A stretch of DNA of 64,000 bases from Granulicella sp. L46. Lineage in GTDB: Bacteria > Acidobacteriota > Terriglobia > Terriglobales > Acidobacteriaceae. The stretch covers positions 62,001 through 126,000 of the forward strand of contig NZ_LMUT01000025.1 of NCBI RefSeq assembly GCF_009765785.1. The letters run 5' to 3'. Both the position numbers and the translations under genes were made by a program. The stretch's first letter is position 1, and every line of letters starts with the position of its first letter. This document shows, piece by piece, positions 1 through 64,000 of the stretch. The notes beneath the pieces were generated by a model, which did not search any database, had not been told where the DNA came from, and saw only the letters and a program-made list of their open reading frames with translations.

Positions 1-103
1 CGGCGTGCTCGGCGGCCGTTTCGCTGGCGCAGCCGGCGAGGTTAACCGTGAGAACAAGGAAAATACAGGCGACAAACACCAAGGGCAAACGACGCAGTCT
101 CAT
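1..103 (-). CDS. Lipoprotein, N-terminal part only (runs off window start)
   Basis: This gene runs leftward out of the window, so only about 34 residues are visible. An ATG at 101-103 is preceded on the minus strand by AAGGAAG, a good ribosome binding site. The peptide begins with a basic stretch (MRLRRLP), then a hydrophobic core, then a lipobox L-A-G-C with the cysteine at residue 25. That is a type II signal peptide, so the product should be a lipid-anchored envelope protein. It is divergent from the TldD-like pair across about 185 bases. Function cannot be told from the visible part. Confidence 0.7.
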   Translation of the reverse strand, partial: MRLRRLPLVFVACIFLVLTVNLAGCASETAAEHA

Positions 104-288
104 AGACTTCCTTGCTGAGAATTTCTGGTGGCTCAAGTCTGCACGTTTGTAGCCAAGCGGGCAAGCTTCCTCGTCTTAAGTAGTTGCGCCATGTGATGGC
201 GTGCGCATGAGCAGCAAATGCGGGCAATTCGATACACTCAAAGCATATCGCGCTCCATGATCCGCACAGACTGGAAGTTGACCACTCC

Positions 289-2127
289 TTGACCTCACCC
301 GATTCGCCCCGCCCCGTTGTTGCCCGCTTCGATTCCGTCCAAACGATACTTCGTCACACTCTGGTCGCCAGCCTGTGCGCGCCGGCGTTTGCACTGGTTC
401 CACCGGTGTCGGCCCAGGACGCGACTCCCGCTCAAAGCGCGACCGCTGCGCAGCAACCGCCGCTGATGGATGCGATGGCAACGGAGCTGCATCGCGCGAT
501 CGCCGAGCTTGGGAGTGCAATTGAACCGGTGGCATCTACCAAAGAGAAAATCCCGCCGCAGAAGCCGTACTTCATCAGCTACTCGGTGGCGGATGCGGAG
601 AGTGTCACGATCACGTCGCAGTATGGGGCGATCATGAACTCGAACGAGACCCATGAGCGGACGGCGGATGTGCAGGTGCGGCTGGGATCGCCGGCGCAGG
701 ACAACACGCATGATGCGCACCGCACCAGCGCGCTCACGACGATGGCGCTGCCGTTGACCGACGATCGTGCGGCCATTGAGCGGACGCTTTGGTATGCAAC
801 CAATCGTGGTTATGGCAAGGCGCTGGATGCGCTGGAGAAGGTGAAAACGGAGCAGCAGGTGCGTGCGCGCGAAGAGGATTCGTCGCCTGACTTTACCGTG
901 GAACGGGCACATGTGGACATCCTGCCGACTCAGCCCCCGCTTACCGTGGATCGCAGCGCATGGGAGTCGCGGCTGCGAGAGATCTCCGGGGTTTTTCGCC
1001 AGTACCCAAATATTTTTTATGACACTGCAGTTTTGCAGGCCACCCACGAGACAGATTATTTTGTGTCGAGCGACGGGACGAGAGTAGCAGCGCCGAATCA
1101 TGTGGCGCGTTTGATCGTCGCGGCACGAACGCGCGCTTCGGACGGCATGGACATGTTCCGCGACGAGACGTTTGAGGCGGACTCAACGGGTCACTTGCCG
1201 AGTCAGGCAGAGGTGATGGCGAAGACCCAGGCGATGGCGAAGGGACTCAACGATCTGAGGACTGCGCCGATCACGGAGCCCTATAACGGACCGGCAATTC
1301 TCTCCGGGCGCGCCGCGGCAGTATTCTTTCACGAGGTGCTGGGGCATCGTCTGGAGGGTCAGCGGCAGCGCGGCGATGAAGAGGGCGAGACGTTTACCAA
1401 GCTGCTGGGTAAGCCGATTCTGCCTGACTTTCTTTCGGTTGCGGACGATCCTACGCTAACGCAGTACAACGGTGCTCCGCTGAGCGGGCACTATCTCTTT
1501 GACGACGAAGGCCAGCCGGCGCAACGAGTGCAGCTGGTTCAGGACGGCGTGCTGCAGACGTTCCTGATGTCGCGGCTACCGATCGCGGGATTCGCAAACT
1601 CCAATGGACATGGGCGCGCGGAAACGGGCAAGATGCCGACGGGGCGACAAGGAAATTTGATTGTGACGTCGACCAAGGCGGTGAGCGATGCAAAGCTGCG
1701 GCAAATGCTGAAGGAGGCGGCTCGCAAGCAGGGCAAGACCTACGGGCTGTACTTTGAGGACATCAGCTCGGGCTTTGCGGTAACGACGCGCCGCTCGCCA
1801 CAGGCGTTCCAGGTGATCCCGCTGGTGGTATATCGCGTGTATGTCGATGGAAGGCCGGACGAGCTGGTGCGCGGCGTGTCGATCGTGGGAACACCGCAGG
1901 CTGCGCTGCGCAGCATCGTCGCGACCGATGATCAGCCGCAGATCTTCAACGGGTTGTGTGGGGCGGAGTCGGGAACGATTCCGGTGAGTGCCGTGGCGCC
2001 GGCGATGCTGGTCTCGCAGATCGAGACGCAGCGCCAGGCGCAGGGAACAGCGCGGCCGCCGATCGTCCCGCCACCACCCCTGGATGAAGCGTCGAATATG
2101 ACGAGCTCGCCGAAGGGAGGCCGCTGA
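289..2127 (+). CDS. Exported TldD/PmbA-like metallopeptidase (catalytic member of a pair)
   Basis: The 612-residue protein belongs to the TldD/PmbA (TldE) family. Residues 348-353 read HEVLGH, followed by RLEG, which is the HExxxH zinc motif of TldD; it lies in a context (GPAILSGRAAAVFF) typical of the family. Unlike classical cytoplasmic TldD, the N-terminus has a hydrophobic segment ending in VSAQ near residue 43, a probable Sec signal peptide, so it should work outside the cytoplasm. The start is a TTG with a weak GGAAG upstream; no ATG precedes the signal peptide in frame. It overlaps the next gene by one base (TGATG), so the two are probably one operon and one complex. TldD/TldE act on peptides and microcin precursors; the substrate here is unknown. 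Confidence 0.85.
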   Translation: MTSPDSPRPVVARFDSVQTILRHTLVASLCAPAFALVPPVSAQDATPAQSATAAQQPPLMDAMATELHRAIAELGSAIEPVASTKEKIPPQKPYFISYSVADAESVTITSQYGAIMNSNETHERTADVQVRLGSPAQDNTHDAHRTSALTTMALPLTDDRAAIERTLWYATNRGYGKALDALEKVKTEQQVRAREEDSSPDFTVERAHVDILPTQPPLTVDRSAWESRLREISGVFRQYPNIFYDTAVLQATHETDYFVSSDGTRVAAPNHVARLIVAARTRASDGMDMFRDETFEADSTGHLPSQAEVMAKTQAMAKGLNDLRTAPITEPYNGPAILSGRAAAVFFHEVLGHRLEGQRQRGDEEGETFTKLLGKPILPDFLSVADDPTLTQYNGAPLSGHYLFDDEGQPAQRVQLVQDGVLQTFLMSRLPIAGFANSNGHGRAETGKMPTGRQGNLIVTSTKAVSDAKLRQMLKEAARKQGKTYGLYFEDISSGFAVTTRRSPQAFQVIPLVVYRVYVDGRPDELVRGVSIVGTPQAALRSIVATDDQPQIFNGLCGAESGTIPVSAVAPAMLVSQIETQRQAQGTARPPIVPPPPLDEASNMTSSPKGGR

Positions 2128-3767
2128 TGAAACTTCGCGCCCTGCTTCTTCTCCCTGTATTCAGTTCGTTTGCCTTGGCGGAAGTACCGCAGCCTGCAGA
2201 TCCGATTCTCACCGCCATGCAGCAGGAGTTGGCGCGCGAGAAATCGGACCTGGTGATTCCCGGCATGCTGCGGCCGTACTTCATCCAATATCGGCTGGAG
2301 GATATTCATACTTACGACGCGATCGCCAGCTACGGCGCGCTCACGCGCGAGAGCGAGAGCCATCAGCGCGTGGTGCGGGTGGAGGTGCGCATAGGCAGCG
2401 AGACTTCGGACTCGAGCTCTGCGCGCGGTGACGGATCGTTGGAGCTTGCTCCTGCGGATGGCGATCCAGCGGCGCTGAAGTACGCGTTATGGTCGGCGAC
2501 CGACGACGCCTACAAGAATGCGCTGCGCGCCTATGCGACCAAGCAGGCAACGCTGAAGACCTTCCAGAACGCACCTACCGCGAATGATTTTTCGCTGGCG
2601 AAAGCAGCGACGCTGGTTGAGCCGCTGGTAACCCTGACGCTGGACCGCGATGACTGGAAGCATCGGTTGATTGAAGCCAGTGGTCTCTTCGCGACGTCGC
2701 CTGAAACACGAAGCTTCGCCGAGGCGGTGCAGTACAGCTCGGCAAGCATCAGCGCGCTGGTGGTGAATCGCTACACCGTGAACACCGATGGAACGATGTT
2801 GCGGCGTGGATACTCTGGATATACCGAAGGAGTCAGCGTCGGCGGGCAGGCTGACGATGGGATGAACCTTGGCCGCAGCAACGGTTCGGTGGCAACCACG
2901 GCAGCTGGCCTCGAGAGCGACGCGGCCCTGAATAAGCGCGTGATCGACGACCTGATCAGCTTCGATGAACTGCGTCACGCGCCGATTGTCGATGCGGAGG
3001 ATTATCACGGCCCCGTGCTCTTCTCGGGCGATGCATCGGCGGAGGTTTTCAATCGCCTGTTCGTGCCGAGCGTTGAGGCGGATCGCCCTGATATCGGCAC
3101 GTCTGCGCGCACGCAGGGAGCCTATCAATCGAGTTATAAGACGCCCATTCTGCCGACGTTTCTTTCCGTGGTGGATGATCCTACGCTGCGCAGCTTTGAA
3201 GGCCATGCGCTGCTCGGCGCCTACAAGATCGACGATGAAGGCGTGCCGGTTGAGCCGGTGGATATCGTTGTCCACGGCAAGCTGATGAACTATCTGGTTG
3301 GCCGTCAGCCTGTGAAGGATTTCCCGGAGTCGAACGGTCACGGACGCGCCGCGTTAGGGCAGAGTGCTCATTCGCGCGCGGGTGTGATCATCATCAAGTC
3401 GTCCGAACCTCTATCCGCCGAAGCGTTGCGTGCCAAGCTGCTGGCACTCGCGAAAGAGCAGGGGCGTGACGTGTATTCGGTGGAGACGCTGGGAGGAGAG
3501 CTTGCGCCGCGGCTGCTATATCGCGTATCTCCGGACGGCAAGCGGACGCTGGTACGCGGTGCTGTGTTTGACGAACTCGATCAGCGCGCGATCCGCAGCG
3601 GTATTCTCGCTGCCGGCGGCAAGCCTTACATCGCGCAGCAGGTAGGCACCGTACCGGCGACTACGATTGCTCCGGAGTTGCTGTTCGCCGACATCACGGT
3701 GAAACGCGCCAATGAGGAGCAACAGAAGGTGCCGTACTACCCACCACCGGCGCTGCCTAAGGACTGA
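2127..3767 (+). CDS. Exported TldE/PmbA-like partner lacking the zinc motif
   Basis: This 546-residue paralogue of the preceding gene has the same overall layout, including a matching PILPTFLSVVDDPTL stretch and the SNGHGRA segment. The position corresponding to HExxxH reads GPVLFSGDASAEVFNRLF, with no His-Glu, so it should not bind zinc in the same way. That mirrors the TldD (active) and TldE/PmbA (inactive) pair, which form a heteromeric protease. A signal peptide is visible (MKLRALLLLPVFSSFALAE). The start is supported by GAAGGGAGG at 2112-2120 and by the one-base overlap with the upstream gene. The likely role is the structural half of an extracytoplasmic peptidase. Confidence 0.85.
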   Translation: MKLRALLLLPVFSSFALAEVPQPADPILTAMQQELAREKSDLVIPGMLRPYFIQYRLEDIHTYDAIASYGALTRESESHQRVVRVEVRIGSETSDSSSARGDGSLELAPADGDPAALKYALWSATDDAYKNALRAYATKQATLKTFQNAPTANDFSLAKAATLVEPLVTLTLDRDDWKHRLIEASGLFATSPETRSFAEAVQYSSASISALVVNRYTVNTDGTMLRRGYSGYTEGVSVGGQADDGMNLGRSNGSVATTAAGLESDAALNKRVIDDLISFDELRHAPIVDAEDYHGPVLFSGDASAEVFNRLFVPSVEADRPDIGTSARTQGAYQSSYKTPILPTFLSVVDDPTLRSFEGHALLGAYKIDDEGVPVEPVDIVVHGKLMNYLVGRQPVKDFPESNGHGRAALGQSAHSRAGVIIIKSSEPLSAEALRAKLLALAKEQGRDVYSVETLGGELAPRLLYRVSPDGKRTLVRGAVFDELDQRAIRSGILAAGGKPYIAQQVGTVPATTIAPELLFADITVKRANEEQQKVPYYPPPALPKD

Positions 3768-3770
3768 GCG

Positions 3771-4679
3771 TCAGTTGACGCGAACGAGGTATGGCACAAC
3801 CTGGGGCAGCGGTGTGCCGATCCAGTCTTTAATGGCGGCGGCCTCCGTGTGATCGTGCTTCACCGGATCGATGCGCACCCAGTAGCCGGTGGCGCTGGCG
3901 AACTCGATGACCCGGGAACCGGCGTAGCGGCGAGCAAGGGCGCTCTTGAGATCGAGCGCGTCCTGTTCGGTCGGGAATGCTCCGGTTTGCACGCACCACT
4001 TGGCTTCGACAGTGGGGGTGGAGGGCGCGAAGGCTTCGATGCGCACCTGCGCGACACCCATGCGATAGAGGTCAATTTTTTTAGCCGCGCTCTCGGAGAG
4101 GTCCAACACACGTCCATGCGAGAACGGTCCGCGATCGGTGATGCGCACCGTCACTGATTCGCCGTTTGCGAGGTTGGTGACGCGGGCAATGGTGCCGAGC
4201 GGAAGTGTCTTGTGTGCGGCAGTCATGCCCGTGCCATCGTAGGATGAGCCGTCCGCTGCGCGATGCCCGCTTGGTCCATACCAGCTCGCCATGCCTGTCT
4301 CAACAAACTCCGGGCGGCCCTGGGGTGCTGGGACCGGTTCGCGATCCCGGCGAGTCTCGTCGGGCCGGTTCGGGCGGGCTGAAGGTTGCGTGCGCAACGG
4401 CGGTGGGGCGGGCGCGTAGGCCTGGTGTTTTTGATGATGACAGCCTGTTGTGAGCGCCAACGCAACGAAGGTGGCTCCGGCGAACATGGGCCAACGCCGC
4501 GGAGGCGTCGAGCGTGGGTCGCTGTGGATGGCGATTCCTGGCACCCGTCGGTCTGCATCGACAGGCATCTGCTTGTTCGCAATGCTCGGCAGCTGTTTCT
4601 CCGCAATGCTCGGCAACGACGGGCCCCTTTCGCTGAAGATCCAACCTTCATGATTGGGTGCTGTTGATGCTTGAGTCAA
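3771..4679 (-). CDS. rlpA: RlpA-like lipoprotein with SPOR domain
   Basis: The middle of the protein (about residues 127-215) is a double-psi beta-barrel of the RlpA type: GMASWYGPSGHRAADG, then TAAHKTLPLGT and VRITDRGPF. RlpA proteins are lytic transglycosylases that cut denuded peptidoglycan at division sites. The last 75 residues form a SPOR-like domain (WCVQTGAFPTEQDA), which targets septal glycan. A lipobox LTTGC has its cysteine at residue 80. The longest reading starts at a TTG with no clear ribosome binding site. Starts at 4568 (M38) or 4487 (M65, directly before the lipoprotein signal) are equally possible; M65 fits a lipoprotein best. The gene converges with the TldE-like gene, the stops lying 3 bases apart. 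Confidence 0.85.
   Translation of the reverse strand: MTQASTAPNHEGWIFSERGPSLPSIAEKQLPSIANKQMPVDADRRVPGIAIHSDPRSTPPRRWPMFAGATFVALALTTGCHHQKHQAYAPAPPPLRTQPSARPNRPDETRRDREPVPAPQGRPEFVETGMASWYGPSGHRAADGSSYDGTGMTAAHKTLPLGTIARVTNLANGESVTVRITDRGPFSHGRVLDLSESAAKKIDLYRMGVAQVRIEAFAPSTPTVEAKWCVQTGAFPTEQDALDLKSALARRYAGSRVIEFASATGYWVRIDPVKHDHTEAAAIKDWIGTPLPQVVPYLVRVN
4578..4615. repeat. Two 24-bp-period tandem units in the rlpA 5' region
   Basis: The 14-mer CGCAATGCTCGGCA occurs at 4578-4591 and again at 4602-4615, a period of 24 bases. If translated in the rlpA frame it encodes two 8-residue units (LPSIAEKQ, LPSIANKQ). If the real rlpA start is at 4487 the repeat is non-coding leader. Confidence 0.6.
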
Positions 4680-4918
4680 CGTCGAGTGCCTAGCTGGTTA
4701 CTGGTGGCGAGAAGCGTTCAGGTGTAATTTCGCGAGGCCCGCGCGGGAAGTGACGACGATACCTGGCCGGATTCTTCGCTATAACTCTGAAGGATTTGAT
4801 TGCGTGAACAACCATGTGGCTCTAGTGTGCGTCCGTAGAAAGACGGCGTTTTATTCCTGAAGGCGCAGCGCGCTGAACGAGCGAAAACGCGGAAAAGAAC
4901 AGGGGTAGGGTAAGAGCG

Positions 4919-5803
4919 TTGAGCGCATCTATGCAGATAGACCACAGCAGAATTCAATGTTTGGGACCATTGAGGAAGAGAAGTTCGCGCGTGCAAAGGG
5001 CATTCGCGCTGCTTGGACCGTTGGCGTGTATGGTCGCCTGCTCGGCTGTGGCGCAGAGCGTGACGGCTCCTCCTGAAATAGCATTGGATGCTCCAGCGAT
5101 GTTGCATCCCACGCCTGCAGAGCCTTCTGTTCCTGAGATCGATGCGCCCCAACCACAACCAGCGGCCCTGGACCTTGCTGCCGATCCTGTTGATTTGTCC
5201 GATGCGATCCCTGTGGATCAGCCCGGAGGCTACCAGGTCGCGCCAATTCACAGGAAGTACATCATGCCGGATATGCGCGCTCAAACGCTGACGGCTCGCG
5301 ACAAGGTGATCATTGGTCTACAAGGCACCTATAGCCTCCAGAACTTTAGCGGAATTATTGTGGCGGCTGGATATGAGCAGTTACGTAATGGCCAGCCGAA
5401 CTACGGCACGGACAGCGGAGCCTTTGGCGAGCGGCTTGGCGCCGCCGCCATCCGTGGCACGTCGCAGGGCGTCTTCACCGACTCCGTCTTTGCGCCGCTG
5501 CTGCATGAGGATCCCCGATATTACGTGCAGGGAAAGCAGTACAGTTTCTTCCATCGTGCGTTGTATGCTGCGACGCGGCCGGTGATCACCCGTACCGACA
5601 GCGGGCGGCGAACAATCAATGCAGCTCAGTTGCTTGGCTATGCTGCATCGACGGCTCTGAATAATGCGTACTATCCTTCGTCCAATCGTAATGTGAAAGA
5701 CAATCTCGAGGCGTACGCCGGGTCGATCGCCGGGTCTGCGTTGAGCTCTCTGCTGGTCGAATTCACCGCAGATTTCTGGCACGCTCTCCATATTGGTCGA
5801 TAG
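4919..5803 (+). CDS. Exported protein of unknown function (acidobacterial conserved type)
   Basis: The 294-residue protein starts at TTG 4919 or, more likely, ATG 4931. A basic region and hydrophobic core end near VAQS, a Sec signal. A Pro-rich linker (residues about 45-105) precedes a conserved-looking C-terminal half with the segments FGERLGAAAIRGTSQGVFTD, LLHEDPRYYVQG, TRPVITRTDSGRRTINAAQL and NNAYYPSSNR. I recognise this as a layout common in acidobacterial exported proteins but know no function. It may be an outer-membrane or periplasmic protein, given the short alternating hydrophobic stretches. It is convergent with bamA, and the two share a strong terminator. Confidence 0.75.
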   Translation: MSASMQIDHSRIQCLGPLRKRSSRVQRAFALLGPLACMVACSAVAQSVTAPPEIALDAPAMLHPTPAEPSVPEIDAPQPQPAALDLAADPVDLSDAIPVDQPGGYQVAPIHRKYIMPDMRAQTLTARDKVIIGLQGTYSLQNFSGIIVAAGYEQLRNGQPNYGTDSGAFGERLGAAAIRGTSQGVFTDSVFAPLLHEDPRYYVQGKQYSFFHRALYAATRPVITRTDSGRRTINAAQLLGYAASTALNNAYYPSSNRNVKDNLEAYAGSIAGSALSSLLVEFTADFWHALHIGR

Positions 5804-5821
5804 ACATAGAGCGCAGGCACA

Positions 5822-5863
5822 AAAATATGGGTTGGCGAGATGATCTTCGCCAACCCATATTTT
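5822..5863. terminator. Bidirectional terminator between the unknown exported protein gene and bamA
   Basis: A perfect 17-bp inverted repeat (5822-5838 and 5847-5863) has an 8-base loop. The arms begin with AAAATATGGG and end with CCCATATTTT, so a U-tract follows the stem on either strand. It lies between two convergent genes and fits a two-way intrinsic terminator. Confidence 0.9.
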
Positions 5864-5897
5864 CTTTTCTGCTGCCGTTCGATTGCGGAACGGGTGA

Positions 5898-8800
5898 TTA
5901 GAACGAGGTGCTGATGGTCAGGCGGAACGTCTTGCGCGGCTCGCGCAGGACGTAGTCTGCTCCATAGAATTGCAGCGCTTGCTGGTAACTGAATGCCGCA
6001 GACTCGGGTGAAGTCGCGAACGGGAAGAAGTCCTTGAAGCAGGTGATCGCGGGACCAGTGCAAGCGGGTGCGCCGGGAGCAACGATCTCCTGGGGGAGGT
6101 CCTTGTAGAGGCGCAACGGGTTGTACGCGTAGTAGATCTGGAACGGGGCGTTGATGATCGGCATAACTATCTGCAGATACGCGCCAGTCGACATGCGTGG
6201 AACAAAGTTGGTTCCCGGGACAGTTTTCAGGTACTCCGAGAACGGCGGCAGCTGATAGCCTCCGACGCAGTTTCCGTTGATCACCTGCGGGCAACCGTAG
6301 AGCGGGCTGTTGACCGCCGAGATGCCCAATGGGCTCTCACGCAGCTGCGATGGCTCGAGGTTCATGATCATCCCGAAGTCCGTGAAGAACGCGAAGGTAA
6401 CCTGATCGACGATCGGGAAGCGGTACTCCAGGTTGGACGTCACCGAGGTATCGCCACCGATTGGTGCGAGGCGATAGATGGGCAGTGGGATCTGCACATT
6501 GCCCAGCGTTGGGTTGGTGGGATCGCGCGGGACAACGGTTCCGTCCGGGTTCGTCAGGTTGAACATGACCTTGGTCGGAAGGAAGGTGTAAGGGGAAATG
6601 GAGCGGATATCGAACCCGCGCAGATCGTTCTCGCCGCCGCCGTAGAGACGGGCGTACGGAGGTGCGACCTGGCCGCCATATCCAGCAATATTTGCTACCT
6701 GGACGCGATAGCCGAGGACGTTGTGGCCTTCCTTGTTGATCTTCAGGCCCTTCATCGGGAAGAACTGGCGCCAGGAGGCGCTGGGCGCGTAGTACTTGGT
6801 ATTGCCGCCGACACCCGCGAACTGGAAGGCAACACTCAGGTCCTTGCCGTTATGCGGTCCGATGGAGCGATCCAGGGTCGAGAAGCTGAAGCTTGGCGTC
6901 ACGATCGAGGTCACGATGCCGTTCAACGAGTTTGCGCCAGCAATGCCCGACCGGAACGCCAGGGTCTGGAAGACGCTCAGCGTGTTCTGGTTGAACGTCG
7001 TAATTCCAGAGCTGGACAGAGAGTAGGCAAGGCCGATACGCGCGACACCCGAACGACGGAACAGCTTGCGCAGTGCCTCGCTGGTGGAGATCGTCACGCC
7101 CTTTGACGACTGGTTGTAGTTGTTGAGAAGCGAATTCTGCGCGTTGGTCAGGTTGGCGCTTTGGCCGCTGGTGATCGCATAGCTCTTCGCTGGATTGAAG
7201 TCCGTCTTGCGATCGAACACCTGGATACCGAGCGAGACCGGCTTGTTGCGCAGGTAAGGTTCCGTGAATCCCAGGCTGATGTTGCGCGAGAGATCGCCGA
7301 TATTCGCGTTGACGCTCAGCGTTTCACCCAGACCGAGGAAGTTGTTGGTCTGATAGTTCAAGCCAAGGAACGAACCCGATAGGCCACTGACGCCACCGTT
7401 GATGCCGATGGAGTTTTTGCCCTTTTCGTGCAGCTTGATCAGCAGGTCGACGGTGCCGGCGTCCGCATTTTGCTGCGTTTCCACGTCCTGCTCGGCCTTC
7501 AGCGTATCGAAGTAGCTTAGCTGGTTCAAACGCAGCAGCGAGAGATCGACGAGCCGACTGTTGTAGACCTGGCCCTCTTCGATCAACAGCTCGCGGCGGA
7601 TAACGCGGTCGCGAGTAAGCGTGTTGCCGGTGAACTCGATGCGCGAGACATAAAACTGCTTACCCTCGTCGATATCGATGTCCAGGTACACAAGCTTCTT
7701 GGCCTCATCGGTCCGTGGGACCGGCGTCGGCACCATGTTGATGTATCCGCCTTCGCCGTAGGCTTTGCGCAGATTTTCAATGCCTTTGCCGAACATCCGC
7801 GCATTGAACCAGTCGCCGTCTTTCTGAGGGAACTGGGCACGGAGAGCCTTTACGTTTCTGTACGACTTGTTGCCGGTAAAGGTGATTCCGCCCAGGTGAT
7901 AACGCTCGCCCTCTTCAATCGGAATGACGATATCGACGCGCTTGCCGTGCGACGGATGCAGGGTCAAGGGGTTGATGCCGCCGGCGTTGCGAACGTTGGT
8001 CTGGGGCTCGCCCGTAAGAGCCTTGAAGTAGCCCTTGTCGCGGTAGGCTTCGCGTACCCGGTCCGCGTCTTCGTCCAGCTTGCTGGCGTCGAAGGTGCGC
8101 GGAAAGACGCTCTCGAGGATGATGGAGTGCGGAATGCCGATGGGCTTCAGGTTCTTCATCGCCGCCACCAGTTCACGGTGGGTCAGCGCATGGTTGCCGG
8201 TGAAGGCGATCTTGCCTACCTTGACCGTCGGACCTTCCTTGATGACAAACGTCAACGCGACGCGTGCCGGAGGAATGGTCTTGACTTCGGTGCGGATCAC
8301 GGCAAACTGGTGACCGTGCTCGCCGAGCATCTCCTGCAATACCACTTCGGCGCGCTTCACGCGGGTCTCGTCGAACTGGCTTTCGACGTTGAGGGAGACC
8401 TTTTCCTTCTTGAAGCGCTCCATCACGTCCGAAACGGAGACTGAGTTCAAGCCCTTGTAGTTGATCTCACTGATCGTAGGTTTTTCACGAACGTAGATCT
8501 CCAACTGGAGGCAGCCCTGGCCCGGAACTCTCTCGATGCGGACATTAACGAAGTAGCCAGTGTTCCAGAGCGAATTGTAATCACGCTCAACGACGGTCGG
8601 GTCGAACGGGTCGCCGGCGCGGCTAAACAGTCGCGCAACGATCGACTCTTTGGGGATGCGCCGGTTGCCGATCACTTGGATCGGGCACAGGACCTGTGGT
8701 GCCGCTTCCGCGGAGAACTGGGGCGTGGCCTGGACCTGCGCATCGGCGGTCGAGATCAGCGCTGGGACGGCAGACAAGCTCGCAACTATTACCAAGCTCG

Positions 8801-9092
8801 AAAAGCCCCAGCGGAGAACAGCGTTCAAGGTTGAGCGGTTCTGGCCAAAGCCAAGGATGCCCAATCGGCTCGAGCGCGTGCGCACAGGCTGGGTCGTACA
8901 CTTCAGGGAGCTTGCGCTCACTCGGATTCCGGTAAAGATAACCACACCCTCACTGCTCTTTGAATCTGTCAAAGCTTGTTGGATTCTGCTGTTGATTCCA
9001 GCCCTGCGGTACACGAAGGGAGAGCTTTGATTATAGGCGACTCGCGGCAACCCATGCGAACCTGCGGGCTGCCAAACTTGAGCTTTCGCCAT
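5898..9092 (-). CDS. bamA: Outer membrane protein assembly factor BamA
   Basis: BamA inserts beta-barrel proteins into the outer membrane. After a signal peptide (hydrophobic at about residues 91-118) come five POTRA-like repeats (about 135-545), seen as recurring I-x-(Y/F)-x-GN/GL segments such as IQVIGNRRI, INYKGLNSV, IAFTGNHAL, ITFTGNKSY and IEFTGNTLT. The C-terminal half is the barrel, with an (L)RGF motif in GGGENDLRGFDIRS and a terminal phenylalanine (ISTSF). At 1064 residues it is longer than usual because about 90 residues precede the signal peptide. The ATG at 9092 is the only ATG in that part; a GTG such as V58 or V70 may be the true start. It is on the same strand as the exosortase gene upstream, 82 bases apart. 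Confidence 0.93.
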   Translation of the reverse strand: MAKAQVWQPAGSHGLPRVAYNQSSPFVYRRAGINSRIQQALTDSKSSEGVVIFTGIRVSASSLKCTTQPVRTRSSRLGILGFGQNRSTLNAVLRWGFSSLVIVASLSAVPALISTADAQVQATPQFSAEAAPQVLCPIQVIGNRRIPKESIVARLFSRAGDPFDPTVVERDYNSLWNTGYFVNVRIERVPGQGCLQLEIYVREKPTISEINYKGLNSVSVSDVMERFKKEKVSLNVESQFDETRVKRAEVVLQEMLGEHGHQFAVIRTEVKTIPPARVALTFVIKEGPTVKVGKIAFTGNHALTHRELVAAMKNLKPIGIPHSIILESVFPRTFDASKLDEDADRVREAYRDKGYFKALTGEPQTNVRNAGGINPLTLHPSHGKRVDIVIPIEEGERYHLGGITFTGNKSYRNVKALRAQFPQKDGDWFNARMFGKGIENLRKAYGEGGYINMVPTPVPRTDEAKKLVYLDIDIDEGKQFYVSRIEFTGNTLTRDRVIRRELLIEEGQVYNSRLVDLSLLRLNQLSYFDTLKAEQDVETQQNADAGTVDLLIKLHEKGKNSIGINGGVSGLSGSFLGLNYQTNNFLGLGETLSVNANIGDLSRNISLGFTEPYLRNKPVSLGIQVFDRKTDFNPAKSYAITSGQSANLTNAQNSLLNNYNQSSKGVTISTSEALRKLFRRSGVARIGLAYSLSSSGITTFNQNTLSVFQTLAFRSGIAGANSLNGIVTSIVTPSFSFSTLDRSIGPHNGKDLSVAFQFAGVGGNTKYYAPSASWRQFFPMKGLKINKEGHNVLGYRVQVANIAGYGGQVAPPYARLYGGGENDLRGFDIRSISPYTFLPTKVMFNLTNPDGTVVPRDPTNPTLGNVQIPLPIYRLAPIGGDTSVTSNLEYRFPIVDQVTFAFFTDFGMIMNLEPSQLRESPLGISAVNSPLYGCPQVINGNCVGGYQLPPFSEYLKTVPGTNFVPRMSTGAYLQIVMPIINAPFQIYYAYNPLRLYKDLPQEIVAPGAPACTGPAITCFKDFFPFATSPESAAFSYQQALQFYGADYVLREPRKTFRLTISTSF

Positions 9093-9174
9093 TAATCGGT
9101 GATCTGCGAGCAGAAGTTTTCTCTGCTGGAACGGCAGAAAAGCCCTCCTGCGGCCTATCAGCTTCTACTTCGCA

Positions 9175-10854
9175 TTACTGTTTGACGTAGGGCGCTGTAA
9201 GGGTAAGCAGGTCGGCGCTCTTTAAGAAGGTTATGAGTGTGGACGCCAGGCGCGGCTCCATCACGTTCGCCGGTGTCATCGTATCCAGGCTCTCTACCTT
9301 CAGCATCAGGGGGATGGGCCGGGTCGTATCCGATTGCAGCGGAACCCCACGGTGCGGACGCGCATAGATCACGGTCACATGCTGGCTGGTCTCGGAGTAC
9401 TGCCGGCACGCGCCGTTATCACAGACAGTCGAGGCTTCGAGCTCCTGGGTCGCGCCGTCGTTATACGTTGCGGCAGTCAGTTCCACCGGGCCTGCGGCCG
9501 TCGCAGCCACAATCTGCCCGTGCCATGTCGGATCTTCACCCCTCGCCAGATGGCATACCTCGGCATCATGCACGGTCTGCGGCGAGACACCCAGCATCAC
9601 ATGCGCACCCGGGACGCCGTTCACCGTGGGTTCCGCATACTCTCCCCAGCTATAGACCAGAACGCCGAACTGAGTTTCATTCCAGGTGCGCTCCAGGGTA
9701 AAGTCGCCGATACGTTCGGGTAAGACGGCCGGCACCTGGGCTGCCAAGCGCGCAGCATCCACCCGATGCTCATGCAGCACATCCACGCCGAAGATGGCTG
9801 CCATCAGCAGCACGGCTGCGGCCCGCAGGAACAACGAGGTTTGCAGCCGCTGGGCGCTCGATGAAGATACAGGGGGCGTGTGCGGCTCGGGCGACGGTTC
9901 CGTCGTCGTGTCCGGGTCATTGCGCAGCTTGTTGGCGACCGTAAAGAAGACCGCCAGGGCGCACACGAACAGGCATCCACCGATCACATAGTCGGCGATC
10001 TTCGCGTGATGCTGCAGCCAGGGGTAGGGCAGCGCGATTTTGTAGTAGACGACCAGCAGGCAAAGTCGAAGGAAGTTGAACAGGTATCCGAGAAGGACGG
10101 CCCCCACCACGACCGGCGCGTACACATACCAGCGGAAGCGGTAGAGATAGCTGACCACGACGGCCGCCAGCCCCAGCGTAATCGCGCCGCGAATGCCGTT
10201 GCAGCCGGGGGCGATGAACATTCCGAACTCCGGCGTAAACATCAACCGAAGTTTGTCTTGCGTAAGCTGCTGGCCGAGCGCATGCGCCCAGGCCCGAGCC
10301 ACTGTAGCCGAGGCGTGCTGCAGGGGCAGGTCGACAAGCCGGCTAAACGTCTGCGGCACCGGAATGACCGCCCACATGAAGAGCACCGGGAACCAGGCTG
10401 CCTTGAGCAGGCGCGTGCCTCCGAACAGGAGCACCATCCCGGCCGCGTAGATAACGGCAACCAACGGCAGCGGTGGAAGTTGGAGCAGCCAGTTCTTATT
10501 GATGGTGACGATCAGCAGCATCTGATCGCGCAGGAACATCATCGCCGCCGAGCCAGCCAGGACCGCGAATCCCCACCAGGAGCCGTTCGTCTCCCAGCCC
10601 AGGCTCTGCCAGGCGCGCAGAATCAAGAGATAGCAGACAAGGGGAACCACCATGCCCATGGATTTGAGGTCATCGGTGGTCCAAATGCTGTAGAGGGATT
10701 GAACAGAAGGCCAGATCGTCAGAAGGCCCACAGCTGCACACAAGGAGGCCAGCACCACGACAGTTCGAGACTGGAAGGTGAGGGACTGCGGTGGGGATGA
10801 GAGGGTAGTGGGCACAAACCTCAGCGCCCCTTTTGGGGGCAGGTCGCAACGCAA
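9175..10854 (-). CDS. Exosortase fused to an EpsI-type (DUF3485) domain
   Basis: Residues 1-305 form a multi-pass membrane exosortase. The catalytic triad is visible: Cys218 in APGCNGIRG, Arg263 in NFLRLC, and His282/283 in LQHHAKIAD. Exosortases cut a C-terminal sorting signal from exported proteins, much as sortases do, usually to place them on the cell surface or in extracellular polymer. Residues about 345-559 match the EpsI-like domain that is often fused or adjacent (LPERIGDFTL and a CHLARGEDPTW segment). The gene immediately upstream on the same strand encodes a 63-residue protein with a PENPT sorting signal, its probable substrate. I recall an acidobacterial exosortase class with a PExPT signal, but the subclass name needs a profile search. 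Confidence 0.88.
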   Translation of the reverse strand: MRCDLPPKGALRFVPTTLSSPPQSLTFQSRTVVVLASLCAAVGLLTIWPSVQSLYSIWTTDDLKSMGMVVPLVCYLLILRAWQSLGWETNGSWWGFAVLAGSAAMMFLRDQMLLIVTINKNWLLQLPPLPLVAVIYAAGMVLLFGGTRLLKAAWFPVLFMWAVIPVPQTFSRLVDLPLQHASATVARAWAHALGQQLTQDKLRLMFTPEFGMFIAPGCNGIRGAITLGLAAVVVSYLYRFRWYVYAPVVVGAVLLGYLFNFLRLCLLVVYYKIALPYPWLQHHAKIADYVIGGCLFVCALAVFFTVANKLRNDPDTTTEPSPEPHTPPVSSSSAQRLQTSLFLRAAAVLLMAAIFGVDVLHEHRVDAARLAAQVPAVLPERIGDFTLERTWNETQFGVLVYSWGEYAEPTVNGVPGAHVMLGVSPQTVHDAEVCHLARGEDPTWHGQIVAATAAGPVELTAATYNDGATQELEASTVCDNGACRQYSETSQHVTVIYARPHRGVPLQSDTTRPIPLMLKVESLDTMTPANVMEPRLASTLITFLKSADLLTLTAPYVKQ

Positions 10855-10895
10855 ATATCGGATACTGGACTACAAGTTACCGCCCGCCAGGAATC

Positions 10896-11087
10896 CTAAC
10901 GGTTCTTCGCTGCTCGGCGTGCGCGAATCTTCGTGCGCACGTTCGAAATAGCGTAGGCGCCACCAGCCAATCCCGCCAAGATCAGAGTGGGATTCTCCGG
11001 TGAATCATCACATCCACCCTGGGCGCGAGCGGGAATCGCCGCGATCATTGCAAATGCGAGAGCAGTGAGGAGAAAGGTCTTCTTCAT
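10896..11087 (-). CDS. Tiny exported protein with exosortase sorting signal (PENPT-TM-basic tail)
   Basis: This 63-residue protein has two export elements and almost nothing between. Residues 1-22 are a Sec signal (MKKTFLLTAL to PARA). Residues 23-29 are a short mature part with one cysteine (C26). Residues 30-34 read PENPT, followed by a hydrophobic span (LILAGLAGGAYAISNV) and a strongly basic tail rich in R and K. This is the layout of PEP-CTERM-like exosortase substrates. It lies 41 bases upstream of the exosortase gene in the same direction, so it is the obvious dedicated substrate. If both processing steps occur, the released peptide would be only about 8-12 residues. The start has an AGGATC sequence upstream, a weak ribosome binding site. 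Confidence 0.8.
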   Translation of the reverse strand: MKKTFLLTALAFAMIAAIPARAQGGCDDSPENPTLILAGLAGGAYAISNVRTKIRARRAAKNR

Positions 11088-11391
11088 TGGGAGATCCTAT
11101 TTCCGCCGCGACCCGGGGGCCCTTGGCTGTAAACGATGAATTGAGTCCGCCACGCTGACTCTTCAGCTTTGAGATGCAAGTGCGAGGCGTACAGGTATAT
11201 ATCTCATCCGAGGATATAGGGGACGCGGGGGTGAAGTCAACGATTCTCTCCGTCGAGCTACACCTTTCGGTAGCACCAACCGTCTACAACCTAACCCCCA
11301 TTGATTGCATCGACGGGGCCAGCAAATCCCGCTGTAAAATCTAAGGGTTGTAACCGCAGCACCCGGCGGCATTCAGGAGGTTGTAACCACA
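11088..11391. other. Divergent intergenic region between the sorting-signal gene and frr
   Basis: These 304 bases hold the promoters for the exosortase operon (leftward) and frr (rightward). An imperfect palindrome, TATATC then nine bases then GATATA, lies at about 11195-11215 and could be an operator. I looked for a GEMM/c-di-GMP riboswitch in the leftward leader and saw none of its conserved blocks. The frr-proximal end has a paired repeat that is listed separately. Confidence 0.5.
11346..11388 (+). promoter_or_regulatory. Paired GGTTGTAACC repeats over the frr ribosome binding site
   Basis: GGTTGTAACC occurs at 11346-11355 and again at 11379-11388. The second copy overlaps the last two bases of the frr Shine-Dalgarno AGGAGG (11375-11380). 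In RNA the two copies can pair with each other over ten positions (eight Watson-Crick pairs and two G-U pairs), closing a 23-base loop. That would partly hide the ribosome binding site. This is a structural inference from the sequence only. Confidence 0.4.
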
Positions 11392-11976
11392 ATGGCATCG
11401 GCAATGGCAGGGATGGAGGCTCTTTCGGGCGTATATGACGGACTCAAGGCGCGCATGAACAGCTCGGTGGATGACTTTCGAGCGAACCTCGTAAGCGTAC
11501 GCACAGGCCGCGCATCGGTCCATATGCTGGACGGAATCCGTGTTGACTACTATGGTACCGAGACCCCAATTTCACAGGTTGCGCAGATCACCACCCCCGA
11601 AGCGAACCTGATTCTGGTTCAGCCGTGGGAGCAGAGCCTGGTCACGGCCATCGAAAAGGCCATCCGCACCAGCCAGCATGGCTTCAACCCCATGCACGAC
11701 GGCAAGATCATCCGCGTACCCGTTCCGCCCATGACCGAAGAACGACGCAAGGACACGGTCAAGCTACTGGCGGGTACCGTCGAGGATCACAAAACGTCGA
11801 TACGCAACATCCGCCGCGAAGGTAATGACGCAGTGAAGAAGGCCGCCAAGGACAAGCTGATCTCCGCCGACGACGAAAAGCGCGCCAACGCCGAGATCCA
11901 GGAGTTGACCGACCATGAGATCAAGCGCATCGACGAACTCTTCCGCGCCAAGGAAAAAGAGATTCTGACGATCTGA
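11392..11976 (+). CDS. frr: Ribosome recycling factor
   Basis: RRF works with EF-G to split ribosomes after termination. The 194-residue protein matches the family along its length: the N-terminal helix with VSVRTGRASVHMLDGIRVDYYG, the beta domain with PWEQSLVTAIEKAI and IRVPVPPMTEERR, and the C-terminal helix bundle ending in KEKEILTI. It has about nine more N-terminal residues than the E. coli protein (185 aa). AGGAGG at 11375-11380 supports the start. The usual upstream partner pyrH is not adjacent. A strong terminator follows. Confidence 0.97.
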   Translation: MASAMAGMEALSGVYDGLKARMNSSVDDFRANLVSVRTGRASVHMLDGIRVDYYGTETPISQVAQITTPEANLILVQPWEQSLVTAIEKAIRTSQHGFNPMHDGKIIRVPVPPMTEERRKDTVKLLAGTVEDHKTSIRNIRREGNDAVKKAAKDKLISADDEKRANAEIQELTDHEIKRIDELFRAKEKEILTI

Positions 11977-11998
11977 CTTCGGAATGATGGGACACGGG

Positions 11999-12024
11999 AA
12001 GGGCGCAGAGGCTGCGCCCTTTTC
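11999..12024. terminator. Terminator between convergent frr and folP
   Basis: A 10-bp perfect stem (11999-12008 with 12012-12021) has a 3-base loop and is followed by T residues on the + strand. The reverse complement also has an A/T-rich flank, so it can serve folP as well. Confidence 0.85.
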
Positions 12025-12028
12025 TGCG

Positions 12029-13021
12029 TCAGTCTTGATTCGCAGCGCTCAACACCGCATCGGCGATGGCGGCAGCTTCCTGTGCGACCTGCAGATCGTG
12101 CACCCGCAATACGTGGGCTCCGGCAAGGATCGCCGCAACGTTCGCGGCCGCCGTGGCGATGCGCCGAGCCTCGGCGGGTTCTGCCTTCCTGCGCTGCAAA
12201 CGCTTCACCGCGTCGCCCAGAAATCCTTTGCGCGAGAGTCCCACGAGCAGCGGACGCCCCAGCTCGCGCAACCGCCCAAGTCGCGCCAGCAGGGCAAAAT
12301 TTTCCGCGCCGCGCTTGCCGAAGCCGAACCCGGGATCGGCGACGATCCGCTCGGTGCGAATCCCGGCAGCTTCGGCCTGCGCCAGTTGTTCGCATAGCCC
12401 GGCAAAGACCACAGGCATTACCGCGTCGCCGTCCAGCCCAGGCAGCGTCTGCCACTCCCCGGAGCGGCCGCGCGCATGCATCAGGACCAAACCGCATCCG
12501 CTCTGCGAGACGGCTTTCGCCATCGACGGATCCCAAGTCAGGCCGGAGACATCGTTGATAATCTCGGCCCCAGCTCGTCCCGCCGCCCGCGCCGTGTCCG
12601 CGTGATACGTATCGACGGAAACCACTGCGTCGGGCCGCTCGCGCAGCAACTGCTCCAATACGGGGAGCAGGCGTGCCTGCTCCTGCTCGCTCGTAATCGG
12701 CGTCGCATTCGGTCGCGTCGACTCTGCACCGAGGTCCACAATATCCGCGCCTGCATCGACTGCCTCAATTGCCATCCCGACGGCCAGCTTGATGACCGCC
12801 GCTGGAGGTCTCAGACCAACCGTTCCGCCCGCGCTCAGCAACCCGTCGCCCGAAAAACTATCCGGGGTCAGGTTCACGATAGCCATCAGGAGCGTGCGTT
12901 GCCCCAGTGCCAGCTTACGCGTGCGCAACTGCCACTCGAAGTGCGGCCTGTAGTTGCTGCGATTCATCGGCTCGGTCCCAACTTCGGGGTTGGTTTGCAG
13001 CCCATCCACTTTACCGCGCAA
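12029..13021 (-). CDS. folP: Dihydropteroate synthase
   Basis: FolP condenses 6-hydroxymethyl-dihydropterin diphosphate with p-aminobenzoate in folate synthesis. The TIM-barrel motifs are present in order: MAIVNLTPDSFSGDG, DIVDLGAESTRPNA, VVSVDTYHADTA, IINDVSGL, DPGFGFGKRGAEN, LVGLSRKGFLG and RVHD. The start chosen is a TTG at 13021 because AAGGAGG lies seven bases upstream. The alternative ATG at 12967 (M19) has no ribosome binding site. The protein is a little longer than usual (330 residues, family about 280). It is divergent from dacB. Confidence 0.95.
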   Translation of the reverse strand: MRGKVDGLQTNPEVGTEPMNRSNYRPHFEWQLRTRKLALGQRTLLMAIVNLTPDSFSGDGLLSAGGTVGLRPPAAVIKLAVGMAIEAVDAGADIVDLGAESTRPNATPITSEQEQARLLPVLEQLLRERPDAVVSVDTYHADTARAAGRAGAEIINDVSGLTWDPSMAKAVSQSGCGLVLMHARGRSGEWQTLPGLDGDAVMPVVFAGLCEQLAQAEAAGIRTERIVADPGFGFGKRGAENFALLARLGRLRELGRPLLVGLSRKGFLGDAVKRLQRRKAEPAEARRIATAAANVAAILAGAHVLRVHDLQVAQEAAAIADAVLSAANQD

Positions 13022-13081
13022 TTGTAGGCCTCCTTAGCCAAACGCTATGCATAAATTGCACCAATTCTGTAGACTTGCGCA

Positions 13082-14740
13082 ATGCAAATCTCTGCGCAAA
13101 TTGCACTGATTTTGTTGCTTTTTGTCGCGGCGATGCGGCCGACGTCTGCCCACGCGCAGGAGACTTCGCCGGCTCCGCCTGCCCCTGCATTTATTCACCC
13201 TGCCTATCCTAACGGCTCGGGCACCGCACTCGGTCAGCAGATTGAAACGCTGCTCGCGGACCCGTCTGTCTCGCGCGCCCACTGGGGCATCGCTGTCACC
13301 ACGCTGGATGGCACACCGCTCTACGGTCACGACGAGGGCAAGCTCTTCCGGCCCGCGTCGAACAACAAGATCTTTACCACGGCCACTGCCATGGAGCTGC
13401 TCGGCCCAGCCAAAACGTTCGACACGCGGATCTTCGGCAAGCTCAACGCCGCCACTGGCACCATCACGGGCGACCTGACGCTGGTCGGCGGCGGAGATGC
13501 GAACTTCGGCGCGGATGATCTGCCATATAAGCCCCGCTCAGAGAGTGCGAGCGAACCGCCCCCGCCTTCTCAGCCTCCAGCGCTCACCGATCTCAAGTCA
13601 CTCGTGGACCAGCTTGTAGCCAAGGGAGTGAAGCGCATCAACGGCGACATCGTCGGCGACGACACGCTCTATCCGTTTGAGCCCTACGCGGAGTCATGGG
13701 CGCAGGACGACCAAATCTGGGGCTTCGGCGCCCCGGTCAGCGCGCTCAGCATTACAAGCAATCAGCTCGAACTCGTCGTCACGCCCGGTCACCCAACCAA
13801 GGTTGTGCTCCAGCAGAATGTTCCGTACTACACGGTCCGGGCGGAGGTCTCAACGGTGGCCGCTGGTAAGCAGGCGGACGGAATCCAAATCGAGCGGCTG
13901 GCCGGCTCACGCGTGATTCGCGTCTACGGTTCCATCGCCGCGGATGCTCACCCCGACATCGAAGAAGTCGCCATCGCTGACCCCGCCGAGTACGCAGCCA
14001 TGGCCCTGCACCAGATGCTGGTGCGGCGCGGCATCGTGGTCGCGGGGAAAGCCCGCGCGAAACACCAGAAGCCAAACGACCCAGGCAGCTACCGCACCGA
14101 AGTGCTAACGCCCGACCCATGCGACACGATGAACATCGCGGGAGGCACTTGCACGGCGGACTGCTCAGCTCCCTCCACGCCCTCCGGTGCAATGCTTGCC
14201 TCGCACACGTCCGCGCCGCTCGGCGAAGACGTTATGCTCACCAACAAAGTCAGCCAGAATCTTCATGCCGAACTCTTCCTCCACAACCTCGGTCTGCAAA
14301 GCGCCTGCGGAGACGGTTCCACGCTCGACGGCGCGCGCTACATTCGGGCCAATCTGCTCCACGCGGGCGTTGATCCCGATGACTTCTTCTTTCTGGATGG
14401 CTCAGGCCTCAGCGATCACGATCTAGTCGCACCGCGAGCCACTGCAAGCTTCCTCGCCTATGTTACGAGGCAACCGTGGTTCCCGCAGTGGAAGGCCTCG
14501 CTCCCCGATGCTGGCGATAACGGCTCACTGAGCCGCCGCTTTCCGGACTCGCCGGTGAAGGGTCACGTCTTCGCGAAGACGGGAACGCTGGGCGAATCGC
14601 GAGCGCTCTCCGGCTATCTCGACGCAGCCAGCGGCCGCACCGTTATCTTCTCTGTCATGGTGGACGACCACACGCCCGCAACCTCAGCCGACCGCACCAC
14701 CATGGACAAGATCGTCACAGCGATCGCCGCAACGCAGTGA
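13082..14740 (+). CDS. dacB: D-alanyl-D-alanine carboxypeptidase/endopeptidase (PBP4, S13 family)
   Basis: PBP4-type enzymes trim and cut cross-links of peptidoglycan in the periplasm. A signal peptide ends near residue 26 (TSAHAQ). The serine-hydrolase motifs are SxxK at S93-K96 (SNNK), SxN as SQN in NKVSQNLHAELF, and KTG in HVFAKTGTLGES. The length of 552 residues fits the S13 family with its inserted domains. No Shine-Dalgarno is visible before the ATG. A TAGACT box ends only six bases upstream, so a leaderless or weakly translated start is possible. The 9-mer AAATTGCAC occurs at 13053 and 13098, on both sides of the start. Confidence 0.93.
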   Translation: MQISAQIALILLLFVAAMRPTSAHAQETSPAPPAPAFIHPAYPNGSGTALGQQIETLLADPSVSRAHWGIAVTTLDGTPLYGHDEGKLFRPASNNKIFTTATAMELLGPAKTFDTRIFGKLNAATGTITGDLTLVGGGDANFGADDLPYKPRSESASEPPPPSQPPALTDLKSLVDQLVAKGVKRINGDIVGDDTLYPFEPYAESWAQDDQIWGFGAPVSALSITSNQLELVVTPGHPTKVVLQQNVPYYTVRAEVSTVAAGKQADGIQIERLAGSRVIRVYGSIAADAHPDIEEVAIADPAEYAAMALHQMLVRRGIVVAGKARAKHQKPNDPGSYRTEVLTPDPCDTMNIAGGTCTADCSAPSTPSGAMLASHTSAPLGEDVMLTNKVSQNLHAELFLHNLGLQSACGDGSTLDGARYIRANLLHAGVDPDDFFFLDGSGLSDHDLVAPRATASFLAYVTRQPWFPQWKASLPDAGDNGSLSRRFPDSPVKGHVFAKTGTLGESRALSGYLDAASGRTVIFSVMVDDHTPATSADRTTMDKIVTAIAATQ

Positions 14741-14797
14741 GGAACGTTCTCAGCAAAGGCAATCGCCCACTAACAACTGAGAACTAACAACTAACAA

Positions 14798-15055
14798 CTA
14801 TCGTGGCGTGTGTTGCTTGATGTACTCCCGCAGCTGCATGTTCAGGTCCAACGCCTTGGTCACGCCGGTATCCATCATGCGGAGCCAGTCACTGGCGGGC
14901 TCTTTCAACTCGGCCATATTCAGCAGATAGCTGGTTTGCACGATGATCTCGAGTGCGTTGGACAGGTCATGTGCAAGGCGCCGGATCTCCAGCGCAAGTG
15001 CTTCAGGAATCTGCTGCTGCGCGACCGGCTGGTTCTTGGTCGATGGCTCACTCAT
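14798..15055 (-). CDS. Small HisKA-like (phosphoacceptor helix) protein
   Basis: The 85-residue protein contains LAHDLSNALEIIVQTSYLL, which resembles the H-box of histidine-kinase dimerisation domains (H-D/E-x-x-N). The rest is predicted helical. No ATPase domain, receiver or membrane segment is present or encoded next to it. It could be a phosphotransfer or dimerisation module acting with a kinase elsewhere, or a truncated kinase. It converges with dacB and lies upstream of tRNA-Leu on the opposite strand. Function is inferred only from the motif. Confidence 0.6.
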   Translation of the reverse strand: MSEPSTKNQPVAQQQIPEALALEIRRLAHDLSNALEIIVQTSYLLNMAELKEPASDWLRMMDTGVTKALDLNMQLREYIKQHTPR

Positions 15056-15257
15056 AGGGCTCCGTACCGCTCCTGTTAAAGGTTAGTGAGTTGGACGATG
15101 TATCCTGCGCACAGGATTCGCCCAGTGTAACCTGACCTTCCCGCCTTCGCGCAACCCAGCCGCGAGCCCGCCACCATTGACAGCCAGCGCCCGCTCTGGG
15201 AGACTAAGACTTCACGCAGTTCGCGCGGCTGGATACAGCGGTGGCCTCTGATTGTGA

Positions 15258-15344
15258 GCCGAAATGGCGGAATTGGCAGACGCGCGTGGTTCAGGTCCAC
15301 GTTCTCGCAAGGGAGTGGAGGTTCGAGTCCTCTTTTCGGCACCA
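15258..15344 (+). tRNA. tRNA-Leu (CAG anticodon), CCA encoded
   Basis: An 87-base class II tRNA. The acceptor stem GCCGAAA pairs with TTTCGGC and is followed by A and CCA. The anticodon stem CGTGG/CCACG encloses TTCAGGT, giving anticodon CAG (leucine, codon CUG). The long variable arm with loop CGCAA is typical of tRNA-Leu. The T-arm reads GGAGG-TTCGAGT-CCTCT. Confidence 0.95.
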
Positions 15345-15427
15345 AACTTCAAGAATCAACGCGCAAGCAGCAGTGGAGGTTCGAGTCCTCTTTTCGGCAC
15401 CAAAATTTAGATTCAACGCGCACATAG
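15314..15427 (+). repeat. Partial tandem duplication of the tRNA-Leu 3' end (58-bp period)
   Basis: The last 31 bases of the tRNA plus two bases beyond CCA (15314-15346) are repeated exactly at 15372-15404. The similarity continues with small changes into the flanks (TCAACGCGCA after each copy), so the unit is about 58 bp. The second copy has the T-arm, acceptor 3' strand and CCA but no 5' half, so it is not a functional tRNA. Such duplications of a tRNA 3' end are typical of integrase attachment sites; replication slippage is the other explanation. Confidence 0.85.
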
Positions 15428-15542
15428 CGTAATCCACGCCCATTTGGCGTGGATTTTCAGTTTTAGTCTGCATCCCCCTGATCCCGAATGTCTCGAGCAC
15501 TGGTTGCCCCTGCTGTACGATGTTGCGCAGGAGATTCCCCCT

Positions 15543-17600
15543 GTGATCAAGCTTCTGCGTGTCGTTCTCCCCGCTCTCGCGTCTGCTCTCTTCGCCGCCT
15601 CGACCTGTTCGGCCCAGCAGCCCGCGCCACAGCCTCTCACCGAGATGCCGTACTCGCCGTCGCTCGATCTCACCAGCATGGATAAGACCGTCGACCCCTG
15701 CGTGAACTTTTATCAGTACGCCTGTGGTGGATGGAAGAAACTTAACCCGATCCCCGCGGACCAGGCCACATGGGACGTCTACGCCAAGCTCGCCAATGAG
15801 AATCAGCAGTTTCTCTGGGGCATTCTCAAACAGGACGCCAAGGCCACCGACCGTACACCGATCCAGCAGAAGGTTGGCGACTACTTTCAGTCCTGCATGA
15901 ACAAGGCAGCTATCAATGCGGACGGCGACAAGCCCATTCAGGCTGCGCTCGCCCGCATCGATGCGCTCAATACTCGATCTGAGCTGCTGGCCGCCATTGC
16001 CACGCTGCATCACGACGCTCCGGGCAGCTACTTCTTTCGCTCCGGCACCGGGCAGGACGCCATTGATTCCTCGACGATCATCGTCGAGGTCGGCGCCGGC
16101 GGTCTGGGTCTGCCCGATCGCGACTATTACCTCAAGACCGACCCCAAGAGCGTGAAGCTGCGCGAGCAGTATGTTGCCTACATCGAGCAGATGCTGACCC
16201 TCGGCGGAGAGTCCGCCGCCCAGGCCCACACCGATGCTGCCAGCATCATGCACATCGAGACGGAGCTTGCGAAAGCCTCGCTCACCCGCGTGCAGCAGCG
16301 CGATCCGCACAATCTCTATCACATGATGGAGATTGCGGACGTGCAGAAGCTGACCCCCGCGATCAACTGGGCGGACTACTTCAAGCAGCAGGGCGCGCCC
16401 GGGCTGGCCAAGCTCAACGTCTCACAGCCGGCGTTCCTCAAGGCTCTGCAGACGGAACTGTCTACAGAAGATGTGGCGGCCTTGCGCGCCTACCTGCGTT
16501 TCCATCTGCTCAGCGGCATGGCCTCCTACCTGGCCGAGTCCTACGAGAAGGCGTACTACGGTTTCTATTCCACCACCCTGCGCGGCGTCCCGCAGATGCC
16601 GCCACGCTGGAAGACCTGTACGCGCGCCATTGACCGCAATCTTGGTGAGGCGCTGGGCCAGGAGTTCGTGAATCGCACCTTCAGCAAAGAGACCAAGGCT
16701 AAGACCGAGTTGATGACGGAGCAGATCGAAGCCGAGATGAAGCACGAGATCGAGAATCTCGACTGGATGAGCCCAGCGACCAAAGAAGAGGCGCTGCGCA
16801 AGCTGCACGCCATCCGCAACAAGATCGGCTACCCGGACAAGTGGCGCGACTACACAGCGCTTGAGGTCAAGCCGGACGACTATGCCGGGAACGTCCTCCG
16901 CGCCTATCGCTTCAACCAGGCCCGCGAGTGGAACAAGCTGGGCAAACCCCTTGATCGGGACGAGTGGGGCATGACGCCGCCGACCGTGAACGCGTACTTC
17001 GATCCGCAGATGAACGACATCAACTTCCCCGCCGGTGTGCTGCAGCCGCCGCTATACGATCCGAAGCTCGACGACGCGCCCAACTACGGCAACACCGGCG
17101 CAACGATCGGCCACGAACTCACGCATGCCTTCGACGACGAAGGTCGCCAATTCGACTCCAAGGGCAACCTACGCGACTGGTGGACGCCGGAAGATGCGAA
17201 GGGCTTTGAGCAGCGCATCGGATGTGTGCGCACGCAATACGCTGGTTACGTTGTCGTCGACGACATCCACATCACCTCCAAGCTGACCAGCGGAGAAGAC
17301 GTGGCGGACCTTGGCGGAACGCTGCTGGCCTATATGGCCTGGAAGAAAGAGACGGCGGGAATGCAGCTGCCGAGCCAGGACGGTTTCACGCCCGATCAGC
17401 GGTTCTTCGTGGGCATGGCGCAGTGGGCTTGTTCCAATGAGCGGCCGGAGGACGAACGCTTGCGAGCGGCCACCGATGAGCACTCGCCCTCGTTCGCACG
17501 CATCAACGGCGTGGTCTCGAATCTTCCTGAATTTCAGAAGGCCTTCGCCTGCAAGGTAGGTCAACCGATGGTGCACGAACCCAACTGCAAGGTCTGGTAG
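15543..17600 (+). CDS. pepO: M13-family (neprilysin/PepO-like) zinc metallopeptidase
   Basis: M13 enzymes are extracytoplasmic oligopeptidases. The zinc motif is HELTH within GNTGATIGHELTHAFDDEG, the third ligand motif is GEDVADLGG, and substrate-binding NAYFDPQMNDINFPAG lies before it. The C-terminus CKVW is the family ending. I start the gene at GTG 15543 because AGGAG lies 9 bases upstream and the peptide then begins with a signal (VIKLLRVVLPALASALFAAS to CSAQ). An in-frame TTG at 15444 would add 33 residues that look like read-through of non-coding DNA. The protein is 685 residues, normal for the family. Confidence 0.93.
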   Translation: MIKLLRVVLPALASALFAASTCSAQQPAPQPLTEMPYSPSLDLTSMDKTVDPCVNFYQYACGGWKKLNPIPADQATWDVYAKLANENQQFLWGILKQDAKATDRTPIQQKVGDYFQSCMNKAAINADGDKPIQAALARIDALNTRSELLAAIATLHHDAPGSYFFRSGTGQDAIDSSTIIVEVGAGGLGLPDRDYYLKTDPKSVKLREQYVAYIEQMLTLGGESAAQAHTDAASIMHIETELAKASLTRVQQRDPHNLYHMMEIADVQKLTPAINWADYFKQQGAPGLAKLNVSQPAFLKALQTELSTEDVAALRAYLRFHLLSGMASYLAESYEKAYYGFYSTTLRGVPQMPPRWKTCTRAIDRNLGEALGQEFVNRTFSKETKAKTELMTEQIEAEMKHEIENLDWMSPATKEEALRKLHAIRNKIGYPDKWRDYTALEVKPDDYAGNVLRAYRFNQAREWNKLGKPLDRDEWGMTPPTVNAYFDPQMNDINFPAGVLQPPLYDPKLDDAPNYGNTGATIGHELTHAFDDEGRQFDSKGNLRDWWTPEDAKGFEQRIGCVRTQYAGYVVVDDIHITSKLTSGEDVADLGGTLLAYMAWKKETAGMQLPSQDGFTPDQRFFVGMAQWACSNERPEDERLRAATDEHSPSFARINGVVSNLPEFQKAFACKVGQPMVHEPNCKVW

Positions 17601-17602
17601 CC

Positions 17603-17652
17603 CGGGATGTTACGTTTGACCGCGCGGAATTGACGCGGTCAAAGGTATCCCG
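17603..17652. terminator. Hairpin after the M13 peptidase gene
   Basis: A 10-bp stem (17615-17624 with 17634-17643) is extended by an outer CGGGAT/ATCCCG pair. There is no strong T-run, so it may be a weak or factor-assisted terminator. Confidence 0.55.
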
Positions 17653-17762
17653 CTGAAATCAGAGATTCTTTCATCACTGCAGCATGTTTCAGATGTAGAC
17701 TGACTGCGCTCGCCGTACTTCGTCTTGGTCTCACTGAAATTTCAGGATCATTAGGAGGAAGC

Positions 17763-18515
17763 ATGCAAGTCTCTCTAAGGAATCGCTGTGTCGCCGAATT
17801 CTTCGGCACCTTCTGGCTTGTCTTCGGAGGCTGCGGTGCAGCGCTCTTCGCCGCAGGGTTTCCCTCCCTTGGCATCGGGTTTCTGGGGGTAGCGTTCGCC
17901 TTCGGGCTTACGGTTCTCACCATGGCCTACGCCATCGGACACATCTCCGGCTGTCACCTTAACCCTGCTGTGACGCTCGGCCTGGTCGCGGGCAAGCGCT
18001 TTCCGGCCAAAGAGATTCTGCCTTACTGGGTTGCGCAGGTGGCTGGAGCTCTGGTCGCATCCGGCGTGCTGTACATCATCTTTACCGGCCGCGATACCTG
18101 GGCCCTGAACGGGTTCGCTGCCAACGGCTACGGCCTCCATTCTCCCGGCGGCTACAACCTGCTCGCGTGCCTGGTTGCGGAGATGCTGCTCACCTTCTTC
18201 TTCATCCTCGTCATCCTCGGCGCGACCGACGAGCGGGCGGCGAAAGGTCTCGCTCCGCTGGCTATTGGTCTTTGCCTCACGCTGATTCACCTGATCAGCA
18301 TTCCCATCACGAACACCTCCGTAAACCCGGCGCGCTCTACCGGCCCGGCGATCGTGGTGGCCGCGGGGGGCGATTTCTGGGCGCTGGGTCAACTGTGGCT
18401 GTTCTGGGTCGCGCCACTGATCGGCGGCCTGCTGGCAGGGCTCTTCTACAACGCAATTCTGGCCGAGCACCTGCCGCCACCGGTTGCTGAAAAGCCGATC
18501 ACCTTCTCAGCCTGA
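17763..18515 (+). CDS. aqpZ: Aquaporin Z
   Basis: Inner-membrane water channel. Both NPA motifs are present (N67-A69 in GCHLNPAV and N189-A191 in SVNPARS). The selectivity-filter residues match E. coli AqpZ: F47, H177, T186 and R192, which indicates water rather than glycerol. The length of 250 residues and six hydrophobic spans fit the family. AGGAGG at 17753-17758 supports the start. A strong terminator follows, so it is probably transcribed alone. Confidence 0.96.
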
Positions 18516-18538
18516 CCGAACCTCTAACTGCACCAGAT

Positions 18539-18572
18539 AAAGGCCCTGGAGCCGCACGTTCCGGGGCCTTTT
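18539..18572 (+). terminator. Terminator of aqpZ
   Basis: AAAGGCCC at 18539-18546 pairs with GGGCCTTT at 18564-18571 across a 17-base interval that can extend the stem. T residues follow. Confidence 0.8.
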
Positions 18573-18725
18573 CTGCGTCTCTCCCAAGACCCCCAAAGGG
18601 GTGCTTTCCATGGGTCGCGCGAGCCTCCAAAAAGGGGCCGGAACGTGCTATACTTAGGAGTCGAGAAAACTGGTCAATCGCCAGTATTTTCAAGGGTTTT
18701 GCAACTTTTTGTGACCCCAGCCTGA

Positions 18726-21413
<2,688 letters not shown>

Positions 21414-21492
21414 CCGGAGAAGTGTGTGTAGCCGGATCGATATCGTCCAGGTCAGCATGTAGCAGCCGATCGCTCACTGCGGTATAGACCGT

Positions 21493-21576
21493 TTAGTGGG
21501 CGGTCGACTCGATCGTCATATGTGACGAGCAGGCGTACGAGATCCGACTCAAGATCTCGAACTCTTTCGTCATCAT
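21493..21576 (-). CDS. Possible 27-residue peptide downstream of the TonB-dependent receptor
   Basis: Starting 24 bases past the receptor stop on the same strand is a perfect AGGAGGT (21581-21587 read on minus), followed after four bases by two consecutive ATG codons. The frame runs 27 codons (MMTKEFEILS...) to a TAA at 21493-21495. The peptide has no signal sequence and one cysteine. The strength and placement of the ribosome binding site are the evidence; I know no homologue. It could be a co-transcribed small protein or a chance frame. Confidence 0.45.
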   Translation of the reverse strand: MMTKEFEILSRISYACSSHMTIESTAH

Positions 21577-21599
21577 GAAGACCTCCTAAGCACTGCGAA

Positions 21600-24500
21600 T
21601 CAAAAGTTGAACTTTACTGCACCTTGAAGGATGCGAGGAGCTGCAGCGCTGATGACTTCGCCGAATGTTGAGCTGCCGATATCCCCATCCACGGAACTTG
21701 GGCCGTTGAACTGGGTGTGATTGAAGACATTGAAGGCATCCAGACGAAATAAGAGAGACGTTGTCGCGGTGAGCCTCAACTTTTTCGCAATGGCCATGTC
21801 GTAGTTGTCCTCGCCCGGGCCATAGAAAAAACGCCGCTTCGCATTCCCCGGAGTGCCGAGAGCGTTCATGCTGAACACTGTGGTGCTGAAATAACTATTC
21901 CCATTGGTGCGGGGATTATGGCTTAGTTGCAGAGGGCCGCCGTCGTAATCAGGCTCGTCGATGCTGCTGTTGTTGATTCCGTTTGGATTTGTCCCGATGA
22001 GTGAGTTATCGCCGTTGTTGACCATCGTCACCGGAAACCCGCTGGCAAAATGGGTGATGCCAGAGAGGGACCAGCCCTCGGTCAGGCGGTTCGGATGGAA
22101 GAGTTGATCAAAAGGCAGCTGGTATTCGTAGCTGACAACGACGTTGTGTTTCACGTCGAACGCGGAGATCGCATAACTCAGCGCGGGGTTGAAAGGATTT
22201 ACTTCCTCAGCTGGGTTCGACGATTGATCGAGTGACTTCCCATAGGTATAAGCAACGGCGAACTCGAGCCGTCCACTGGTGTGGCGCACACTTAGTTCAA
22301 GAGCGTTGTAGTTCGCGTTGCCAATCGTCGATTGCAACGCGTTGCTACCGAAGTTCGGTCCCAGCGGTCCGCGGGTTCCATTCACAACCCCACCACCCAC
22401 TGGATAGTAGACGCCGTTCTCGCCACCGGGACCACAAGTTGGGGTGCCCGCAACTACCTCGCTGGCCTGACTGAGGCTCAGGCACAACGCGGGATCGCCG
22501 GGATTCGGCTCGATCAGCACCCGCTGATGATGGCTGGCGGTACCGACATAACTCGCGCTGAAGACGGTATCGGGACCGGCCTGGCGTTCGATCGAGAGCA
22601 TCCATTCCTCCGTGTAAGGAACTTTGCCGTGAACGTCATATCCGGGAATGCCGCTGATTGGCTCGAAGTTGGCCCAGTCGATATTCGCGTCAGGGTTGCT
22701 GCGCGATGAATCCAACGGAGCGAAGGTATACGGAAACGGCTGACCATTATTCTCGCCTGTAGAAGCCGTAATGAACGGTGTCGCGAAGAGTGGGGGCAGA
22801 GGGCTCGTATAGGTCGTTCCATATGGAGCATTGGCCGCAAGCACTCCGATCGAGAGTGCATCGATGGCGGTGTAGAACATGCCAGCGCTGGCGCGAATGC
22901 TTGTCGTCCCGGCAGGGCCGAGAACTTTCGCAAGCAAGCTACCCGACGGTCCTTCTGGCGACCATGCCAAACCAACACGCGGGGCAAAACTCCGGTTGCT
23001 GATTGGCGCAAGGGTATCGGGTACCGTTCCGCCACCCGGCAGAGGATCGCCCGGATAGAGGATTCCCGCCGGCGCACCGGGGAAGACCGCCGACTGCGCA
23101 CCCGCAACAAAGGTCGAGATCTGGTTATACTTTTCAGTCCATGGAGCGATGCGGTCCCAGCGCAAACCATAGTTCAGCGTAAGGTTTGGCGCGAGGCGCC
23201 AGCTGTCCTGCGCGAAGAGGCCAACGTATTTGTTACGCGCATAAAACGGGTTCAGCTGGCTTTGGTTGTATTGATTGGGTACGCCGATGAGGAAGTCGGC
23301 GAAGTCGACGCCCGTCTCTTGTCCGGAGAAGACGAAGCTGCCGTTGAATTGGGCAATGGGATGCGCGTTAACCTGGTCGAAATGTGTCTCGCCGCCAAAC
23401 TTGAGGGTGTGGGCGCCGAGCACCTTGGAGAAGGCATCGGTTACCTCATAAGTGTTGTTAGCCTGTGTGAGCTGGTTTGCCGCAGCGCCCGTGGAATAGC
23501 TATTGAAGTTAAGATTCTCGACACTCTCACCCTTCGGATCGAGAGAGACGATACTTGGTGTTCCATCCGCATTCTCAAAGCCCTGCGAGACGAGGCTGAC
23601 GCCGACGCCACCGATGGGCTGGCCGAGATTCGTGTAGTCGCGCGTATAGCTGAGGTGGAGTTCATTGAATGTTGTCGCATTCAGCATCTTGGTATCGCCA
23701 AGGGAGATGAGCTGAGCGCGGCCTGTCGTGAGCGCGTTGAAACCCGGGACGCTGGCTCCGCTCTGCGCGACAGGATAAGGGTTGTTGAGGCTGAAGTCAT
23801 CGATAAAATAATAGGCCGACAGCAGACCCACGTGGGTCTGCGCGTCGACACGAACCGCACCCTTGTCGTCGCGGAGGATCTGGTTATACGCAGAGGTGGC
23901 GAATGACCCGTTGGCGGTATTTGGAGCCGGAATATACTGCAGCATTCGTTGCGCCGGAACGGACCACGCTTGTGTAGGAATCACGGCATTGGGAAAGACG
24001 CACTCGGCCGAAGTCGTGCATCCTGCGACGTAATAGGGTTCGCCTGGAACGACGCTATAACCTAACTCCTGCGTAAGAAGTGTGGCGAAGTAGGGCCCGC
24101 CGACGGTCCCGACAAGGTTCGCTGCTTGGTCTGCAAGGTTTCCTGTGCGATCGGCATTGGAGGGCACGCCGATGTTTCCGGTATCGATGCCCTGGGTCTG
24201 CCGAGTGCCTTGATAATCGACGAAGAAAAAGACTTTGTCATGATGAATGGGGCCGCCGAAGGTGCCGCCAAACTGGTTTTGGTTGAATGCGCCACGAGTA
24301 GGCGAAAAGTAGTTGCGCGCATCCAGAGCCGTGTTGCGAAGGAAGTCGAAGGCATTGCCGTGAAACCGATTTGTTCCAGATTTGGTGATCACGTTGATCT
24401 GACCACCGCTGAACTCCCCGTACTCTGCGTCGAAGTTGCTAGTCACAATACGAAACTCTGCGATCGAATCAAGGTTGGGAACGATCGAAGTACCAGCGTT

Positions 24501-25163
24501 TACGTCCTCTTCTGTATCGCTTCCATTCACACTGAAGTAGTTGGCGAACTCCCTTTGACCGTTGACCGAGATTGTTCCAGGATTGAGGGTTCCTGAAGGA
24601 TTAAGGACGGTCGCTCCGACGTCCTGCACAGTGGTGGAAGTAATCGACGTCGCGGGAGCTACGCCGGCCTGCAATGAAAGAAGGTCCGTAAAGCTACGGC
24701 CATCGAGAGGCACTGCTGTCATCTGTCTGCCAGTAATAACCTGGCCCATTTGCGTGCTCGTCGTCTCGACATGCAATGCATCGTCAACCACAATTACCGT
24801 CTCAGCAACACTGCCCACTTCCAGGATAGCGTCGAGAGTCAGGGCAGCATTGGTGTCAAGCGTGATCCCCGTACGCTGATATCCGCGAAATCCAGTCGCT
24901 TGCACATCGAGCTCATACCGGCCCACTGGCAGCACCGGGAAGGTATAGGTTCCTCGGCCATCGGTGTGGCTCTGATAAGAGAGTCCGGTATTCACTTCGC
25001 GCACGACCACATTCGCCTTTGCAACGACTCGTCCCGAGGGATCCTTGATGGTGCCCGAGATGCTCCCGCCGACGCTGGCCCATGCCATTGCAGAAGAGAA
25101 GACAATCACCACCAACAACGCTCTTACCCCTGCGGAAACCAATTTCCTGATGATCCTACTCAT
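21600..25163 (-). CDS. TonB-dependent receptor with N-terminal carboxypeptidase-regulatory-like domain
   Basis: The 1187-residue outer-membrane receptor has a signal peptide (to about residue 29, AMAWA), then a CarboxypepD_reg-like beta-sandwich (GGSISGTIKDPSGRVVAKAN, about 32-115). A plug domain follows (about 125-265, with FSVNGSDTEEDVNAGTS), then a long barrel ending in VKFNF. This is the acidobacterial Oar-like class, thought to import large glycans or peptides. The substrate is not evident, and no degradative enzyme is adjacent. The start ATG at 25163 has a weak site (GGACAGAG). Downstream lies the small ORF described above, and a pseudogene lies upstream. Confidence 0.92.
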   Translation of the reverse strand: MSRIIRKLVSAGVRALLVVIVFSSAMAWASVGGSISGTIKDPSGRVVAKANVVVREVNTGLSYQSHTDGRGTYTFPVLPVGRYELDVQATGFRGYQRTGITLDTNAALTLDAILEVGSVAETVIVVDDALHVETTSTQMGQVITGRQMTAVPLDGRSFTDLLSLQAGVAPATSITSTTVQDVGATVLNPSGTLNPGTISVNGQREFANYFSVNGSDTEEDVNAGTSIVPNLDSIAEFRIVTSNFDAEYGEFSGGQINVITKSGTNRFHGNAFDFLRNTALDARNYFSPTRGAFNQNQFGGTFGGPIHHDKVFFFVDYQGTRQTQGIDTGNIGVPSNADRTGNLADQAANLVGTVGGPYFATLLTQELGYSVVPGEPYYVAGCTTSAECVFPNAVIPTQAWSVPAQRMLQYIPAPNTANGSFATSAYNQILRDDKGAVRVDAQTHVGLLSAYYFIDDFSLNNPYPVAQSGASVPGFNALTTGRAQLISLGDTKMLNATTFNELHLSYTRDYTNLGQPIGGVGVSLVSQGFENADGTPSIVSLDPKGESVENLNFNSYSTGAAANQLTQANNTYEVTDAFSKVLGAHTLKFGGETHFDQVNAHPIAQFNGSFVFSGQETGVDFADFLIGVPNQYNQSQLNPFYARNKYVGLFAQDSWRLAPNLTLNYGLRWDRIAPWTEKYNQISTFVAGAQSAVFPGAPAGILYPGDPLPGGGTVPDTLAPISNRSFAPRVGLAWSPEGPSGSLLAKVLGPAGTTSIRASAGMFYTAIDALSIGVLAANAPYGTTYTSPLPPLFATPFITASTGENNGQPFPYTFAPLDSSRSNPDANIDWANFEPISGIPGYDVHGKVPYTEEWMLSIERQAGPDTVFSASYVGTASHHQRVLIEPNPGDPALCLSLSQASEVVAGTPTCGPGGENGVYYPVGGGVVNGTRGPLGPNFGSNALQSTIGNANYNALELSVRHTSGRLEFAVAYTYGKSLDQSSNPAEEVNPFNPALSYAISAFDVKHNVVVSYEYQLPFDQLFHPNRLTEGWSLSGITHFASGFPVTMVNNGDNSLIGTNPNGINNSSIDEPDYDGGPLQLSHNPRTNGNSYFSTTVFSMNALGTPGNAKRRFFYGPGEDNYDMAIAKKLRLTATTSLLFRLDAFNVFNHTQFNGPSSVDGDIGSSTFGEVISAAAPRILQGAVKFNF

Positions 25164-25232
25164 TACTCTGTCCAGTCTTTCTTGTGCTATTCCTGATTCG
25201 TGAAGGTGAATGATTTGGTTGGCGTTGAACTG

Positions 25233-25565
25233 TTAATCGATCGTGATGGGCACGCTCGCGCTCACCTGGGATTGCGAAGTCCCACTCCCGGCGGTTCCAG
25301 TGACCGCGACGTTCTAGGTTCCTTTCGGCGGACCGGGATCGCTGGCTGTGCCCGTGCCACCGCTGCAGTCGACCGCAGTTCTGCCGCGTCCGAACCCGGA
25401 CGTGGCGTGTGCGACCGTCTTCGCCGTGACCTGAGCCGACATACCGCCGCGCCCAAGATGTGCCGGCGCGCTGGTCTGCGCTCCGACCGTGCTCACAGAA
25501 ACCGCAATTGCAAGAAATAGAGAACTAACTTTCAAGCGCCCATAGCTAAATGTCTTACGACTCAT
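25233..25565 (-). pseudogene. Broken gene for a secreted Ig-like protein (in-frame TAG)
   Basis: From ATG 25565 the frame gives a signal peptide (SLFLAIAVSVSTVGAQ), a short low-complexity part and DPGPPKGT, then a TAG. The same frame continues without a break as NVAVTGTAGSGTSQSQVSAS and PITID to a TAA at 25233-25235. The sequence GT-stop-NVAVTGTAGSGT fits the bacterial Ig-like repeat pattern GTYNVTVTGTAGSGT, so the TAG replaces a tyrosine codon. The short middle part suggests further deletion of a once larger protein. A functional 83-residue secreted peptide is the alternative. Confidence 0.6.
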
Positions 25566-25885
25566 CGCCCTGCCTCAAAGCGCACACGTTCGTCCTTGGC
25601 CATAAAGATCGTTGGCCATTGTGACAGTTGAAGTTTTGCGGGCGGGAACCCTATAGTGAGGGAAGCCCGCAGCTTACGGCTGTGGTCTTCCAGATCCTCG
25701 CGGTCTCTGCCAAGAGTCAGCCGCGGGGATCTGGTCTATGTCTGAGGCGCTTGTCTCTAGCCTCCGGCGGATCAATTGATATACGACTAAGTAGGTCCGA
25801 GATCAATATACGACAAGCATGGTCTGATATCAAGGGGCCCTGATAGAAGGAATATCTGTGCTCTTCGTCAAATCCCGCGGCATTT
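25566..25885. other. Intergenic region with repeated GATCAAT..TATACGAC boxes
   Basis: This 320-base stretch between divergent genes has no convincing ORF. Toward the CHY gene it holds a related pair of boxes, GATCAATTGATATACGAC at 25770-25787 and GATCAATATACGAC at 25801-25814, 31 bases apart. It also has the palindromes ATCAATTGAT (25771-25780) and TGATATCA (25825-25832). These could be regulator sites for the downstream gene. Confidence 0.4.
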
Positions 25886-26239
25886 ATGTCTGAAGATATG
25901 CCCGATGTCTACGGGATTGATCTGGACGCGCAGACTCGCTGTCTCCACTACCACAGTCGTCTCGACATCGTTGCAATCAGGATGAAGTGTTGCGGGCTTT
26001 ACTATGCGTGCAGGGAATGCCACGACGCGCTCGCGGATCATGCTCCGAAGGTTTGGCCTCTGAGCGAATGGGATCAAGAGGCGGTGTTATGCGGTGCGTG
26101 CGGTACGGAGTTGACCGTAAGGCAGTACCTGGACAGTTCGAGCCGCTGCCCTCAATGCGCGGCTTCGTTTAATCCCGGATGCCAGAATCACGCTCATCTC
26201 TACTTCGAAACAATCGGCTCGTCTGACCAGAGCGTATAG
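25886..26239 (+). CDS. CHY-type zinc finger protein
   Basis: The 117-residue protein has a dense set of Cys/His ligands in the CHY zinc-finger order: CLHYHS, then MKCCGLYYACRECHDALADH, then LCGACGTELTVRQYL and CPQCAASFNPGC with a final NHAHLYF. Small stand-alone bacterial CHY proteins are known by homology to the N-terminal domain of eukaryotic CHY/RING proteins. Their role is unclear; metal binding is near certain. No operon partner is visible. The gene is divergent from the pseudogene and convergent with msrB. Confidence 0.85.
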   Translation: MSEDMPDVYGIDLDAQTRCLHYHSRLDIVAIRMKCCGLYYACRECHDALADHAPKVWPLSEWDQEAVLCGACGTELTVRQYLDSSSRCPQCAASFNPGCQNHAHLYFETIGSSDQSV

Positions 26240-26476
26240 AGCGGGTGTTTCCGGCTGCGATGTCTAGGCCGTATAGGTTCGTCCCAGACCGAGCGCGGCG
26301 AGTCCTTTGCGATAAGTGATGGAGCTTCGGTCCGCAGGAAAGTGCGCTTCATCCCGAGGCAATGTAGCTTCAGCTGGCGCCTTAGGAGCGAGCAGATCGG
26401 ACGTCTGAACAAAGGCGTGTGAGGCGGCATGCACCATTATGAGCGCAAGGTTGAACTCGAATCAATGAACATGCTG

Positions 26477-27103
26477 CTAGGCGAGTTTTACGAAGTGCAT
26501 GGCCGCAGAGTTCATGCAGTAGCGGAGGCCGGTGGGCGCTGGTCCGTCGTTGAAGACGTGCCCCAGGTGGGCGTCGCACTCGCGACAGGAAACTGCGGTG
26601 CGTTCCATGCCGAGCGTGTCATCACTTGTCTCGACGATGTTTTGCTTGGCGATGGGTTGGTAGAAGCTGGGCCAGCCAGTTCCGGAATCGAACTTGGTGT
26701 CGGAGTTAAAGAGGGCGTTGTCGCAGCAGACGCAGCGAAAGATTCCGTGGTCGTGGAGATCCCACGTGCTGCCTGAGTAGGGTCGTTCAGTGTCGGCGCG
26801 GCGCGTCACCGAGTAAGAGATGGGCGAGAGCTGCGCGCGCCATTCGGCGTCCGTCTTGATCACGCGCGGGACCGTCACCTTGCCGGTAGCTTGGCCGTTG
26901 GCAGCAAACTGAATGATGGTCACCGTGCCCGGCTTCGCATTCGCCTCCACGCTGATGAGCGATGGCCGATGCAAGAACCATAGAGCTGCTGCGCCGCATG
27001 CGCCGGCACCGGTGATGACGAAGGCGCGGCGGCTGGTACGCTGCGCGGGGGTAGAGTTCTGGAGTTCTGGAACTGGAGAACTGTTATCAGAAGGGATCTG
27101 CAT
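26477..27103 (-). CDS. msrB: Tat-exported peptide-methionine (R)-S-oxide reductase MsrB
   Basis: MsrB reduces methionine-R-sulfoxide in proteins. The catalytic cysteine is C196 in [10 protein letters not shown]. The zinc cysteines are C124/C127 and C173/C176 (FRCVCC and SCREC). [10 protein letters not shown] is the family signature. The N-terminus carries a twin-arginine signal ([20 protein letters not shown], about residues 22-41), so the enzyme acts outside the cytoplasm. About 30 further residues separate the signal from the MsrB domain. It lies 43 bases downstream of dipZ on the same strand, which would supply its reductant. Confidence 0.93.
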
Positions 27104-27146
27104 TTTAGTGCCTCATTCGATTTGACGAGCGTTAGGGCGAAGGGTT

Positions 27147-28919
27147 TCAGCCGAAGGTGAAGGAGAAAGCCTCGACACCGGGACTAAGGAATTCGATGCG
27201 GAAGGTGCGGTCGCGGATGGTACCGTTCTGGCGAACCAACTGGTAGAGGCGGTTGTCCGTGACGGTGCCGTAGCCGTCGGCGTCGGTATCGGCTCCATGG
27301 TCTTCACCCGGTGCCTTGCCGTCGAGGGTGATGCGGAAGCGAATGGGCTTGCCATCGCTCGAAGGCCCAAGCACGAGGTGGAGATCGCGGGCGTGGAAAC
27401 GGTAAACGATCGCCGCGGAAGCGCTGAGCGACGTGGCAATCATGCCCTCGTCTTTCCATTGGCCACTGAAGGCCCACTGGTTGAGTTGCAGCGTGGTGGG
27501 GGCGCCATAGAGCTTAGGGGCGTCCTGATTAAAGCCGCCCGGGGAGGCGAAGTGCTCGGCACGCTCGTAGCCGATGTAGGTTTCGGGTGAAAGGAGGTCG
27601 CTGGTGTCGGGAGCGGCTTCGGCACCAGCGGCAGCGATGGGACTCGCCGCTCCGGGTAGCGGCTTGTGGTTGGCTTCTTCGAGCAGGCTGCGAATCTGCT
27701 GCTCGGATTCGTCGTAACTGCCTTCCCCGAAGTGGTGCTCGCGGATATGGCCCTGGGCATCGATGAGGTAGTCCGCTGGCCAGTATTCATTCTGGAAGTT
27801 GCGCCAGATGCGGTAGTCGTTATCCATCGCGACGGGGTAGGTAATACCGAGATCCTTCACCGCTTTGCGCACGTTGGCCTCGTCCTTCTCGAAGGCAAAC
27901 TCCGGCGTGTGCACACCGATGATGACCAGACCGTCATTCTTGTACTTTTCATTCCATGCCTTGACGTAAGGCAGCGTGCGCAGACAGTTAATACAGGAGT
28001 ACGTCCAGAAATCTACCAGGACAACCTTGCCACGGAGATCTGACGCAGTAAGCGGAGCAGAGTTAATCCAGGCAGTAGCGCCCGCAATCTTCTCAAGCGC
28101 GGGCGCTTTCGAGCCGTCGACGGCTGATGGGCCCGTCATGGCACCGGCTGCATTGTTCTTGCCCTGGTCATTCGGAGCTCCGGTTGGTTGGCCTGGGGAA
28201 CGAAACTTGTCGACGAGCCGCTGCTCGAAGCTGGAGGTACTGGCGAGGGAAAGACGAGAGAGAACTCCACGGTCCAGGCCGAACGCAACGGCCACAACAC
28301 CTGCGAGGATCGCAACGCCGAGGACCCGGCGAATCCACTCCTCTGCGCCGAGCGAGCGCTTCATGGCAGCAAACGCCTTGCCTCCCGCAAGCAAGGCAAT
28401 CGCGAGCGAAGTTGCCGCACCTGCGGCGTAAACCAGTAGCAGCAGCACGGTGCGAGCGCTGGCGCCACCGAGCGCTGCCGTGGTTAGGATGATGCCGAGA
28501 ATTGGGCCCGCGCAGGGTGCCCACAGGAGCCCCGTCCCAATTCCAAGCAGAAAGGAGTTCGCAATGCTCGGGCCGGCTTCAGGATTTCTGGAAAGCCTGC
28601 TGCCCAGGCTCACAATTGGTCGCGAGATCCGCTCGGCGAGGGAGGAGAAGAGTAGCGTGAGACCGAAAATTCCAAACAGAACCAAGGCGGCGATACGACC
28701 AAACTGGTTTGCTCTGACCACCCACCCGCCACCTACGGTCGCTAGACTCGCTACCAGCGCAAACGTGACGGCCATGCCCGCCAACAGTGGAAGACCGCTC
28801 TTGCGAAACGGCTGGTCGGAACGAGCGAATACAAACGGGAGCACCGGAAGAATGCACGGGCTGAGGATCGTAAGAATGCCACCAAAGTACGCCAACAATA
28901 GCAAAAACATCAGATTCAC
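27147..28919 (-). CDS. dipZ: DipZ-like transmembrane thiol reductase (CcdA, thioredoxin and C-terminal domain)
   Basis: The 590-residue protein has a CcdA/DsbD-type membrane domain (about residues 1-230) with paired cysteines C22 (SPCILPVLPF) and C136 (WAPCAGPILG). A thioredoxin/TlpA-like domain (about 270-415) with active site C309-I-N-C312 (FWTYSCINCLRTLP) comes next. A C-terminal beta domain (about 440-590, YIGYERAEHF, HLVLGP) is typical of DipZ proteins. Such proteins carry electrons from cytoplasmic thioredoxin across the membrane. With msrB next to it, the likely job is to recycle the exported methionine sulfoxide reductase. Confidence 0.92.
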   Translation of the reverse strand: MNLMFLLLLAYFGGILTILSPCILPVLPFVFARSDQPFRKSGLPLLAGMAVTFALVASLATVGGGWVVRANQFGRIAALVLFGIFGLTLLFSSLAERISRPIVSLGSRLSRNPEAGPSIANSFLLGIGTGLLWAPCAGPILGIILTTAALGGASARTVLLLLVYAAGAATSLAIALLAGGKAFAAMKRSLGAEEWIRRVLGVAILAGVVAVAFGLDRGVLSRLSLASTSSFEQRLVDKFRSPGQPTGAPNDQGKNNAAGAMTGPSAVDGSKAPALEKIAGATAWINSAPLTASDLRGKVVLVDFWTYSCINCLRTLPYVKAWNEKYKNDGLVIIGVHTPEFAFEKDEANVRKAVKDLGITYPVAMDNDYRIWRNFQNEYWPADYLIDAQGHIREHHFGEGSYDESEQQIRSLLEEANHKPLPGAASPIAAAGAEAAPDTSDLLSPETYIGYERAEHFASPGGFNQDAPKLYGAPTTLQLNQWAFSGQWKDEGMIATSLSASAAIVYRFHARDLHLVLGPSSDGKPIRFRITLDGKAPGEDHGADTDADGYGTVTDNRLYQLVRQNGTIRDRTFRIEFLSPGVEAFSFTFG

Positions 28920-29359
28920 CGAACCTCTCGAACTCTCCGTAGACCGGTGTACGTCGATCTACTTGTACCACTGCCCATCTTAGCCCGAACCTTCCTTAGA
29001 GATTACGAATCTAAACCGCCTCCGGTTTGGAAACGCTGTCATTTAGACGCGGATTGTCGACAAAGGCTCCCACCAGACGGACGGCCTCTTCAAGAAACCG
29101 CCGACCTTCCCCCGGTGAACTCGCTACCGCGTACCGCCCACGTTTGCGCGCGAGGTTCTATCCCGCACAGCTACTTCGAATGACACCACCATCATCGAGA
29201 AGCTCTCAGAATCTGTTTGAACACACAGAAGATTATTGGCAACATCCGCTTCCAACAACTGAAAGGATCGCGAGTGCCACGAAACCAGAAGGCCGATTCG
29301 CTCCAGCGCTCGCTGGACAATCTGCGAATCAGGCCTTCGGGTCGCGCTCGAACGATTTG
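28920..29359. other. Intergenic region upstream of dipZ, downstream of the second receptor
   Basis: These 440 bases should contain the dipZ promoter and the receptor terminator. A small perfect hairpin (AAACCG-CCTC-CGGTTT, about 29013-29028) is visible. The open frames in the stretch have the skewed Ser/Arg/Pro composition of non-coding DNA. I see no RNA gene or clear promoter. Confidence 0.5.
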
Positions 29360-32300
29360 CTAGAACAGGAGCCGACCTCCAACCTGGATGACGCGCATAG
29401 CGGATGCGCCAGTGATGGTACCAAAGGTTCCGCTATTGAACGTACCGGCGGGGGCGCTTAGGCTCACCATGTTGAAGACGTTGGTCGCCTCACCACGGAA
29501 TTGGAACTTGATGCGTCCGTGGATCGTGAAGTCCCGAAAGATGGCTGCATCGACGTCCCGATATCCCGGCGCATCCAGGGCGTTGACGCGCACTGTTCCA
29601 TCCAGATGCGATGGCCCAGCACCCGCAGGGCATCCTGCTGCACCGTTTTTGCAGTATGCGGAGGTGTTGAACCACTTCTCCGTGGATGCGGTAAGAACGG
29701 ACCGCTGGTAGGGAATCAAGTGGGCTGTTTGCCCGGGAAGAATATTGGGGCGATCATTCGTGTCGCCGTCCAAATTGTCATCCGTACCCGTGGTGATGCT
29801 GAACGGTTTGCCGCTGTGTAGATTGACAATTGCCGAGATCGACCAGCCATTGAGCAGCGTTCGGACCACCACATTCGCATGCCCAAAGTAGTCAGGCTTC
29901 CACACCGCCGACACAACAAGCTGGTGACGCATATCGTTGTCTTCACGTTGCCGCTCCAATGAGAGGTCGTGGTAATCTTCGGGCTCTGTTGCAGCACTGT
30001 TGCCTATGTTGCCGGTTGTCTGAAGCGACGCGCTGGCCAGACCCTTGCTCCAGATATAGAAGCCGTTGAGACTCAGGTGTTCGCTCAAGCGCTTGACGAC
30101 GGTGACTTGAAGCCCGTTATAGTTCGTTGTCTGGCCATCCGTGATCACGTAAGCATTGCTCATGTACTTTGATCCAACCGCTGGGTTGGCGCAGGTATTC
30201 ACAGTAGCAAAGGGGATTGCGTCATAGGGTCGGCGGCAGTTGACGTCGCCCGTGGTGTTGGAGGCCGGGTTTGCGGTGTTGTAGATGGGCGCATTTTCAT
30301 CGATGAACAGCGGAAGTTTGCGGCTGAACGCTCCGACGTACGAGATACCGAGGGCGAGGTCGCGAGTGAGTTGTTGCTGCACGCCGAAGTTTGCCTGGAC
30401 GTTATATGGCCAACGCATTCCTTTCTGAACAAAGACAAGCGACGCCGGAGATACGTAACGGGGATTCGTCTTGTCGTAGACATAGGGAAATGGAGACGTG
30501 CAGCCGGCGAAGTCCTGGCAGTCAGTCGAGTAGATGTTCTGCAAACTTACAACGTGCGTGAATGCGTTCGTTTCGCGGACGGCGAACGGCTGGAAGTTCT
30601 GAGACAGCATCCATTCATTTCCGGAGATGGTATCGAAGAAGAGTCCAGCACCTCCGTGGAAGACGGTTCGACCGTTGTTATAGGGGTCAAACGCGAAGCC
30701 CACACGCGGCGAGACGTGGTTATAGTTCGTGTCGACACCGCCGGCGGGAACGCCGGGATCTCCGGGGAAAAGCTGCCCTAGCATTGCGTTGGGGGAAACT
30801 GTCGACTGCACGCCGGGCTCGAAGACGGCGATGCGGCGCTGAGTATCGGTGGGCGCGGTTTGAACGTCATAACGCAGGCCAAGGTTCACCGTAAGCTTAG
30901 GGAACACGCGCCAATCATCTTGAGCAAAGATGCCGTAGTTCCAGTAGTTTTCATTCGCGTCGTCGGGCGAATCCTGGCTCATGGTGTTGGGGTGGCCGAT
31001 CAGGAAGTCGGATATGGCAACGCCGGTTCTGGTGTAGGTTGATTGACCGGATGCGGTGCTTGGAACCGTCGCGCTCGTAAAGTTGAAGACGCCGTAATTA
31101 TTCAGCAGCGTCTCTAAGCGGTCCTTTTCAAGATAGACCTCTCCGCCGATGTTGATCGTATGCCGACCGCGTGTCGTGCTGAACACGTCGCGGAAACCGT
31201 AGATGTTATCGCCCGCTAGAGGCCCGCTGATGGCATTCGAAAGCGTGAAAAAGTTGGAGACGCTGATGTCTGGAAGGGATGGGGTTCCCTGCACATTGAT
31301 GTCAGAACCATACGCGGAAAGCGTCTCGGCAGGATTACTGATGCGTCCAGCCAGCATGCGCGAGAAGTTGATCCACACCTGATTTACCGAGCGCGGCGTC
31401 ACTGTCCAGACATCGCTGGCATTGGCATTTTGCTGACGAAAGGCATAATTCGAGAGTGCCCAGCCCGGAAGCGTGCCTCCTGATGGCAGCTCGATTTGCG
31501 ATCCGTTCGCTTGAAAGTAGGAGAGCGTCACACGATGGTTCGTGAAGGTCTGAAAGTCACCTTTGATCAGGAACTCGTTGTTTTCTTGTGGCAAGCCCTG
31601 GTTTCCGACGAAACGATTATCCGGTGTCGGCCGGTCGGGCGAGGGCATCGGAACATTCTTGGCCAGCACGGCCGCCGCGACCGGATCGGGAACATAATTC
31701 GGATCCAGATCAAGACGGTTTCCAGGTACTGGTTGATGGTTCACCGGGTCGCAGACAATGAATCGCCCACCGTAGTTCGTCACTGATTTATCCGCGGCTG
31801 AAAGAGTAGTCGCGCAAGCTCCAAGGCCATGCGCGATTGTGGTGGACGTAGGAAGATTCTCAGAGAAATTGCCAGCCCTTTGCAGCGCGTCGGGCACAAC
31901 TGTGTTGTAGTTTTGCGGTGTCACCTCCCGCAGTCCACCGTAGCTCCCAAAGAAGAAGATCTTGCTCTTCTGGACGGGTCCGCCGACGGTGGCGCCGAAC
32001 CGGTTGATATGTTGCGGGGTTCGCGTTGTCTGAAGATAGCTGTCCGAGTTGAAGTTCGTTTCCTGGTGAAACTCGTACACCGATCCATGGACCTGGTTGG
32101 TTCCGGACTTGGTCAGGACTGAAACAACGCCCGCTCCGGTGCGACCATACTCTGCGCTGAAGTTGTTGGTCTGCACGTCAAACTGGTCGATGGCGTCCGG
32201 ATTGGGAATGAAATTTCCTGTGGCGCGAACGCCTGTCATGTTGATGCCGCCGTCGAGGTAATACGTTACCTGTCCCACCATGTTGTCAGAGGAACCGTTG

Positions 32301-32935
32301 ATGATCACGTGTTCCATTGGCAGACCGATGGAGTTTTCGTTCTGCACGCTCTGCACGCCAGCCGTAAGGTTGAGGAGCTGGTAGGCGTCGCGACTTACCA
32401 GCGGAAGGTTATCCACCTCTTGATTGGAGATGGTCCGGCCGAGTACGGAGTTCGCTGTGTTCACCAGCGGTACCGTCTCTGTAACTGTGACCACGGTGTT
32501 TTCGGAACCCACCTTGAGGGCATAGTTCAGTGCAGCCTCTTGCGTGCCGGTCAGCACAATACCGTTCCGCACGATCTCGGTAAACCCGGGCGCGCTCACC
32601 TTAGCCGAGTAAGGCCCAAGGGGCAGAAACTCCGCGCGATATTCTCCTTGGCTGTCCGTAATGACGGTACGGGTGAAGTTAGTCTGCGTCTGGGTCAAAA
32701 TGATCGTCGCACCTGGAACTGCCGCTCCCGACGAGTCGGTAACATCGCCAAACGCCGTCGCCGTGGAGAGTTGTGCAAGGGCATGCGCCGGGGCAATGAG
32801 AAGAAGCACCGCCACCGCCAGGAAGCAGAGGAAAGCTCGCTGAGTGCGATTTCCTGTTTCATGTCCCCGGGGGCCTTGAGAGTGTCGCGTAAGGGATGCA
32901 TTTCGCTTCGTGCTGGCTTGGTTCTGTGACGTCAT
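29360..32935 (-). CDS. TonB-dependent receptor of the glycan locus (carboxypeptidase-regulatory-like N-terminus)
   Basis: The start is placed at ATG 32935, which has AGGAGAAT directly upstream; an in-frame ATG at 33025 would add 30 basic residues and has less support. The product is about 1191 residues: a signal peptide after a long charged n-region, a CarboxypepD_reg-like domain (TAFGDVTDSSGAAVPGATII), a plug (GQVTYYLDGGINMTGVRATG, FDVQTNNFSAEYGRTG) and a large barrel ending GGRLLF. It lies next to a membrane-anchored candidate regulator and a GH2/lyase/GH105 operon. It shares an upstream 25-bp element with that operon, so it probably imports the oligosaccharides those enzymes act on. Confidence 0.92.
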   Translation of the reverse strand: MTSQNQASTKRNASLTRHSQGPRGHETGNRTQRAFLCFLAVAVLLLIAPAHALAQLSTATAFGDVTDSSGAAVPGATIILTQTQTNFTRTVITDSQGEYRAEFLPLGPYSAKVSAPGFTEIVRNGIVLTGTQEAALNYALKVGSENTVVTVTETVPLVNTANSVLGRTISNQEVDNLPLVSRDAYQLLNLTAGVQSVQNENSIGLPMEHVIINGSSDNMVGQVTYYLDGGINMTGVRATGNFIPNPDAIDQFDVQTNNFSAEYGRTGAGVVSVLTKSGTNQVHGSVYEFHQETNFNSDSYLQTTRTPQHINRFGATVGGPVQKSKIFFFGSYGGLREVTPQNYNTVVPDALQRAGNFSENLPTSTTIAHGLGACATTLSAADKSVTNYGGRFIVCDPVNHQPVPGNRLDLDPNYVPDPVAAAVLAKNVPMPSPDRPTPDNRFVGNQGLPQENNEFLIKGDFQTFTNHRVTLSYFQANGSQIELPSGGTLPGWALSNYAFRQQNANASDVWTVTPRSVNQVWINFSRMLAGRISNPAETLSAYGSDINVQGTPSLPDISVSNFFTLSNAISGPLAGDNIYGFRDVFSTTRGRHTINIGGEVYLEKDRLETLLNNYGVFNFTSATVPSTASGQSTYTRTGVAISDFLIGHPNTMSQDSPDDANENYWNYGIFAQDDWRVFPKLTVNLGLRYDVQTAPTDTQRRIAVFEPGVQSTVSPNAMLGQLFPGDPGVPAGGVDTNYNHVSPRVGFAFDPYNNGRTVFHGGAGLFFDTISGNEWMLSQNFQPFAVRETNAFTHVVSLQNIYSTDCQDFAGCTSPFPYVYDKTNPRYVSPASLVFVQKGMRWPYNVQANFGVQQQLTRDLALGISYVGAFSRKLPLFIDENAPIYNTANPASNTTGDVNCRRPYDAIPFATVNTCANPAVGSKYMSNAYVITDGQTTNYNGLQVTVVKRLSEHLSLNGFYIWSKGLASASLQTTGNIGNSAATEPEDYHDLSLERQREDNDMRHQLVVSAVWKPDYFGHANVVVRTLLNGWSISAIVNLHSGKPFSITTGTDDNLDGDTNDRPNILPGQTAHLIPYQRSVLTASTEKWFNTSAYCKNGAAGCPAGAGPSHLDGTVRVNALDAPGYRDVDAAIFRDFTIHGRIKFQFRGEATNVFNMVSLSAPAGTFNSGTFGTITGASAMRVIQVGGRLLF

Positions 32936-33050
32936 GGCGATTCTCCTGAAGTGCTGCGGCCTCACGCGATTCCGCTTGCGAAGTGTCTTTCCGGCTGCGG
33001 AATTCGTTCTTTGAGTGGCACGCACACCGTCAGCCTTGCTTTATGCCGCT

Positions 33051-33075
33051 GGCAAGTGACTAACGGTTTGGTTCA
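33051..33075 (-). promoter_or_regulatory. Shared 25-bp element upstream of the second TonB-dependent receptor
   Basis: Read on the minus strand this begins TGAACCAAACCG and ends GTCACTTGCC. It matches 34629-34653 at 22 of 25 positions, in the same orientation relative to the downstream gene. Its end lies about 115 bases before the receptor start. The flanking ACGGT and ACCGT add a short inverted repeat in this copy. Probable regulator site. Confidence 0.6.
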
Positions 33076-33229
33076 CCGTCTGGAATATATCTGCTTGTAA
33101 ATAAAGTAGTTAGAATGGACGCTACACTTGTGACAAACATGCCGTGGAGCCGGCGAAAGGACCTTTACGGTGCCTCACATCAGGGATGTAGGTGGTTTGA
33201 AGTTGCAACCCAGGGAAAGGGAGGAGTCC

Positions 33230-34519
33230 CTACCAGACGTCGACCGCCTCAACCGACGGGGCGCCGGTTTTGCCGTCGATGACGCTAACCTTTAGCACCG
33301 CCTCAACATTCTTATCTGCCAGACTTGCTCCGACCTGGCGTCGCAGCAGTTCCATGTAGTGGGAGCTTGTAACGAATTGAGCGGCTGCCTCTGTTCCGTT
33401 CCGTCCAATTCCGGCAACGATGACGATAATGCCGCCGGTAGTCGCATCGTGGAAGCGAGCGACGATCGCGTAGTCATCGGCACTTGAATAGGGTTGCGCT
33501 GGATCCCTCTCCCATTTCGCGGCTGGGTGGTCGCGATCTAAGATAGCCTCCGCCGGCCCAGGAGCGAAACGAAACCGCAGGGGTTCGAGCAGGCGCATCG
33601 TCCAGTCGTTGTTATATCCACCAAGGAGGACCACGGGGCGTTCGCGAAGATCAGTGAGCACCGTCGACGCCGAGGAACGCGTTTGTACCGTTTCTCCGAG
33701 GCGCTCGAGGTGTCCACTAATGTGCGCGATCGAAGTCGCAATCTGCATGGACACAAATGGATATTCAATGTCTTTCCCCGCTGTTTTCACGCCGGAGAAT
33801 CTCTCAGGAGCAAACACCACGCCGCCCGAGCAGATAAGTGTGGTGTTGGATTCACCCAAAACCGGAGCCCAGAATTCCTGCAACGCGTCCTGCGAATGCG
33901 CACGTCCATGCTGCCACGCGAATGCGCCGATCAGCACGAGAAGCACCACGGATGAGGCCGCAATCCAAAGAATCGGCCGTCCGTACCACTTGCGAGTCGC
34001 AATCAGCGGAATGGAATGATCTGACGTTTGCGTATGCTCTGCCATTGCCGGCGCGCCTGTAGAAGCGTTGGACTCGAAGGCCGTGCTTGCGATTGGCTGC
34101 GCATCCGTTTGTCCCAGGCGCGACGCTGCGCTTGGAGTGTCAACCTCCTCGTGATTACAAAGGAATTCCGGAACGTACGACCCTGACGGCAATGAAATCT
34201 GAAGCCGCGACTGATGTTCGTGATAGTAGAGAGCGAGGCGTTTCCGCACCTCACCAGCTGTATATCGGACGACGGTATCGGCATTGGTGTCGTAGTCTGG
34301 CGGCCGATGAAAGATTTCGACGCCCAGGGTGCGTTCCTTTAGCAGGTCGCTATGCCCCGATAGCGTGCTCTGAATGACATAGCGAAGCAACGCCGGGTAA
34401 CGCTTGCTATTGCAGAACTGAGGACTGGCGAGGACCTCCTCCATCTCCTGCAGAATCTCTTCTTCGTCCTGCCGGGACTTGGGATGCCACGTCTCCCAGC
34501 CTGATTTAAAGGTGTTCAT
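33230..34519 (-). CDS. Membrane-anchored candidate regulatory protein, unknown function
   Basis: The N-terminal 120 residues (LLRYVIQSTLSG, LKERTLGVEIFHRPPDYDTNAD, VVRYTAGEVRKRLALYYHEH, ISLPSGSYVPEF) form a domain I know as widespread in acidobacterial proteins and often joined to TPR or sensor parts; it is thought to be regulatory but is not characterised. A linker leads to one membrane span (about residues 182-202). About 225 residues presumed outside the membrane follow, with no family I can name. Placement between the receptor and the GH2 operon, divergent from the latter, suggests a signal-transducing role in this locus. No classical DNA-binding helix-turn-helix is evident. Confidence 0.65.
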   Translation of the reverse strand: MNTFKSGWETWHPKSRQDEEEILQEMEEVLASPQFCNSKRYPALLRYVIQSTLSGHSDLLKERTLGVEIFHRPPDYDTNADTVVRYTAGEVRKRLALYYHEHQSRLQISLPSGSYVPEFLCNHEEVDTPSAASRLGQTDAQPIASTAFESNASTGAPAMAEHTQTSDHSIPLIATRKWYGRPILWIAASSVVLLVLIGAFAWQHGRAHSQDALQEFWAPVLGESNTTLICSGGVVFAPERFSGVKTAGKDIEYPFVSMQIATSIAHISGHLERLGETVQTRSSASTVLTDLRERPVVLLGGYNNDWTMRLLEPLRFRFAPGPAEAILDRDHPAAKWERDPAQPYSSADDYAIVARFHDATTGGIIVIVAGIGRNGTEAAAQFVTSSHYMELLRRQVGASLADKNVEAVLKVSVIDGKTGAPSVEAVDVW

Positions 34520-34628
34520 TGCGTATCGCGATAATACCTACCGATTACAGGGCCGGGCAAGGCACGTTTGACACAACCCGTTTCACGCCGGTTTCCTCAA
34601 CATTTCAAATAAGTTATAGCACTCGCAA

Positions 34629-34653
34629 TGAACCAAACGGTGAGTCACTTGTC
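34629..34653 (+). promoter_or_regulatory. Shared 25-bp element upstream of the GH2 operon
   Basis: The sequence starts TGAACCAAACGG and ends GTCACTTGTC. It differs from the copy upstream of the receptor at three of 25 positions. It lies about 80 bases before the GH2 start, in the region between the divergent candidate regulator and the operon. Probable operator or activator site. Confidence 0.6.
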
Positions 34654-34733
34654 ACACCCCGGTTATTTGCTCAGTCTGTCATTGCTATCACTGGAGAGAA
34701 AATTGTCCGAGCGCCCAAGGAAGAAGCGTCGAG

Positions 34734-37274
34734 ATGTTTGAGAGTAGCCGCCGGCAATTTTTATTAGGAGCAATCTCAGCTGGGGGCGCAGCCCTGCTCG
34801 CACCGTCCCTGCGGGCGGTCACTCGCATCTCCTCGCCCAACGCCGATCCCGTACGGGCTCCCACGCAACTGGACGCTGGCTGGCAATATCGGCGGGGTCA
34901 GCTTGAGGGCGTCTGGGAGGTCTGGCGCGAAGAAGAGGCCGGCCTCTGGCAGTCGGTAAGCCTGCCTCACTGCTTCAATCATGCGGATGCCTGCGATCCT
35001 GATCGGCCCTACTACCAGGGGCATGGCTGGTACCGAACCGCGATCGCCGTTGCCAATCCCTTCGAAGGTGGTCGCACGATCCTCCACTTCCAGGGTGCCG
35101 GCCAGACCTCCAGCGTCTGGGTCGGATCGACGTTCATCGGAACGCACAAAGGAGGGTATGACGAGTTTGTCTTTGACATCACCGACGCCGTCTCAGCCCT
35201 CCAGCGGACCAAAGGCGCCGCGTCCACGATTCCGGTAGCCGTTCTTTGCGATAACGCTCCGGACCCCGAGCGCGTTCCGTCCGACCTGAGCGACTTTTGC
35301 CTGTACGGTGGCCTCTATCGACACGTGAACCTCGTCTACCTGCCAGCTCTCGCGCTCGACACTGTTCACATTCTTCCCATCCTTCGCCCCGATGGCTCGG
35401 CTATCGTTTCCGTTCGCTGCAGGCTGTATAACCCACGCAGCATCTCCTCTCCCTGCAAGCTTTCGCTAGAAATCTTCGATCCCCAGGGTCGGTCGATCCA
35501 TCACTGGTCCGGCTCGATATCCCCCATGAGCGATACCAACGCTCCGGTCAGCGCTTCCCTCCCAAGTCCACAACTCTGGTCGCCTGAGACGCCCGCGCTC
35601 TACCGCTGCCGGGTGACCCTTTCAACTCCAAGTGGAACGTCCTCGATGGAGGAGCGCTTTGGTATACGGCATGTCGAATTCATAGAGCACGGGCCATTCA
35701 AACTCAACGGCAAACGCGTTCTCCTGCAGGGAACACACCGGCATGCCGACCACGCCGGCGTTGCAGCAGCGATGAGCGACGACCAGGTCCGGCAAGAGAT
35801 GCGCCTGATCCGCGACATGGGTGCGAATTTTATTCGCCTCGCCCATTACCAGCAGGATCGCCTGGTACTCGACCTGTGTGACGAGCTCGGCCTGATGGTC
35901 TGGGAGGAAGCACCCTGGTGCCGTGCCGGTGTCGGCGATGCATCTTTTCAGCAAAATGCGAAGGACATGCTGTCGCACATGATCGAACAGCACTTCAATC
36001 ACCCATCCATCATTCTCTGGGGTCTTGGCAATGAAGACGACTGGCCGGACGAATACCCAAGTGTCGATCACGCCGCCATCCGCGCCTTCATGACCGAGAT
36101 GCGCGACCTCGCTCACCGGCTGGACAAATCCAGGCTCACCGCCCTTCGCCGCTGCGACTTTGCGCGGGACATCCCGGACGTCTATTCTCCTTCCATTTGG
36201 GCCGGTTGGTACGGAGGAAACTATCGCGAGTACGAAGACAGTCTTCTGAAGCAGCGCGAACTCGTCAACCGGTTCATCCATATTGAATGGGGAGCAGACA
36301 GCCAGGCAGGCCGCCACTCCGAGGACCCTGAGGCTGTGCTGCGGCGGGTCCCCATCGGAAAGGGAACTGAAGAGCGTGGCCTCGCCTATCTCAACAAGGA
36401 TGGCAACGTTCGTGTCTCCAAAGACGGCGACTGGTCCGAGACCTACGCCTGCAATCTCTTCGACTGGCATCTGAAGACGCAGGAGAAGCTAGACTGGCTA
36501 ACGGGCTCAGCTCAATGGATCTTCAAAGACTTCGCATCCCCACTTCGCGCCGACGACGGAATCCCGAACGTGAATCAGAAAGGCGTCGTGCAGCGCGATC
36601 TTAGCCTGAAGGAGTCTTACTTCGTCTTCCAATCGTATTGGTCGAAGAAGCCGATGGTTCACCTGTATGGACACAGTTGGCCAATTCGCTGGGGTAAGCC
36701 GGATGAGCCGCGCATCGTAAAGGTGTATTCGAACTGCGAGCACGCTGAACTGTTTTTGAACGGAGCCTCGCAAGGAATCAGGCAGCGTGACAGTCAGGAT
36801 TTTCCAGCGGCCGGGCTGCGCTGGAACGTGATCTTTCGGAGCGGGAAGAATCATCTTCAGGTGATCGCAAAAACAGGGGATGTGACCTTGCAGGATGAGA
36901 TTGATCTGACGTACCAAACCGACGCCTGGGGAACGCCTGCCGAGCTACGTTTGGCCCAAATACCTGACAAGGATGGTCGTGTCAGAGTCACCGCAAGTCT
37001 CTATGATGCAGCGAACATTCTTTGCCTTGATGCGCGCAACCAGGTGCGCTTCACCCTCGCAGGATCTGGAAAGCTCATCGACAACATGGGAACAACCCAC
37101 GCTTCAAGGGTGCTGCAGCTAACCAACGGGACAGCATCTATTTCAGTGGATACTGGTTCAGACAGTGCGAACGCAAAGAACGCAAGCTGCGTGGTCGGCA
37201 TCACCGTTCAGGACCTTCCTCCGGCGTTCATCACCCTGTTAGGCGCAACAACTGCGCATGGAAGTTTGAAATGA
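34734..37274 (+). CDS. Tat-exported glycoside hydrolase family 2 protein
   Basis: The 846-residue protein begins with a twin-arginine signal (SSRRQFLLGAISAGGAALLA). It continues with the GH2 sugar-binding domain (about 45-205, DRPYYQGHGWYRT), immunoglobulin-like domain (205-315) and catalytic barrel (315-620). The acid/base is E434 in LWGLGNEDDW and the nucleophile E518 in FIHIEWGAD. Extra beta domains make up the C-terminus. GH2 includes beta-galactosidases, glucuronidases and mannosidases; the exact sugar cannot be read. The TGA overlaps the next ATG (ATGA), so the two are translationally coupled. AAGGAAG lies about ten bases upstream of the start. Confidence 0.9.
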   Translation: MFESSRRQFLLGAISAGGAALLAPSLRAVTRISSPNADPVRAPTQLDAGWQYRRGQLEGVWEVWREEEAGLWQSVSLPHCFNHADACDPDRPYYQGHGWYRTAIAVANPFEGGRTILHFQGAGQTSSVWVGSTFIGTHKGGYDEFVFDITDAVSALQRTKGAASTIPVAVLCDNAPDPERVPSDLSDFCLYGGLYRHVNLVYLPALALDTVHILPILRPDGSAIVSVRCRLYNPRSISSPCKLSLEIFDPQGRSIHHWSGSISPMSDTNAPVSASLPSPQLWSPETPALYRCRVTLSTPSGTSSMEERFGIRHVEFIEHGPFKLNGKRVLLQGTHRHADHAGVAAAMSDDQVRQEMRLIRDMGANFIRLAHYQQDRLVLDLCDELGLMVWEEAPWCRAGVGDASFQQNAKDMLSHMIEQHFNHPSIILWGLGNEDDWPDEYPSVDHAAIRAFMTEMRDLAHRLDKSRLTALRRCDFARDIPDVYSPSIWAGWYGGNYREYEDSLLKQRELVNRFIHIEWGADSQAGRHSEDPEAVLRRVPIGKGTEERGLAYLNKDGNVRVSKDGDWSETYACNLFDWHLKTQEKLDWLTGSAQWIFKDFASPLRADDGIPNVNQKGVVQRDLSLKESYFVFQSYWSKKPMVHLYGHSWPIRWGKPDEPRIVKVYSNCEHAELFLNGASQGIRQRDSQDFPAAGLRWNVIFRSGKNHLQVIAKTGDVTLQDEIDLTYQTDAWGTPAELRLAQIPDKDGRVRVTASLYDAANILCLDARNQVRFTLAGSGKLIDNMGTTHASRVLQLTNGTASISVDTGSDSANAKNASCVVGITVQDLPPAFITLLGATTAHGSLK

Positions 37275-38485
37275 TTCGACTCACCCGCCGCATGTTTTGC
37301 TGTCAAACAGCCGCTTGTCTTACCCACTTTGCGTTTGCGGATGCGCTGAAGCCTACCGACGGCTACGCCCTAGTCGCCCGCACGGACCGGACCCGGATCA
37401 TCGAAGCCGCAACGCGCTACTTGGATCTGCGCCCGCACACCATCACGAGCTATCCAACCTCGCGCAGTCCCGGCGGAGTGCATGACTACTTCTCCCAGGC
37501 GGATTATTTTTGGCCCAACCCGCAAGACCCGGGCGGCAAATACATTAATCGAGACGGCCAAAGCAATCCTGACAACTTCAACGATCATCGCAAAGCAATG
37601 ATCGCCCTATCTATTCAGATGCCGGCACTGACAGCGGCATGGGTGCTCACAGGAGATCGCCGTTACGGCCGACTGGCTGGCGACCATCTCCGCGCGTGGT
37701 TCATCGATCCCGACACCCGCATGAATCCAAACCTCGAATATTCCCAAGGGGTTCATGGCGTATCTACAGGGCGCTCTTACGGCATTATCGACACGCTGCA
37801 TCTTGTTGAAGTCGCCCGCGCCGCCTCCATCCTCTCTCCAACCCTCCTCAATGCCACCGAGCAACAGGCGCTGCAAGACTGGTTCCGCGCCTACCTCCAC
37901 TGGATGAAAACCAGCGATAAAGGTATCGCTGAAAGGGACACAGTTAATAATCATGCAGTCTGCTGGGCACTGCAGGCTGCGGAGTTCGCTCGCTTGATCG
38001 GCGACCAGGACACCAGGGAAGAAGTGCGCACGCAATACAAAACACTCTTCGTTCCCGGCCAGATGGCGCTCGACGGAAGCTTCCCCAAGGAGCTTGCCCG
38101 CACCAAGCCCTACAGCTATTCCATCTTCAACTTCGATACCATGGCGACCCTTTGCCAATCGCTTGAGGGCGATGGCCCAAGCCTGTATTCTTTTGTCTTG
38201 CCCGATGGTCGCGGCATCTGCAAAGCAGCCGCCTTTCTCTACCCCTACCTCTTGGACAAAGGCACGTGGCCATACAAGCAGGACATCGAGCACTTCGCAT
38301 CGTTGCCGGTCCGTTCGCCCGGCCTACTTTTCAGCGGTCTGGCATGCCACCACCAGGAGTATTTGCAGTTATGGACCAAACTGAATCCCGACCCCACCGA
38401 CCCGGAGATTATTCGCAACTTTCCCGTTCGGCAACCGCTGCTTTGGGTAAGGCCGCCTTCGAGATCAAAGCAAAAAGCACGATGA
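37271..38485 (+). CDS. Alginate-lyase-family polysaccharide lyase
   Basis: The 404-residue protein has an RR-containing signal (RLTRRMFCCQTAAC) and the alpha-helical barrel of the PF05426 alginate lyase family. Typical stretches are SQADYFWPNPQDPGGKYINRDG, the catalytic-type NNHAVCW (Asn-His), and a later KPYSYSIFNFDTM with candidate tyrosines. Related families (PL5, PL38) cleave alginate or glucuronan by beta-elimination, leaving an unsaturated uronic acid end. The next gene product, a GH105, removes such ends, so the two fit as successive steps. The gene overlaps both neighbours by ATGA. Substrate choice is inference. Confidence 0.85.
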   Translation: MIRLTRRMFCCQTAACLTHFAFADALKPTDGYALVARTDRTRIIEAATRYLDLRPHTITSYPTSRSPGGVHDYFSQADYFWPNPQDPGGKYINRDGQSNPDNFNDHRKAMIALSIQMPALTAAWVLTGDRRYGRLAGDHLRAWFIDPDTRMNPNLEYSQGVHGVSTGRSYGIIDTLHLVEVARAASILSPTLLNATEQQALQDWFRAYLHWMKTSDKGIAERDTVNNHAVCWALQAAEFARLIGDQDTREEVRTQYKTLFVPGQMALDGSFPKELARTKPYSYSIFNFDTMATLCQSLEGDGPSLYSFVLPDGRGICKAAAFLYPYLLDKGTWPYKQDIEHFASLPVRSPGLLFSGLACHHQEYLQLWTKLNPDPTDPEIIRNFPVRQPLLWVRPPSRSKQKAR

Positions 38486-39699
38486 AACCTTCACGCGTCA
38501 CCGCTGTATATCTGCTGCTAGGCGCGTTCCTGATTTCTGCACCCCTAGCCCATCCGCAGACAGTCCAACAGCCTGCGGCCGCATCTCCAACCGTGGAGCG
38601 GGAACATGTCGGCGATGCGCCGGACGATCCCGGTCCGCTCGCAACTGATCTATCACCCGCACTGAAGCCTGCCGCCATCCGCAGCGCGATCAAGAAGGTG
38701 GCCGACTGGCAACTGCGCGTCGCGGAGCCCAACTTCAATTCGCAGTGGACCTTCGCTGCGCTCTACGATGGCTTGATCGCGGCCTCGGCCGCCACCGGAG
38801 ATTCGCGTTACCGGCAAGCCGTGATCGATTACGCAACCCGTCAGCAATGGAAACTTCTTAACAACCGTTTCCCCCACGCAGACGACATGGCACTCGGCCA
38901 GGCCTACCTCGATCTCTATTTGACCGACCGGCCGAAACAGCGCAAGTCCGAGCGCATCGCCGACACCAAGGCAATTCTCGACAAGCTGATTCAGCGCCCG
39001 GATGATCCTGCGAAAGACCTCTGGTGGTGGTGCGATGCGCTGTTCATGGCGCCGCCGGTCCTTACCCGCATGAGCATGGCAACCGACGATCCGAAATACC
39101 GGATCTTCATGGAGCAAGAGTGGGCCATCACGACCAAAAGCCTCTACGACCCGAGCCATCATCTCTACTTCCGTGATGCCCGCTACCTGACCAGGAAAGA
39201 GCAAAACGGACAGCCGATCTTCTGGTCGCGCGGCAACGGATGGGTGATGGGCGCTCTAATCAAGGTGCTGCAAACCATGCCAGCGACAGATCCCCGACGG
39301 CCAGAGTTCGTCCAACAGTTTCGCGACATGGCCGCTGAAGTGGCTTCCATTCAAGGAAAGGATGGCTTGTGGCGCTCTGGCTTGCTAGACCCCGATTCCT
39401 ACCCTCTTCCCGAGATCTCCGGATCGGCTTTCTTCACCTACGCCATCGCCTACGGAATTAACGAGAACATCCTCGATCGCAATCAATATCTCCCGGTGAT
39501 TGAGCGCTCGTGGGCCGGCATGCTGAGCCACATTTATGCGGACGGACGCCTTGGCTCCATCCAGCCCATCGACGGTCAACCGGGCATCTTCAAACCGTCT
39601 GCGAGCTATGTTTACGGAGTGGGTGGATTCTTACTTGCCGGAGCCGAACTTGAGAGACTTTCGCGTGAGAAACATCTCCCGTCTAATCCAGGAGAATAG
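38482..39699 (+). CDS. GH105-like unsaturated glucuronyl/galacturonyl hydrolase
   Basis: I start the gene at ATG 38482 because it overlaps the upstream stop (ATGA) and begins a good signal peptide (PSRVTAVYLLLGAFLISAPLA). Upstream in-frame codons would overlap the lyase gene. The 405-residue (alpha/alpha)6 protein has NNRFPHADDMALGQAYLDLY with the candidate catalytic aspartate, DLWWWCDALFMAPPVL and WSRGNGWVMGAL, all typical of GH88/GH105. These enzymes hydrate and release the 4,5-unsaturated uronic acid made by lyases. It closes the GH2-lyase-GH105 operon, and a bidirectional terminator follows. Confidence 0.9.
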   Translation: MKPSRVTAVYLLLGAFLISAPLAHPQTVQQPAAASPTVEREHVGDAPDDPGPLATDLSPALKPAAIRSAIKKVADWQLRVAEPNFNSQWTFAALYDGLIAASAATGDSRYRQAVIDYATRQQWKLLNNRFPHADDMALGQAYLDLYLTDRPKQRKSERIADTKAILDKLIQRPDDPAKDLWWWCDALFMAPPVLTRMSMATDDPKYRIFMEQEWAITTKSLYDPSHHLYFRDARYLTRKEQNGQPIFWSRGNGWVMGALIKVLQTMPATDPRRPEFVQQFRDMAAEVASIQGKDGLWRSGLLDPDSYPLPEISGSAFFTYAIAYGINENILDRNQYLPVIERSWAGMLSHIYADGRLGSIQPIDGQPGIFKPSASYVYGVGGFLLAGAELERLSREKHLPSNPGE

Positions 39700-39748
39700 C
39701 GGCTAAGTCGCAAATCCGGACGATTTTTCGCCAACCTACAACGCTAGC

Positions 39749-39772
39749 GGGGCACGGCAAACGCCGTGCCCC
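39749..39772. terminator. Bidirectional terminator between GH105 and GH30 genes
   Basis: A perfect 10-bp stem (39749-39758 with 39763-39772) has an AAAC loop, lying between convergent stops. A short T-run follows on the + strand a few bases on. Confidence 0.8.
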
Positions 39773-39782
39773 ATCTGCATTT

Positions 39783-42605
39783 TTAGTTCAGTGAGAACCA
39801 GTTTAGGTTGCCGGCAGTATTGTAGAAACCTCCACTGTCTATCACCAGTTGCAAGGTATGAACGCCTTCGGGCAGAGGGACATCCGGAATTTCAAGTGTC
39901 TGCCACGTCTGCCATCCGCCCGTCTCTGGCACTGAGATATGCGGCGTCACCTGCCGGCCGTCGACGTTGAGATGAAGCACCCCGCCGCCCACATCAGTCG
40001 CCACACGCACTCGCAGCGTGTAGTTCCGTGCCGTAGCAATATCCACGGTATAGTTCAGCCAATCCCCAGGCTGCCCATTGCCCACATCGTATCCCCCGCC
40101 TGTATCCGACGAGTTCTCGATGTCCACCGTCTCTCCCGGCCGATAGTTCGCTCCGCCGCCATTGGCCATGGCGCCATTCCAGTACGCGACGCCCTTACCG
40201 CCGGTATCAAAGTTCTCGATCTCTATCTGACCAGGAATCGCCTGAGGACCTCCGGTGAATGAGCTGCTTGGCGTCGGCGCCTGCAAACCGAACCAGTTGA
40301 AATTACCCATACCGCCGGTCGGTCCATTGCCATCGAGCGTCACTTGCATCACGTGTCGTCCGGCGCTGAGTTGAAACGCTGGCGAGACCTGCGTGGTGTA
40401 CGTCTGGAACCCGTTCGTCACCGGGACGAACAGCGTTCCAGTCTTGTTCTCGTCGTCGAATGAGACGTGATAGTACCCGCCCTGTCCAAGCGAAGCGACG
40501 CGGGTCTGCAGGTTGTAGATGCCCGGTGTGCTTACGTTGACGGTGTAGCGCAGGTATTCGCCTTCTTTGGTATAGCCAACGTCGTAGCCGCCGCCAGCGT
40601 CGCCCGTACCCTCAATGCCAACGGTCGTTCCCGGCCGATATGTCGGAGCGCTTCCCTGATCCGTCGAATCGAGATTGAAGTAGCCAACGTAGTTGCCGCC
40701 ATTATCGAAGTTCTCGGCTTGAATGATTCCCGGAATCGCAGCCGGCCCCGCGGGGAATGGAGCCTCCTTGCCGCCGATCGTGAAATTCACGGTCGACGAA
40801 GCGGTCGCATTTCCCTGGCGACCGAGGATGGTCACAGGATACGTACCGCTCGTGGCACTCTCCTCTGCCACAACCGGAAGCAGGTACTGATTGGTGAAGG
40901 GAATCGGCACCGGTTCACCAAACGCACCGCCAGGCAGCCCCTCAACTCTCAGCTCGGCATTCGCATGGTCGTTGCCGTAGTCGTTCACGTCGACGCTATA
41001 GAAGGTACGGCCTCCGGGCGCGACTGTCTGCGATCCAGGCCCTGCCGTCACATCAAACGTATTGCCCATATAGCCTTGCCAGAAGAATGTCGCCACCGAC
41101 TGCGCAGGCAGCGAGTAGCTGACCATCTTGCCCTTCCAATTCAACGAGAATTGGCTCGACGTTTGTGCGTCATTCAAGACCAGCACAGCAATTGAGCCGT
41201 CCGGATTCTTGAACGCAACATCTTCGACATTGCCGTGGCCGAACGAAGTCGAGTCGATCCGGTACGCGCCCGACTGCACATACTTCGCAAGGTGGCCAAG
41301 CACGTAATACTCCACGTTCTTCGAAATAGTGGCAGGCGTAGTCGAGTCGTCGATCGTCACTACACCGCGGCAGTCGTTGCATCCGTTCTGCACCGTCGGC
41401 CCATTGTTCTGATCCAGTGCAAGGTTCCAGAACACGACCGACTTACCCCAGTTGCGCAGCACGTTAATTACCTGGCCTTCGGCATCATTCACCAGGTTCT
41501 GCCCGAAGTACGGAGCGTATGTCCCTCCGGTGCATTCAGTGAAATAAACCGGAACATCCCAGGCAAGGTCGTGCACGGCATTCTGCGCATCGGCAACATT
41601 GCCCGCATAGCAGTGGAACGAAACGCCCGCAAGATACTGCCGAACCGCGGGATCTTCCGCGAGGATCTCCGGATACTTCGGGTTATCCCAGTTATGCTCA
41701 TACCCAAAAATTCCCGGCGTCGCGTCCATGGGGTCGTGCGACTGCCGAGCAAAGTTCCACCCGCGATTCCGCAGGCGCAGGTTGCGAAGCTGCGGCCCGA
41801 GATACTGCGCGATGAACTGCCCCTCGTCGTGCGGATTCATGAACATCGATGGATAGCCGCTGGTCTCGTTCAGTGGCTCGTTCTGCACCGAGACATAATT
41901 GATTGGAATCCCCTGTGCCTCGTAGGCCTGAACAAATTTCGCGAAGTATAGTGCCAGCGCTGGAAAATATTCCGTGTTGAAGCTACCGCCATCGAGCGTC
42001 CCCGTCGTCTTCATCCATGCGGGAGGCGACCACGGCAGGGCCTGCACCTTGATCGCCGGATTCGCCGCGAAGGCCGCCTTGATTGTCGGAATGATGTACG
42101 CCTCATCGTGCGCAACAGAAAACTGCTTCATCTGCGGATCGGTCTCGCCCGGCGGCACATCGTCATAGGTATAGCTGCTCAGCGAGAGGTCATTCGCTCC
42201 CATCGACTGCCGCAAATAGCTGAGATGAATTCCGCTCGGGCTGAACAGATCGCTCATCAACTGCGTGCGCTGCGCCGGCGTGAGCTTGTTCCAGACAAGA
42301 AATGCGTCGGAGTCATTGAAGCTCGCGCCTACACCTTCGAGCTGCTGATAGTGAATCGTGTCGTCGACGTTGATTGCCGTGCCACTAGCCGTACCATCGG
42401 TAAACGTAAGCGGCGTTTGCGGAGTCAGGAGCGCGGATTGATCGGGATTTGTCTGAACGACTCCCACGGTCTGCGCGCAAATATTCGGAGAACAAGCGGC
42501 AAAGAGAACGAGTAGAGATACGGAGAGTAGACAAACGTTTGTCCTGAAGCGCAGGAGCGTGTGAGGGAGGGTGTGAATGGGCCTGGATTTCATTGGAGAT
42601 CTCAC
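39783..42605 (-). CDS. Secreted GH30 glycosidase with two C-terminal CBM6-like modules
   Basis: The 940-residue protein has a signal peptide (LLSVSLLVLFAACSPNICAQ), then a GH30 catalytic barrel plus side beta-domain (about 75-520). The acid/base is E243 in SVQNEPLN and the nucleophile E357 in PVYFTECTGG. A linker domain is followed by two carbohydrate-binding modules of CBM6/35 type, each with QAENFD or EIENFD, GGGYDVG and an ending NWFxL. GH30 acts on beta-1,6-glucan, glucosylceramide-like or xylan substrates. The stretch from about 275 to 298 (rich in Arg, between LGPQLR and GYEHNWD) looks longer than in relatives I remember. It faces the GH105 gene. Confidence 0.88.
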   Translation of the reverse strand: MRSPMKSRPIHTLPHTLLRFRTNVCLLSVSLLVLFAACSPNICAQTVGVVQTNPDQSALLTPQTPLTFTDGTASGTAINVDDTIHYQQLEGVGASFNDSDAFLVWNKLTPAQRTQLMSDLFSPSGIHLSYLRQSMGANDLSLSSYTYDDVPPGETDPQMKQFSVAHDEAYIIPTIKAAFAANPAIKVQALPWSPPAWMKTTGTLDGGSFNTEYFPALALYFAKFVQAYEAQGIPINYVSVQNEPLNETSGYPSMFMNPHDEGQFIAQYLGPQLRNLRLRNRGWNFARQSHDPMDATPGIFGYEHNWDNPKYPEILAEDPAVRQYLAGVSFHCYAGNVADAQNAVHDLAWDVPVYFTECTGGTYAPYFGQNLVNDAEGQVINVLRNWGKSVVFWNLALDQNNGPTVQNGCNDCRGVVTIDDSTTPATISKNVEYYVLGHLAKYVQSGAYRIDSTSFGHGNVEDVAFKNPDGSIAVLVLNDAQTSSQFSLNWKGKMVSYSLPAQSVATFFWQGYMGNTFDVTAGPGSQTVAPGGRTFYSVDVNDYGNDHANAELRVEGLPGGAFGEPVPIPFTNQYLLPVVAEESATSGTYPVTILGRQGNATASSTVNFTIGGKEAPFPAGPAAIPGIIQAENFDNGGNYVGYFNLDSTDQGSAPTYRPGTTVGIEGTGDAGGGYDVGYTKEGEYLRYTVNVSTPGIYNLQTRVASLGQGGYYHVSFDDENKTGTLFVPVTNGFQTYTTQVSPAFQLSAGRHVMQVTLDGNGPTGGMGNFNWFGLQAPTPSSSFTGGPQAIPGQIEIENFDTGGKGVAYWNGAMANGGGANYRPGETVDIENSSDTGGGYDVGNGQPGDWLNYTVDIATARNYTLRVRVATDVGGGVLHLNVDGRQVTPHISVPETGGWQTWQTLEIPDVPLPEGVHTLQLVIDSGGFYNTAGNLNWFSLN

Positions 42606-42793
42606 CTTTGGGGCCGCGTACTTGCCCGGACTGAGAAGCGAACAGATTCTGCACCTTCCGCTGCAGGCTCGTCAATCCTTCAGGTAAAAATAATTTGCAA
42701 AAGCCAAACTCGGCCGAGGCCTTCAAGATCCCCCGAGACCGTTATGCGCGACGGGAAGATTGCGCGAGCCTGGCTAATGAGCTCGCTCAGTAA

Positions 42794-45022
42794 TTAATCG
42801 CCGCTCTCCGCTACGGGTGTCTCGCACTTGCTGTCGAGCCCACCCGGCCACCAGTTCCAGTCCCCGGCAATTCGCAGCAGCGCCGGGCCAATCACAATGC
42901 GAACCAGTGTCGCGTCGATCAGTACGGCGATCGCCAGCGTAAAGCCAATCATCTTCACCACCAGAAAGTTTCCGAAGGTGAATGCCGCGAAGACCACGAT
43001 CATAATCGCGGCGGCGCTCGTAATCAGGCCCGCAGTTCTGGCCATCCCCTCAGGAATCGCATCCATCTCACTCAGTCCAGCCCTTCGCGCTTCGAGCACG
43101 CGCGCCACCAGGAACACCTCGTAGTCCATACTGAGTCCGAAGACGATCGCGAACGCCACAATCGGGACCAGCGGAAAGATGCTTCCCGTTCCGCCAGGCA
43201 CTCCGAGCAGACTGCTCCCATGTCCGTCCTGAAACACGAGCACCAGCGCACCGAAGGACGCGGCCACCGAAACCAGATTCAAGATGATGGCCTTCACTGC
43301 GGCAAACAGGGATCGGAAGCCGCACAGCAGGGCCAATAGCGTGCCGCCAACTACCAGCCCCATGACGGGCATAACGTGGCCGTGGATGATGGTTTCGTAA
43401 TCAGCGTTGAGTGCTGGGATGCCGCCCACCATCATCGTGGCGTCGGGAGCGCCGGTGAGTGCCGGCGCTCCCTCCTTGCGTATCTCGCGCACCCAGTCCA
43501 CCTGTTGCCGTAAGGACAGAGAGCTCTTTGGCAGGATCTCGACAAGCGCGGCCTTCCCATCACTGCTGAGGAACGTTCGCCTCGTCTCGCGCGAGAGATC
43601 GGTCAGGTTCGCTTGGTTTCCCCCCGCAATCGTCGCAATGGAGATCACGCGATCGCAACGTGGGTCGCTCTCAATCTGTTTCGCCACGCGGTTCAGCGCG
43701 TTCCACCCTGCATCTGTCTGCGTAACGGATTCCCCCGGCAGTTCAATCACCACGCGCATCGAATACACGATGCCGGTCCGATCCATCTGCTCCAGCGTAT
43801 GCAGCGCCTGCACCGACTCAGCCGACTTCGGCAGCCAGTCTCCCGACGGAATGCTGGTGTCCAGATGCTTCGCCTGCCACGCCAGCAGCACCAGCGGCGT
43901 TCCCGCGATCAGCAGCGCCAGCCATGGATGCGCCACAATCGTCCGTCCCCACCGCCTCCAGCGATTACCCGTGGCCGCGGCGCGATCCACATCGAGCTTC
44001 GGCGTAAACGGTAGTCGCCCCGCATCAATGCGCCGTCCCAGCAGGCCCAGTACCGCGGGCACCAGCGTGTTGGTCAACAGCACGCTCCATCCGGCAACCA
44101 GGATTCCGGCCAGCCCAATCGAACGAATCTCGCTGATGGGAACAGTAAGGAGCGCCACAAATCCAATGGCCACTGTGGAGGCCGAGATCAACAGCGTCCG
44201 ACCCGCCTGCCGCGCCGCAATCACCGAAGCCGCATATCCATCGTTCCCCGCGAACAGTGCCTCGCGAAAGCGGCTCACCATCAGCAGCGCATAATCGATC
44301 CCCAGGCCCAGCCCAAGCATTGTCGCGAGGTTCTGCACCAGGATCGACAGGTGCAGGCGCTGCGCCAGCAATCCCGTAATCGCCAGGCTGGTCGCGATGG
44401 CAATCTCACCCACCGCCAGCGGAATAATCGCGGCGACTACGCTTCCAAACGCGATCAGCAAGAGGATCAAGGTCGCGGGAATCACCAGCGTCTCGCCACG
44501 CCGCACGTCATCCGAACTCGCCTTGCGGATGTCAAAGTTGAGCGGAAGCTCGCCCGTGAGCTGCAATTTTACCCCGGGATACTGCCCCCGCAGCTGGTCC
44601 TCAAGCAAATGCGCCTGTTGATGCAGCATGGGAACCAGCGACTCCACCGGAGCTCCGGTAGACACGAGTCCCACCAGCACAAACGTCCCGCCGCCCTTTC
44701 CAAGGAAGATCGAATCGCGCAGCTCAAGATACGAGACCACGCCCGACACCCCGGGCTGCTGTCGCAACTGTGCCACAATCGTCGTCAGCGCCTGCTCGCC
44801 TTCAGGCGAATTGGCGGGCGGAATCCCCTTAACCACAAGAACCACGCGCTCAACGAACGGTGAATGAAAGCGCGTGGCCAATTCCTGCCGGACCACCTCG
44901 GCCTGGCTACCATCGACGCGGGTTGCCGTCTCCAGATGACGCTCGGCGTGAAAGGAGAAGGGAAGAAGGGCAATGACCGCAACAAGGACTACCCCGGCCA
45001 CCCAGAAACGACGCAGATGCAT
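42794..45022 (-). CDS. MMPL-family (RND-type) membrane transporter
   Basis: Start set to ATG 45022 (MHLRRFWVAGVVLVAVIAL), the beginning of the first membrane helix; ATG 45106 would add 28 hydrophilic residues. The 742-residue protein has two repeats, each a large extracytoplasmic loop followed by a five-helix bundle. The proton-relay motifs are GIDYALLMVSRFREA and SMDYEVFLVARVLEA. MMPL proteins export lipids and lipid-like molecules, and related ones export other compounds. It neighbours the FAAL/thioester-reductase gene on the same strand, which suggests a lipid cargo, though a convergent small gene lies between. Confidence 0.88.
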   Translation of the reverse strand: MHLRRFWVAGVVLVAVIALLPFSFHAERHLETATRVDGSQAEVVRQELATRFHSPFVERVVLVVKGIPPANSPEGEQALTTIVAQLRQQPGVSGVVSYLELRDSIFLGKGGGTFVLVGLVSTGAPVESLVPMLHQQAHLLEDQLRGQYPGVKLQLTGELPLNFDIRKASSDDVRRGETLVIPATLILLLIAFGSVVAAIIPLAVGEIAIATSLAITGLLAQRLHLSILVQNLATMLGLGLGIDYALLMVSRFREALFAGNDGYAASVIAARQAGRTLLISASTVAIGFVALLTVPISEIRSIGLAGILVAGWSVLLTNTLVPAVLGLLGRRIDAGRLPFTPKLDVDRAAATGNRWRRWGRTIVAHPWLALLIAGTPLVLLAWQAKHLDTSIPSGDWLPKSAESVQALHTLEQMDRTGIVYSMRVVIELPGESVTQTDAGWNALNRVAKQIESDPRCDRVISIATIAGGNQANLTDLSRETRRTFLSSDGKAALVEILPKSSLSLRQQVDWVREIRKEGAPALTGAPDATMMVGGIPALNADYETIIHGHVMPVMGLVVGGTLLALLCGFRSLFAAVKAIILNLVSVAASFGALVLVFQDGHGSSLLGVPGGTGSIFPLVPIVAFAIVFGLSMDYEVFLVARVLEARRAGLSEMDAIPEGMARTAGLITSAAAIMIVVFAAFTFGNFLVVKMIGFTLAIAVLIDATLVRIVIGPALLRIAGDWNWWPGGLDSKCETPVAESGD

Positions 45023-45132
45023 CACACATTGGATGATACAAAATCGTCCCCACGAACAGTGAAAGGAATGCAGATTCTTCGTCGCTAGGTGTTCCCGGTT
45101 TGGCACATATATCAGCTTTCAAGCGCTTTTGA

Positions 45133-45951
45133 ATCTGCTACATTGATCCCATCAATCTCAACGGCACAATTCGTACGCTGATCTTCGTCGGCCTCGCCGC
45201 CGCCGCTCCCCTCGTCGCCCAGCAGGACCCGCGCATCGGCTCCTGGACGCTTACCTCCGCCCAGGCGTCCCTCGATCCTCCCAACAAACTCTCCATCACC
45301 CCGGTGGGGGATCAGATGCACGTCGTCATGTCAGGCGATCGGCACTTTGATTTCACCGCGAAAGCCAACGGCCACCCCGCGCCCGCGCCCGGCAACCTGG
45401 GGTTCAATCAAATTCAGCTCCACCGGCTTGATAAGCGCCAGTCTGAGGTGAAGGAGATGAAAGACGGCGCGCTCGTCGCCACAGTTCGCGTCAAGCCCTC
45501 CGCCGACGGCAAAGAGCTAACCACCACCAGGACAATCGCAGGCCAACCCGATGAGGTCACGGTTTGGGTTCGCACCGGCGGCGCGAAGGTCGCCCACGAT
45601 CCGCTCGCGGGCGAATGGACGGAAGACCTGAGCAAATCGCGCTTGAGCCAAGGCCTGACCCTAAAGATCGCCCCTGATGGAAATGGCGGCGTCCGCTTCT
45701 CATGGGACTACAGCTACGATGCCCGCTTTGACGGCAAGCCGTACGACCTCAAAAACTCCCGCAACGATACCGTCAAGCTGCAACTCGTCGATCCGCACAC
45801 CGTCACCGCAATCTACCTGCGCGACGATCAAGTGACGCAGAAGGACAAGTGGGCCGTCTCTCCAGATGGTCAAGAGTTGACTGTCACCACCACCGGCGTT
45901 CTCGAAACCGGTCAGCACATCAACGAGAAGCTGGCCTTCAAGAAGCAGTAA
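45133..45951 (+). CDS. Secreted protein of unknown function; start codon unclear
   Basis: The clear coding frame runs from about 45178, with GTG 45304 as the first standard start. The frame is open back to 45133, and the upstream part encodes a convincing signal peptide (IRTLIFVGLAAAAPLVAQQ) and a mature start (DPRIGSWTLTSAQASLD). No ATG, GTG or TTG occurs there; only CTG 45178 or ATT/ATC codons (45142, 45151) are available. Either a rare start is used or the start codon has mutated. The mature part (about 240 residues) has regular beta-rich segments (GEWTEDLSKSRLSQGLTLKI, YDARFDGKPYDL) and no family I can name. The 3' end overlaps the FAAL gene stop by 14 bases, convergent. Confidence 0.7.
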   Translation: MCYIDPINLNGTIRTLIFVGLAAAAPLVAQQDPRIGSWTLTSAQASLDPPNKLSITPVGDQMHVVMSGDRHFDFTAKANGHPAPAPGNLGFNQIQLHRLDKRQSEVKEMKDGALVATVRVKPSADGKELTTTRTIAGQPDEVTVWVRTGGAKVAHDPLAGEWTEDLSKSRLSQGLTLKIAPDGNGGVRFSWDYSYDARFDGKPYDLKNSRNDTVKLQLVDPHTVTAIYLRDDQVTQKDKWAVSPDGQELTVTTTGVLETGQHINEKLAFKKQ

Positions 45952-48900
45952 CCTGCGTAGCGGAAGTCGCTGGGACGGGCGCATCGGCCGTAGTGACCGT
46001 TGTGTCCAGCTCGCGCGCCGCCACCGAGATGATTCCCTTGCGATGCATGAACTTCAGAATGCCGCTGACGGTCTCCTCGAGCGTCGGCTCCGGCACGCCC
46101 CAGGTCGCAGCATTCCGCGCCTTCTGGTACTCAGTGTTGTCGTAGCGCTTGAACTCCATCGCCGAGATGTTGTCCACCGAGCCCACCAGGAAGTCGAGCA
46201 GAGGGAACAGCAGATCTTCCTTGCGGCAGCGGCGAATCAGCTCCGGAACAAAGTCGGTGATGCTGAAGATCTCGAACTGCCGCCCCGTCAACTTGGTGAT
46301 CAGGTTCGTGATGTCCATCATGTTCGCGTAATCGTCACGCACCAGGTTATAGGTCTTGTTCTCCGTGCCCGGTGTGGTTGAAATCGCCACGATGTTGTTC
46401 GCGATAACGTCGGCAGGAACAAAACTTATCTGGTTCAGCGCATCCACGCCAATGCCGTGGTTCACCATGAACGCAACCAGGCGCACAGCGATATCGAAGT
46501 TATTGCCGCCACCGGTAACCGATGGGCTCACCAGCGCTGGCCGGTACGTTCGCACGCACAAACCCTTTTTCTGCGCGTCCTCAACCACTCGCTCTGCAAC
46601 CCACTTGGACTGGCTGTATCCGAAATCCAGCAACTCCATGTCCTTGTTGCAATCGGTCTCGTACAGAACACTCTTCAATGCCCAGCCAAAGATGAACGTC
46701 GTCGAAACGTAGTTCAGGCTCTTGGCCTTTCCTTCGAAGCACAGCTTCAGCACTTCGTTGGTTCCCAACACATTCGCATCGCGCATGCGGTCGTAGTTGA
46801 ACAGGTAGTTCACCGTCGCGCCGTTGTGGTAAATCGAATCCATCTCCGTGGCGAGAAAATCCCACGTCTCCTGCGTGAGGCCCAGCTTCGGCTGTCCAAG
46901 GTCTCCGCAAACCGGCAGCACCCGCGCCTCGAACATCTCCATCAGCCCGGCCGGACACGGTCCCATCGACTCCATCGCTGCCTTGAGTCGCTGGCTGCCC
47001 TGCGCTTCATCCGACGAACGCACCAGCACATGAATCTTCGCCTGCGTCTGCTCCAGCAGGCTCTTGATCAGGAACGGTCCAATGAACCCAGTGCCTCCCG
47101 TAAGCAGCACTTGCTTGAGCACCGGATGCTTAGGCATCGGCGCTGGCTTTTCTGGTGTGAAGATGAGCTTCTTGTCATTGCTCATCATCTCCTTCTCAGC
47201 CGCATGCTGCTCATCGCGGAACGCCGCAAGCGAATGCCGCAACAGATCGATCGCCTCTTCCGGGGCGCGCTCCAACTGTTCTGCAAGCTGGAATAATTCG
47301 GCAACGCTCACCCGCTGAATGACACCGATATCCACCTGCCGTGCGAGCAGCTCGGCGCCCTTGTCCTTCAGTAGTTCCTTGAGCTCGTGCATGAATACAA
47401 CGAGATCCAGCGAATCCAACCCCGCTTCAACGAGGTTGTAGGACTCCATGCCCGTAAGGTTGTAGCGCGACTTCAACACGTCGAACGAAGACTGAACCTC
47501 TGTATCCGGCGCGCAGGCGCCCGCGTCCTTCTCCCGCGAAAATTCAGAGAGAACGTTGAACTGCCCGTCCAGCCACATCATCTTCGCCTTGTGGCGCATG
47601 ATCTTGCCCGAGCTTGTCCGCGGTATCGCACGCGGCGCGATAAAGGAGATCAACGCGGTCTCCACGTTGAGGAAACTCCGCACGGCCGCCGCAATCTTCC
47701 GCGCCTCCGGCAGCTGTTTCGGATTCTTGACCTCGGCCACAATCGCCAGCGCTGGCTCGCTGTCTTCATTGATTTGGAACGCAGCCACGCAGTTATGGCG
47801 AATCAAGCCTGAGGCCTTTTCGACCACGTTTTCAATGTCCTGCGGATAGTAGTTCTGCCCGCGCAGAATGATCATGTCCTTCAGCCGCCCGCAAACAAAC
47901 AGTTCGCCGTCGTGGAAGAATCCCATGTCGCCGGTGCGAAGGAAGCCATCATCATACGGCGTGTCATCCACCAGCCGCGCGCGAAACTGCTTCAGCGTCA
48001 GCTCTGGATTGTTCCAATACCCCTGGCACTTACCGCTGCCCGCCAGCCAGATCTCGCCGACCAATCCGTCTGCCAACACATTGTGCTGATCCGGATCCAC
48101 AATCTTCACATCCAGCCCCGGTAGCGGGATGCCGCAACTCACCACCTGCGTGGCTGCGCCAATCTCCGAAACTTCGGTGGTCTTGCGAACCTTGCCCAGC
48201 GCCAGCGCATGCTTGTTCACGGAGATGATGGACCGCCCGCCCAGCGAAACAGCCAGCGTATTCTCAGCCAGCCCGTAGGCAGCGTAAAAACTTTCCTTTT
48301 TCAGGCCGTAGGGTTGAAACGTCTCCAGGAACCGTGTGTACGTGTCCGGCTTCACTGGCTCGGCCGCGCACATCAGGACGCGCAGAGAGCTCAGATCGAA
48401 GCCCTCCATCGTCTCCTTGGAGAGCCTTCCCGCGCGCAGGCAGTAGTCATACGCGAAGTTAGGAGCCGCCGTCGCCGTCGCGCGATACGTATGGATCGCT
48501 TCGAACCAGAGCGACGGCCGCTGAATAAAGTCCATCGATGCGAAGCCGTACGTCGTTCCGCCGCGCAGCGCTGGATAAAGATAGCAGCCAATCAATCCCA
48601 TGTCGTGATACTGCGGAAGCCAGGAAACGACGATAGGCGACACATGGTCAATGACCAGCGGACAGGTCTCCAAAATGTTTTCGTGGCTCACAATGACGCC
48701 CTTGGGCTCCATCGTCGATCCAGAGGTGTATTGCAGAAACAAAACCTTGGAAGGCGCGGGAAACGGTTCCTTCCGAACGCTATGGTGAAAGTCTTCGGTG
48801 ACAATCCACGGCAGGCCGGAGATGTAATCGACATCCACACCCGACGTCGAGACCCCATTCCTCGCGAGATTCGTCTTTAGCGACCCGTGATAGTCCTTGC

Positions 48901-49255
48901 TGGTCAGAACTCCCGCCGCCTGGCAATCTTTGGCGATGTGGACCATCTTGTACAGGGCGCTCTGAAAGCCGCGAGACCCGGGAGGATACACAGGTACAGG
49001 AATCAATCCGGCGCGCACGCACCCAAAGAACGCGCAGATCATCTCCAGGCCCGGAGGATACGCGAGCAGAAGCCGATCCTCCGCAACGAACTGCCCATTG
49101 CGCAGCAGGTGCGAAGCGATCGCTTTTGTCCGCTCCAGAAACTCGGAGTAGGTATAGCCCTCGATTTGATTGCCGTTCAGGTCAAGGTACGAATAAAGGA
49201 GTTTGTGCGGGTGCTCATTCCCCAGCCTATCGAGTTGGTCCAAAATCGATACCAT
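45938..49255 (-). CDS. Fused fatty-acyl-AMP ligase, acyl carrier protein and thioester reductase
   Basis: This is a three-domain enzyme of 1105 residues. Residues 1-575 form an adenylation domain of FAAL type: YTSGSTMEPKG (176-186), SWLPQYHDMGLIG (211-223), TGDMGF, GRLKDMIILRGQNYYPQDIE and catalytic K551. Residues about 580-665 are a carrier domain with the phosphopantetheine serine S615 (EAGLDSLDL). Residues about 705-1105 are a reductive-release SDR domain with LLTGGTGFIG (718-726) and Y880/K884 (YSQSKW). The chemistry should be: activate a fatty acid, load it on the carrier, then release it as an aldehyde (or alcohol). It is divergent from a desaturase and P450. Confidence 0.92.
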   Translation of the reverse strand: MVSILDQLDRLGNEHPHKLLYSYLDLNGNQIEGYTYSEFLERTKAIASHLLRNGQFVAEDRLLLAYPPGLEMICAFFGCVRAGLIPVPVYPPGSRGFQSALYKMVHIAKDCQAAGVLTSKDYHGSLKTNLARNGVSTSGVDVDYISGLPWIVTEDFHHSVRKEPFPAPSKVLFLQYTSGSTMEPKGVIVSHENILETCPLVIDHVSPIVVSWLPQYHDMGLIGCYLYPALRGGTTYGFASMDFIQRPSLWFEAIHTYRATATAAPNFAYDYCLRAGRLSKETMEGFDLSSLRVLMCAAEPVKPDTYTRFLETFQPYGLKKESFYAAYGLAENTLAVSLGGRSIISVNKHALALGKVRKTTEVSEIGAATQVVSCGIPLPGLDVKIVDPDQHNVLADGLVGEIWLAGSGKCQGYWNNPELTLKQFRARLVDDTPYDDGFLRTGDMGFFHDGELFVCGRLKDMIILRGQNYYPQDIENVVEKASGLIRHNCVAAFQINEDSEPALAIVAEVKNPKQLPEARKIAAAVRSFLNVETALISFIAPRAIPRTSSGKIMRHKAKMMWLDGQFNVLSEFSREKDAGACAPDTEVQSSFDVLKSRYNLTGMESYNLVEAGLDSLDLVVFMHELKELLKDKGAELLARQVDIGVIQRVSVAELFQLAEQLERAPEEAIDLLRHSLAAFRDEQHAAEKEMMSNDKKLIFTPEKPAPMPKHPVLKQVLLTGGTGFIGPFLIKSLLEQTQAKIHVLVRSSDEAQGSQRLKAAMESMGPCPAGLMEMFEARVLPVCGDLGQPKLGLTQETWDFLATEMDSIYHNGATVNYLFNYDRMRDANVLGTNEVLKLCFEGKAKSLNYVSTTFIFGWALKSVLYETDCNKDMELLDFGYSQSKWVAERVVEDAQKKGLCVRTYRPALVSPSVTGGGNNFDIAVRLVAFMVNHGIGVDALNQISFVPADVIANNIVAISTTPGTENKTYNLVRDDYANMMDITNLITKLTGRQFEIFSITDFVPELIRRCRKEDLLFPLLDFLVGSVDNISAMEFKRYDNTEYQKARNAATWGVPEPTLEETVSGILKFMHRKGIISVAARELDTTVTTADAPVPATSATQVTAS

Positions 49256-49796
49256 AATTGATCAGTAATGCCCTCGGGTTTGAATACGGAAAATCCGGTT
49301 TCCAAGAAACTCTACACGCCTTGCAGCACCTTGTGTGCCGTTGGCGCGCATTCCATTGCACTGCCGGAGATCGGATTATAGTGTAGGCCCGATTGCAGAA
49401 CGATGGGGTAAGCGCCCTCTATGTATACGTTCGTAACTCCGCTTCGTTGCAGGTTCCCCGGGCGATCGAACGCACGAGACGGTCAGGTCGTACGAGGTCC
49501 CGGCCGGGGCTGCCTATCACCCCTGACAGAGCATTTCGCTGTTAACTGATCCTTCACGTTATGTTAGCAGAGCAGGAGCATTTCAATGCGCCCTGAATCA
49601 ACCGTGGCTCGTCCAAACGATGCGCCCTCGCGGCCCCATTCGGTCCGAATTCTCTTGATTCAGCGTCCTACCCCGGGCTACCATCAAGGTTACCGCTGAC
49701 AGCCGCAGCGCAGGCCCATGCCATCACCCAACCGCTGCTTCCCGCCCGCATGGGCCAACAGGACAGGATCTACATGACAACCTCGCGGAGTAGCCG
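49256..49796. other. Divergent control region between the FAAL and desaturase genes
   Basis: 541 bases separate the two start codons. It should carry both promoters. I see no recognisable riboswitch or clear operator. It includes a possible short ORF, listed separately. The remainder has several short GC-rich inverted segments but nothing I can name. Confidence 0.5.
49586..49699 (+). CDS. Possible 37-residue ORF or leader peptide upstream of the desaturase
   Basis: ATG 49586 is preceded by AGGAG (49574-49578) at a normal distance and opens a 37-codon frame to TGA 49697-49699. The product is Arg/Pro-rich (MRPESTVARPNDAP...) with no signal or membrane span. It ends about 97 bases before the desaturase start. 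It could be a leader peptide, a remnant or chance. Confidence 0.3.
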   Translation: MRPESTVARPNDAPSRPHSVRILLIQRPTPGYHQGYR

Positions 49797-50957
49797 TTGA
49801 CGCCTTATACCGAAGCGGTGCTTACCCTTTCCAGAGACACCCAAGCGCCGGATATAGAAGACCTTGTACCCTCTGAGGCCGCCCTGCAGCAGCCTCACAG
49901 CGACCTTGCCGCCGCAGCTTCTTTTCCCAAAGTCCTGCGCCGCCGCCTCGACAGATTCTTTGCCGAAAACAAAGTCTCCCCCAAAGCCAATCCCATGATG
50001 TGGACAAAGATTGCCACTGGCACCGCCGTCCTCTTCGGCAGCTGGATCGCCATCTATGCCCTCCACCCGAACTCCTGGGCCTTCATTAGCCTGTACCTTC
50101 TGGGAGGCCTCGCCCAGACATTTCTCTTGCTGAATATCGCGCACGACAGCAATCACAATGCGATTTCCTCAGCCCCGCTGGTCAACAAGGCCCTCAACTA
50201 TGCCTTCGACCTCTGCGGCATCAACTCTTACATGTGGCGCATCCTGCACCACCGCGGCCACCACTCCTGCATCAACCTGCATGGCGAAGACGACGCCCTC
50301 ACCGGCCGTGGCATCTTCCGCTTCACGCCCCATGAACCGCGCGCTAAGTGGCATCGTTTTCAGCACATCTACGGTCTGCTCTTCTACGCCATGTTCTCGC
50401 TCGATTACGTCTTCGTCAGAGACTTCGAGGCCTTCTTCTTTCCCAAGCACGATTACATCAAGCGCACCCGCCACCCCCTGCGCGAGTACGTCATTCTCTT
50501 CGCGAGCAAGGCGTTCTACCTCACTTACATGCTTGTTCTGCCAGTAGTGCTGCTGCACATGCCCGTGCTGCAGGTACTCGGCGCTTTCCTGTTAGTCCAT
50601 CTGGTCGTCGGCTTGAGCGTATCGCTCGTCTTCCAGACCACCCACACCGTTGACACCACCTACTTTCCAGCCGAACGCGGCGAGTTTGATAACGGCGTGT
50701 ATCACATCTTCGCCACCACCGCAGACTACGCAACCGACAACCCGGTCGTCAGTTGGCTCACCGGCGGCCTCAATCACCACATCGCGCACCACCTCTGTCC
50801 ATTCGTCTGCCACACCCATTACGCGCCACTCACGCGCATCGTGAAGGAGACGGCAGCGGAGTTTGGTGTACCCTATCGGCAACACCCCACGATGAGCCGA
50901 GCCATCGTTCGTCACCTGATCCTTTTGAAGCAACTGGGCAACCAGGATTCCCTTTGA
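49797..50957 (+). CDS. Membrane fatty acid desaturase (di-iron)
   Basis: The 386-residue protein has the three histidine boxes of membrane desaturases: H116-D-S-N-H120, H151-H-R-G-H155-H156, and H327-H-I-A-H331-H332, with hydrophobic pairs between. Such enzymes introduce double (or in relatives triple) bonds, or hydroxyls, into acyl chains bound to lipids, CoA or carrier proteins. No cytochrome b5 or ferredoxin domain is fused, so electrons come from elsewhere. The start is TTG 49797, with CGGAG about six bases upstream; there is no ATG until residue 67. It is the first gene of the divergent arm opposite the FAAL gene, followed by a P450 after 130 bases. Confidence 0.9.
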   Translation: MTPYTEAVLTLSRDTQAPDIEDLVPSEAALQQPHSDLAAAASFPKVLRRRLDRFFAENKVSPKANPMMWTKIATGTAVLFGSWIAIYALHPNSWAFISLYLLGGLAQTFLLLNIAHDSNHNAISSAPLVNKALNYAFDLCGINSYMWRILHHRGHHSCINLHGEDDALTGRGIFRFTPHEPRAKWHRFQHIYGLLFYAMFSLDYVFVRDFEAFFFPKHDYIKRTRHPLREYVILFASKAFYLTYMLVLPVVLLHMPVLQVLGAFLLVHLVVGLSVSLVFQTTHTVDTTYFPAERGEFDNGVYHIFATTADYATDNPVVSWLTGGLNHHIAHHLCPFVCHTHYAPLTRIVKETAAEFGVPYRQHPTMSRAIVRHLILLKQLGNQDSL

Positions 50958-51087
50958 TTGCCTGGCCGGTTTGCCTGATCCGTTTGCCTCTTGCGTCCGC
51001 CTGATCCGAAACCGCTGACGACCCCAGGCCTTCAAACAATTCCACGAGAGTCTTCACTGTTCTCTGCAACAATCTGGACAGCAAGGC

Positions 51088-52476
51088 ATGACATTGCCCT
51101 CATCAATTCCCGCCGTTTCCCGCTTTCGTTCTTTCGCCGACTCGCGCGCGACGGCAGCCAATCCCGTCGAAGTCCTGCAGAAATACAATCAGGAATTCGG
51201 CGACACCTTCCGCTTCTATCTCGGTGGCATTAAAGAGGCGATCGTCACTATCGATCCCGCCGTCATTCAGCACGTCCTGAAGACCAACTCTGAGAACTAC
51301 AAGAAGTCGGACATCCAGGTGAAGCGCATGGGTCACTTCCTTGGCAAGGGGCTCCTCACCACCCACGGAGAAGCCTGGCGCACCCAGCGCCGCCTCATCC
51401 AAAAAGGTTTTGACCGCAAGCAGCTCGAAGCCCTGTCTTCGATCATGCAAGACTCGCTCACCGACTCGCTACGCCAGTTCGACAGCCAGATCCACAACGG
51501 CCCTGTCGACATCTATCCCCACCTGATGAAGATGACCTTCGCCATGGTCGCGCGATCGCTCTTCGGAGCCCGCCTCAAAGACGAAGACATCGACCTCATC
51601 AGCCACACCATCTCCACCGTCCAGGAATTCATCGTCCGGCAAACGCTGCAGCCCTACCTGAACCCGTGGTTCGCGGCGACCGGCGAGCTGCGCAAGCACG
51701 AAGAGATGCGCGCCACCGCCGACAACGTTCTTCTCGAATATATCCGCATGCGTCGCCACGAAGAGCCCGGCAGCGACCTGCTCCAGACCTTAATGGACGC
51801 CCGCTACGCCGACGGCGAAGGCATGCCCGACTCCCTCATCCTCAGCGAAAGCATGCAGCTGCTAGTAGCTGGCCACGAAACCTCGTCGAACGCGCTCTCC
51901 TGGCTGCTCTATCTCCTCAGCACCCATCCCGACGTCCTCGACCGCGTCCGCAACGAGTTCGACGAGATCCTCCACGGCGAACCCTTGAACTTCACCGCCG
52001 TCCCGAAATTCGTCTTCACTACCCAAGTCATCAACGAAGCGCTTCGCCTCTACCCGCCCTTCTGGATGATCGATCGCGAAGCCGTAGCCGACGATCGTGT
52101 CGGCGATACAGTCATCCCCGCCGGCTCAACCGTCATCGTGTACGTCTACGGAGCCCACCACGCCCCGCGCTATTGGGAGAATCCCGAAACCTTCGACCCC
52201 AACCGCTTCACCAAAGAGAATAGTGCGGCGCAGCCGCCCTTCACGCATCTGCCCTTCGGCGGCGGACCGCGCGGCTGCATCGGCGGCAACTACGCCATGC
52301 TGCAGATCCTAATGATCCTCAGCACGCTCCTCGGCAAGTACGATCTCGAGCTGCCCCCCGGGCAAACGATCGAACCCCGCGCCATGGTCATCCTCCGCCC
52401 CAAAAACGGCATCCGCATGTCCTTCACCGACACGGTACCGAGCCAAGTCCCAGTACCCGCCGGCTGTCCTTACTAA
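51088..52476 (+). CDS. Cytochrome P450
   Basis: The 462-residue heme monooxygenase has the I-helix AGHETSS (261-267), the K-helix E317-A-L-R320, and the heme-binding FGGGPRGCIGG with ligand C397. The sequence pattern (EALRLYPPFW, PFTHLPFGGGPRGC) is like the CYP102/CYP4 fatty-acid-oxidising side of the superfamily. There is no fused reductase and no redox partner gene nearby. Lying after the desaturase and across from the FAAL gene, it could hydroxylate or epoxidise the same acyl chain. Substrate is inference. Confidence 0.92.
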   Translation: MTLPSSIPAVSRFRSFADSRATAANPVEVLQKYNQEFGDTFRFYLGGIKEAIVTIDPAVIQHVLKTNSENYKKSDIQVKRMGHFLGKGLLTTHGEAWRTQRRLIQKGFDRKQLEALSSIMQDSLTDSLRQFDSQIHNGPVDIYPHLMKMTFAMVARSLFGARLKDEDIDLISHTISTVQEFIVRQTLQPYLNPWFAATGELRKHEEMRATADNVLLEYIRMRRHEEPGSDLLQTLMDARYADGEGMPDSLILSESMQLLVAGHETSSNALSWLLYLLSTHPDVLDRVRNEFDEILHGEPLNFTAVPKFVFTTQVINEALRLYPPFWMIDREAVADDRVGDTVIPAGSTVIVYVYGAHHAPRYWENPETFDPNRFTKENSAAQPPFTHLPFGGGPRGCIGGNYAMLQILMILSTLLGKYDLELPPGQTIEPRAMVILRPKNGIRMSFTDTVPSQVPVPAGCPY

Positions 52477-52537
52477 CCAAACCAACCTCCCTCGCCCGCC
52501 CCCCGCCGCGATCAGCAGCGAACGCCGAACTGTCTCC

Positions 52538-54499
52538 ATGTATCCTGCCGAAATGAGCTCGAACCAGCCGCCCACCCTTCCAGCCACTCAGCATCTCCAC
52601 ACCACTCGCCGCCGCCTTCTAGCCGCTTCCGCCGCCGCCGGTCTCGGCGGAACGCTCTTCCCCGGCGCCCTGCTCGCCCTGGCTACTAACGCCTCCGCCG
52701 CGCAGGCGCCCACACAAACCGATCTCCGCGGCTGGCCTGCCATCACCCCGGAGATGATCGAGGCGGCCGCAACCATCGCCGCCATCAAGGTCACGCCCGA
52801 GCAGATCAAGATGCTGCTCGACGACGTTCTCGGCCAGCGCAACTCCGCGCTCCGCGTCCGCGACCTGCACCTGCCCAACAGCGTTGCCCCCACCGCCGTC
52901 TTCAATCCTGTCCCGGCTGGAACTCCCGGCCCGCAACCCGCGCCCGCGCGCCCCGTCGTGCTCGGTCCAGCACCCTCCATCGCCGGTCTCTCCGCGTCAG
53001 AAGAGGAGAAGGTAGCCTTCGCCACCATTCGTCAGATCGGCGAGCTTCTTCGCCACCACAAGCTCACCTCGGTCGAGCTAACCAAGCTCTATCTCACGCG
53101 CCTCAAGCGCTACGACCCCACGTTGCACTTCGTCATCACCCTCACCGAAGACCGCGCTCTCGCACAGGCCGCCGCCGCCGATCGCGAGCTCGCCGCAGGC
53201 CATGACCGCGGCCCGCTGCACGGCATCCCCTGGGGAGCCAAAGACCTTCTCGCCGTCAAAGGCTACCCAACTACCTGGGGCGCGGCGGGTTTCGAGACCC
53301 AGACCTTCGATGAAGACGCCGAAGTCGTCAAGCGTCTCGATGCAGCCGGCGCAGTTCTCATCGCCAAGCTCACCATGGGCGCGCTCGCGCAAGGCGATCT
53401 CTGGGGCTATCCGGAAGGCGCAGGCAAGCCGGGCGCTCGCACCCGCAATCCGTGGAATCTGAAGCAGGGAAGCTCGGGCAGTTCCGCCGGCAGCGCTAGC
53501 GCAGCCTCCGCCGGCTGTGTAGGTTTCGCCATCGGCACGGAAACTCTCGGCAGCATCTCCTCCCCCAGTACGCGCTGTGGCGTCACCGGCCTTCGTCCCA
53601 GCTTCGGCCTGGTGCCGCGCACCGGCGCCATGGCTCTCGTCTGGTCAATGGACAAGATCGGTCCCATCACGCGCTCGGTTGAAGATTGCGCTCTCGTTCT
53701 CAACGCAATCTACGGTCCCGATGGCCGCGATCAAAGCGTCCAGCCCGCGCCCTTCCACGCTGATCTGAGTGCCGACATCCACACCCTCCGTGTCGGCTAC
53801 ATCGAGTCCGCGTTCAAGCCACCAACACTTTCGCCCATGTCGCCCGAGGAGACCAAGTCCCTCAGCCCCGCCGAGCTCAAGAAGCACGAACAGCAGCGCA
53901 ACGCCTCCTTCGCGCAGCGCGCCTACGACCACCAGTTCAACGCGCGCGCACTCGACGCCCTGCGCAGCATGGGCGTCAAGCTCACGCCCGTCGAGATGCC
54001 AAGCTTCCACTTCTCCGCGCTACTGAACATCCTCGGAGCCGAAGCCGCCGCTGCCTTCGACGACCTCACCACCTCCGGTCGCGACGCTCTGCTCTCCGGC
54101 CAGAAACCCTACGACTGGCCCAACGGCTTCCGCACCTCGCGCTTCCTCTCTGCCGTCGACTACATCCAGGCCGAGCGCGCCCGCTCCCTCGCGCTCTCTG
54201 CCATGCACCAACTCTTTGCCAACTTCGACGTCATCGTCACCCCAAGCGGAGGCACGCAACTCACCGCCACCAACCTCTGCGGCCAGCCCGCAGTCATCGT
54301 GCCCAACGGCCTGCGCGGCCCCGACGCCCCACCCTTCGCACCCACTGCGGACGACGACTGGCCCGACTACGGCGGCCCCGGCACCCCTGTCTCCCTCACC
54401 TTCCTCGCGCCGCTCTATCAGGACGCAAAGGCCGTCGCGCTCGCCCACGCCTACCAACTCAAGACCGGCTTCCAGCTCCTCCACCCAAAGCTCGCATGA
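52538..54499 (+). CDS. Tat-exported amidase (amidase signature family)
   Basis: The 653-residue protein has a twin-arginine signal (TTRRRLLAASAAAGLGGTLF, residues 22-41), then a Pro/Ala-rich linker, then an amidase-signature domain from about 155. The catalytic triad is Lys235 (GAKDLLA), cis-Ser315 (SSAGSA) and nucleophile Ser339 (GTETLGS). These enzymes hydrolyse amides, including fatty acid amides. The start may be ATG 52538 or ATG 52553. It lies 61 bases after the P450 gene on the same strand and may belong to that operon, but such amidases are also common on their own. Confidence 0.9.
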   Translation: MYPAEMSSNQPPTLPATQHLHTTRRRLLAASAAAGLGGTLFPGALLALATNASAAQAPTQTDLRGWPAITPEMIEAAATIAAIKVTPEQIKMLLDDVLGQRNSALRVRDLHLPNSVAPTAVFNPVPAGTPGPQPAPARPVVLGPAPSIAGLSASEEEKVAFATIRQIGELLRHHKLTSVELTKLYLTRLKRYDPTLHFVITLTEDRALAQAAAADRELAAGHDRGPLHGIPWGAKDLLAVKGYPTTWGAAGFETQTFDEDAEVVKRLDAAGAVLIAKLTMGALAQGDLWGYPEGAGKPGARTRNPWNLKQGSSGSSAGSASAASAGCVGFAIGTETLGSISSPSTRCGVTGLRPSFGLVPRTGAMALVWSMDKIGPITRSVEDCALVLNAIYGPDGRDQSVQPAPFHADLSADIHTLRVGYIESAFKPPTLSPMSPEETKSLSPAELKKHEQQRNASFAQRAYDHQFNARALDALRSMGVKLTPVEMPSFHFSALLNILGAEAAAAFDDLTTSGRDALLSGQKPYDWPNGFRTSRFLSAVDYIQAERARSLALSAMHQLFANFDVIVTPSGGTQLTATNLCGQPAVIVPNGLRGPDAPPFAPTADDDWPDYGGPGTPVSLTFLAPLYQDAKAVALAHAYQLKTGFQLLHPKLA

Positions 54500-54545
54500 G
54501 CAACTCTGCGCCATTCGCTACCTACCGCGCGTCTCATAGAGATTG

Positions 54546-55988
54546 ATGCTGCAGCGCGCCCTCACCGTCCTTCTTCTCCTCGCCGTTGCCTCCGCGCGCG
54601 CTCAGACAAGCACGCCCGCAAACACACCGCCCGTCATGTCCCAAAGCGAACCGATGGTCATGTCCGCGCGGACACTTATCCAAGCCATCCAGGAGCACGG
54701 CACCTCCGGCACCAGCATCGAACCCGCCACAACTCCCGTCCCCATGCTCATGACCGACCGCAGCGCCTGGCGACTGATGCTCCACGCCAACGTCTTCATC
54801 GCCAACACCCAGCAGCAAGCCAACTCCCCTCGCAATCGCGACGCCTTCTTCTCCACTAACTGGATCATGCCCATGGCCGAGCGCAATTTCGGAGCCAACG
54901 GTCGCGGCGGCGAACTCACCCTCCGCACCATGTTTTCGCTCGAGCCCGCCACCGTCCCCGACCGCAACTACCCCGAGCTCTTTCAGCAGGGCGAAACCGC
55001 CTACGGCAATCCCATCGTCGACGGCCAGCACCCCCACGACTTCTTCATGGAAGTCGCCGCGCTCTACGACCTCCCACTCTCACCCCACACGCTCCTCAGC
55101 TTTTACGGCGCCCCCATCGGCGACCCGGCGATTGGACCGACGGCCTATCCCCACCGCCAGTCCGCGAGCGAAGATCCTATCGCCGCGCTCGGCCACCATC
55201 AGCAGGACTCCACGCACATCGCCTTCAACGTCCTCACCGGCGGCCTCACCTATCGCATCGCGCGCATCGAGTTCTCCGGCTTCCACGGCGGCGAGCCCGA
55301 CGAACATCGCTGGGCCTTCCAACCCTCGCCCAACGGCCACGCCATCGACTCCTACTCCACCCGCCTCACCATCAGCCCCACACCCGACCTGACCGGCCAA
55401 TATTCCATCGCCCACATCACCAGCCCCGAAGCCCTCTATCCCGGCGAAAATCAGCAGCGCCAAACCGCCAGCATCATGTATCACCACACCTTCCACTCGC
55501 GCACCGCGCCAACCCCCACCATGAGCATGCCCGGCATGAACAGGAACTCCACCCAGCAGGGAAGCGCCGCCCACGCGCCGCTGCCCATGCTCATGGTTCC
55601 CGACCCGCGCACCGACCTCGCCACCACCTTCCTCTGGGGCCGCGCCCGCTCGCTCACCGACAACAGCAAAGAAAACAGCTACCTAGCCGAAGCTCTCCTC
55701 CGCTTCGCCTCCACCAACTACATCTGGACGCGCGTAGAAAACGCCGGCCGCTCGAACGAACTTCTGCTAACCCCCGGCACTCCACTCCCACCCAACTTCG
55801 TCGAAACCCCCATCGGCCACGTAGCTGCCTACACCTTCGGCTACGACCACGACCTCCCCTTCGGCCACCACATCCTGATCGCCCCCGGCGCGCAGCTAAC
55901 GATCTACCGCACCCCCGAAGCATTGCGCCCCACCTACGGCAACACCCCCACCGCCGAAACCATCTTCGTCCGCTTCCGCCTCCGCTAA
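54546..55988 (+). CDS. Exported, possibly outer-membrane protein of unknown function
   Basis: The start is ATG 54546 (TTG 54543 also possible). A signal peptide (LQRALTVLLLLAVASARA) precedes a long His/Met/Pro-rich protein. Conserved-looking segments are FFSTNWIMPMAERNFG, LTLRTMFSLEPAT, YPELFQQGETAYG, DGQHPHDFFMEVAALYDLPL and SEDPIAALGHHQQDSTH. The alternating hydrophobic strands in the second half and the ending VRFRLR suggest a beta-barrel. I recognise this type from acidobacterial genomes near metal or envelope genes but know no function. The Met/His-rich parts could bind metal. Confidence 0.7.
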   Translation: MLQRALTVLLLLAVASARAQTSTPANTPPVMSQSEPMVMSARTLIQAIQEHGTSGTSIEPATTPVPMLMTDRSAWRLMLHANVFIANTQQQANSPRNRDAFFSTNWIMPMAERNFGANGRGGELTLRTMFSLEPATVPDRNYPELFQQGETAYGNPIVDGQHPHDFFMEVAALYDLPLSPHTLLSFYGAPIGDPAIGPTAYPHRQSASEDPIAALGHHQQDSTHIAFNVLTGGLTYRIARIEFSGFHGGEPDEHRWAFQPSPNGHAIDSYSTRLTISPTPDLTGQYSIAHITSPEALYPGENQQRQTASIMYHHTFHSRTAPTPTMSMPGMNRNSTQQGSAAHAPLPMLMVPDPRTDLATTFLWGRARSLTDNSKENSYLAEALLRFASTNYIWTRVENAGRSNELLLTPGTPLPPNFVETPIGHVAAYTFGYDHDLPFGHHILIAPGAQLTIYRTPEALRPTYGNTPTAETIFVRFRLR

Positions 55989-57076
55989 GGAAGTCGATAG
56001 AGCGTCAGCTTCAGCGGAGACCCAACCACGAACATCGAACCATCTGGCGAGAATGCTGTCCAAGACTGTTCATCTGCAAGTTCATCCGGCGCCACCTCAG
56101 TAATGGGCTGACCCGTATCAACCGAATAGATGACAAACTTCTCCTGCTTGATCGAGTGCATACCGCTGAAGCTCGCAACCTGCAGGGCGAATCGCTTGCC
56201 GTTCTGCGACACCCCCGCATACGAAAACGCGTCCTTCAAAGCGATTGTTCGTACCAAGTTGCCGTGAGTGTCGATGATCAATGGACTCTTGCATCCAGGC
56301 TCAAGAATCAGCTCATTGGTAAGAAACTGCGGTCGACCGCCGCACTTGCCGTGATACAGCAGATGATCGCCTGTAGCGTCATAGTAGGTAACGAAACCAA
56401 CATCTTTCGGATAGTCGCGTATCCAATGGACGTTATCGGTGATTACGCCGTTGTCGCTTACAGACGTATCCGCTAACGGAGTTGCGGTCAGCGGCTTTGC
56501 TTTGAGCGTATGCGTGTCGAGTAGCTCGTAACCCGGGCTAGTTGCATTGCCCAACATTGAGCCGCCAGGTGAATCGTTCTGCACTCTGCCGAACTTATGT
56601 CCGCTAGCTTGATAGTCAAAACTCCCATCATCTTTCAGATCGGAAGTCAGTCGAAGAACCATGCGCCCGGCTGCGATGACGTGACCGTCATCGGTAGCAA
56701 ATAGCGGAAGCGAGCCGAATGCAAGGAATTCGCGCGTGTCCTTCACCTCGCCAGTCTTCGCGTCAAGCGAAAGAAGCTGATAGACCTCCGCCATAACCTG
56801 CGCGCCTTCCACTTTGCGCATGCCAATTTGCGACGCGACAACAATTCGATCTCCCGCGAACACCACACTCCGTGTCGCCGAAAAGATCGACCTGGTCTGT
56901 GAGTCGACATGTGGACCGCTGAAAGTAGGGCCGCCGGAGCCGAAGCTAACCCCCATGACAGGCTCACTCTTCGTAAGCGGCCCCACCGACCAGATGCGTG
57001 TTGCCTCCGGCAGCTTCTGCGCCAAACAAGATCCGGCAGCGGCCAACAGCGCAAGGCCGCGAATGAACTTGCGCAT
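55985..57076 (-). CDS. Secreted beta-propeller-like protein of unknown function
   Basis: The 363-residue protein has a signal peptide (MRKFIRGLALLAAAGSCLAQ) and repeated short strands with patterns such as LLSLDAKTGEVKD, FATDDGHVIAAG, QNGKRFALQV, IYSVDTGQPI and FSPDGSMFVVG. These resemble WD40/PQQ-like propeller blades. No catalytic residues can be named. The ATG directly follows the yqeY stop (TAGATG), so the two genes are transcribed together. The 3' end overlaps the convergent gene by four bases. Confidence 0.7.
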   Translation of the reverse strand: MRKFIRGLALLAAAGSCLAQKLPEATRIWSVGPLTKSEPVMGVSFGSGGPTFSGPHVDSQTRSIFSATRSVVFAGDRIVVASQIGMRKVEGAQVMAEVYQLLSLDAKTGEVKDTREFLAFGSLPLFATDDGHVIAAGRMVLRLTSDLKDDGSFDYQASGHKFGRVQNDSPGGSMLGNATSPGYELLDTHTLKAKPLTATPLADTSVSDNGVITDNVHWIRDYPKDVGFVTYYDATGDHLLYHGKCGGRPQFLTNELILEPGCKSPLIIDTHGNLVRTIALKDAFSYAGVSQNGKRFALQVASFSGMHSIKQEKFVIYSVDTGQPITEVAPDELADEQSWTAFSPDGSMFVVGSPLKLTLYRLP

Positions 57077-57562
57077 CTACGCCCCCTTCGCCAGCTCCGC
57101 CTTCACCAACTCACTCACCAGCTTCCCATCCGCGCGCGCCCCGCTCGCCGCAATCTTCGCCTGTGCGACCTTCATCACCGAGCCCATCTCCTTCGGCCCA
57201 GGCTTCGTCCCGCCATTCTCCGCGGTCACTTGCTCGACAGCGGCGGCCACCAGCGCACGCAAATCATCCTCGCTCGCAGCCTTCGGCATGTACGCCTCGA
57301 TCAGCCCAATCTCCACCTGCTCCTTCGCCGCAAGCTCCGGCCGCCCACCCTTCGTGAACTGTTCAATCGACTCCCGCCGCTGCTTCAACATGGTCGTCAA
57401 AATCGACTGCTCTTCCGCATCGGTCAATGGCTCGCGCTTATCAATCTCTTTATTCTTCAGCGCAGACTTCACCATCCGCAGCGTCGTCAGCGTCTCCTGC
57501 TCGCGCGCCTTCATCGCCGTCACAATATCCTTACCCAGCTTCTCGCCAATCGCAGCCATCAT
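57077..57562 (-). CDS. yqeY: GatB/YqeY-domain protein
   Basis: The 161-residue protein matches YqeY along its length: KAREQETLTTLRMVKSALKNKEI, EEQSILTTMLKQRRESIEQF, EIGLIEAYMPK and MGSVMKVAQAKI. It resembles the tRNA-binding tail of the amidotransferase subunit GatB. Its cellular role is not settled; a link to tRNA is presumed. It is followed without a gap by the propeller-like gene. The start may be either of two adjacent ATG codons. Confidence 0.92.
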   Translation of the reverse strand: MMAAIGEKLGKDIVTAMKAREQETLTTLRMVKSALKNKEIDKREPLTDAEEQSILTTMLKQRRESIEQFTKGGRPELAAKEQVEIGLIEAYMPKAASEDDLRALVAAAVEQVTAENGGTKPGPKEMGSVMKVAQAKIAASGARADGKLVSELVKAELAKGA

Positions 57563-57596
57563 TCACTCTCCGTCCACCAGTCTACGCGGGCAGCGC

Positions 57597-58166
57597 TCAG
57601 TAAATCCCCGGAATCAGCCGCTTCGTCCTCTGGCTATAGTCCACATACTCCTTGCCAAACGCCCCTGTCAGCGCGGCCTCCTCCACGTGGATGCGATACA
57701 GCAGTGCCACCGCCGGCAGCCCCACAATGATCCCCAACCCCAGCCAGTTATGCGTATCCAACCCAATCGCCAGAAAGATCAGCAGCAATCCCGTGTACGA
57801 CGGATGCCGCACCACGCGAAACAGTCCCGACCGGTTCAGCTTCTGCGTCGAATGAATCGCCACGTTTGCGCTGAACGATTTTCCCAGCGTATAAATCGCG
57901 CTCCACCGAATCACCAGCCCCACCGTCAGCAATCCCAGGCAAACATACGCAAACCAATGTCCCGCCTGGAACTTCGTCGGCTCATAGACCGCCCCTACCC
58001 ACGACCCCACGAACATCGCGCCAAAGATCGTAAACCACAGCACCAGCAGCGACCCCCGATCGCGCACCTCGCCACCGCCCCGCCGCGTCCGCGTCACCAC
58101 CAGTACCAGCACTTCGCCCACAATCCATGCCCAATACAGCGCTATCCAAATCCAGTGAGTTGCCAT
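57597..58166 (-). CDS. Isoprenylcysteine-carboxyl-methyltransferase-like membrane protein
   Basis: Start set to ATG 58166 (MATHWIWIALYWAWIVGEVL), with GGGAGAG about eleven bases upstream; an in-frame ATG at 58247 would add 27 charged residues. The 189-residue protein has four or five membrane spans and the ICMT/PEMT C-terminal signature LFRVVRHPSYTGLLLIFLA followed by RIHVEEAALTGAFGKEYVDYSQRTKRLIP. Members methylate small or lipid substrates using S-adenosylmethionine. The substrate is unknown. It is divergent from the aminotransferase gene. Confidence 0.87.
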   Translation of the reverse strand: MATHWIWIALYWAWIVGEVLVLVVTRTRRGGGEVRDRGSLLVLWFTIFGAMFVGSWVGAVYEPTKFQAGHWFAYVCLGLLTVGLVIRWSAIYTLGKSFSANVAIHSTQKLNRSGLFRVVRHPSYTGLLLIFLAIGLDTHNWLGLGIIVGLPAVALLYRIHVEEAALTGAFGKEYVDYSQRTKRLIPGIY

Positions 58167-58263
58167 GCAGCCAGTCTCTCCCACCTTCCCCCCGCGAACA
58201 AGCGATAAACGTCTTGGAAATCCCTGACAATCGTCATCCCCGCCCACCCGCTAAAATAAATCC

Positions 58264-59514
58264 ATGATCCGCAAGACACGTCTCTTCACGCCCGGTCCAA
58301 CGCCCTTGCTTCCCGCCGCCCAGTTCGCCATGGCCGCGGCCGACATCCATCACCGCACCGCCGAATTCCGCGCCCTCTACACCCGCGTCCTCGCCCAGCT
58401 CAAAGAGTTCGTCGGCACCAGGAACGACGTCATCCTCCTCTCCAGCTCAGGCACCGGCGCCATGGAAGCCTCGGTCTCCAACCTCACGTCTCCCGGGGAT
58501 CGTGTGTTGATCCTGACAGCCGGGAAATTCGGCGAGCGCTGGTCCGGCATCTGCAAAGCCTTCGGCTGTCACGTCGACGTAGTCAGCGCACCCTACGGCC
58601 AGACCTTCTCCATCGACGAAGTCAAGGCCTCGCTGCACCTCGAAACTCGCGCCGTCTTCATGCAGGCCACCGAGACCTCCACCGGCGTCCGCCACTGCGT
58701 TCCCGCCATCGCCAAGCTTCTCAAGGACACCCACTCGGAAGCCCTCCTCATCGTCGACGCCATCACCGGCCTCGGCACCACGCACCTCGACATGGACGCC
58801 TGGGGAGTAGACGTCCTCGTCGGCGGCTCGCAGAAGGCCGTCATGATTCCCCCCGGCCTCAGCTACCTTGCAATCAGCGACCGCGCTTGGGACCGCATGG
58901 AAGCCACCTACAACCCGCGCTACTACTTCGACCTCCGCAAGGAGCGCAAGAACGCAAAGCTCGGCGAGTCCGCTTACACTCCAGCCGTAGCCCTCATCGC
59001 CGCTCTAGGTGCAGCCTTCGACTGGATCGCCGCGCAAGGTGACGGATCTTTGGTAGAAGGCCGCAAGCGCCTAATCGAGAACGCCGAAACGGTAGCCGCC
59101 ATGACCCGCGCGGCCATGATCGCGCTAGGCCTCAAACTCTTTGCTCCCGATGCCTCCGGTGCCGCAGCCACCGCCGTCCTCGCCCCCGAAGGCGTCGACT
59201 CCGGCATCTTCGTCAAGGAACTAAAATCCCGCTTCGCCGCCATCATCACCAACGGCCAGGGCGAGATGAAGGGCCAGATCTTCCGCATAGCCCACCTCGG
59301 CTTCTTCGACTACATGGACACCATCGCTCTCATCGGCGCCCTGGAACAAGTAGTCGTAAAATCCGTCCCGCAACTAAACGCGAAGTTCGGCGACGGTCTA
59401 ATCGCCGCGCAAAAACTCTACGCCGAACGCTCGCCCACAGCAGCCGCCGACAACAAATGCCTCTGCGGCCGCGAACTAACCCACTGCTCCCTCCAACACC
59501 CCGACGCCAAGTAA
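58264..59514 (+). CDS. Class V aminotransferase (serine/alanine-glyoxylate type)
   Basis: PLP-dependent enzyme of 416 residues. The N-terminus FTPGPTPLLP is the hallmark of the alanine-glyoxylate/serine-pyruvate group. PLP-binding features are SSGTGAMEAS (61-70), D165 (VDAITGLG) and Lys191 (GGSQKAVMIPPGLS). It likely interconverts serine or alanine with a 2-oxo acid, for example in glycine/serine metabolism. The C-terminus has an extra Cys-bearing tail (CLCGRELTHCSL) that may bind metal. No pathway partner is adjacent. The start ATG is just upstream of a clear coding region. Confidence 0.88.
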   Translation: MIRKTRLFTPGPTPLLPAAQFAMAAADIHHRTAEFRALYTRVLAQLKEFVGTRNDVILLSSSGTGAMEASVSNLTSPGDRVLILTAGKFGERWSGICKAFGCHVDVVSAPYGQTFSIDEVKASLHLETRAVFMQATETSTGVRHCVPAIAKLLKDTHSEALLIVDAITGLGTTHLDMDAWGVDVLVGGSQKAVMIPPGLSYLAISDRAWDRMEATYNPRYYFDLRKERKNAKLGESAYTPAVALIAALGAAFDWIAAQGDGSLVEGRKRLIENAETVAAMTRAAMIALGLKLFAPDASGAAATAVLAPEGVDSGIFVKELKSRFAAIITNGQGEMKGQIFRIAHLGFFDYMDTIALIGALEQVVVKSVPQLNAKFGDGLIAAQKLYAERSPTAAADNKCLCGRELTHCSLQHPDAK

Positions 59515-59560
59515 TTCGTTGCTTCCATGGTTGTCAGTTTCTCGCCGTCATCCTGAGCGC

Positions 59561-59590
59561 AGCGAAGGACCCCCGTATTGGTCCTTCGCT
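59561..59590. repeat. Inverted repeat of the ATCCTGAGCGCAGCGAAGGACC type
   Basis: AGCGAAGGAC (59561-59570) pairs with GTCCTTCGCT (59581-59590), with one more C-G pair inside, leaving an 8-base loop. The left arm is preceded by GTCATCCTGAGCGC. I recall this type of sequence as dispersed in acidobacterial genomes. It may also end the aminotransferase transcript. Confidence 0.6.
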
Positions 59591-59661
59591 CGCCGGACCT
59601 CAACCTTGAAACAGAGCGATCGTCTCAACCGATCGCTCGTGCTAATCTCCGACAACCCACC

Positions 59662-60192
59662 ATGCGCCTGATCTTCCTCTACGGCCTCCCCGCCACCGGC
59701 AAGCACACCATCGCGCAGCACCTCGCAACGCTCACCGGCTACAAACTCTTCCACAACCACCTCGCCGTCGACCTCCTTCTCTCGGTCTTCGACTTCGGCA
59801 CCCAACCCTTCGTAGAACTCCGCGAACAAATCTGGCTCTCCGTCTTCGAGCAAGCCGCCGCCACCAACCTCCCCGGCCTCATCTTCACCTTCGCCCCCGA
59901 GCGCACCGTCCGCCCCACCTTCATCCCCGCAACCCTCGACATCCTCGCCCACCACCACGCCACGGTAGACTTCATCGAACTCACCTGCCCGCTCCCCGAA
60001 CTAAAGCAGCGCCTAGACAACCCCTCCCGCCAGCGCTTCCAAAAACTAACCTCGACCACCCTCTTCGACCAACTCCACGCCGACGGAGTCTTCGACGCCT
60101 CGCACATGCCGACCCCCCGCCTCACCGTAGACACCAGCCTCCACACCCCCGAAGCCGCCGCCGAAGCCATCGCCCAGGCCCTCGGCCTGTAG
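59662..60192 (+). CDS. Small P-loop kinase-like protein
   Basis: Start set to ATG 59662, where the P-loop strand begins (MRLIFLYGLPATGKHT); the upstream in-frame part overlaps the inverted repeat. The 176-residue protein has Walker A GLPATGKHT (residues 8-16), a likely lid/base region (ELTCPLPELKQRLDNPSRQRF) and a terminal VDTSLHTPEAAAEAIAQAL. This layout resembles small kinases of the shikimate/gluconate or AAA_33 type. Substrate is unknown. Confidence 0.8.
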   Translation: MRLIFLYGLPATGKHTIAQHLATLTGYKLFHNHLAVDLLLSVFDFGTQPFVELREQIWLSVFEQAAATNLPGLIFTFAPERTVRPTFIPATLDILAHHHATVDFIELTCPLPELKQRLDNPSRQRFQKLTSTTLFDQLHADGVFDASHMPTPRLTVDTSLHTPEAAAEAIAQALGL

Positions 60193-60200
60193 CAGCTGTC

Positions 60201-60887
60201 CTATGGCATCTTTACCCGGCCGTAGATAAAGTCGCCCGATCCACAGCGAATCAAAATCTCATGCGCGCTGGTGTTCGGTATCACATGTACCGACGTCTCG
60301 TCGCAGTCGCCTTCGTCTCCAATATGCATGCTGAAAAGCCTCTTCTCCACAAGAGGGAAGTATCGGGGCCGTTGGACGATCGTCACCCCTTCCCAATCGA
60401 TTCCAGCCCAACCGCCAGAGGCCCGAAACAGGATGAGATGGTCGCCAAGCCTAGTCTCCGAATCAGGCAGATCGGTTACCAAATATGCTTTGACTAGGCC
60501 ATAGCAGAGCAGCAAAACGACCAATAGGCCCAAACTCCGCAGAGCCGCGATCACTGGCGATATCTTTTGTTTGATGAGAGCGACGCCTAATAAACAAATC
60601 GATGAGGTGTAAGCGAGCGCCAGATTCAAAGCTTGTGGCCAGAATCCGCTAAGCGACCAACAAGTAAAAAGAGTAAAAAGCCCCAGACTCAAACTGATTG
60701 TGAAGAACATCAACAGCGCACGGCGCCGATCAGCGTGAAGCCTTCCCCAACGTCTCTGAAGCAACCACCCCAGTAACGGACCGAGTGGGAGCGCGATCAC
60801 CCATAAAATCCATATCTTGGACCCTGAGACATACATGCGTGGCCAAAGTCTATACCCGCGCTCCACATCCCCACACCAGTTCTCCAC
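60201..60887 (-). CDS. Membrane protein of unknown function
   Basis: The 228-residue protein (or 211 from ATG 60836) has three to four hydrophobic spans in the first 140 residues. The polar C-terminal part (DHLILFRASGGWAGIDWEG to FIYGRVKMP) is presumably outside the membrane. I know no family. The codon use is less C-rich than that of the flanking genes, and the gene is set between P-loop kinase and dnaB on the opposite strand, so it may be a later arrival. Confidence 0.6.
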   Translation of the reverse strand: MENWCGDVERGYRLWPRMYVSGSKIWILWVIALPLGPLLGWLLQRRWGRLHADRRRALLMFFTISLSLGLFTLFTCWSLSGFWPQALNLALAYTSSICLLGVALIKQKISPVIAALRSLGLLVVLLLCYGLVKAYLVTDLPDSETRLGDHLILFRASGGWAGIDWEGVTIVQRPRYFPLVEKRLFSMHIGDEGDCDETSVHVIPNTSAHEILIRCGSGDFIYGRVKMP

Positions 60888-60923
60888 CGATCCACCACCG
60901 CCCCTCCCCGTAAACTTATACCC

Positions 60924-62318
60924 ATGGCCGCTCTAGCAATGCCGAACCCGAACGACGGCCTACCGTCCTCCATTCAAACCGAGGTCACCGTCCTCGGCGC
61001 CATGCTGCTCGACGCTGTCGCCATCACCGACGCCACCGCCAAGCTCCGCCCGGAAGACTTTGCCCTCGACTCCCACCAGCGCATCTACCGCATCATGGTT
61101 GACCTCATGGCGCTCGGCCACGCCGTCGACCTCATCACCGTCATGGACGCGCTCACCAAACGCCGCGAGCTCGACGCCATCGGCGGCGCGGCCTACCTCG
61201 CCTTCCTCACCGAAGGCATCCCGCGCAACCCCAACATCGAGTCCTACGTCCGCATCGTCAAGGACAAATCGCTCCTCCGCCAGCTCCTCAGCATCTTCAA
61301 CGAGGGCATGGCCGCCGCCGCCGACCAGACCGAGGACGCCACCAAGGTCCTCAACGACGTAGAAGTCCGTCTCGCGGAAGTGGCCGACAGCGCCATCCAG
61401 CGCGGCTTCTCCAACATCCCCGAAATCGTCGCCAGCTCCTTCGGCAGCATCGATGCCCTCTACGAGCAGGGCAGGGAAGTCACCGGCCTCGCGACCCACT
61501 ACATCGAGTTCGACAAGATGACGAGCGGCCTCCAAAACTCCGAACTCATCATCATCGCAGCCCGCCCCTCCATGGGCAAGACCGCCTGGGCCATCAACAT
61601 CGCCCAGAATTGCGCCGTCAAGGACAGCAAAGTCGTAGCGGTTTTCTCGCTGGAAATGTCGAAGGAATCACTCCTCCGCCGCATGCTCGCCAGCGAAGCC
61701 ATGGTGGGCTCGCGAAAATTACAGACCGGCTTCATACCCCGCGAAGACAAGGGCAAACTAATCGCCGCGCTCGACCGCCTCATGAACTCCAAAATGTTCA
61801 TCGACGACACCCCCGGCATCACCCTCGCCGAAATGCGCGCCAAAGCCCGCCGCCTCCGCCAGCAGGAAGGCGCTCTCGACCTAATCGTCATCGACTACCT
61901 CCAGCTCATGACCGGCTCCTCCGGCAGCTCGAAAAAGCAATTCGAGAACCGCACCCAGGAAGTCAGCAGCATCTCGCGCGGCCTCAAAGCTCTCGCCAAG
62001 GAACTCGGCGTACCCGTAGTAGCCCTCTCGCAGCTCTCGCGCGGCTCCGAACAGCGCACCGGCGACAAGAAGCCTCTACTCTCCGACCTCCGCGAATCAG
62101 GTTCCATCGAGCAGGACGCTGACGTCGTAGCCTTCATCCATCGCGAAGAGTACTACGACCGCGAGAACGAAGACATCAAAGGCCAGGCCGAAATCATCAT
62201 CGCCAAGCAACGCAACGGCCCCACCGGCACCGTAAAGCTAGCCTACCTGGCCGACTTCACCCGCTTCGAAAACCTCGACACCTCGCACCTCGGCGACTCC
62301 GGCGGCGACGCCTACTAA
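60924..62318 (+). CDS. dnaB: Replicative DNA helicase DnaB
   Basis: The hexameric fork helicase, 464 residues. The N-terminal DnaB domain (about 15-120; VLGAMLLD, FALDSHQRIYRIMVDLM) precedes the RecA-like core with Walker A ARPSMGKT, Walker B DLIVIDYLQLM, ALSQLSRGSEQR and LRESGSIEQDADVVAFIHR. The arginine-finger part KQRNGPTGTV is near the end. All key residues are in place and there is no intein. The start may be ATG 60924 or the nearby ATG at residue 6. Confidence 0.97.
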   Translation: MAALAMPNPNDGLPSSIQTEVTVLGAMLLDAVAITDATAKLRPEDFALDSHQRIYRIMVDLMALGHAVDLITVMDALTKRRELDAIGGAAYLAFLTEGIPRNPNIESYVRIVKDKSLLRQLLSIFNEGMAAAADQTEDATKVLNDVEVRLAEVADSAIQRGFSNIPEIVASSFGSIDALYEQGREVTGLATHYIEFDKMTSGLQNSELIIIAARPSMGKTAWAINIAQNCAVKDSKVVAVFSLEMSKESLLRRMLASEAMVGSRKLQTGFIPREDKGKLIAALDRLMNSKMFIDDTPGITLAEMRAKARRLRQQEGALDLIVIDYLQLMTGSSGSSKKQFENRTQEVSSISRGLKALAKELGVPVVALSQLSRGSEQRTGDKKPLLSDLRESGSIEQDADVVAFIHREEYYDRENEDIKGQAEIIIAKQRNGPTGTVKLAYLADFTRFENLDTSHLGDSGGDAY

Positions 62319-62430
62319 ACACCCACCCCACAAAATAATCCCCACTCCTGCCATCCTCCTGACACAATGCTGTCAGGAGCCCTCTCCTATCCTGCGACTG
62401 TACTTATTTCAGCCGCACAGGAGACACACC

Positions 62431-62811
62431 ATGAGCAAGTTCGAAAACAACGCAGTCACCTGGTTCGAAATCCCCACCACCGACTTCGCCCGCGCCACCA
62501 ACTTCTACGAAACAGTCCTCGACGCCAAGCTGATCCCCTATCCCGGCGGCGCGCCCTGCAGCATCTTCCCCCACCAGGACGGCGGCGTCAGCGGCTGCAT
62601 CGTCCAAAGCCCAAACCACAAGCCTTCCAGCGAAGGCGCCGTCGTCTACCTCAACGCCGACGGCAAACTCGACGCCAGCCTCAAGCGCGCCGAAAAACTC
62701 GGCGTCCCCATCCTCGTCCCACGCACGGAAATCCCCGGCGGCTTCGGCTTCTACGCCTGCCTCCAGGACTCGGAGGGCAACCACGTTGGCCTGCACAGCA
62801 AAATGTTTTAG
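62431..62811 (+). CDS. VOC-family (glyoxalase-like) protein
   Basis: The 126-residue protein has the paired beta-alpha-beta-beta-beta layout of the vicinal oxygen chelate family: VTWFEIPTTDFARATNFYETVL at the start and GGFGFYACLQDSEGNHVGLHS at the end, with metal-ligand-type His and Glu. AGGAGA (62419-62424) lies before the ATG. The next gene encodes a WYL regulator 33 bases on, so the two are probably one unit. Substrate is unknown. Confidence 0.9.
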   Translation: MSKFENNAVTWFEIPTTDFARATNFYETVLDAKLIPYPGGAPCSIFPHQDGGVSGCIVQSPNHKPSSEGAVVYLNADGKLDASLKRAEKLGVPILVPRTEIPGGFGFYACLQDSEGNHVGLHSKMF

Positions 62812-62844
62812 CCGCGACTCCCGCGCCTCAAGCGAGCCCCTCGC

Positions 62845-63597
62845 ATGAGGCGCGCCGACCGCCTCTTCCGCATCGTGCAGCTCCTCCGTTCCGGCCGCCT
62901 GAAGACCGCTCGCGCCCTCGCTGAGCGTCTTCAGGTCTCCGAGCGCACCATCTACCGTGACATCGTAGATCTCCAACTCGCCGGCCAGCCCATCGAAGGC
63001 GAAGCCGGCGTCGGCTACACTCTGCGCCGCGAGTTCGATCTCCCACCACTCATGTTCGCGCCCGAAGAGCTAACCGCCCTCGTCCTCGGCGCCCGTCTTG
63101 TCAAAGCCTGGGGAGGCGCCGAGAACGCCCTCGCCGCAGGCAACGCCCTCGCACGCATCGAAGCCGTTCTCCCACCCGAATTAGCCGCCAGCCTCGACGC
63201 AATTCTCATGTACGCGCCCGGCTTCCAGATGCCGGACAGCGTGCGCCGTCTGCTCGATCGCGTCCACGCCGCCTGCGCCGCCCGTCGCGTCCTCAGCTTT
63301 GCCTACACCCGACTCAACGGCGAACTCTCCGAACGCACCGTCCGCCCCCTCGCCCTCTATTGCTGGAGCGGCACCTGGACCCTCGTCTCCTGGTGCGAGC
63401 TCCGCAAAGACTTCCGCACCTTCCGCCTCGACCGCATCACCAACTGTGAACAGCTCGACCGCACCTTCGAGCAGCGCCGCGGCCAGCGACTCAACGACTA
63501 CCTCAAGCGCATGCACGCAGAATACGCCGCCGCCAACGCCCGCCTCGCCGCCGGCGAATCCGCTACTCTGTTTCCCCAGGCACCAGCTTCGGATTGA
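62845..63597 (+). CDS. YafY-type HTH/WYL transcriptional regulator
   Basis: The 250-residue protein starts with a DeoR-like winged helix (RLFRIVQLLRSGRLKTARAL, LQVSERTIYRDIVDLQLAG, about 1-60), followed by a WYL-type ligand domain (about 140-230; RRVLSFAYTRLNGELSERTVRPLALYCWSGTWTLVSWCELR, FRTFRLDRI). WYL domains sense nucleic acid or nucleotide ligands in known cases. Its likely target includes the VOC gene just upstream. The 3' end overlaps the converging L,D-transpeptidase gene by 35 bases. Confidence 0.9.
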   Translation: MRRADRLFRIVQLLRSGRLKTARALAERLQVSERTIYRDIVDLQLAGQPIEGEAGVGYTLRREFDLPPLMFAPEELTALVLGARLVKAWGGAENALAAGNALARIEAVLPPELAASLDAILMYAPGFQMPDSVRRLLDRVHAACAARRVLSFAYTRLNGELSERTVRPLALYCWSGTWTLVSWCELRKDFRTFRLDRITNCEQLDRTFEQRRGQRLNDYLKRMHAEYAAANARLAAGESATLFPQAPASD

Positions 63598-64000
63598 TCT
63601 TCACCTCGTCGCGCTCATACGGTCGACCCTTCGCCAGCGCGGCCTCCAGGTCTTTGTCATACCCATAGATGTCGTTGAAGAAGTGCGTCGTGCCATCCTC
63701 ATCCGGCATCGCCGTAAAGTACGCAATCACCACCGGCAGCGGCGTCTTCAGGTTATACGTGCGATTATTCATGTCGCCCGTCATCGCCAGATCCACCTTG
63801 TCCGCGTCCCACCCATTCTCCGCATCCGGATCGCTCTGATCCCCATGCAACACCCACAGCGCCATCTGGTCTGCATGCTGCAGTCTCACGCATCCATGCG
63901 ACCTGTCCCGCTTGTACAGCCCAAACAAATAAAGCTCCGGCGTCGAATGCATGTACACGTCATACGAGTTCGGAAACAGAAACTTCACCAGCCCCAGCGA
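63563..64000 (-). CDS. L,D-transpeptidase (YkuD), C-terminal part (continues past window end)
   Basis: About 146 C-terminal residues are visible; the gene starts beyond the window. The catalytic signature is complete: FPNSYDVYMHSTP followed by RDRSHGCVRLQHADQMA with the active-site cysteine and histidine. This places it in the larger YcbB-like class, which has an extra segment after the motif (TYNLKTPLPVVIAYFTAMPD, DIYGYD). These enzymes make 3-3 cross-links in peptidoglycan or attach proteins to it in the periplasm. The N-terminal part, signal and any binding domain are not in view. Confidence 0.92.
   Translation of the reverse strand, partial: SLGLVKFLFPNSYDVYMHSTPELYLFGLYKRDRSHGCVRLQHADQMALWVLHGDQSDPDAENGWDADKVDLAMTGDMNNRTYNLKTPLPVVIAYFTAMPDEDGTTHFFNDIYGYDKDLEAALAKGRPYERDEVKINPKLVPGETE

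Follow-up and report, generated by a model that had tools for sequence, protein, structure and literature searches.

A FAAL-like fusion gene, a desaturase and a P450 form part of a conserved candidate lipid cassette in Acidobacteriaceae

The window, a 64,000-nucleotide stretch of the Granulicella sp. L46 genome (5.48 Mb in 39 contigs), holds a conserved unit of five genes that spans positions 42794 to 52476 and lies on contig C19. A preliminary description had confined the locus to a fusion gene, a desaturase and a P450 at 45938-52476, a range that proves too narrow, although the three genes and every residue it named (K551, S615, Y880 and K884 of the fusion, C397 of the P450 and the three His boxes of the desaturase) are present as described. 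The features are as follows:

42794..45106, minus strand: MMPL/RND-type exporter, 770 residues as listed (PF03176)
45169..45951, plus strand: secreted protein with a predicted fatty-acid-binding-protein-like beta barrel, 243 residues (orthologue comparison, structure model)
45938..49255, minus strand: fusion of a FAAL-like adenylation domain, an acyl carrier and a thioester reductase, 1105 residues (open reading frame list, Pfam, NCBIfam)
46604-46606, minus strand: codon of K884 in the fusion
46616-46618, minus strand: codon of Y880 in the fusion
47411-47413, minus strand: codon of S615 in the fusion
47603-47605, minus strand: codon of K551 in the fusion
49256..49796, no strand: intergenic region between the divergent arms, presumed to hold two promoters (sequence)
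49797..50957, plus strand: membrane fatty-acid desaturase, 386 residues, TTG start as listed (PF00487, 98.5 bits)
51088..52476, plus strand: cytochrome P450, 462 residues (PF00067, 295.7 bits)

Pfam places an AMP-binding domain over residues 14-414 of the fusion (221.6 bits) and NAD_binding_4 (PF07993) over residues 718-955 (197.3 bits, cut-off 20.1), and the protein passes the NCBIfam thioester reductase model TIGR01746 (240.6 bits, cut-off 213.35). The carrier domain is marked by no Pfam model and is assigned from the motif EAGLDSLDL around S615. All 91 aligned relatives of the fusion have K551, S615, Y880 and K884 unchanged.

The adenylation domain appears closer to fatty-acyl-AMP ligases (FAALs) than to CoA ligases. 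The top-scoring PDB chains for the first half of the fusion are 7r7e and 3kxw (chain names polyketide synthase and saframycin synthetase), both of which we take to be FAALs. Those PDB chains whose names call them fatty-acid-AMP ligase or fatty acyl-adenylate ligase reach 218-233 bits (FadD23 233, FadD32 226, 3pbk 219.5), against 78 bits for 4-coumarate-CoA ligase. Among the best 25 of 105 NCBIfam models, those named as FAALs reach up to 335.5 bits, every one of them below its cut-off (PRK12476, 335.5 against 922; PRK09192, 331 against 600). PRK07768, named a long-chain CoA ligase, comes near the best FAAL model within the same best 25 of 105, at 301.0 bits; the CoA ligase model PRK06187 gives 142.5 bits. 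The scores under the curated FAAL cut-offs, together with that of PRK07768, weaken the FAAL reading. FAALs carry a specific insertion; the alignments to 7r7e and 3kxw continue past the YGLAE motif with no large gap. The Terracidiphilus fusion (L038:7729-11184, L118) has a glycine/asparagine-rich insert in its adenylation domain, which is absent from the other 11 sequences aligned with it. Carriage of the cassette on plasmids was rejected, since plasmid records gave one match at E 1e-100, to the FAAL half of the fusion at 39% identity.

For the last third of the fusion, the nearest solved reductase domain is that of MxaA (4u7w, 193 bits). MxaA terminates a PKS/NRPS assembly line, whereas the reductase described here is joined to a loading domain. 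Fusion residue A907 aligns with D998 of SrCAR (via 5msp), a position where Asp is presumably linked to aldehyde selectivity; the 91 aligned fusions have 82 Ala, 8 Ser and 1 Gly there.

The desaturase carries its His boxes at 116 (HDSNH), 151 (HHRGHH) and 327 (HHIAHH), and matched no PDB sequence at E 0.01. C397 of the P450 lies within PFGGGPRGCIGG. Genome-wide searches at E 0.001 gave two matches each for PF00487 and PF00067, one of each pair in the cassette. The P450 of the cassette shares 40-47% identity with eight fusion-linked P450s of distant loci but only 28.5% with the second P450 of its own genome, which argues for co-inheritance with the fusion. For the desaturase, identity with eight fusion-linked desaturases of distant loci is 28-49%, and its match to the other desaturase of the genome is not significant (28 residues, E 0.07). 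In one desaturase (L031:11885-13021) the first His box reads HDSHLN rather than HDSNHN, with one conserved His shifted, which is either an error or an altered enzyme.

Like the MmpL/RND lipid exporters, the MMPL protein shows PF03176 in two MMPL stretches and matches the MmpL3 and HpnN models in part. The HpnN model gives 81.8 bits (cut-off 751.85), and identity with the trehalose monomycolate exporter MmpL3 was rejected at 256.9 bits against an NCBIfam cut-off of 1400. Because orthologue matches begin near residues 12-32, translation may start at an internal ATG near 45022.

A structure model of the secreted protein, built on an alignment of 29 of its 45 distinct orthologues, has a mean pLDDT of 92.1. 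Foldseek returned weak matches with low TM-scores, a DUF3598 structure being first. When the Foldseek top 1000 were realigned with VIA-align, the first row was a NanoLuc-type luciferase barrel (Z 14.0), tied with fatty-acid-binding proteins, among them 1vyf with oleate (Z 13.8, rmsd 2.5, 112 of 243 residues); about half of the model aligned to barrel structures. The predicted fold resembles a fatty-acid-binding-protein beta barrel. The modelled protein may well be a lipid carrier, a shared fold showing no function by itself.

The gene for this protein probably uses a conserved AUU start at 45169, which mechanical open reading frame calling misses, placing the start later, at 45304. Starts were scored by requiring a codon 3-6 bases after a Shine-Dalgarno-like sequence and near the signal peptide start. 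Among the 45 distinct orthologues this gave 24 ATT, 7 TTG and 3 ATG; the 11 that fail the rule include the window's own gene, and several of them still show ATT or ATG at this place (ATT in the window). Of the 24 ATT orthologues, 11 have no ATG, GTG or TTG in the stretch that separates the ATT from the in-frame stop before it. AUU starts are known in Escherichia coli infC and pcnB (PMC9410913), and a conserved AUU start is reported in staphylococci (PMC13009471). The secreted gene would then be a fresh example of a known phenomenon. The infC gene of the same genome (G000:C2:122372-122578, L150) also lacks ATG, GTG and TTG from its upstream stop as far as the IF3 domain, which agrees with the known infC start.

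In all, 200 family genomes were searched with the fusion at E 1e-100. This gave 17 matches, of which 14 (the genome analysed included) are orthologous, with 75-100% identity and two partial; the other three were dropped, their match being confined to the FAAL part at about 40%. One surrounding locus was read in each of the 13 other genomes with an orthologous fusion, and the desaturase and P450 stand in the same divergent arrangement in all 13. In 11 loci the contig continues; all 11 have the MMPL gene and 10 of them also the secreted gene, which went undetected in L028 at E 1e-10. A named collection, the best 80 of 174 confirmed loci, comprises 46 near loci (at least 70% identity) and 34 far ones, some of its records representing the same genomes as the 13 loci. 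The 46 near loci of these best 80 include the desaturase in 42, the P450 in 40, the MMPL gene in 39 and the secreted gene in 38, and every miss falls at a contig end except that of the secreted gene in L048. Some copies are split: the P450 in L040, the MMPL gene in L067 and the desaturase in L073 and L084. The preliminary description had staked its reading in advance on co-occurrence of its three genes in related genomes, and these counts bear it out.

A gene-by-gene comparison of 31 loci, chosen by hand for their long flanks (two of them, L029 and L079, are nearly the same), found no gene outside the cassette common to more than three of them. The cassette is a bounded unit amid differing neighbours. 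As candidate members, the amidase at 52538-54499 was rejected (found in none of the 46 near loci of the best 80 of 174), as were 12 further window genes used as queries, which did not recur in the 13 loci apart from one 24% match of the 33230 gene in L032. The genes adjoining the cassette at 37271-42605 (alginate lyase, GH88 and GH30) form a polysaccharide-degradation group that is not conserved with it in the 13 loci. A foreign origin was also considered from G+C content; the cassette (57-62%) shows no clear contrast with its neighbours (57-67%).

Presence across 28 genomes of the genus was scored at E thresholds of 1e-200, 1e-80, 1e-120, 1e-150 and 1e-15. The fusion occurs in 13 of them, 13 have none of the five genes and two, G578 and G116, are partial. 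The desaturase accompanies the fusion in 12 of the 13 genomes, the contig of the remaining one, G584, beginning inside the fusion. The P450 is present in the same 12 and in G578, and the MMPL and secreted genes in all 13, in G578 and in G116. G578 is interrupted at contig ends, just where its absent genes would be expected. G116 is a genuine exception: a 30-kb contig carries, at locus L151 (G116:C61:1-12000), the MMPL and secreted genes without the fusion, desaturase and P450, next to genes read as cell-division genes. Since the pair is kept there without the other three genes, the exporter and secreted protein may have a separate role. Across a draw of 396 genomes of the phylum, the fusion type was found in 18 at E 1e-200, so its distribution is patchy.

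The fusions of the 34 far loci (best 80 of 174) are 44-56% identical to that of the window, and their titles name Saprospiraceae, Saprospirales, Cytophagales, Flavobacteriales, Crocinitomicaceae, Gemmatimonadetes, Planctomycetes, Verrucomicrobiota, Calditrichia, Caulobacter, Acidobacteriota and others. Searched with the window proteins over flanks of up to 9 kb, often ended by the contig end, these 34 loci of the best 80 contain the desaturase in 20 and the P450 in 20: both in 12, one partner only in 16, and thus at least one in 28. The six with neither (again of the best 80 of 174) are L083, L086, L088, L104, L119 and L120. Adding queries from some far loci left the partner lists unchanged. 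The desaturase/P450 linkage across phyla comes in different gene orders and strands.

Saprospiraceae loci mostly have the desaturase followed by the fusion. Most Flavobacteriales-type loci run fusion, P450, sulfotransferase and desaturase, and upstream of these there is often a phosphopantetheinyl transferase as well as a second desaturase; three (L099, L107, L111) are without the sulfotransferase. Using sulfotransferase queries from L096 and L100 and transferase queries from L114 and L100, each gene was found in 10 of the 34 far loci of the best 80 of 174 (the sulfotransferase in L096, L097, L100, L103, L106 and L113-L117); L086 has a further sulfotransferase. A sulfotransferase beside the fusion suggests a sulfated lipid. 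A flavin monooxygenase and an SDR stand beside the fusion and P450 in L105 (Gemmatimonas), L116 (Planctomycetota) and L095 (Acidobacteriota), and a flavin monooxygenase is present in the Caulobacter locus L083, from which desaturase and P450 are both absent.

Seven distant copies of the fusion come from other Acidobacteriota families. Six are without desaturase and P450 in the stretch read (the flanks of L144 are short); the remaining one, L138, is L095 again. Two genomes of such families, G331 and G435, each have two distant-type copies, with neither partner gene in the region read. For a tree, 98 sequences were considered (leaving out L041, whose contig is also that of L031); 91 of them passed 85% one-piece coverage, and 55 were used, the near group being hand-thinned to 14. 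In this quick search, with SH-aLRT support only and a midpoint root, eight sequences without a nearby desaturase or P450 are split from the other 47 by a branch that measures 0.84 changes per column and has a support of 100. The side of 47 holds all linked cases in the tree and four without either partner (L083, L086, L088, L104). The fusions with Ser at the SrCAR D998 position are exactly those of the distant clade. This partnerless clade suggests that the linkage is tied to one subtype of the fusion.

The fusion resembles carboxylic acid reductases (CARs, EC 1.2.1.30) in having adenylation, carrier and reductase parts in that order in one chain of about 1100 residues (the carrier by its motif), and in having the carrier Ser and reductase Tyr and Lys (S615, Y880, K884). 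It differs from them in its FAAL-like adenylation domain, in its place beside a desaturase and a P450, and in having Ala where SrCAR has D998. Membership of the CAR family was rejected at 130.7 bits (NCBIfam NF041592, cut-off 1300), and that of the L-aminoadipate reductases (Lys2) at 185.8 bits (TIGR03443, cut-off 1030.1). The carrier Ser and the reductase Tyr and Lys are essential in NcCAR, as are His237 and Glu433 of its adenylation domain (PMC5826065). We infer that the fusion is a FAAL-based analogue of carboxylic acid reductase, and would expect it, like CARs, to reduce acids using ATP and NADPH. In jamaicamide-type pathways, a FAAL charges a carrier with a free fatty acid and the chain is acted on by a desaturase (JamA; PMC11837247). 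The cassette shares this carrier loading and the desaturase but has no PKS or NRPS module, and its loading polypeptide itself would release the chain reductively. A word search of the text of that review gave no word starting with reductase, aldehyde or P450.

Taken together, the locus reads as a compact cassette for lipid biosynthesis and export, to which we assign a probability of roughly 0.6. The FAAL-like domain would convert a free fatty acid to the acyl-AMP and load it onto the phosphopantetheine of S615. The desaturase would add a double bond and the P450 an oxygen function, either on the carrier or before loading, and the thioester reductase would use NADPH to free the chain as an aldehyde, perhaps reducing it further to the primary alcohol. 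In Acidobacteriaceae the MMPL protein, with help from the secreted barrel protein, would export the product; in Flavobacteriales, a hydroxyl would instead probably be sulfated by a sulfotransferase. The domains, the catalytic residues, the conserved linkage, the joint presence or absence in the 28 genus genomes and the desaturase and/or P450 in 28 of 34 far relatives (best 80 of 174) argue for this reading. It is weakened by the six far relatives with neither partner and the mere 12 of 34 with both (best 80 of 174), and by G116, which keeps the MMPL and secreted genes alone. None of the five genes encodes a phosphopantetheinyl transferase, and the sole PF01648 match of the genome appears AcpS-like, which leaves activation of the carrier unaccounted for. 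The lipid pathway proposed in the preliminary description holds in that its three genes are a conserved unit whose enzymes fit loading, desaturation, oxidation and release; its set was incomplete, the exporter and secreted protein having been missed. Its acidobacterial framing was too narrow, given the relatives outside the phylum.

The fusion might stop short of an end product, yielding a fatty aldehyde as an intermediate (reactive or signalling, or a precursor of an ether lipid, ester or amine through genes elsewhere), so that the cassette alone would make no finished compound. The flanks of the 31 loci hold no further conserved enzyme gene, which fits such a role, whereas the dedicated exporter and secreted barrel protein speak against it, as does the fusion's lack of Asp at the SrCAR D998 position, presumably linked to aldehyde selectivity. 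CARs have the nearest known architecture and reportedly halt at the aldehyde (PMC5826065), yet their reductase domains can over-reduce aliphatic aldehydes (PMC10168641); the two papers disagree on how far CAR-type domains proceed to alcohols. On balance we consider an intermediate aldehyde rather unlikely. Less probable still is that shared regulation alone joins these genes, with the desaturase and P450 acting on bulk membrane lipids or some other compound while the fusion produces a fatty alcohol of its own. Many members of the desaturase's membrane family do act on lipids or CoA esters, and 16 of the 34 far relatives (best 80 of 174) keep one partner only; but the linkage persists across phyla despite varied gene order and strand, and the partnerless distant clade suggests that it follows one fusion subtype. 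Chance neighbours or an annotation artefact, favoured by nothing beyond the genes lying on opposite strands, are refuted by recurrence of the locus (13 of 13 loci; desaturase in 42 and P450 in 40 of 46 near loci of the best 80 of 174, with misses all at contig ends) and by the near-complete joint presence or absence in the genus.

Beyond the lipid biosynthesis-and-export reading of this locus, a broader and decidedly tentative picture is of pathways shared across phyla, in which a FAAL-based carboxylate reductase, a desaturase and a P450 make oxidised unsaturated fatty alcohols. Their ends might differ by lineage: sulfation in Flavobacteriales, a flavin monooxygenase and SDR in single Gemmatimonas, Planctomycetota and Acidobacteriota records, and MMPL export with an AUU-started secreted lipid-carrier barrel in Acidobacteriaceae.

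Judged from its sequences, this is a real, conserved lipid-type cassette, for which the chemistry first proposed seems reasonable. No description of the gene set appears in the titles and abstract starts of the open-licence papers listed; this agrees with the preliminary description, which knew of no described acidobacterial product of the set. If the lipid reading is true, the core genes of an orphan lipid class occur in cultivable soil Acidobacteriaceae and several other phyla, and a FAAL-based kind joins the acid-reducing enzymes. The cassette is small enough for expression in a laboratory host and is carried by named strains, including Bryocella elongata DSM 22489 (L057), Terracidiphilus gabretensis S55 (L118) and several of Edaphobacter lichenicola, which makes the proposal directly testable. 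An acidobacterial-type cassette, 76% identical, also occurs in a record titled Verrucomicrobia bacterium Tous-C9LFEB (L080), either a mislabelled bin or a recent transfer.
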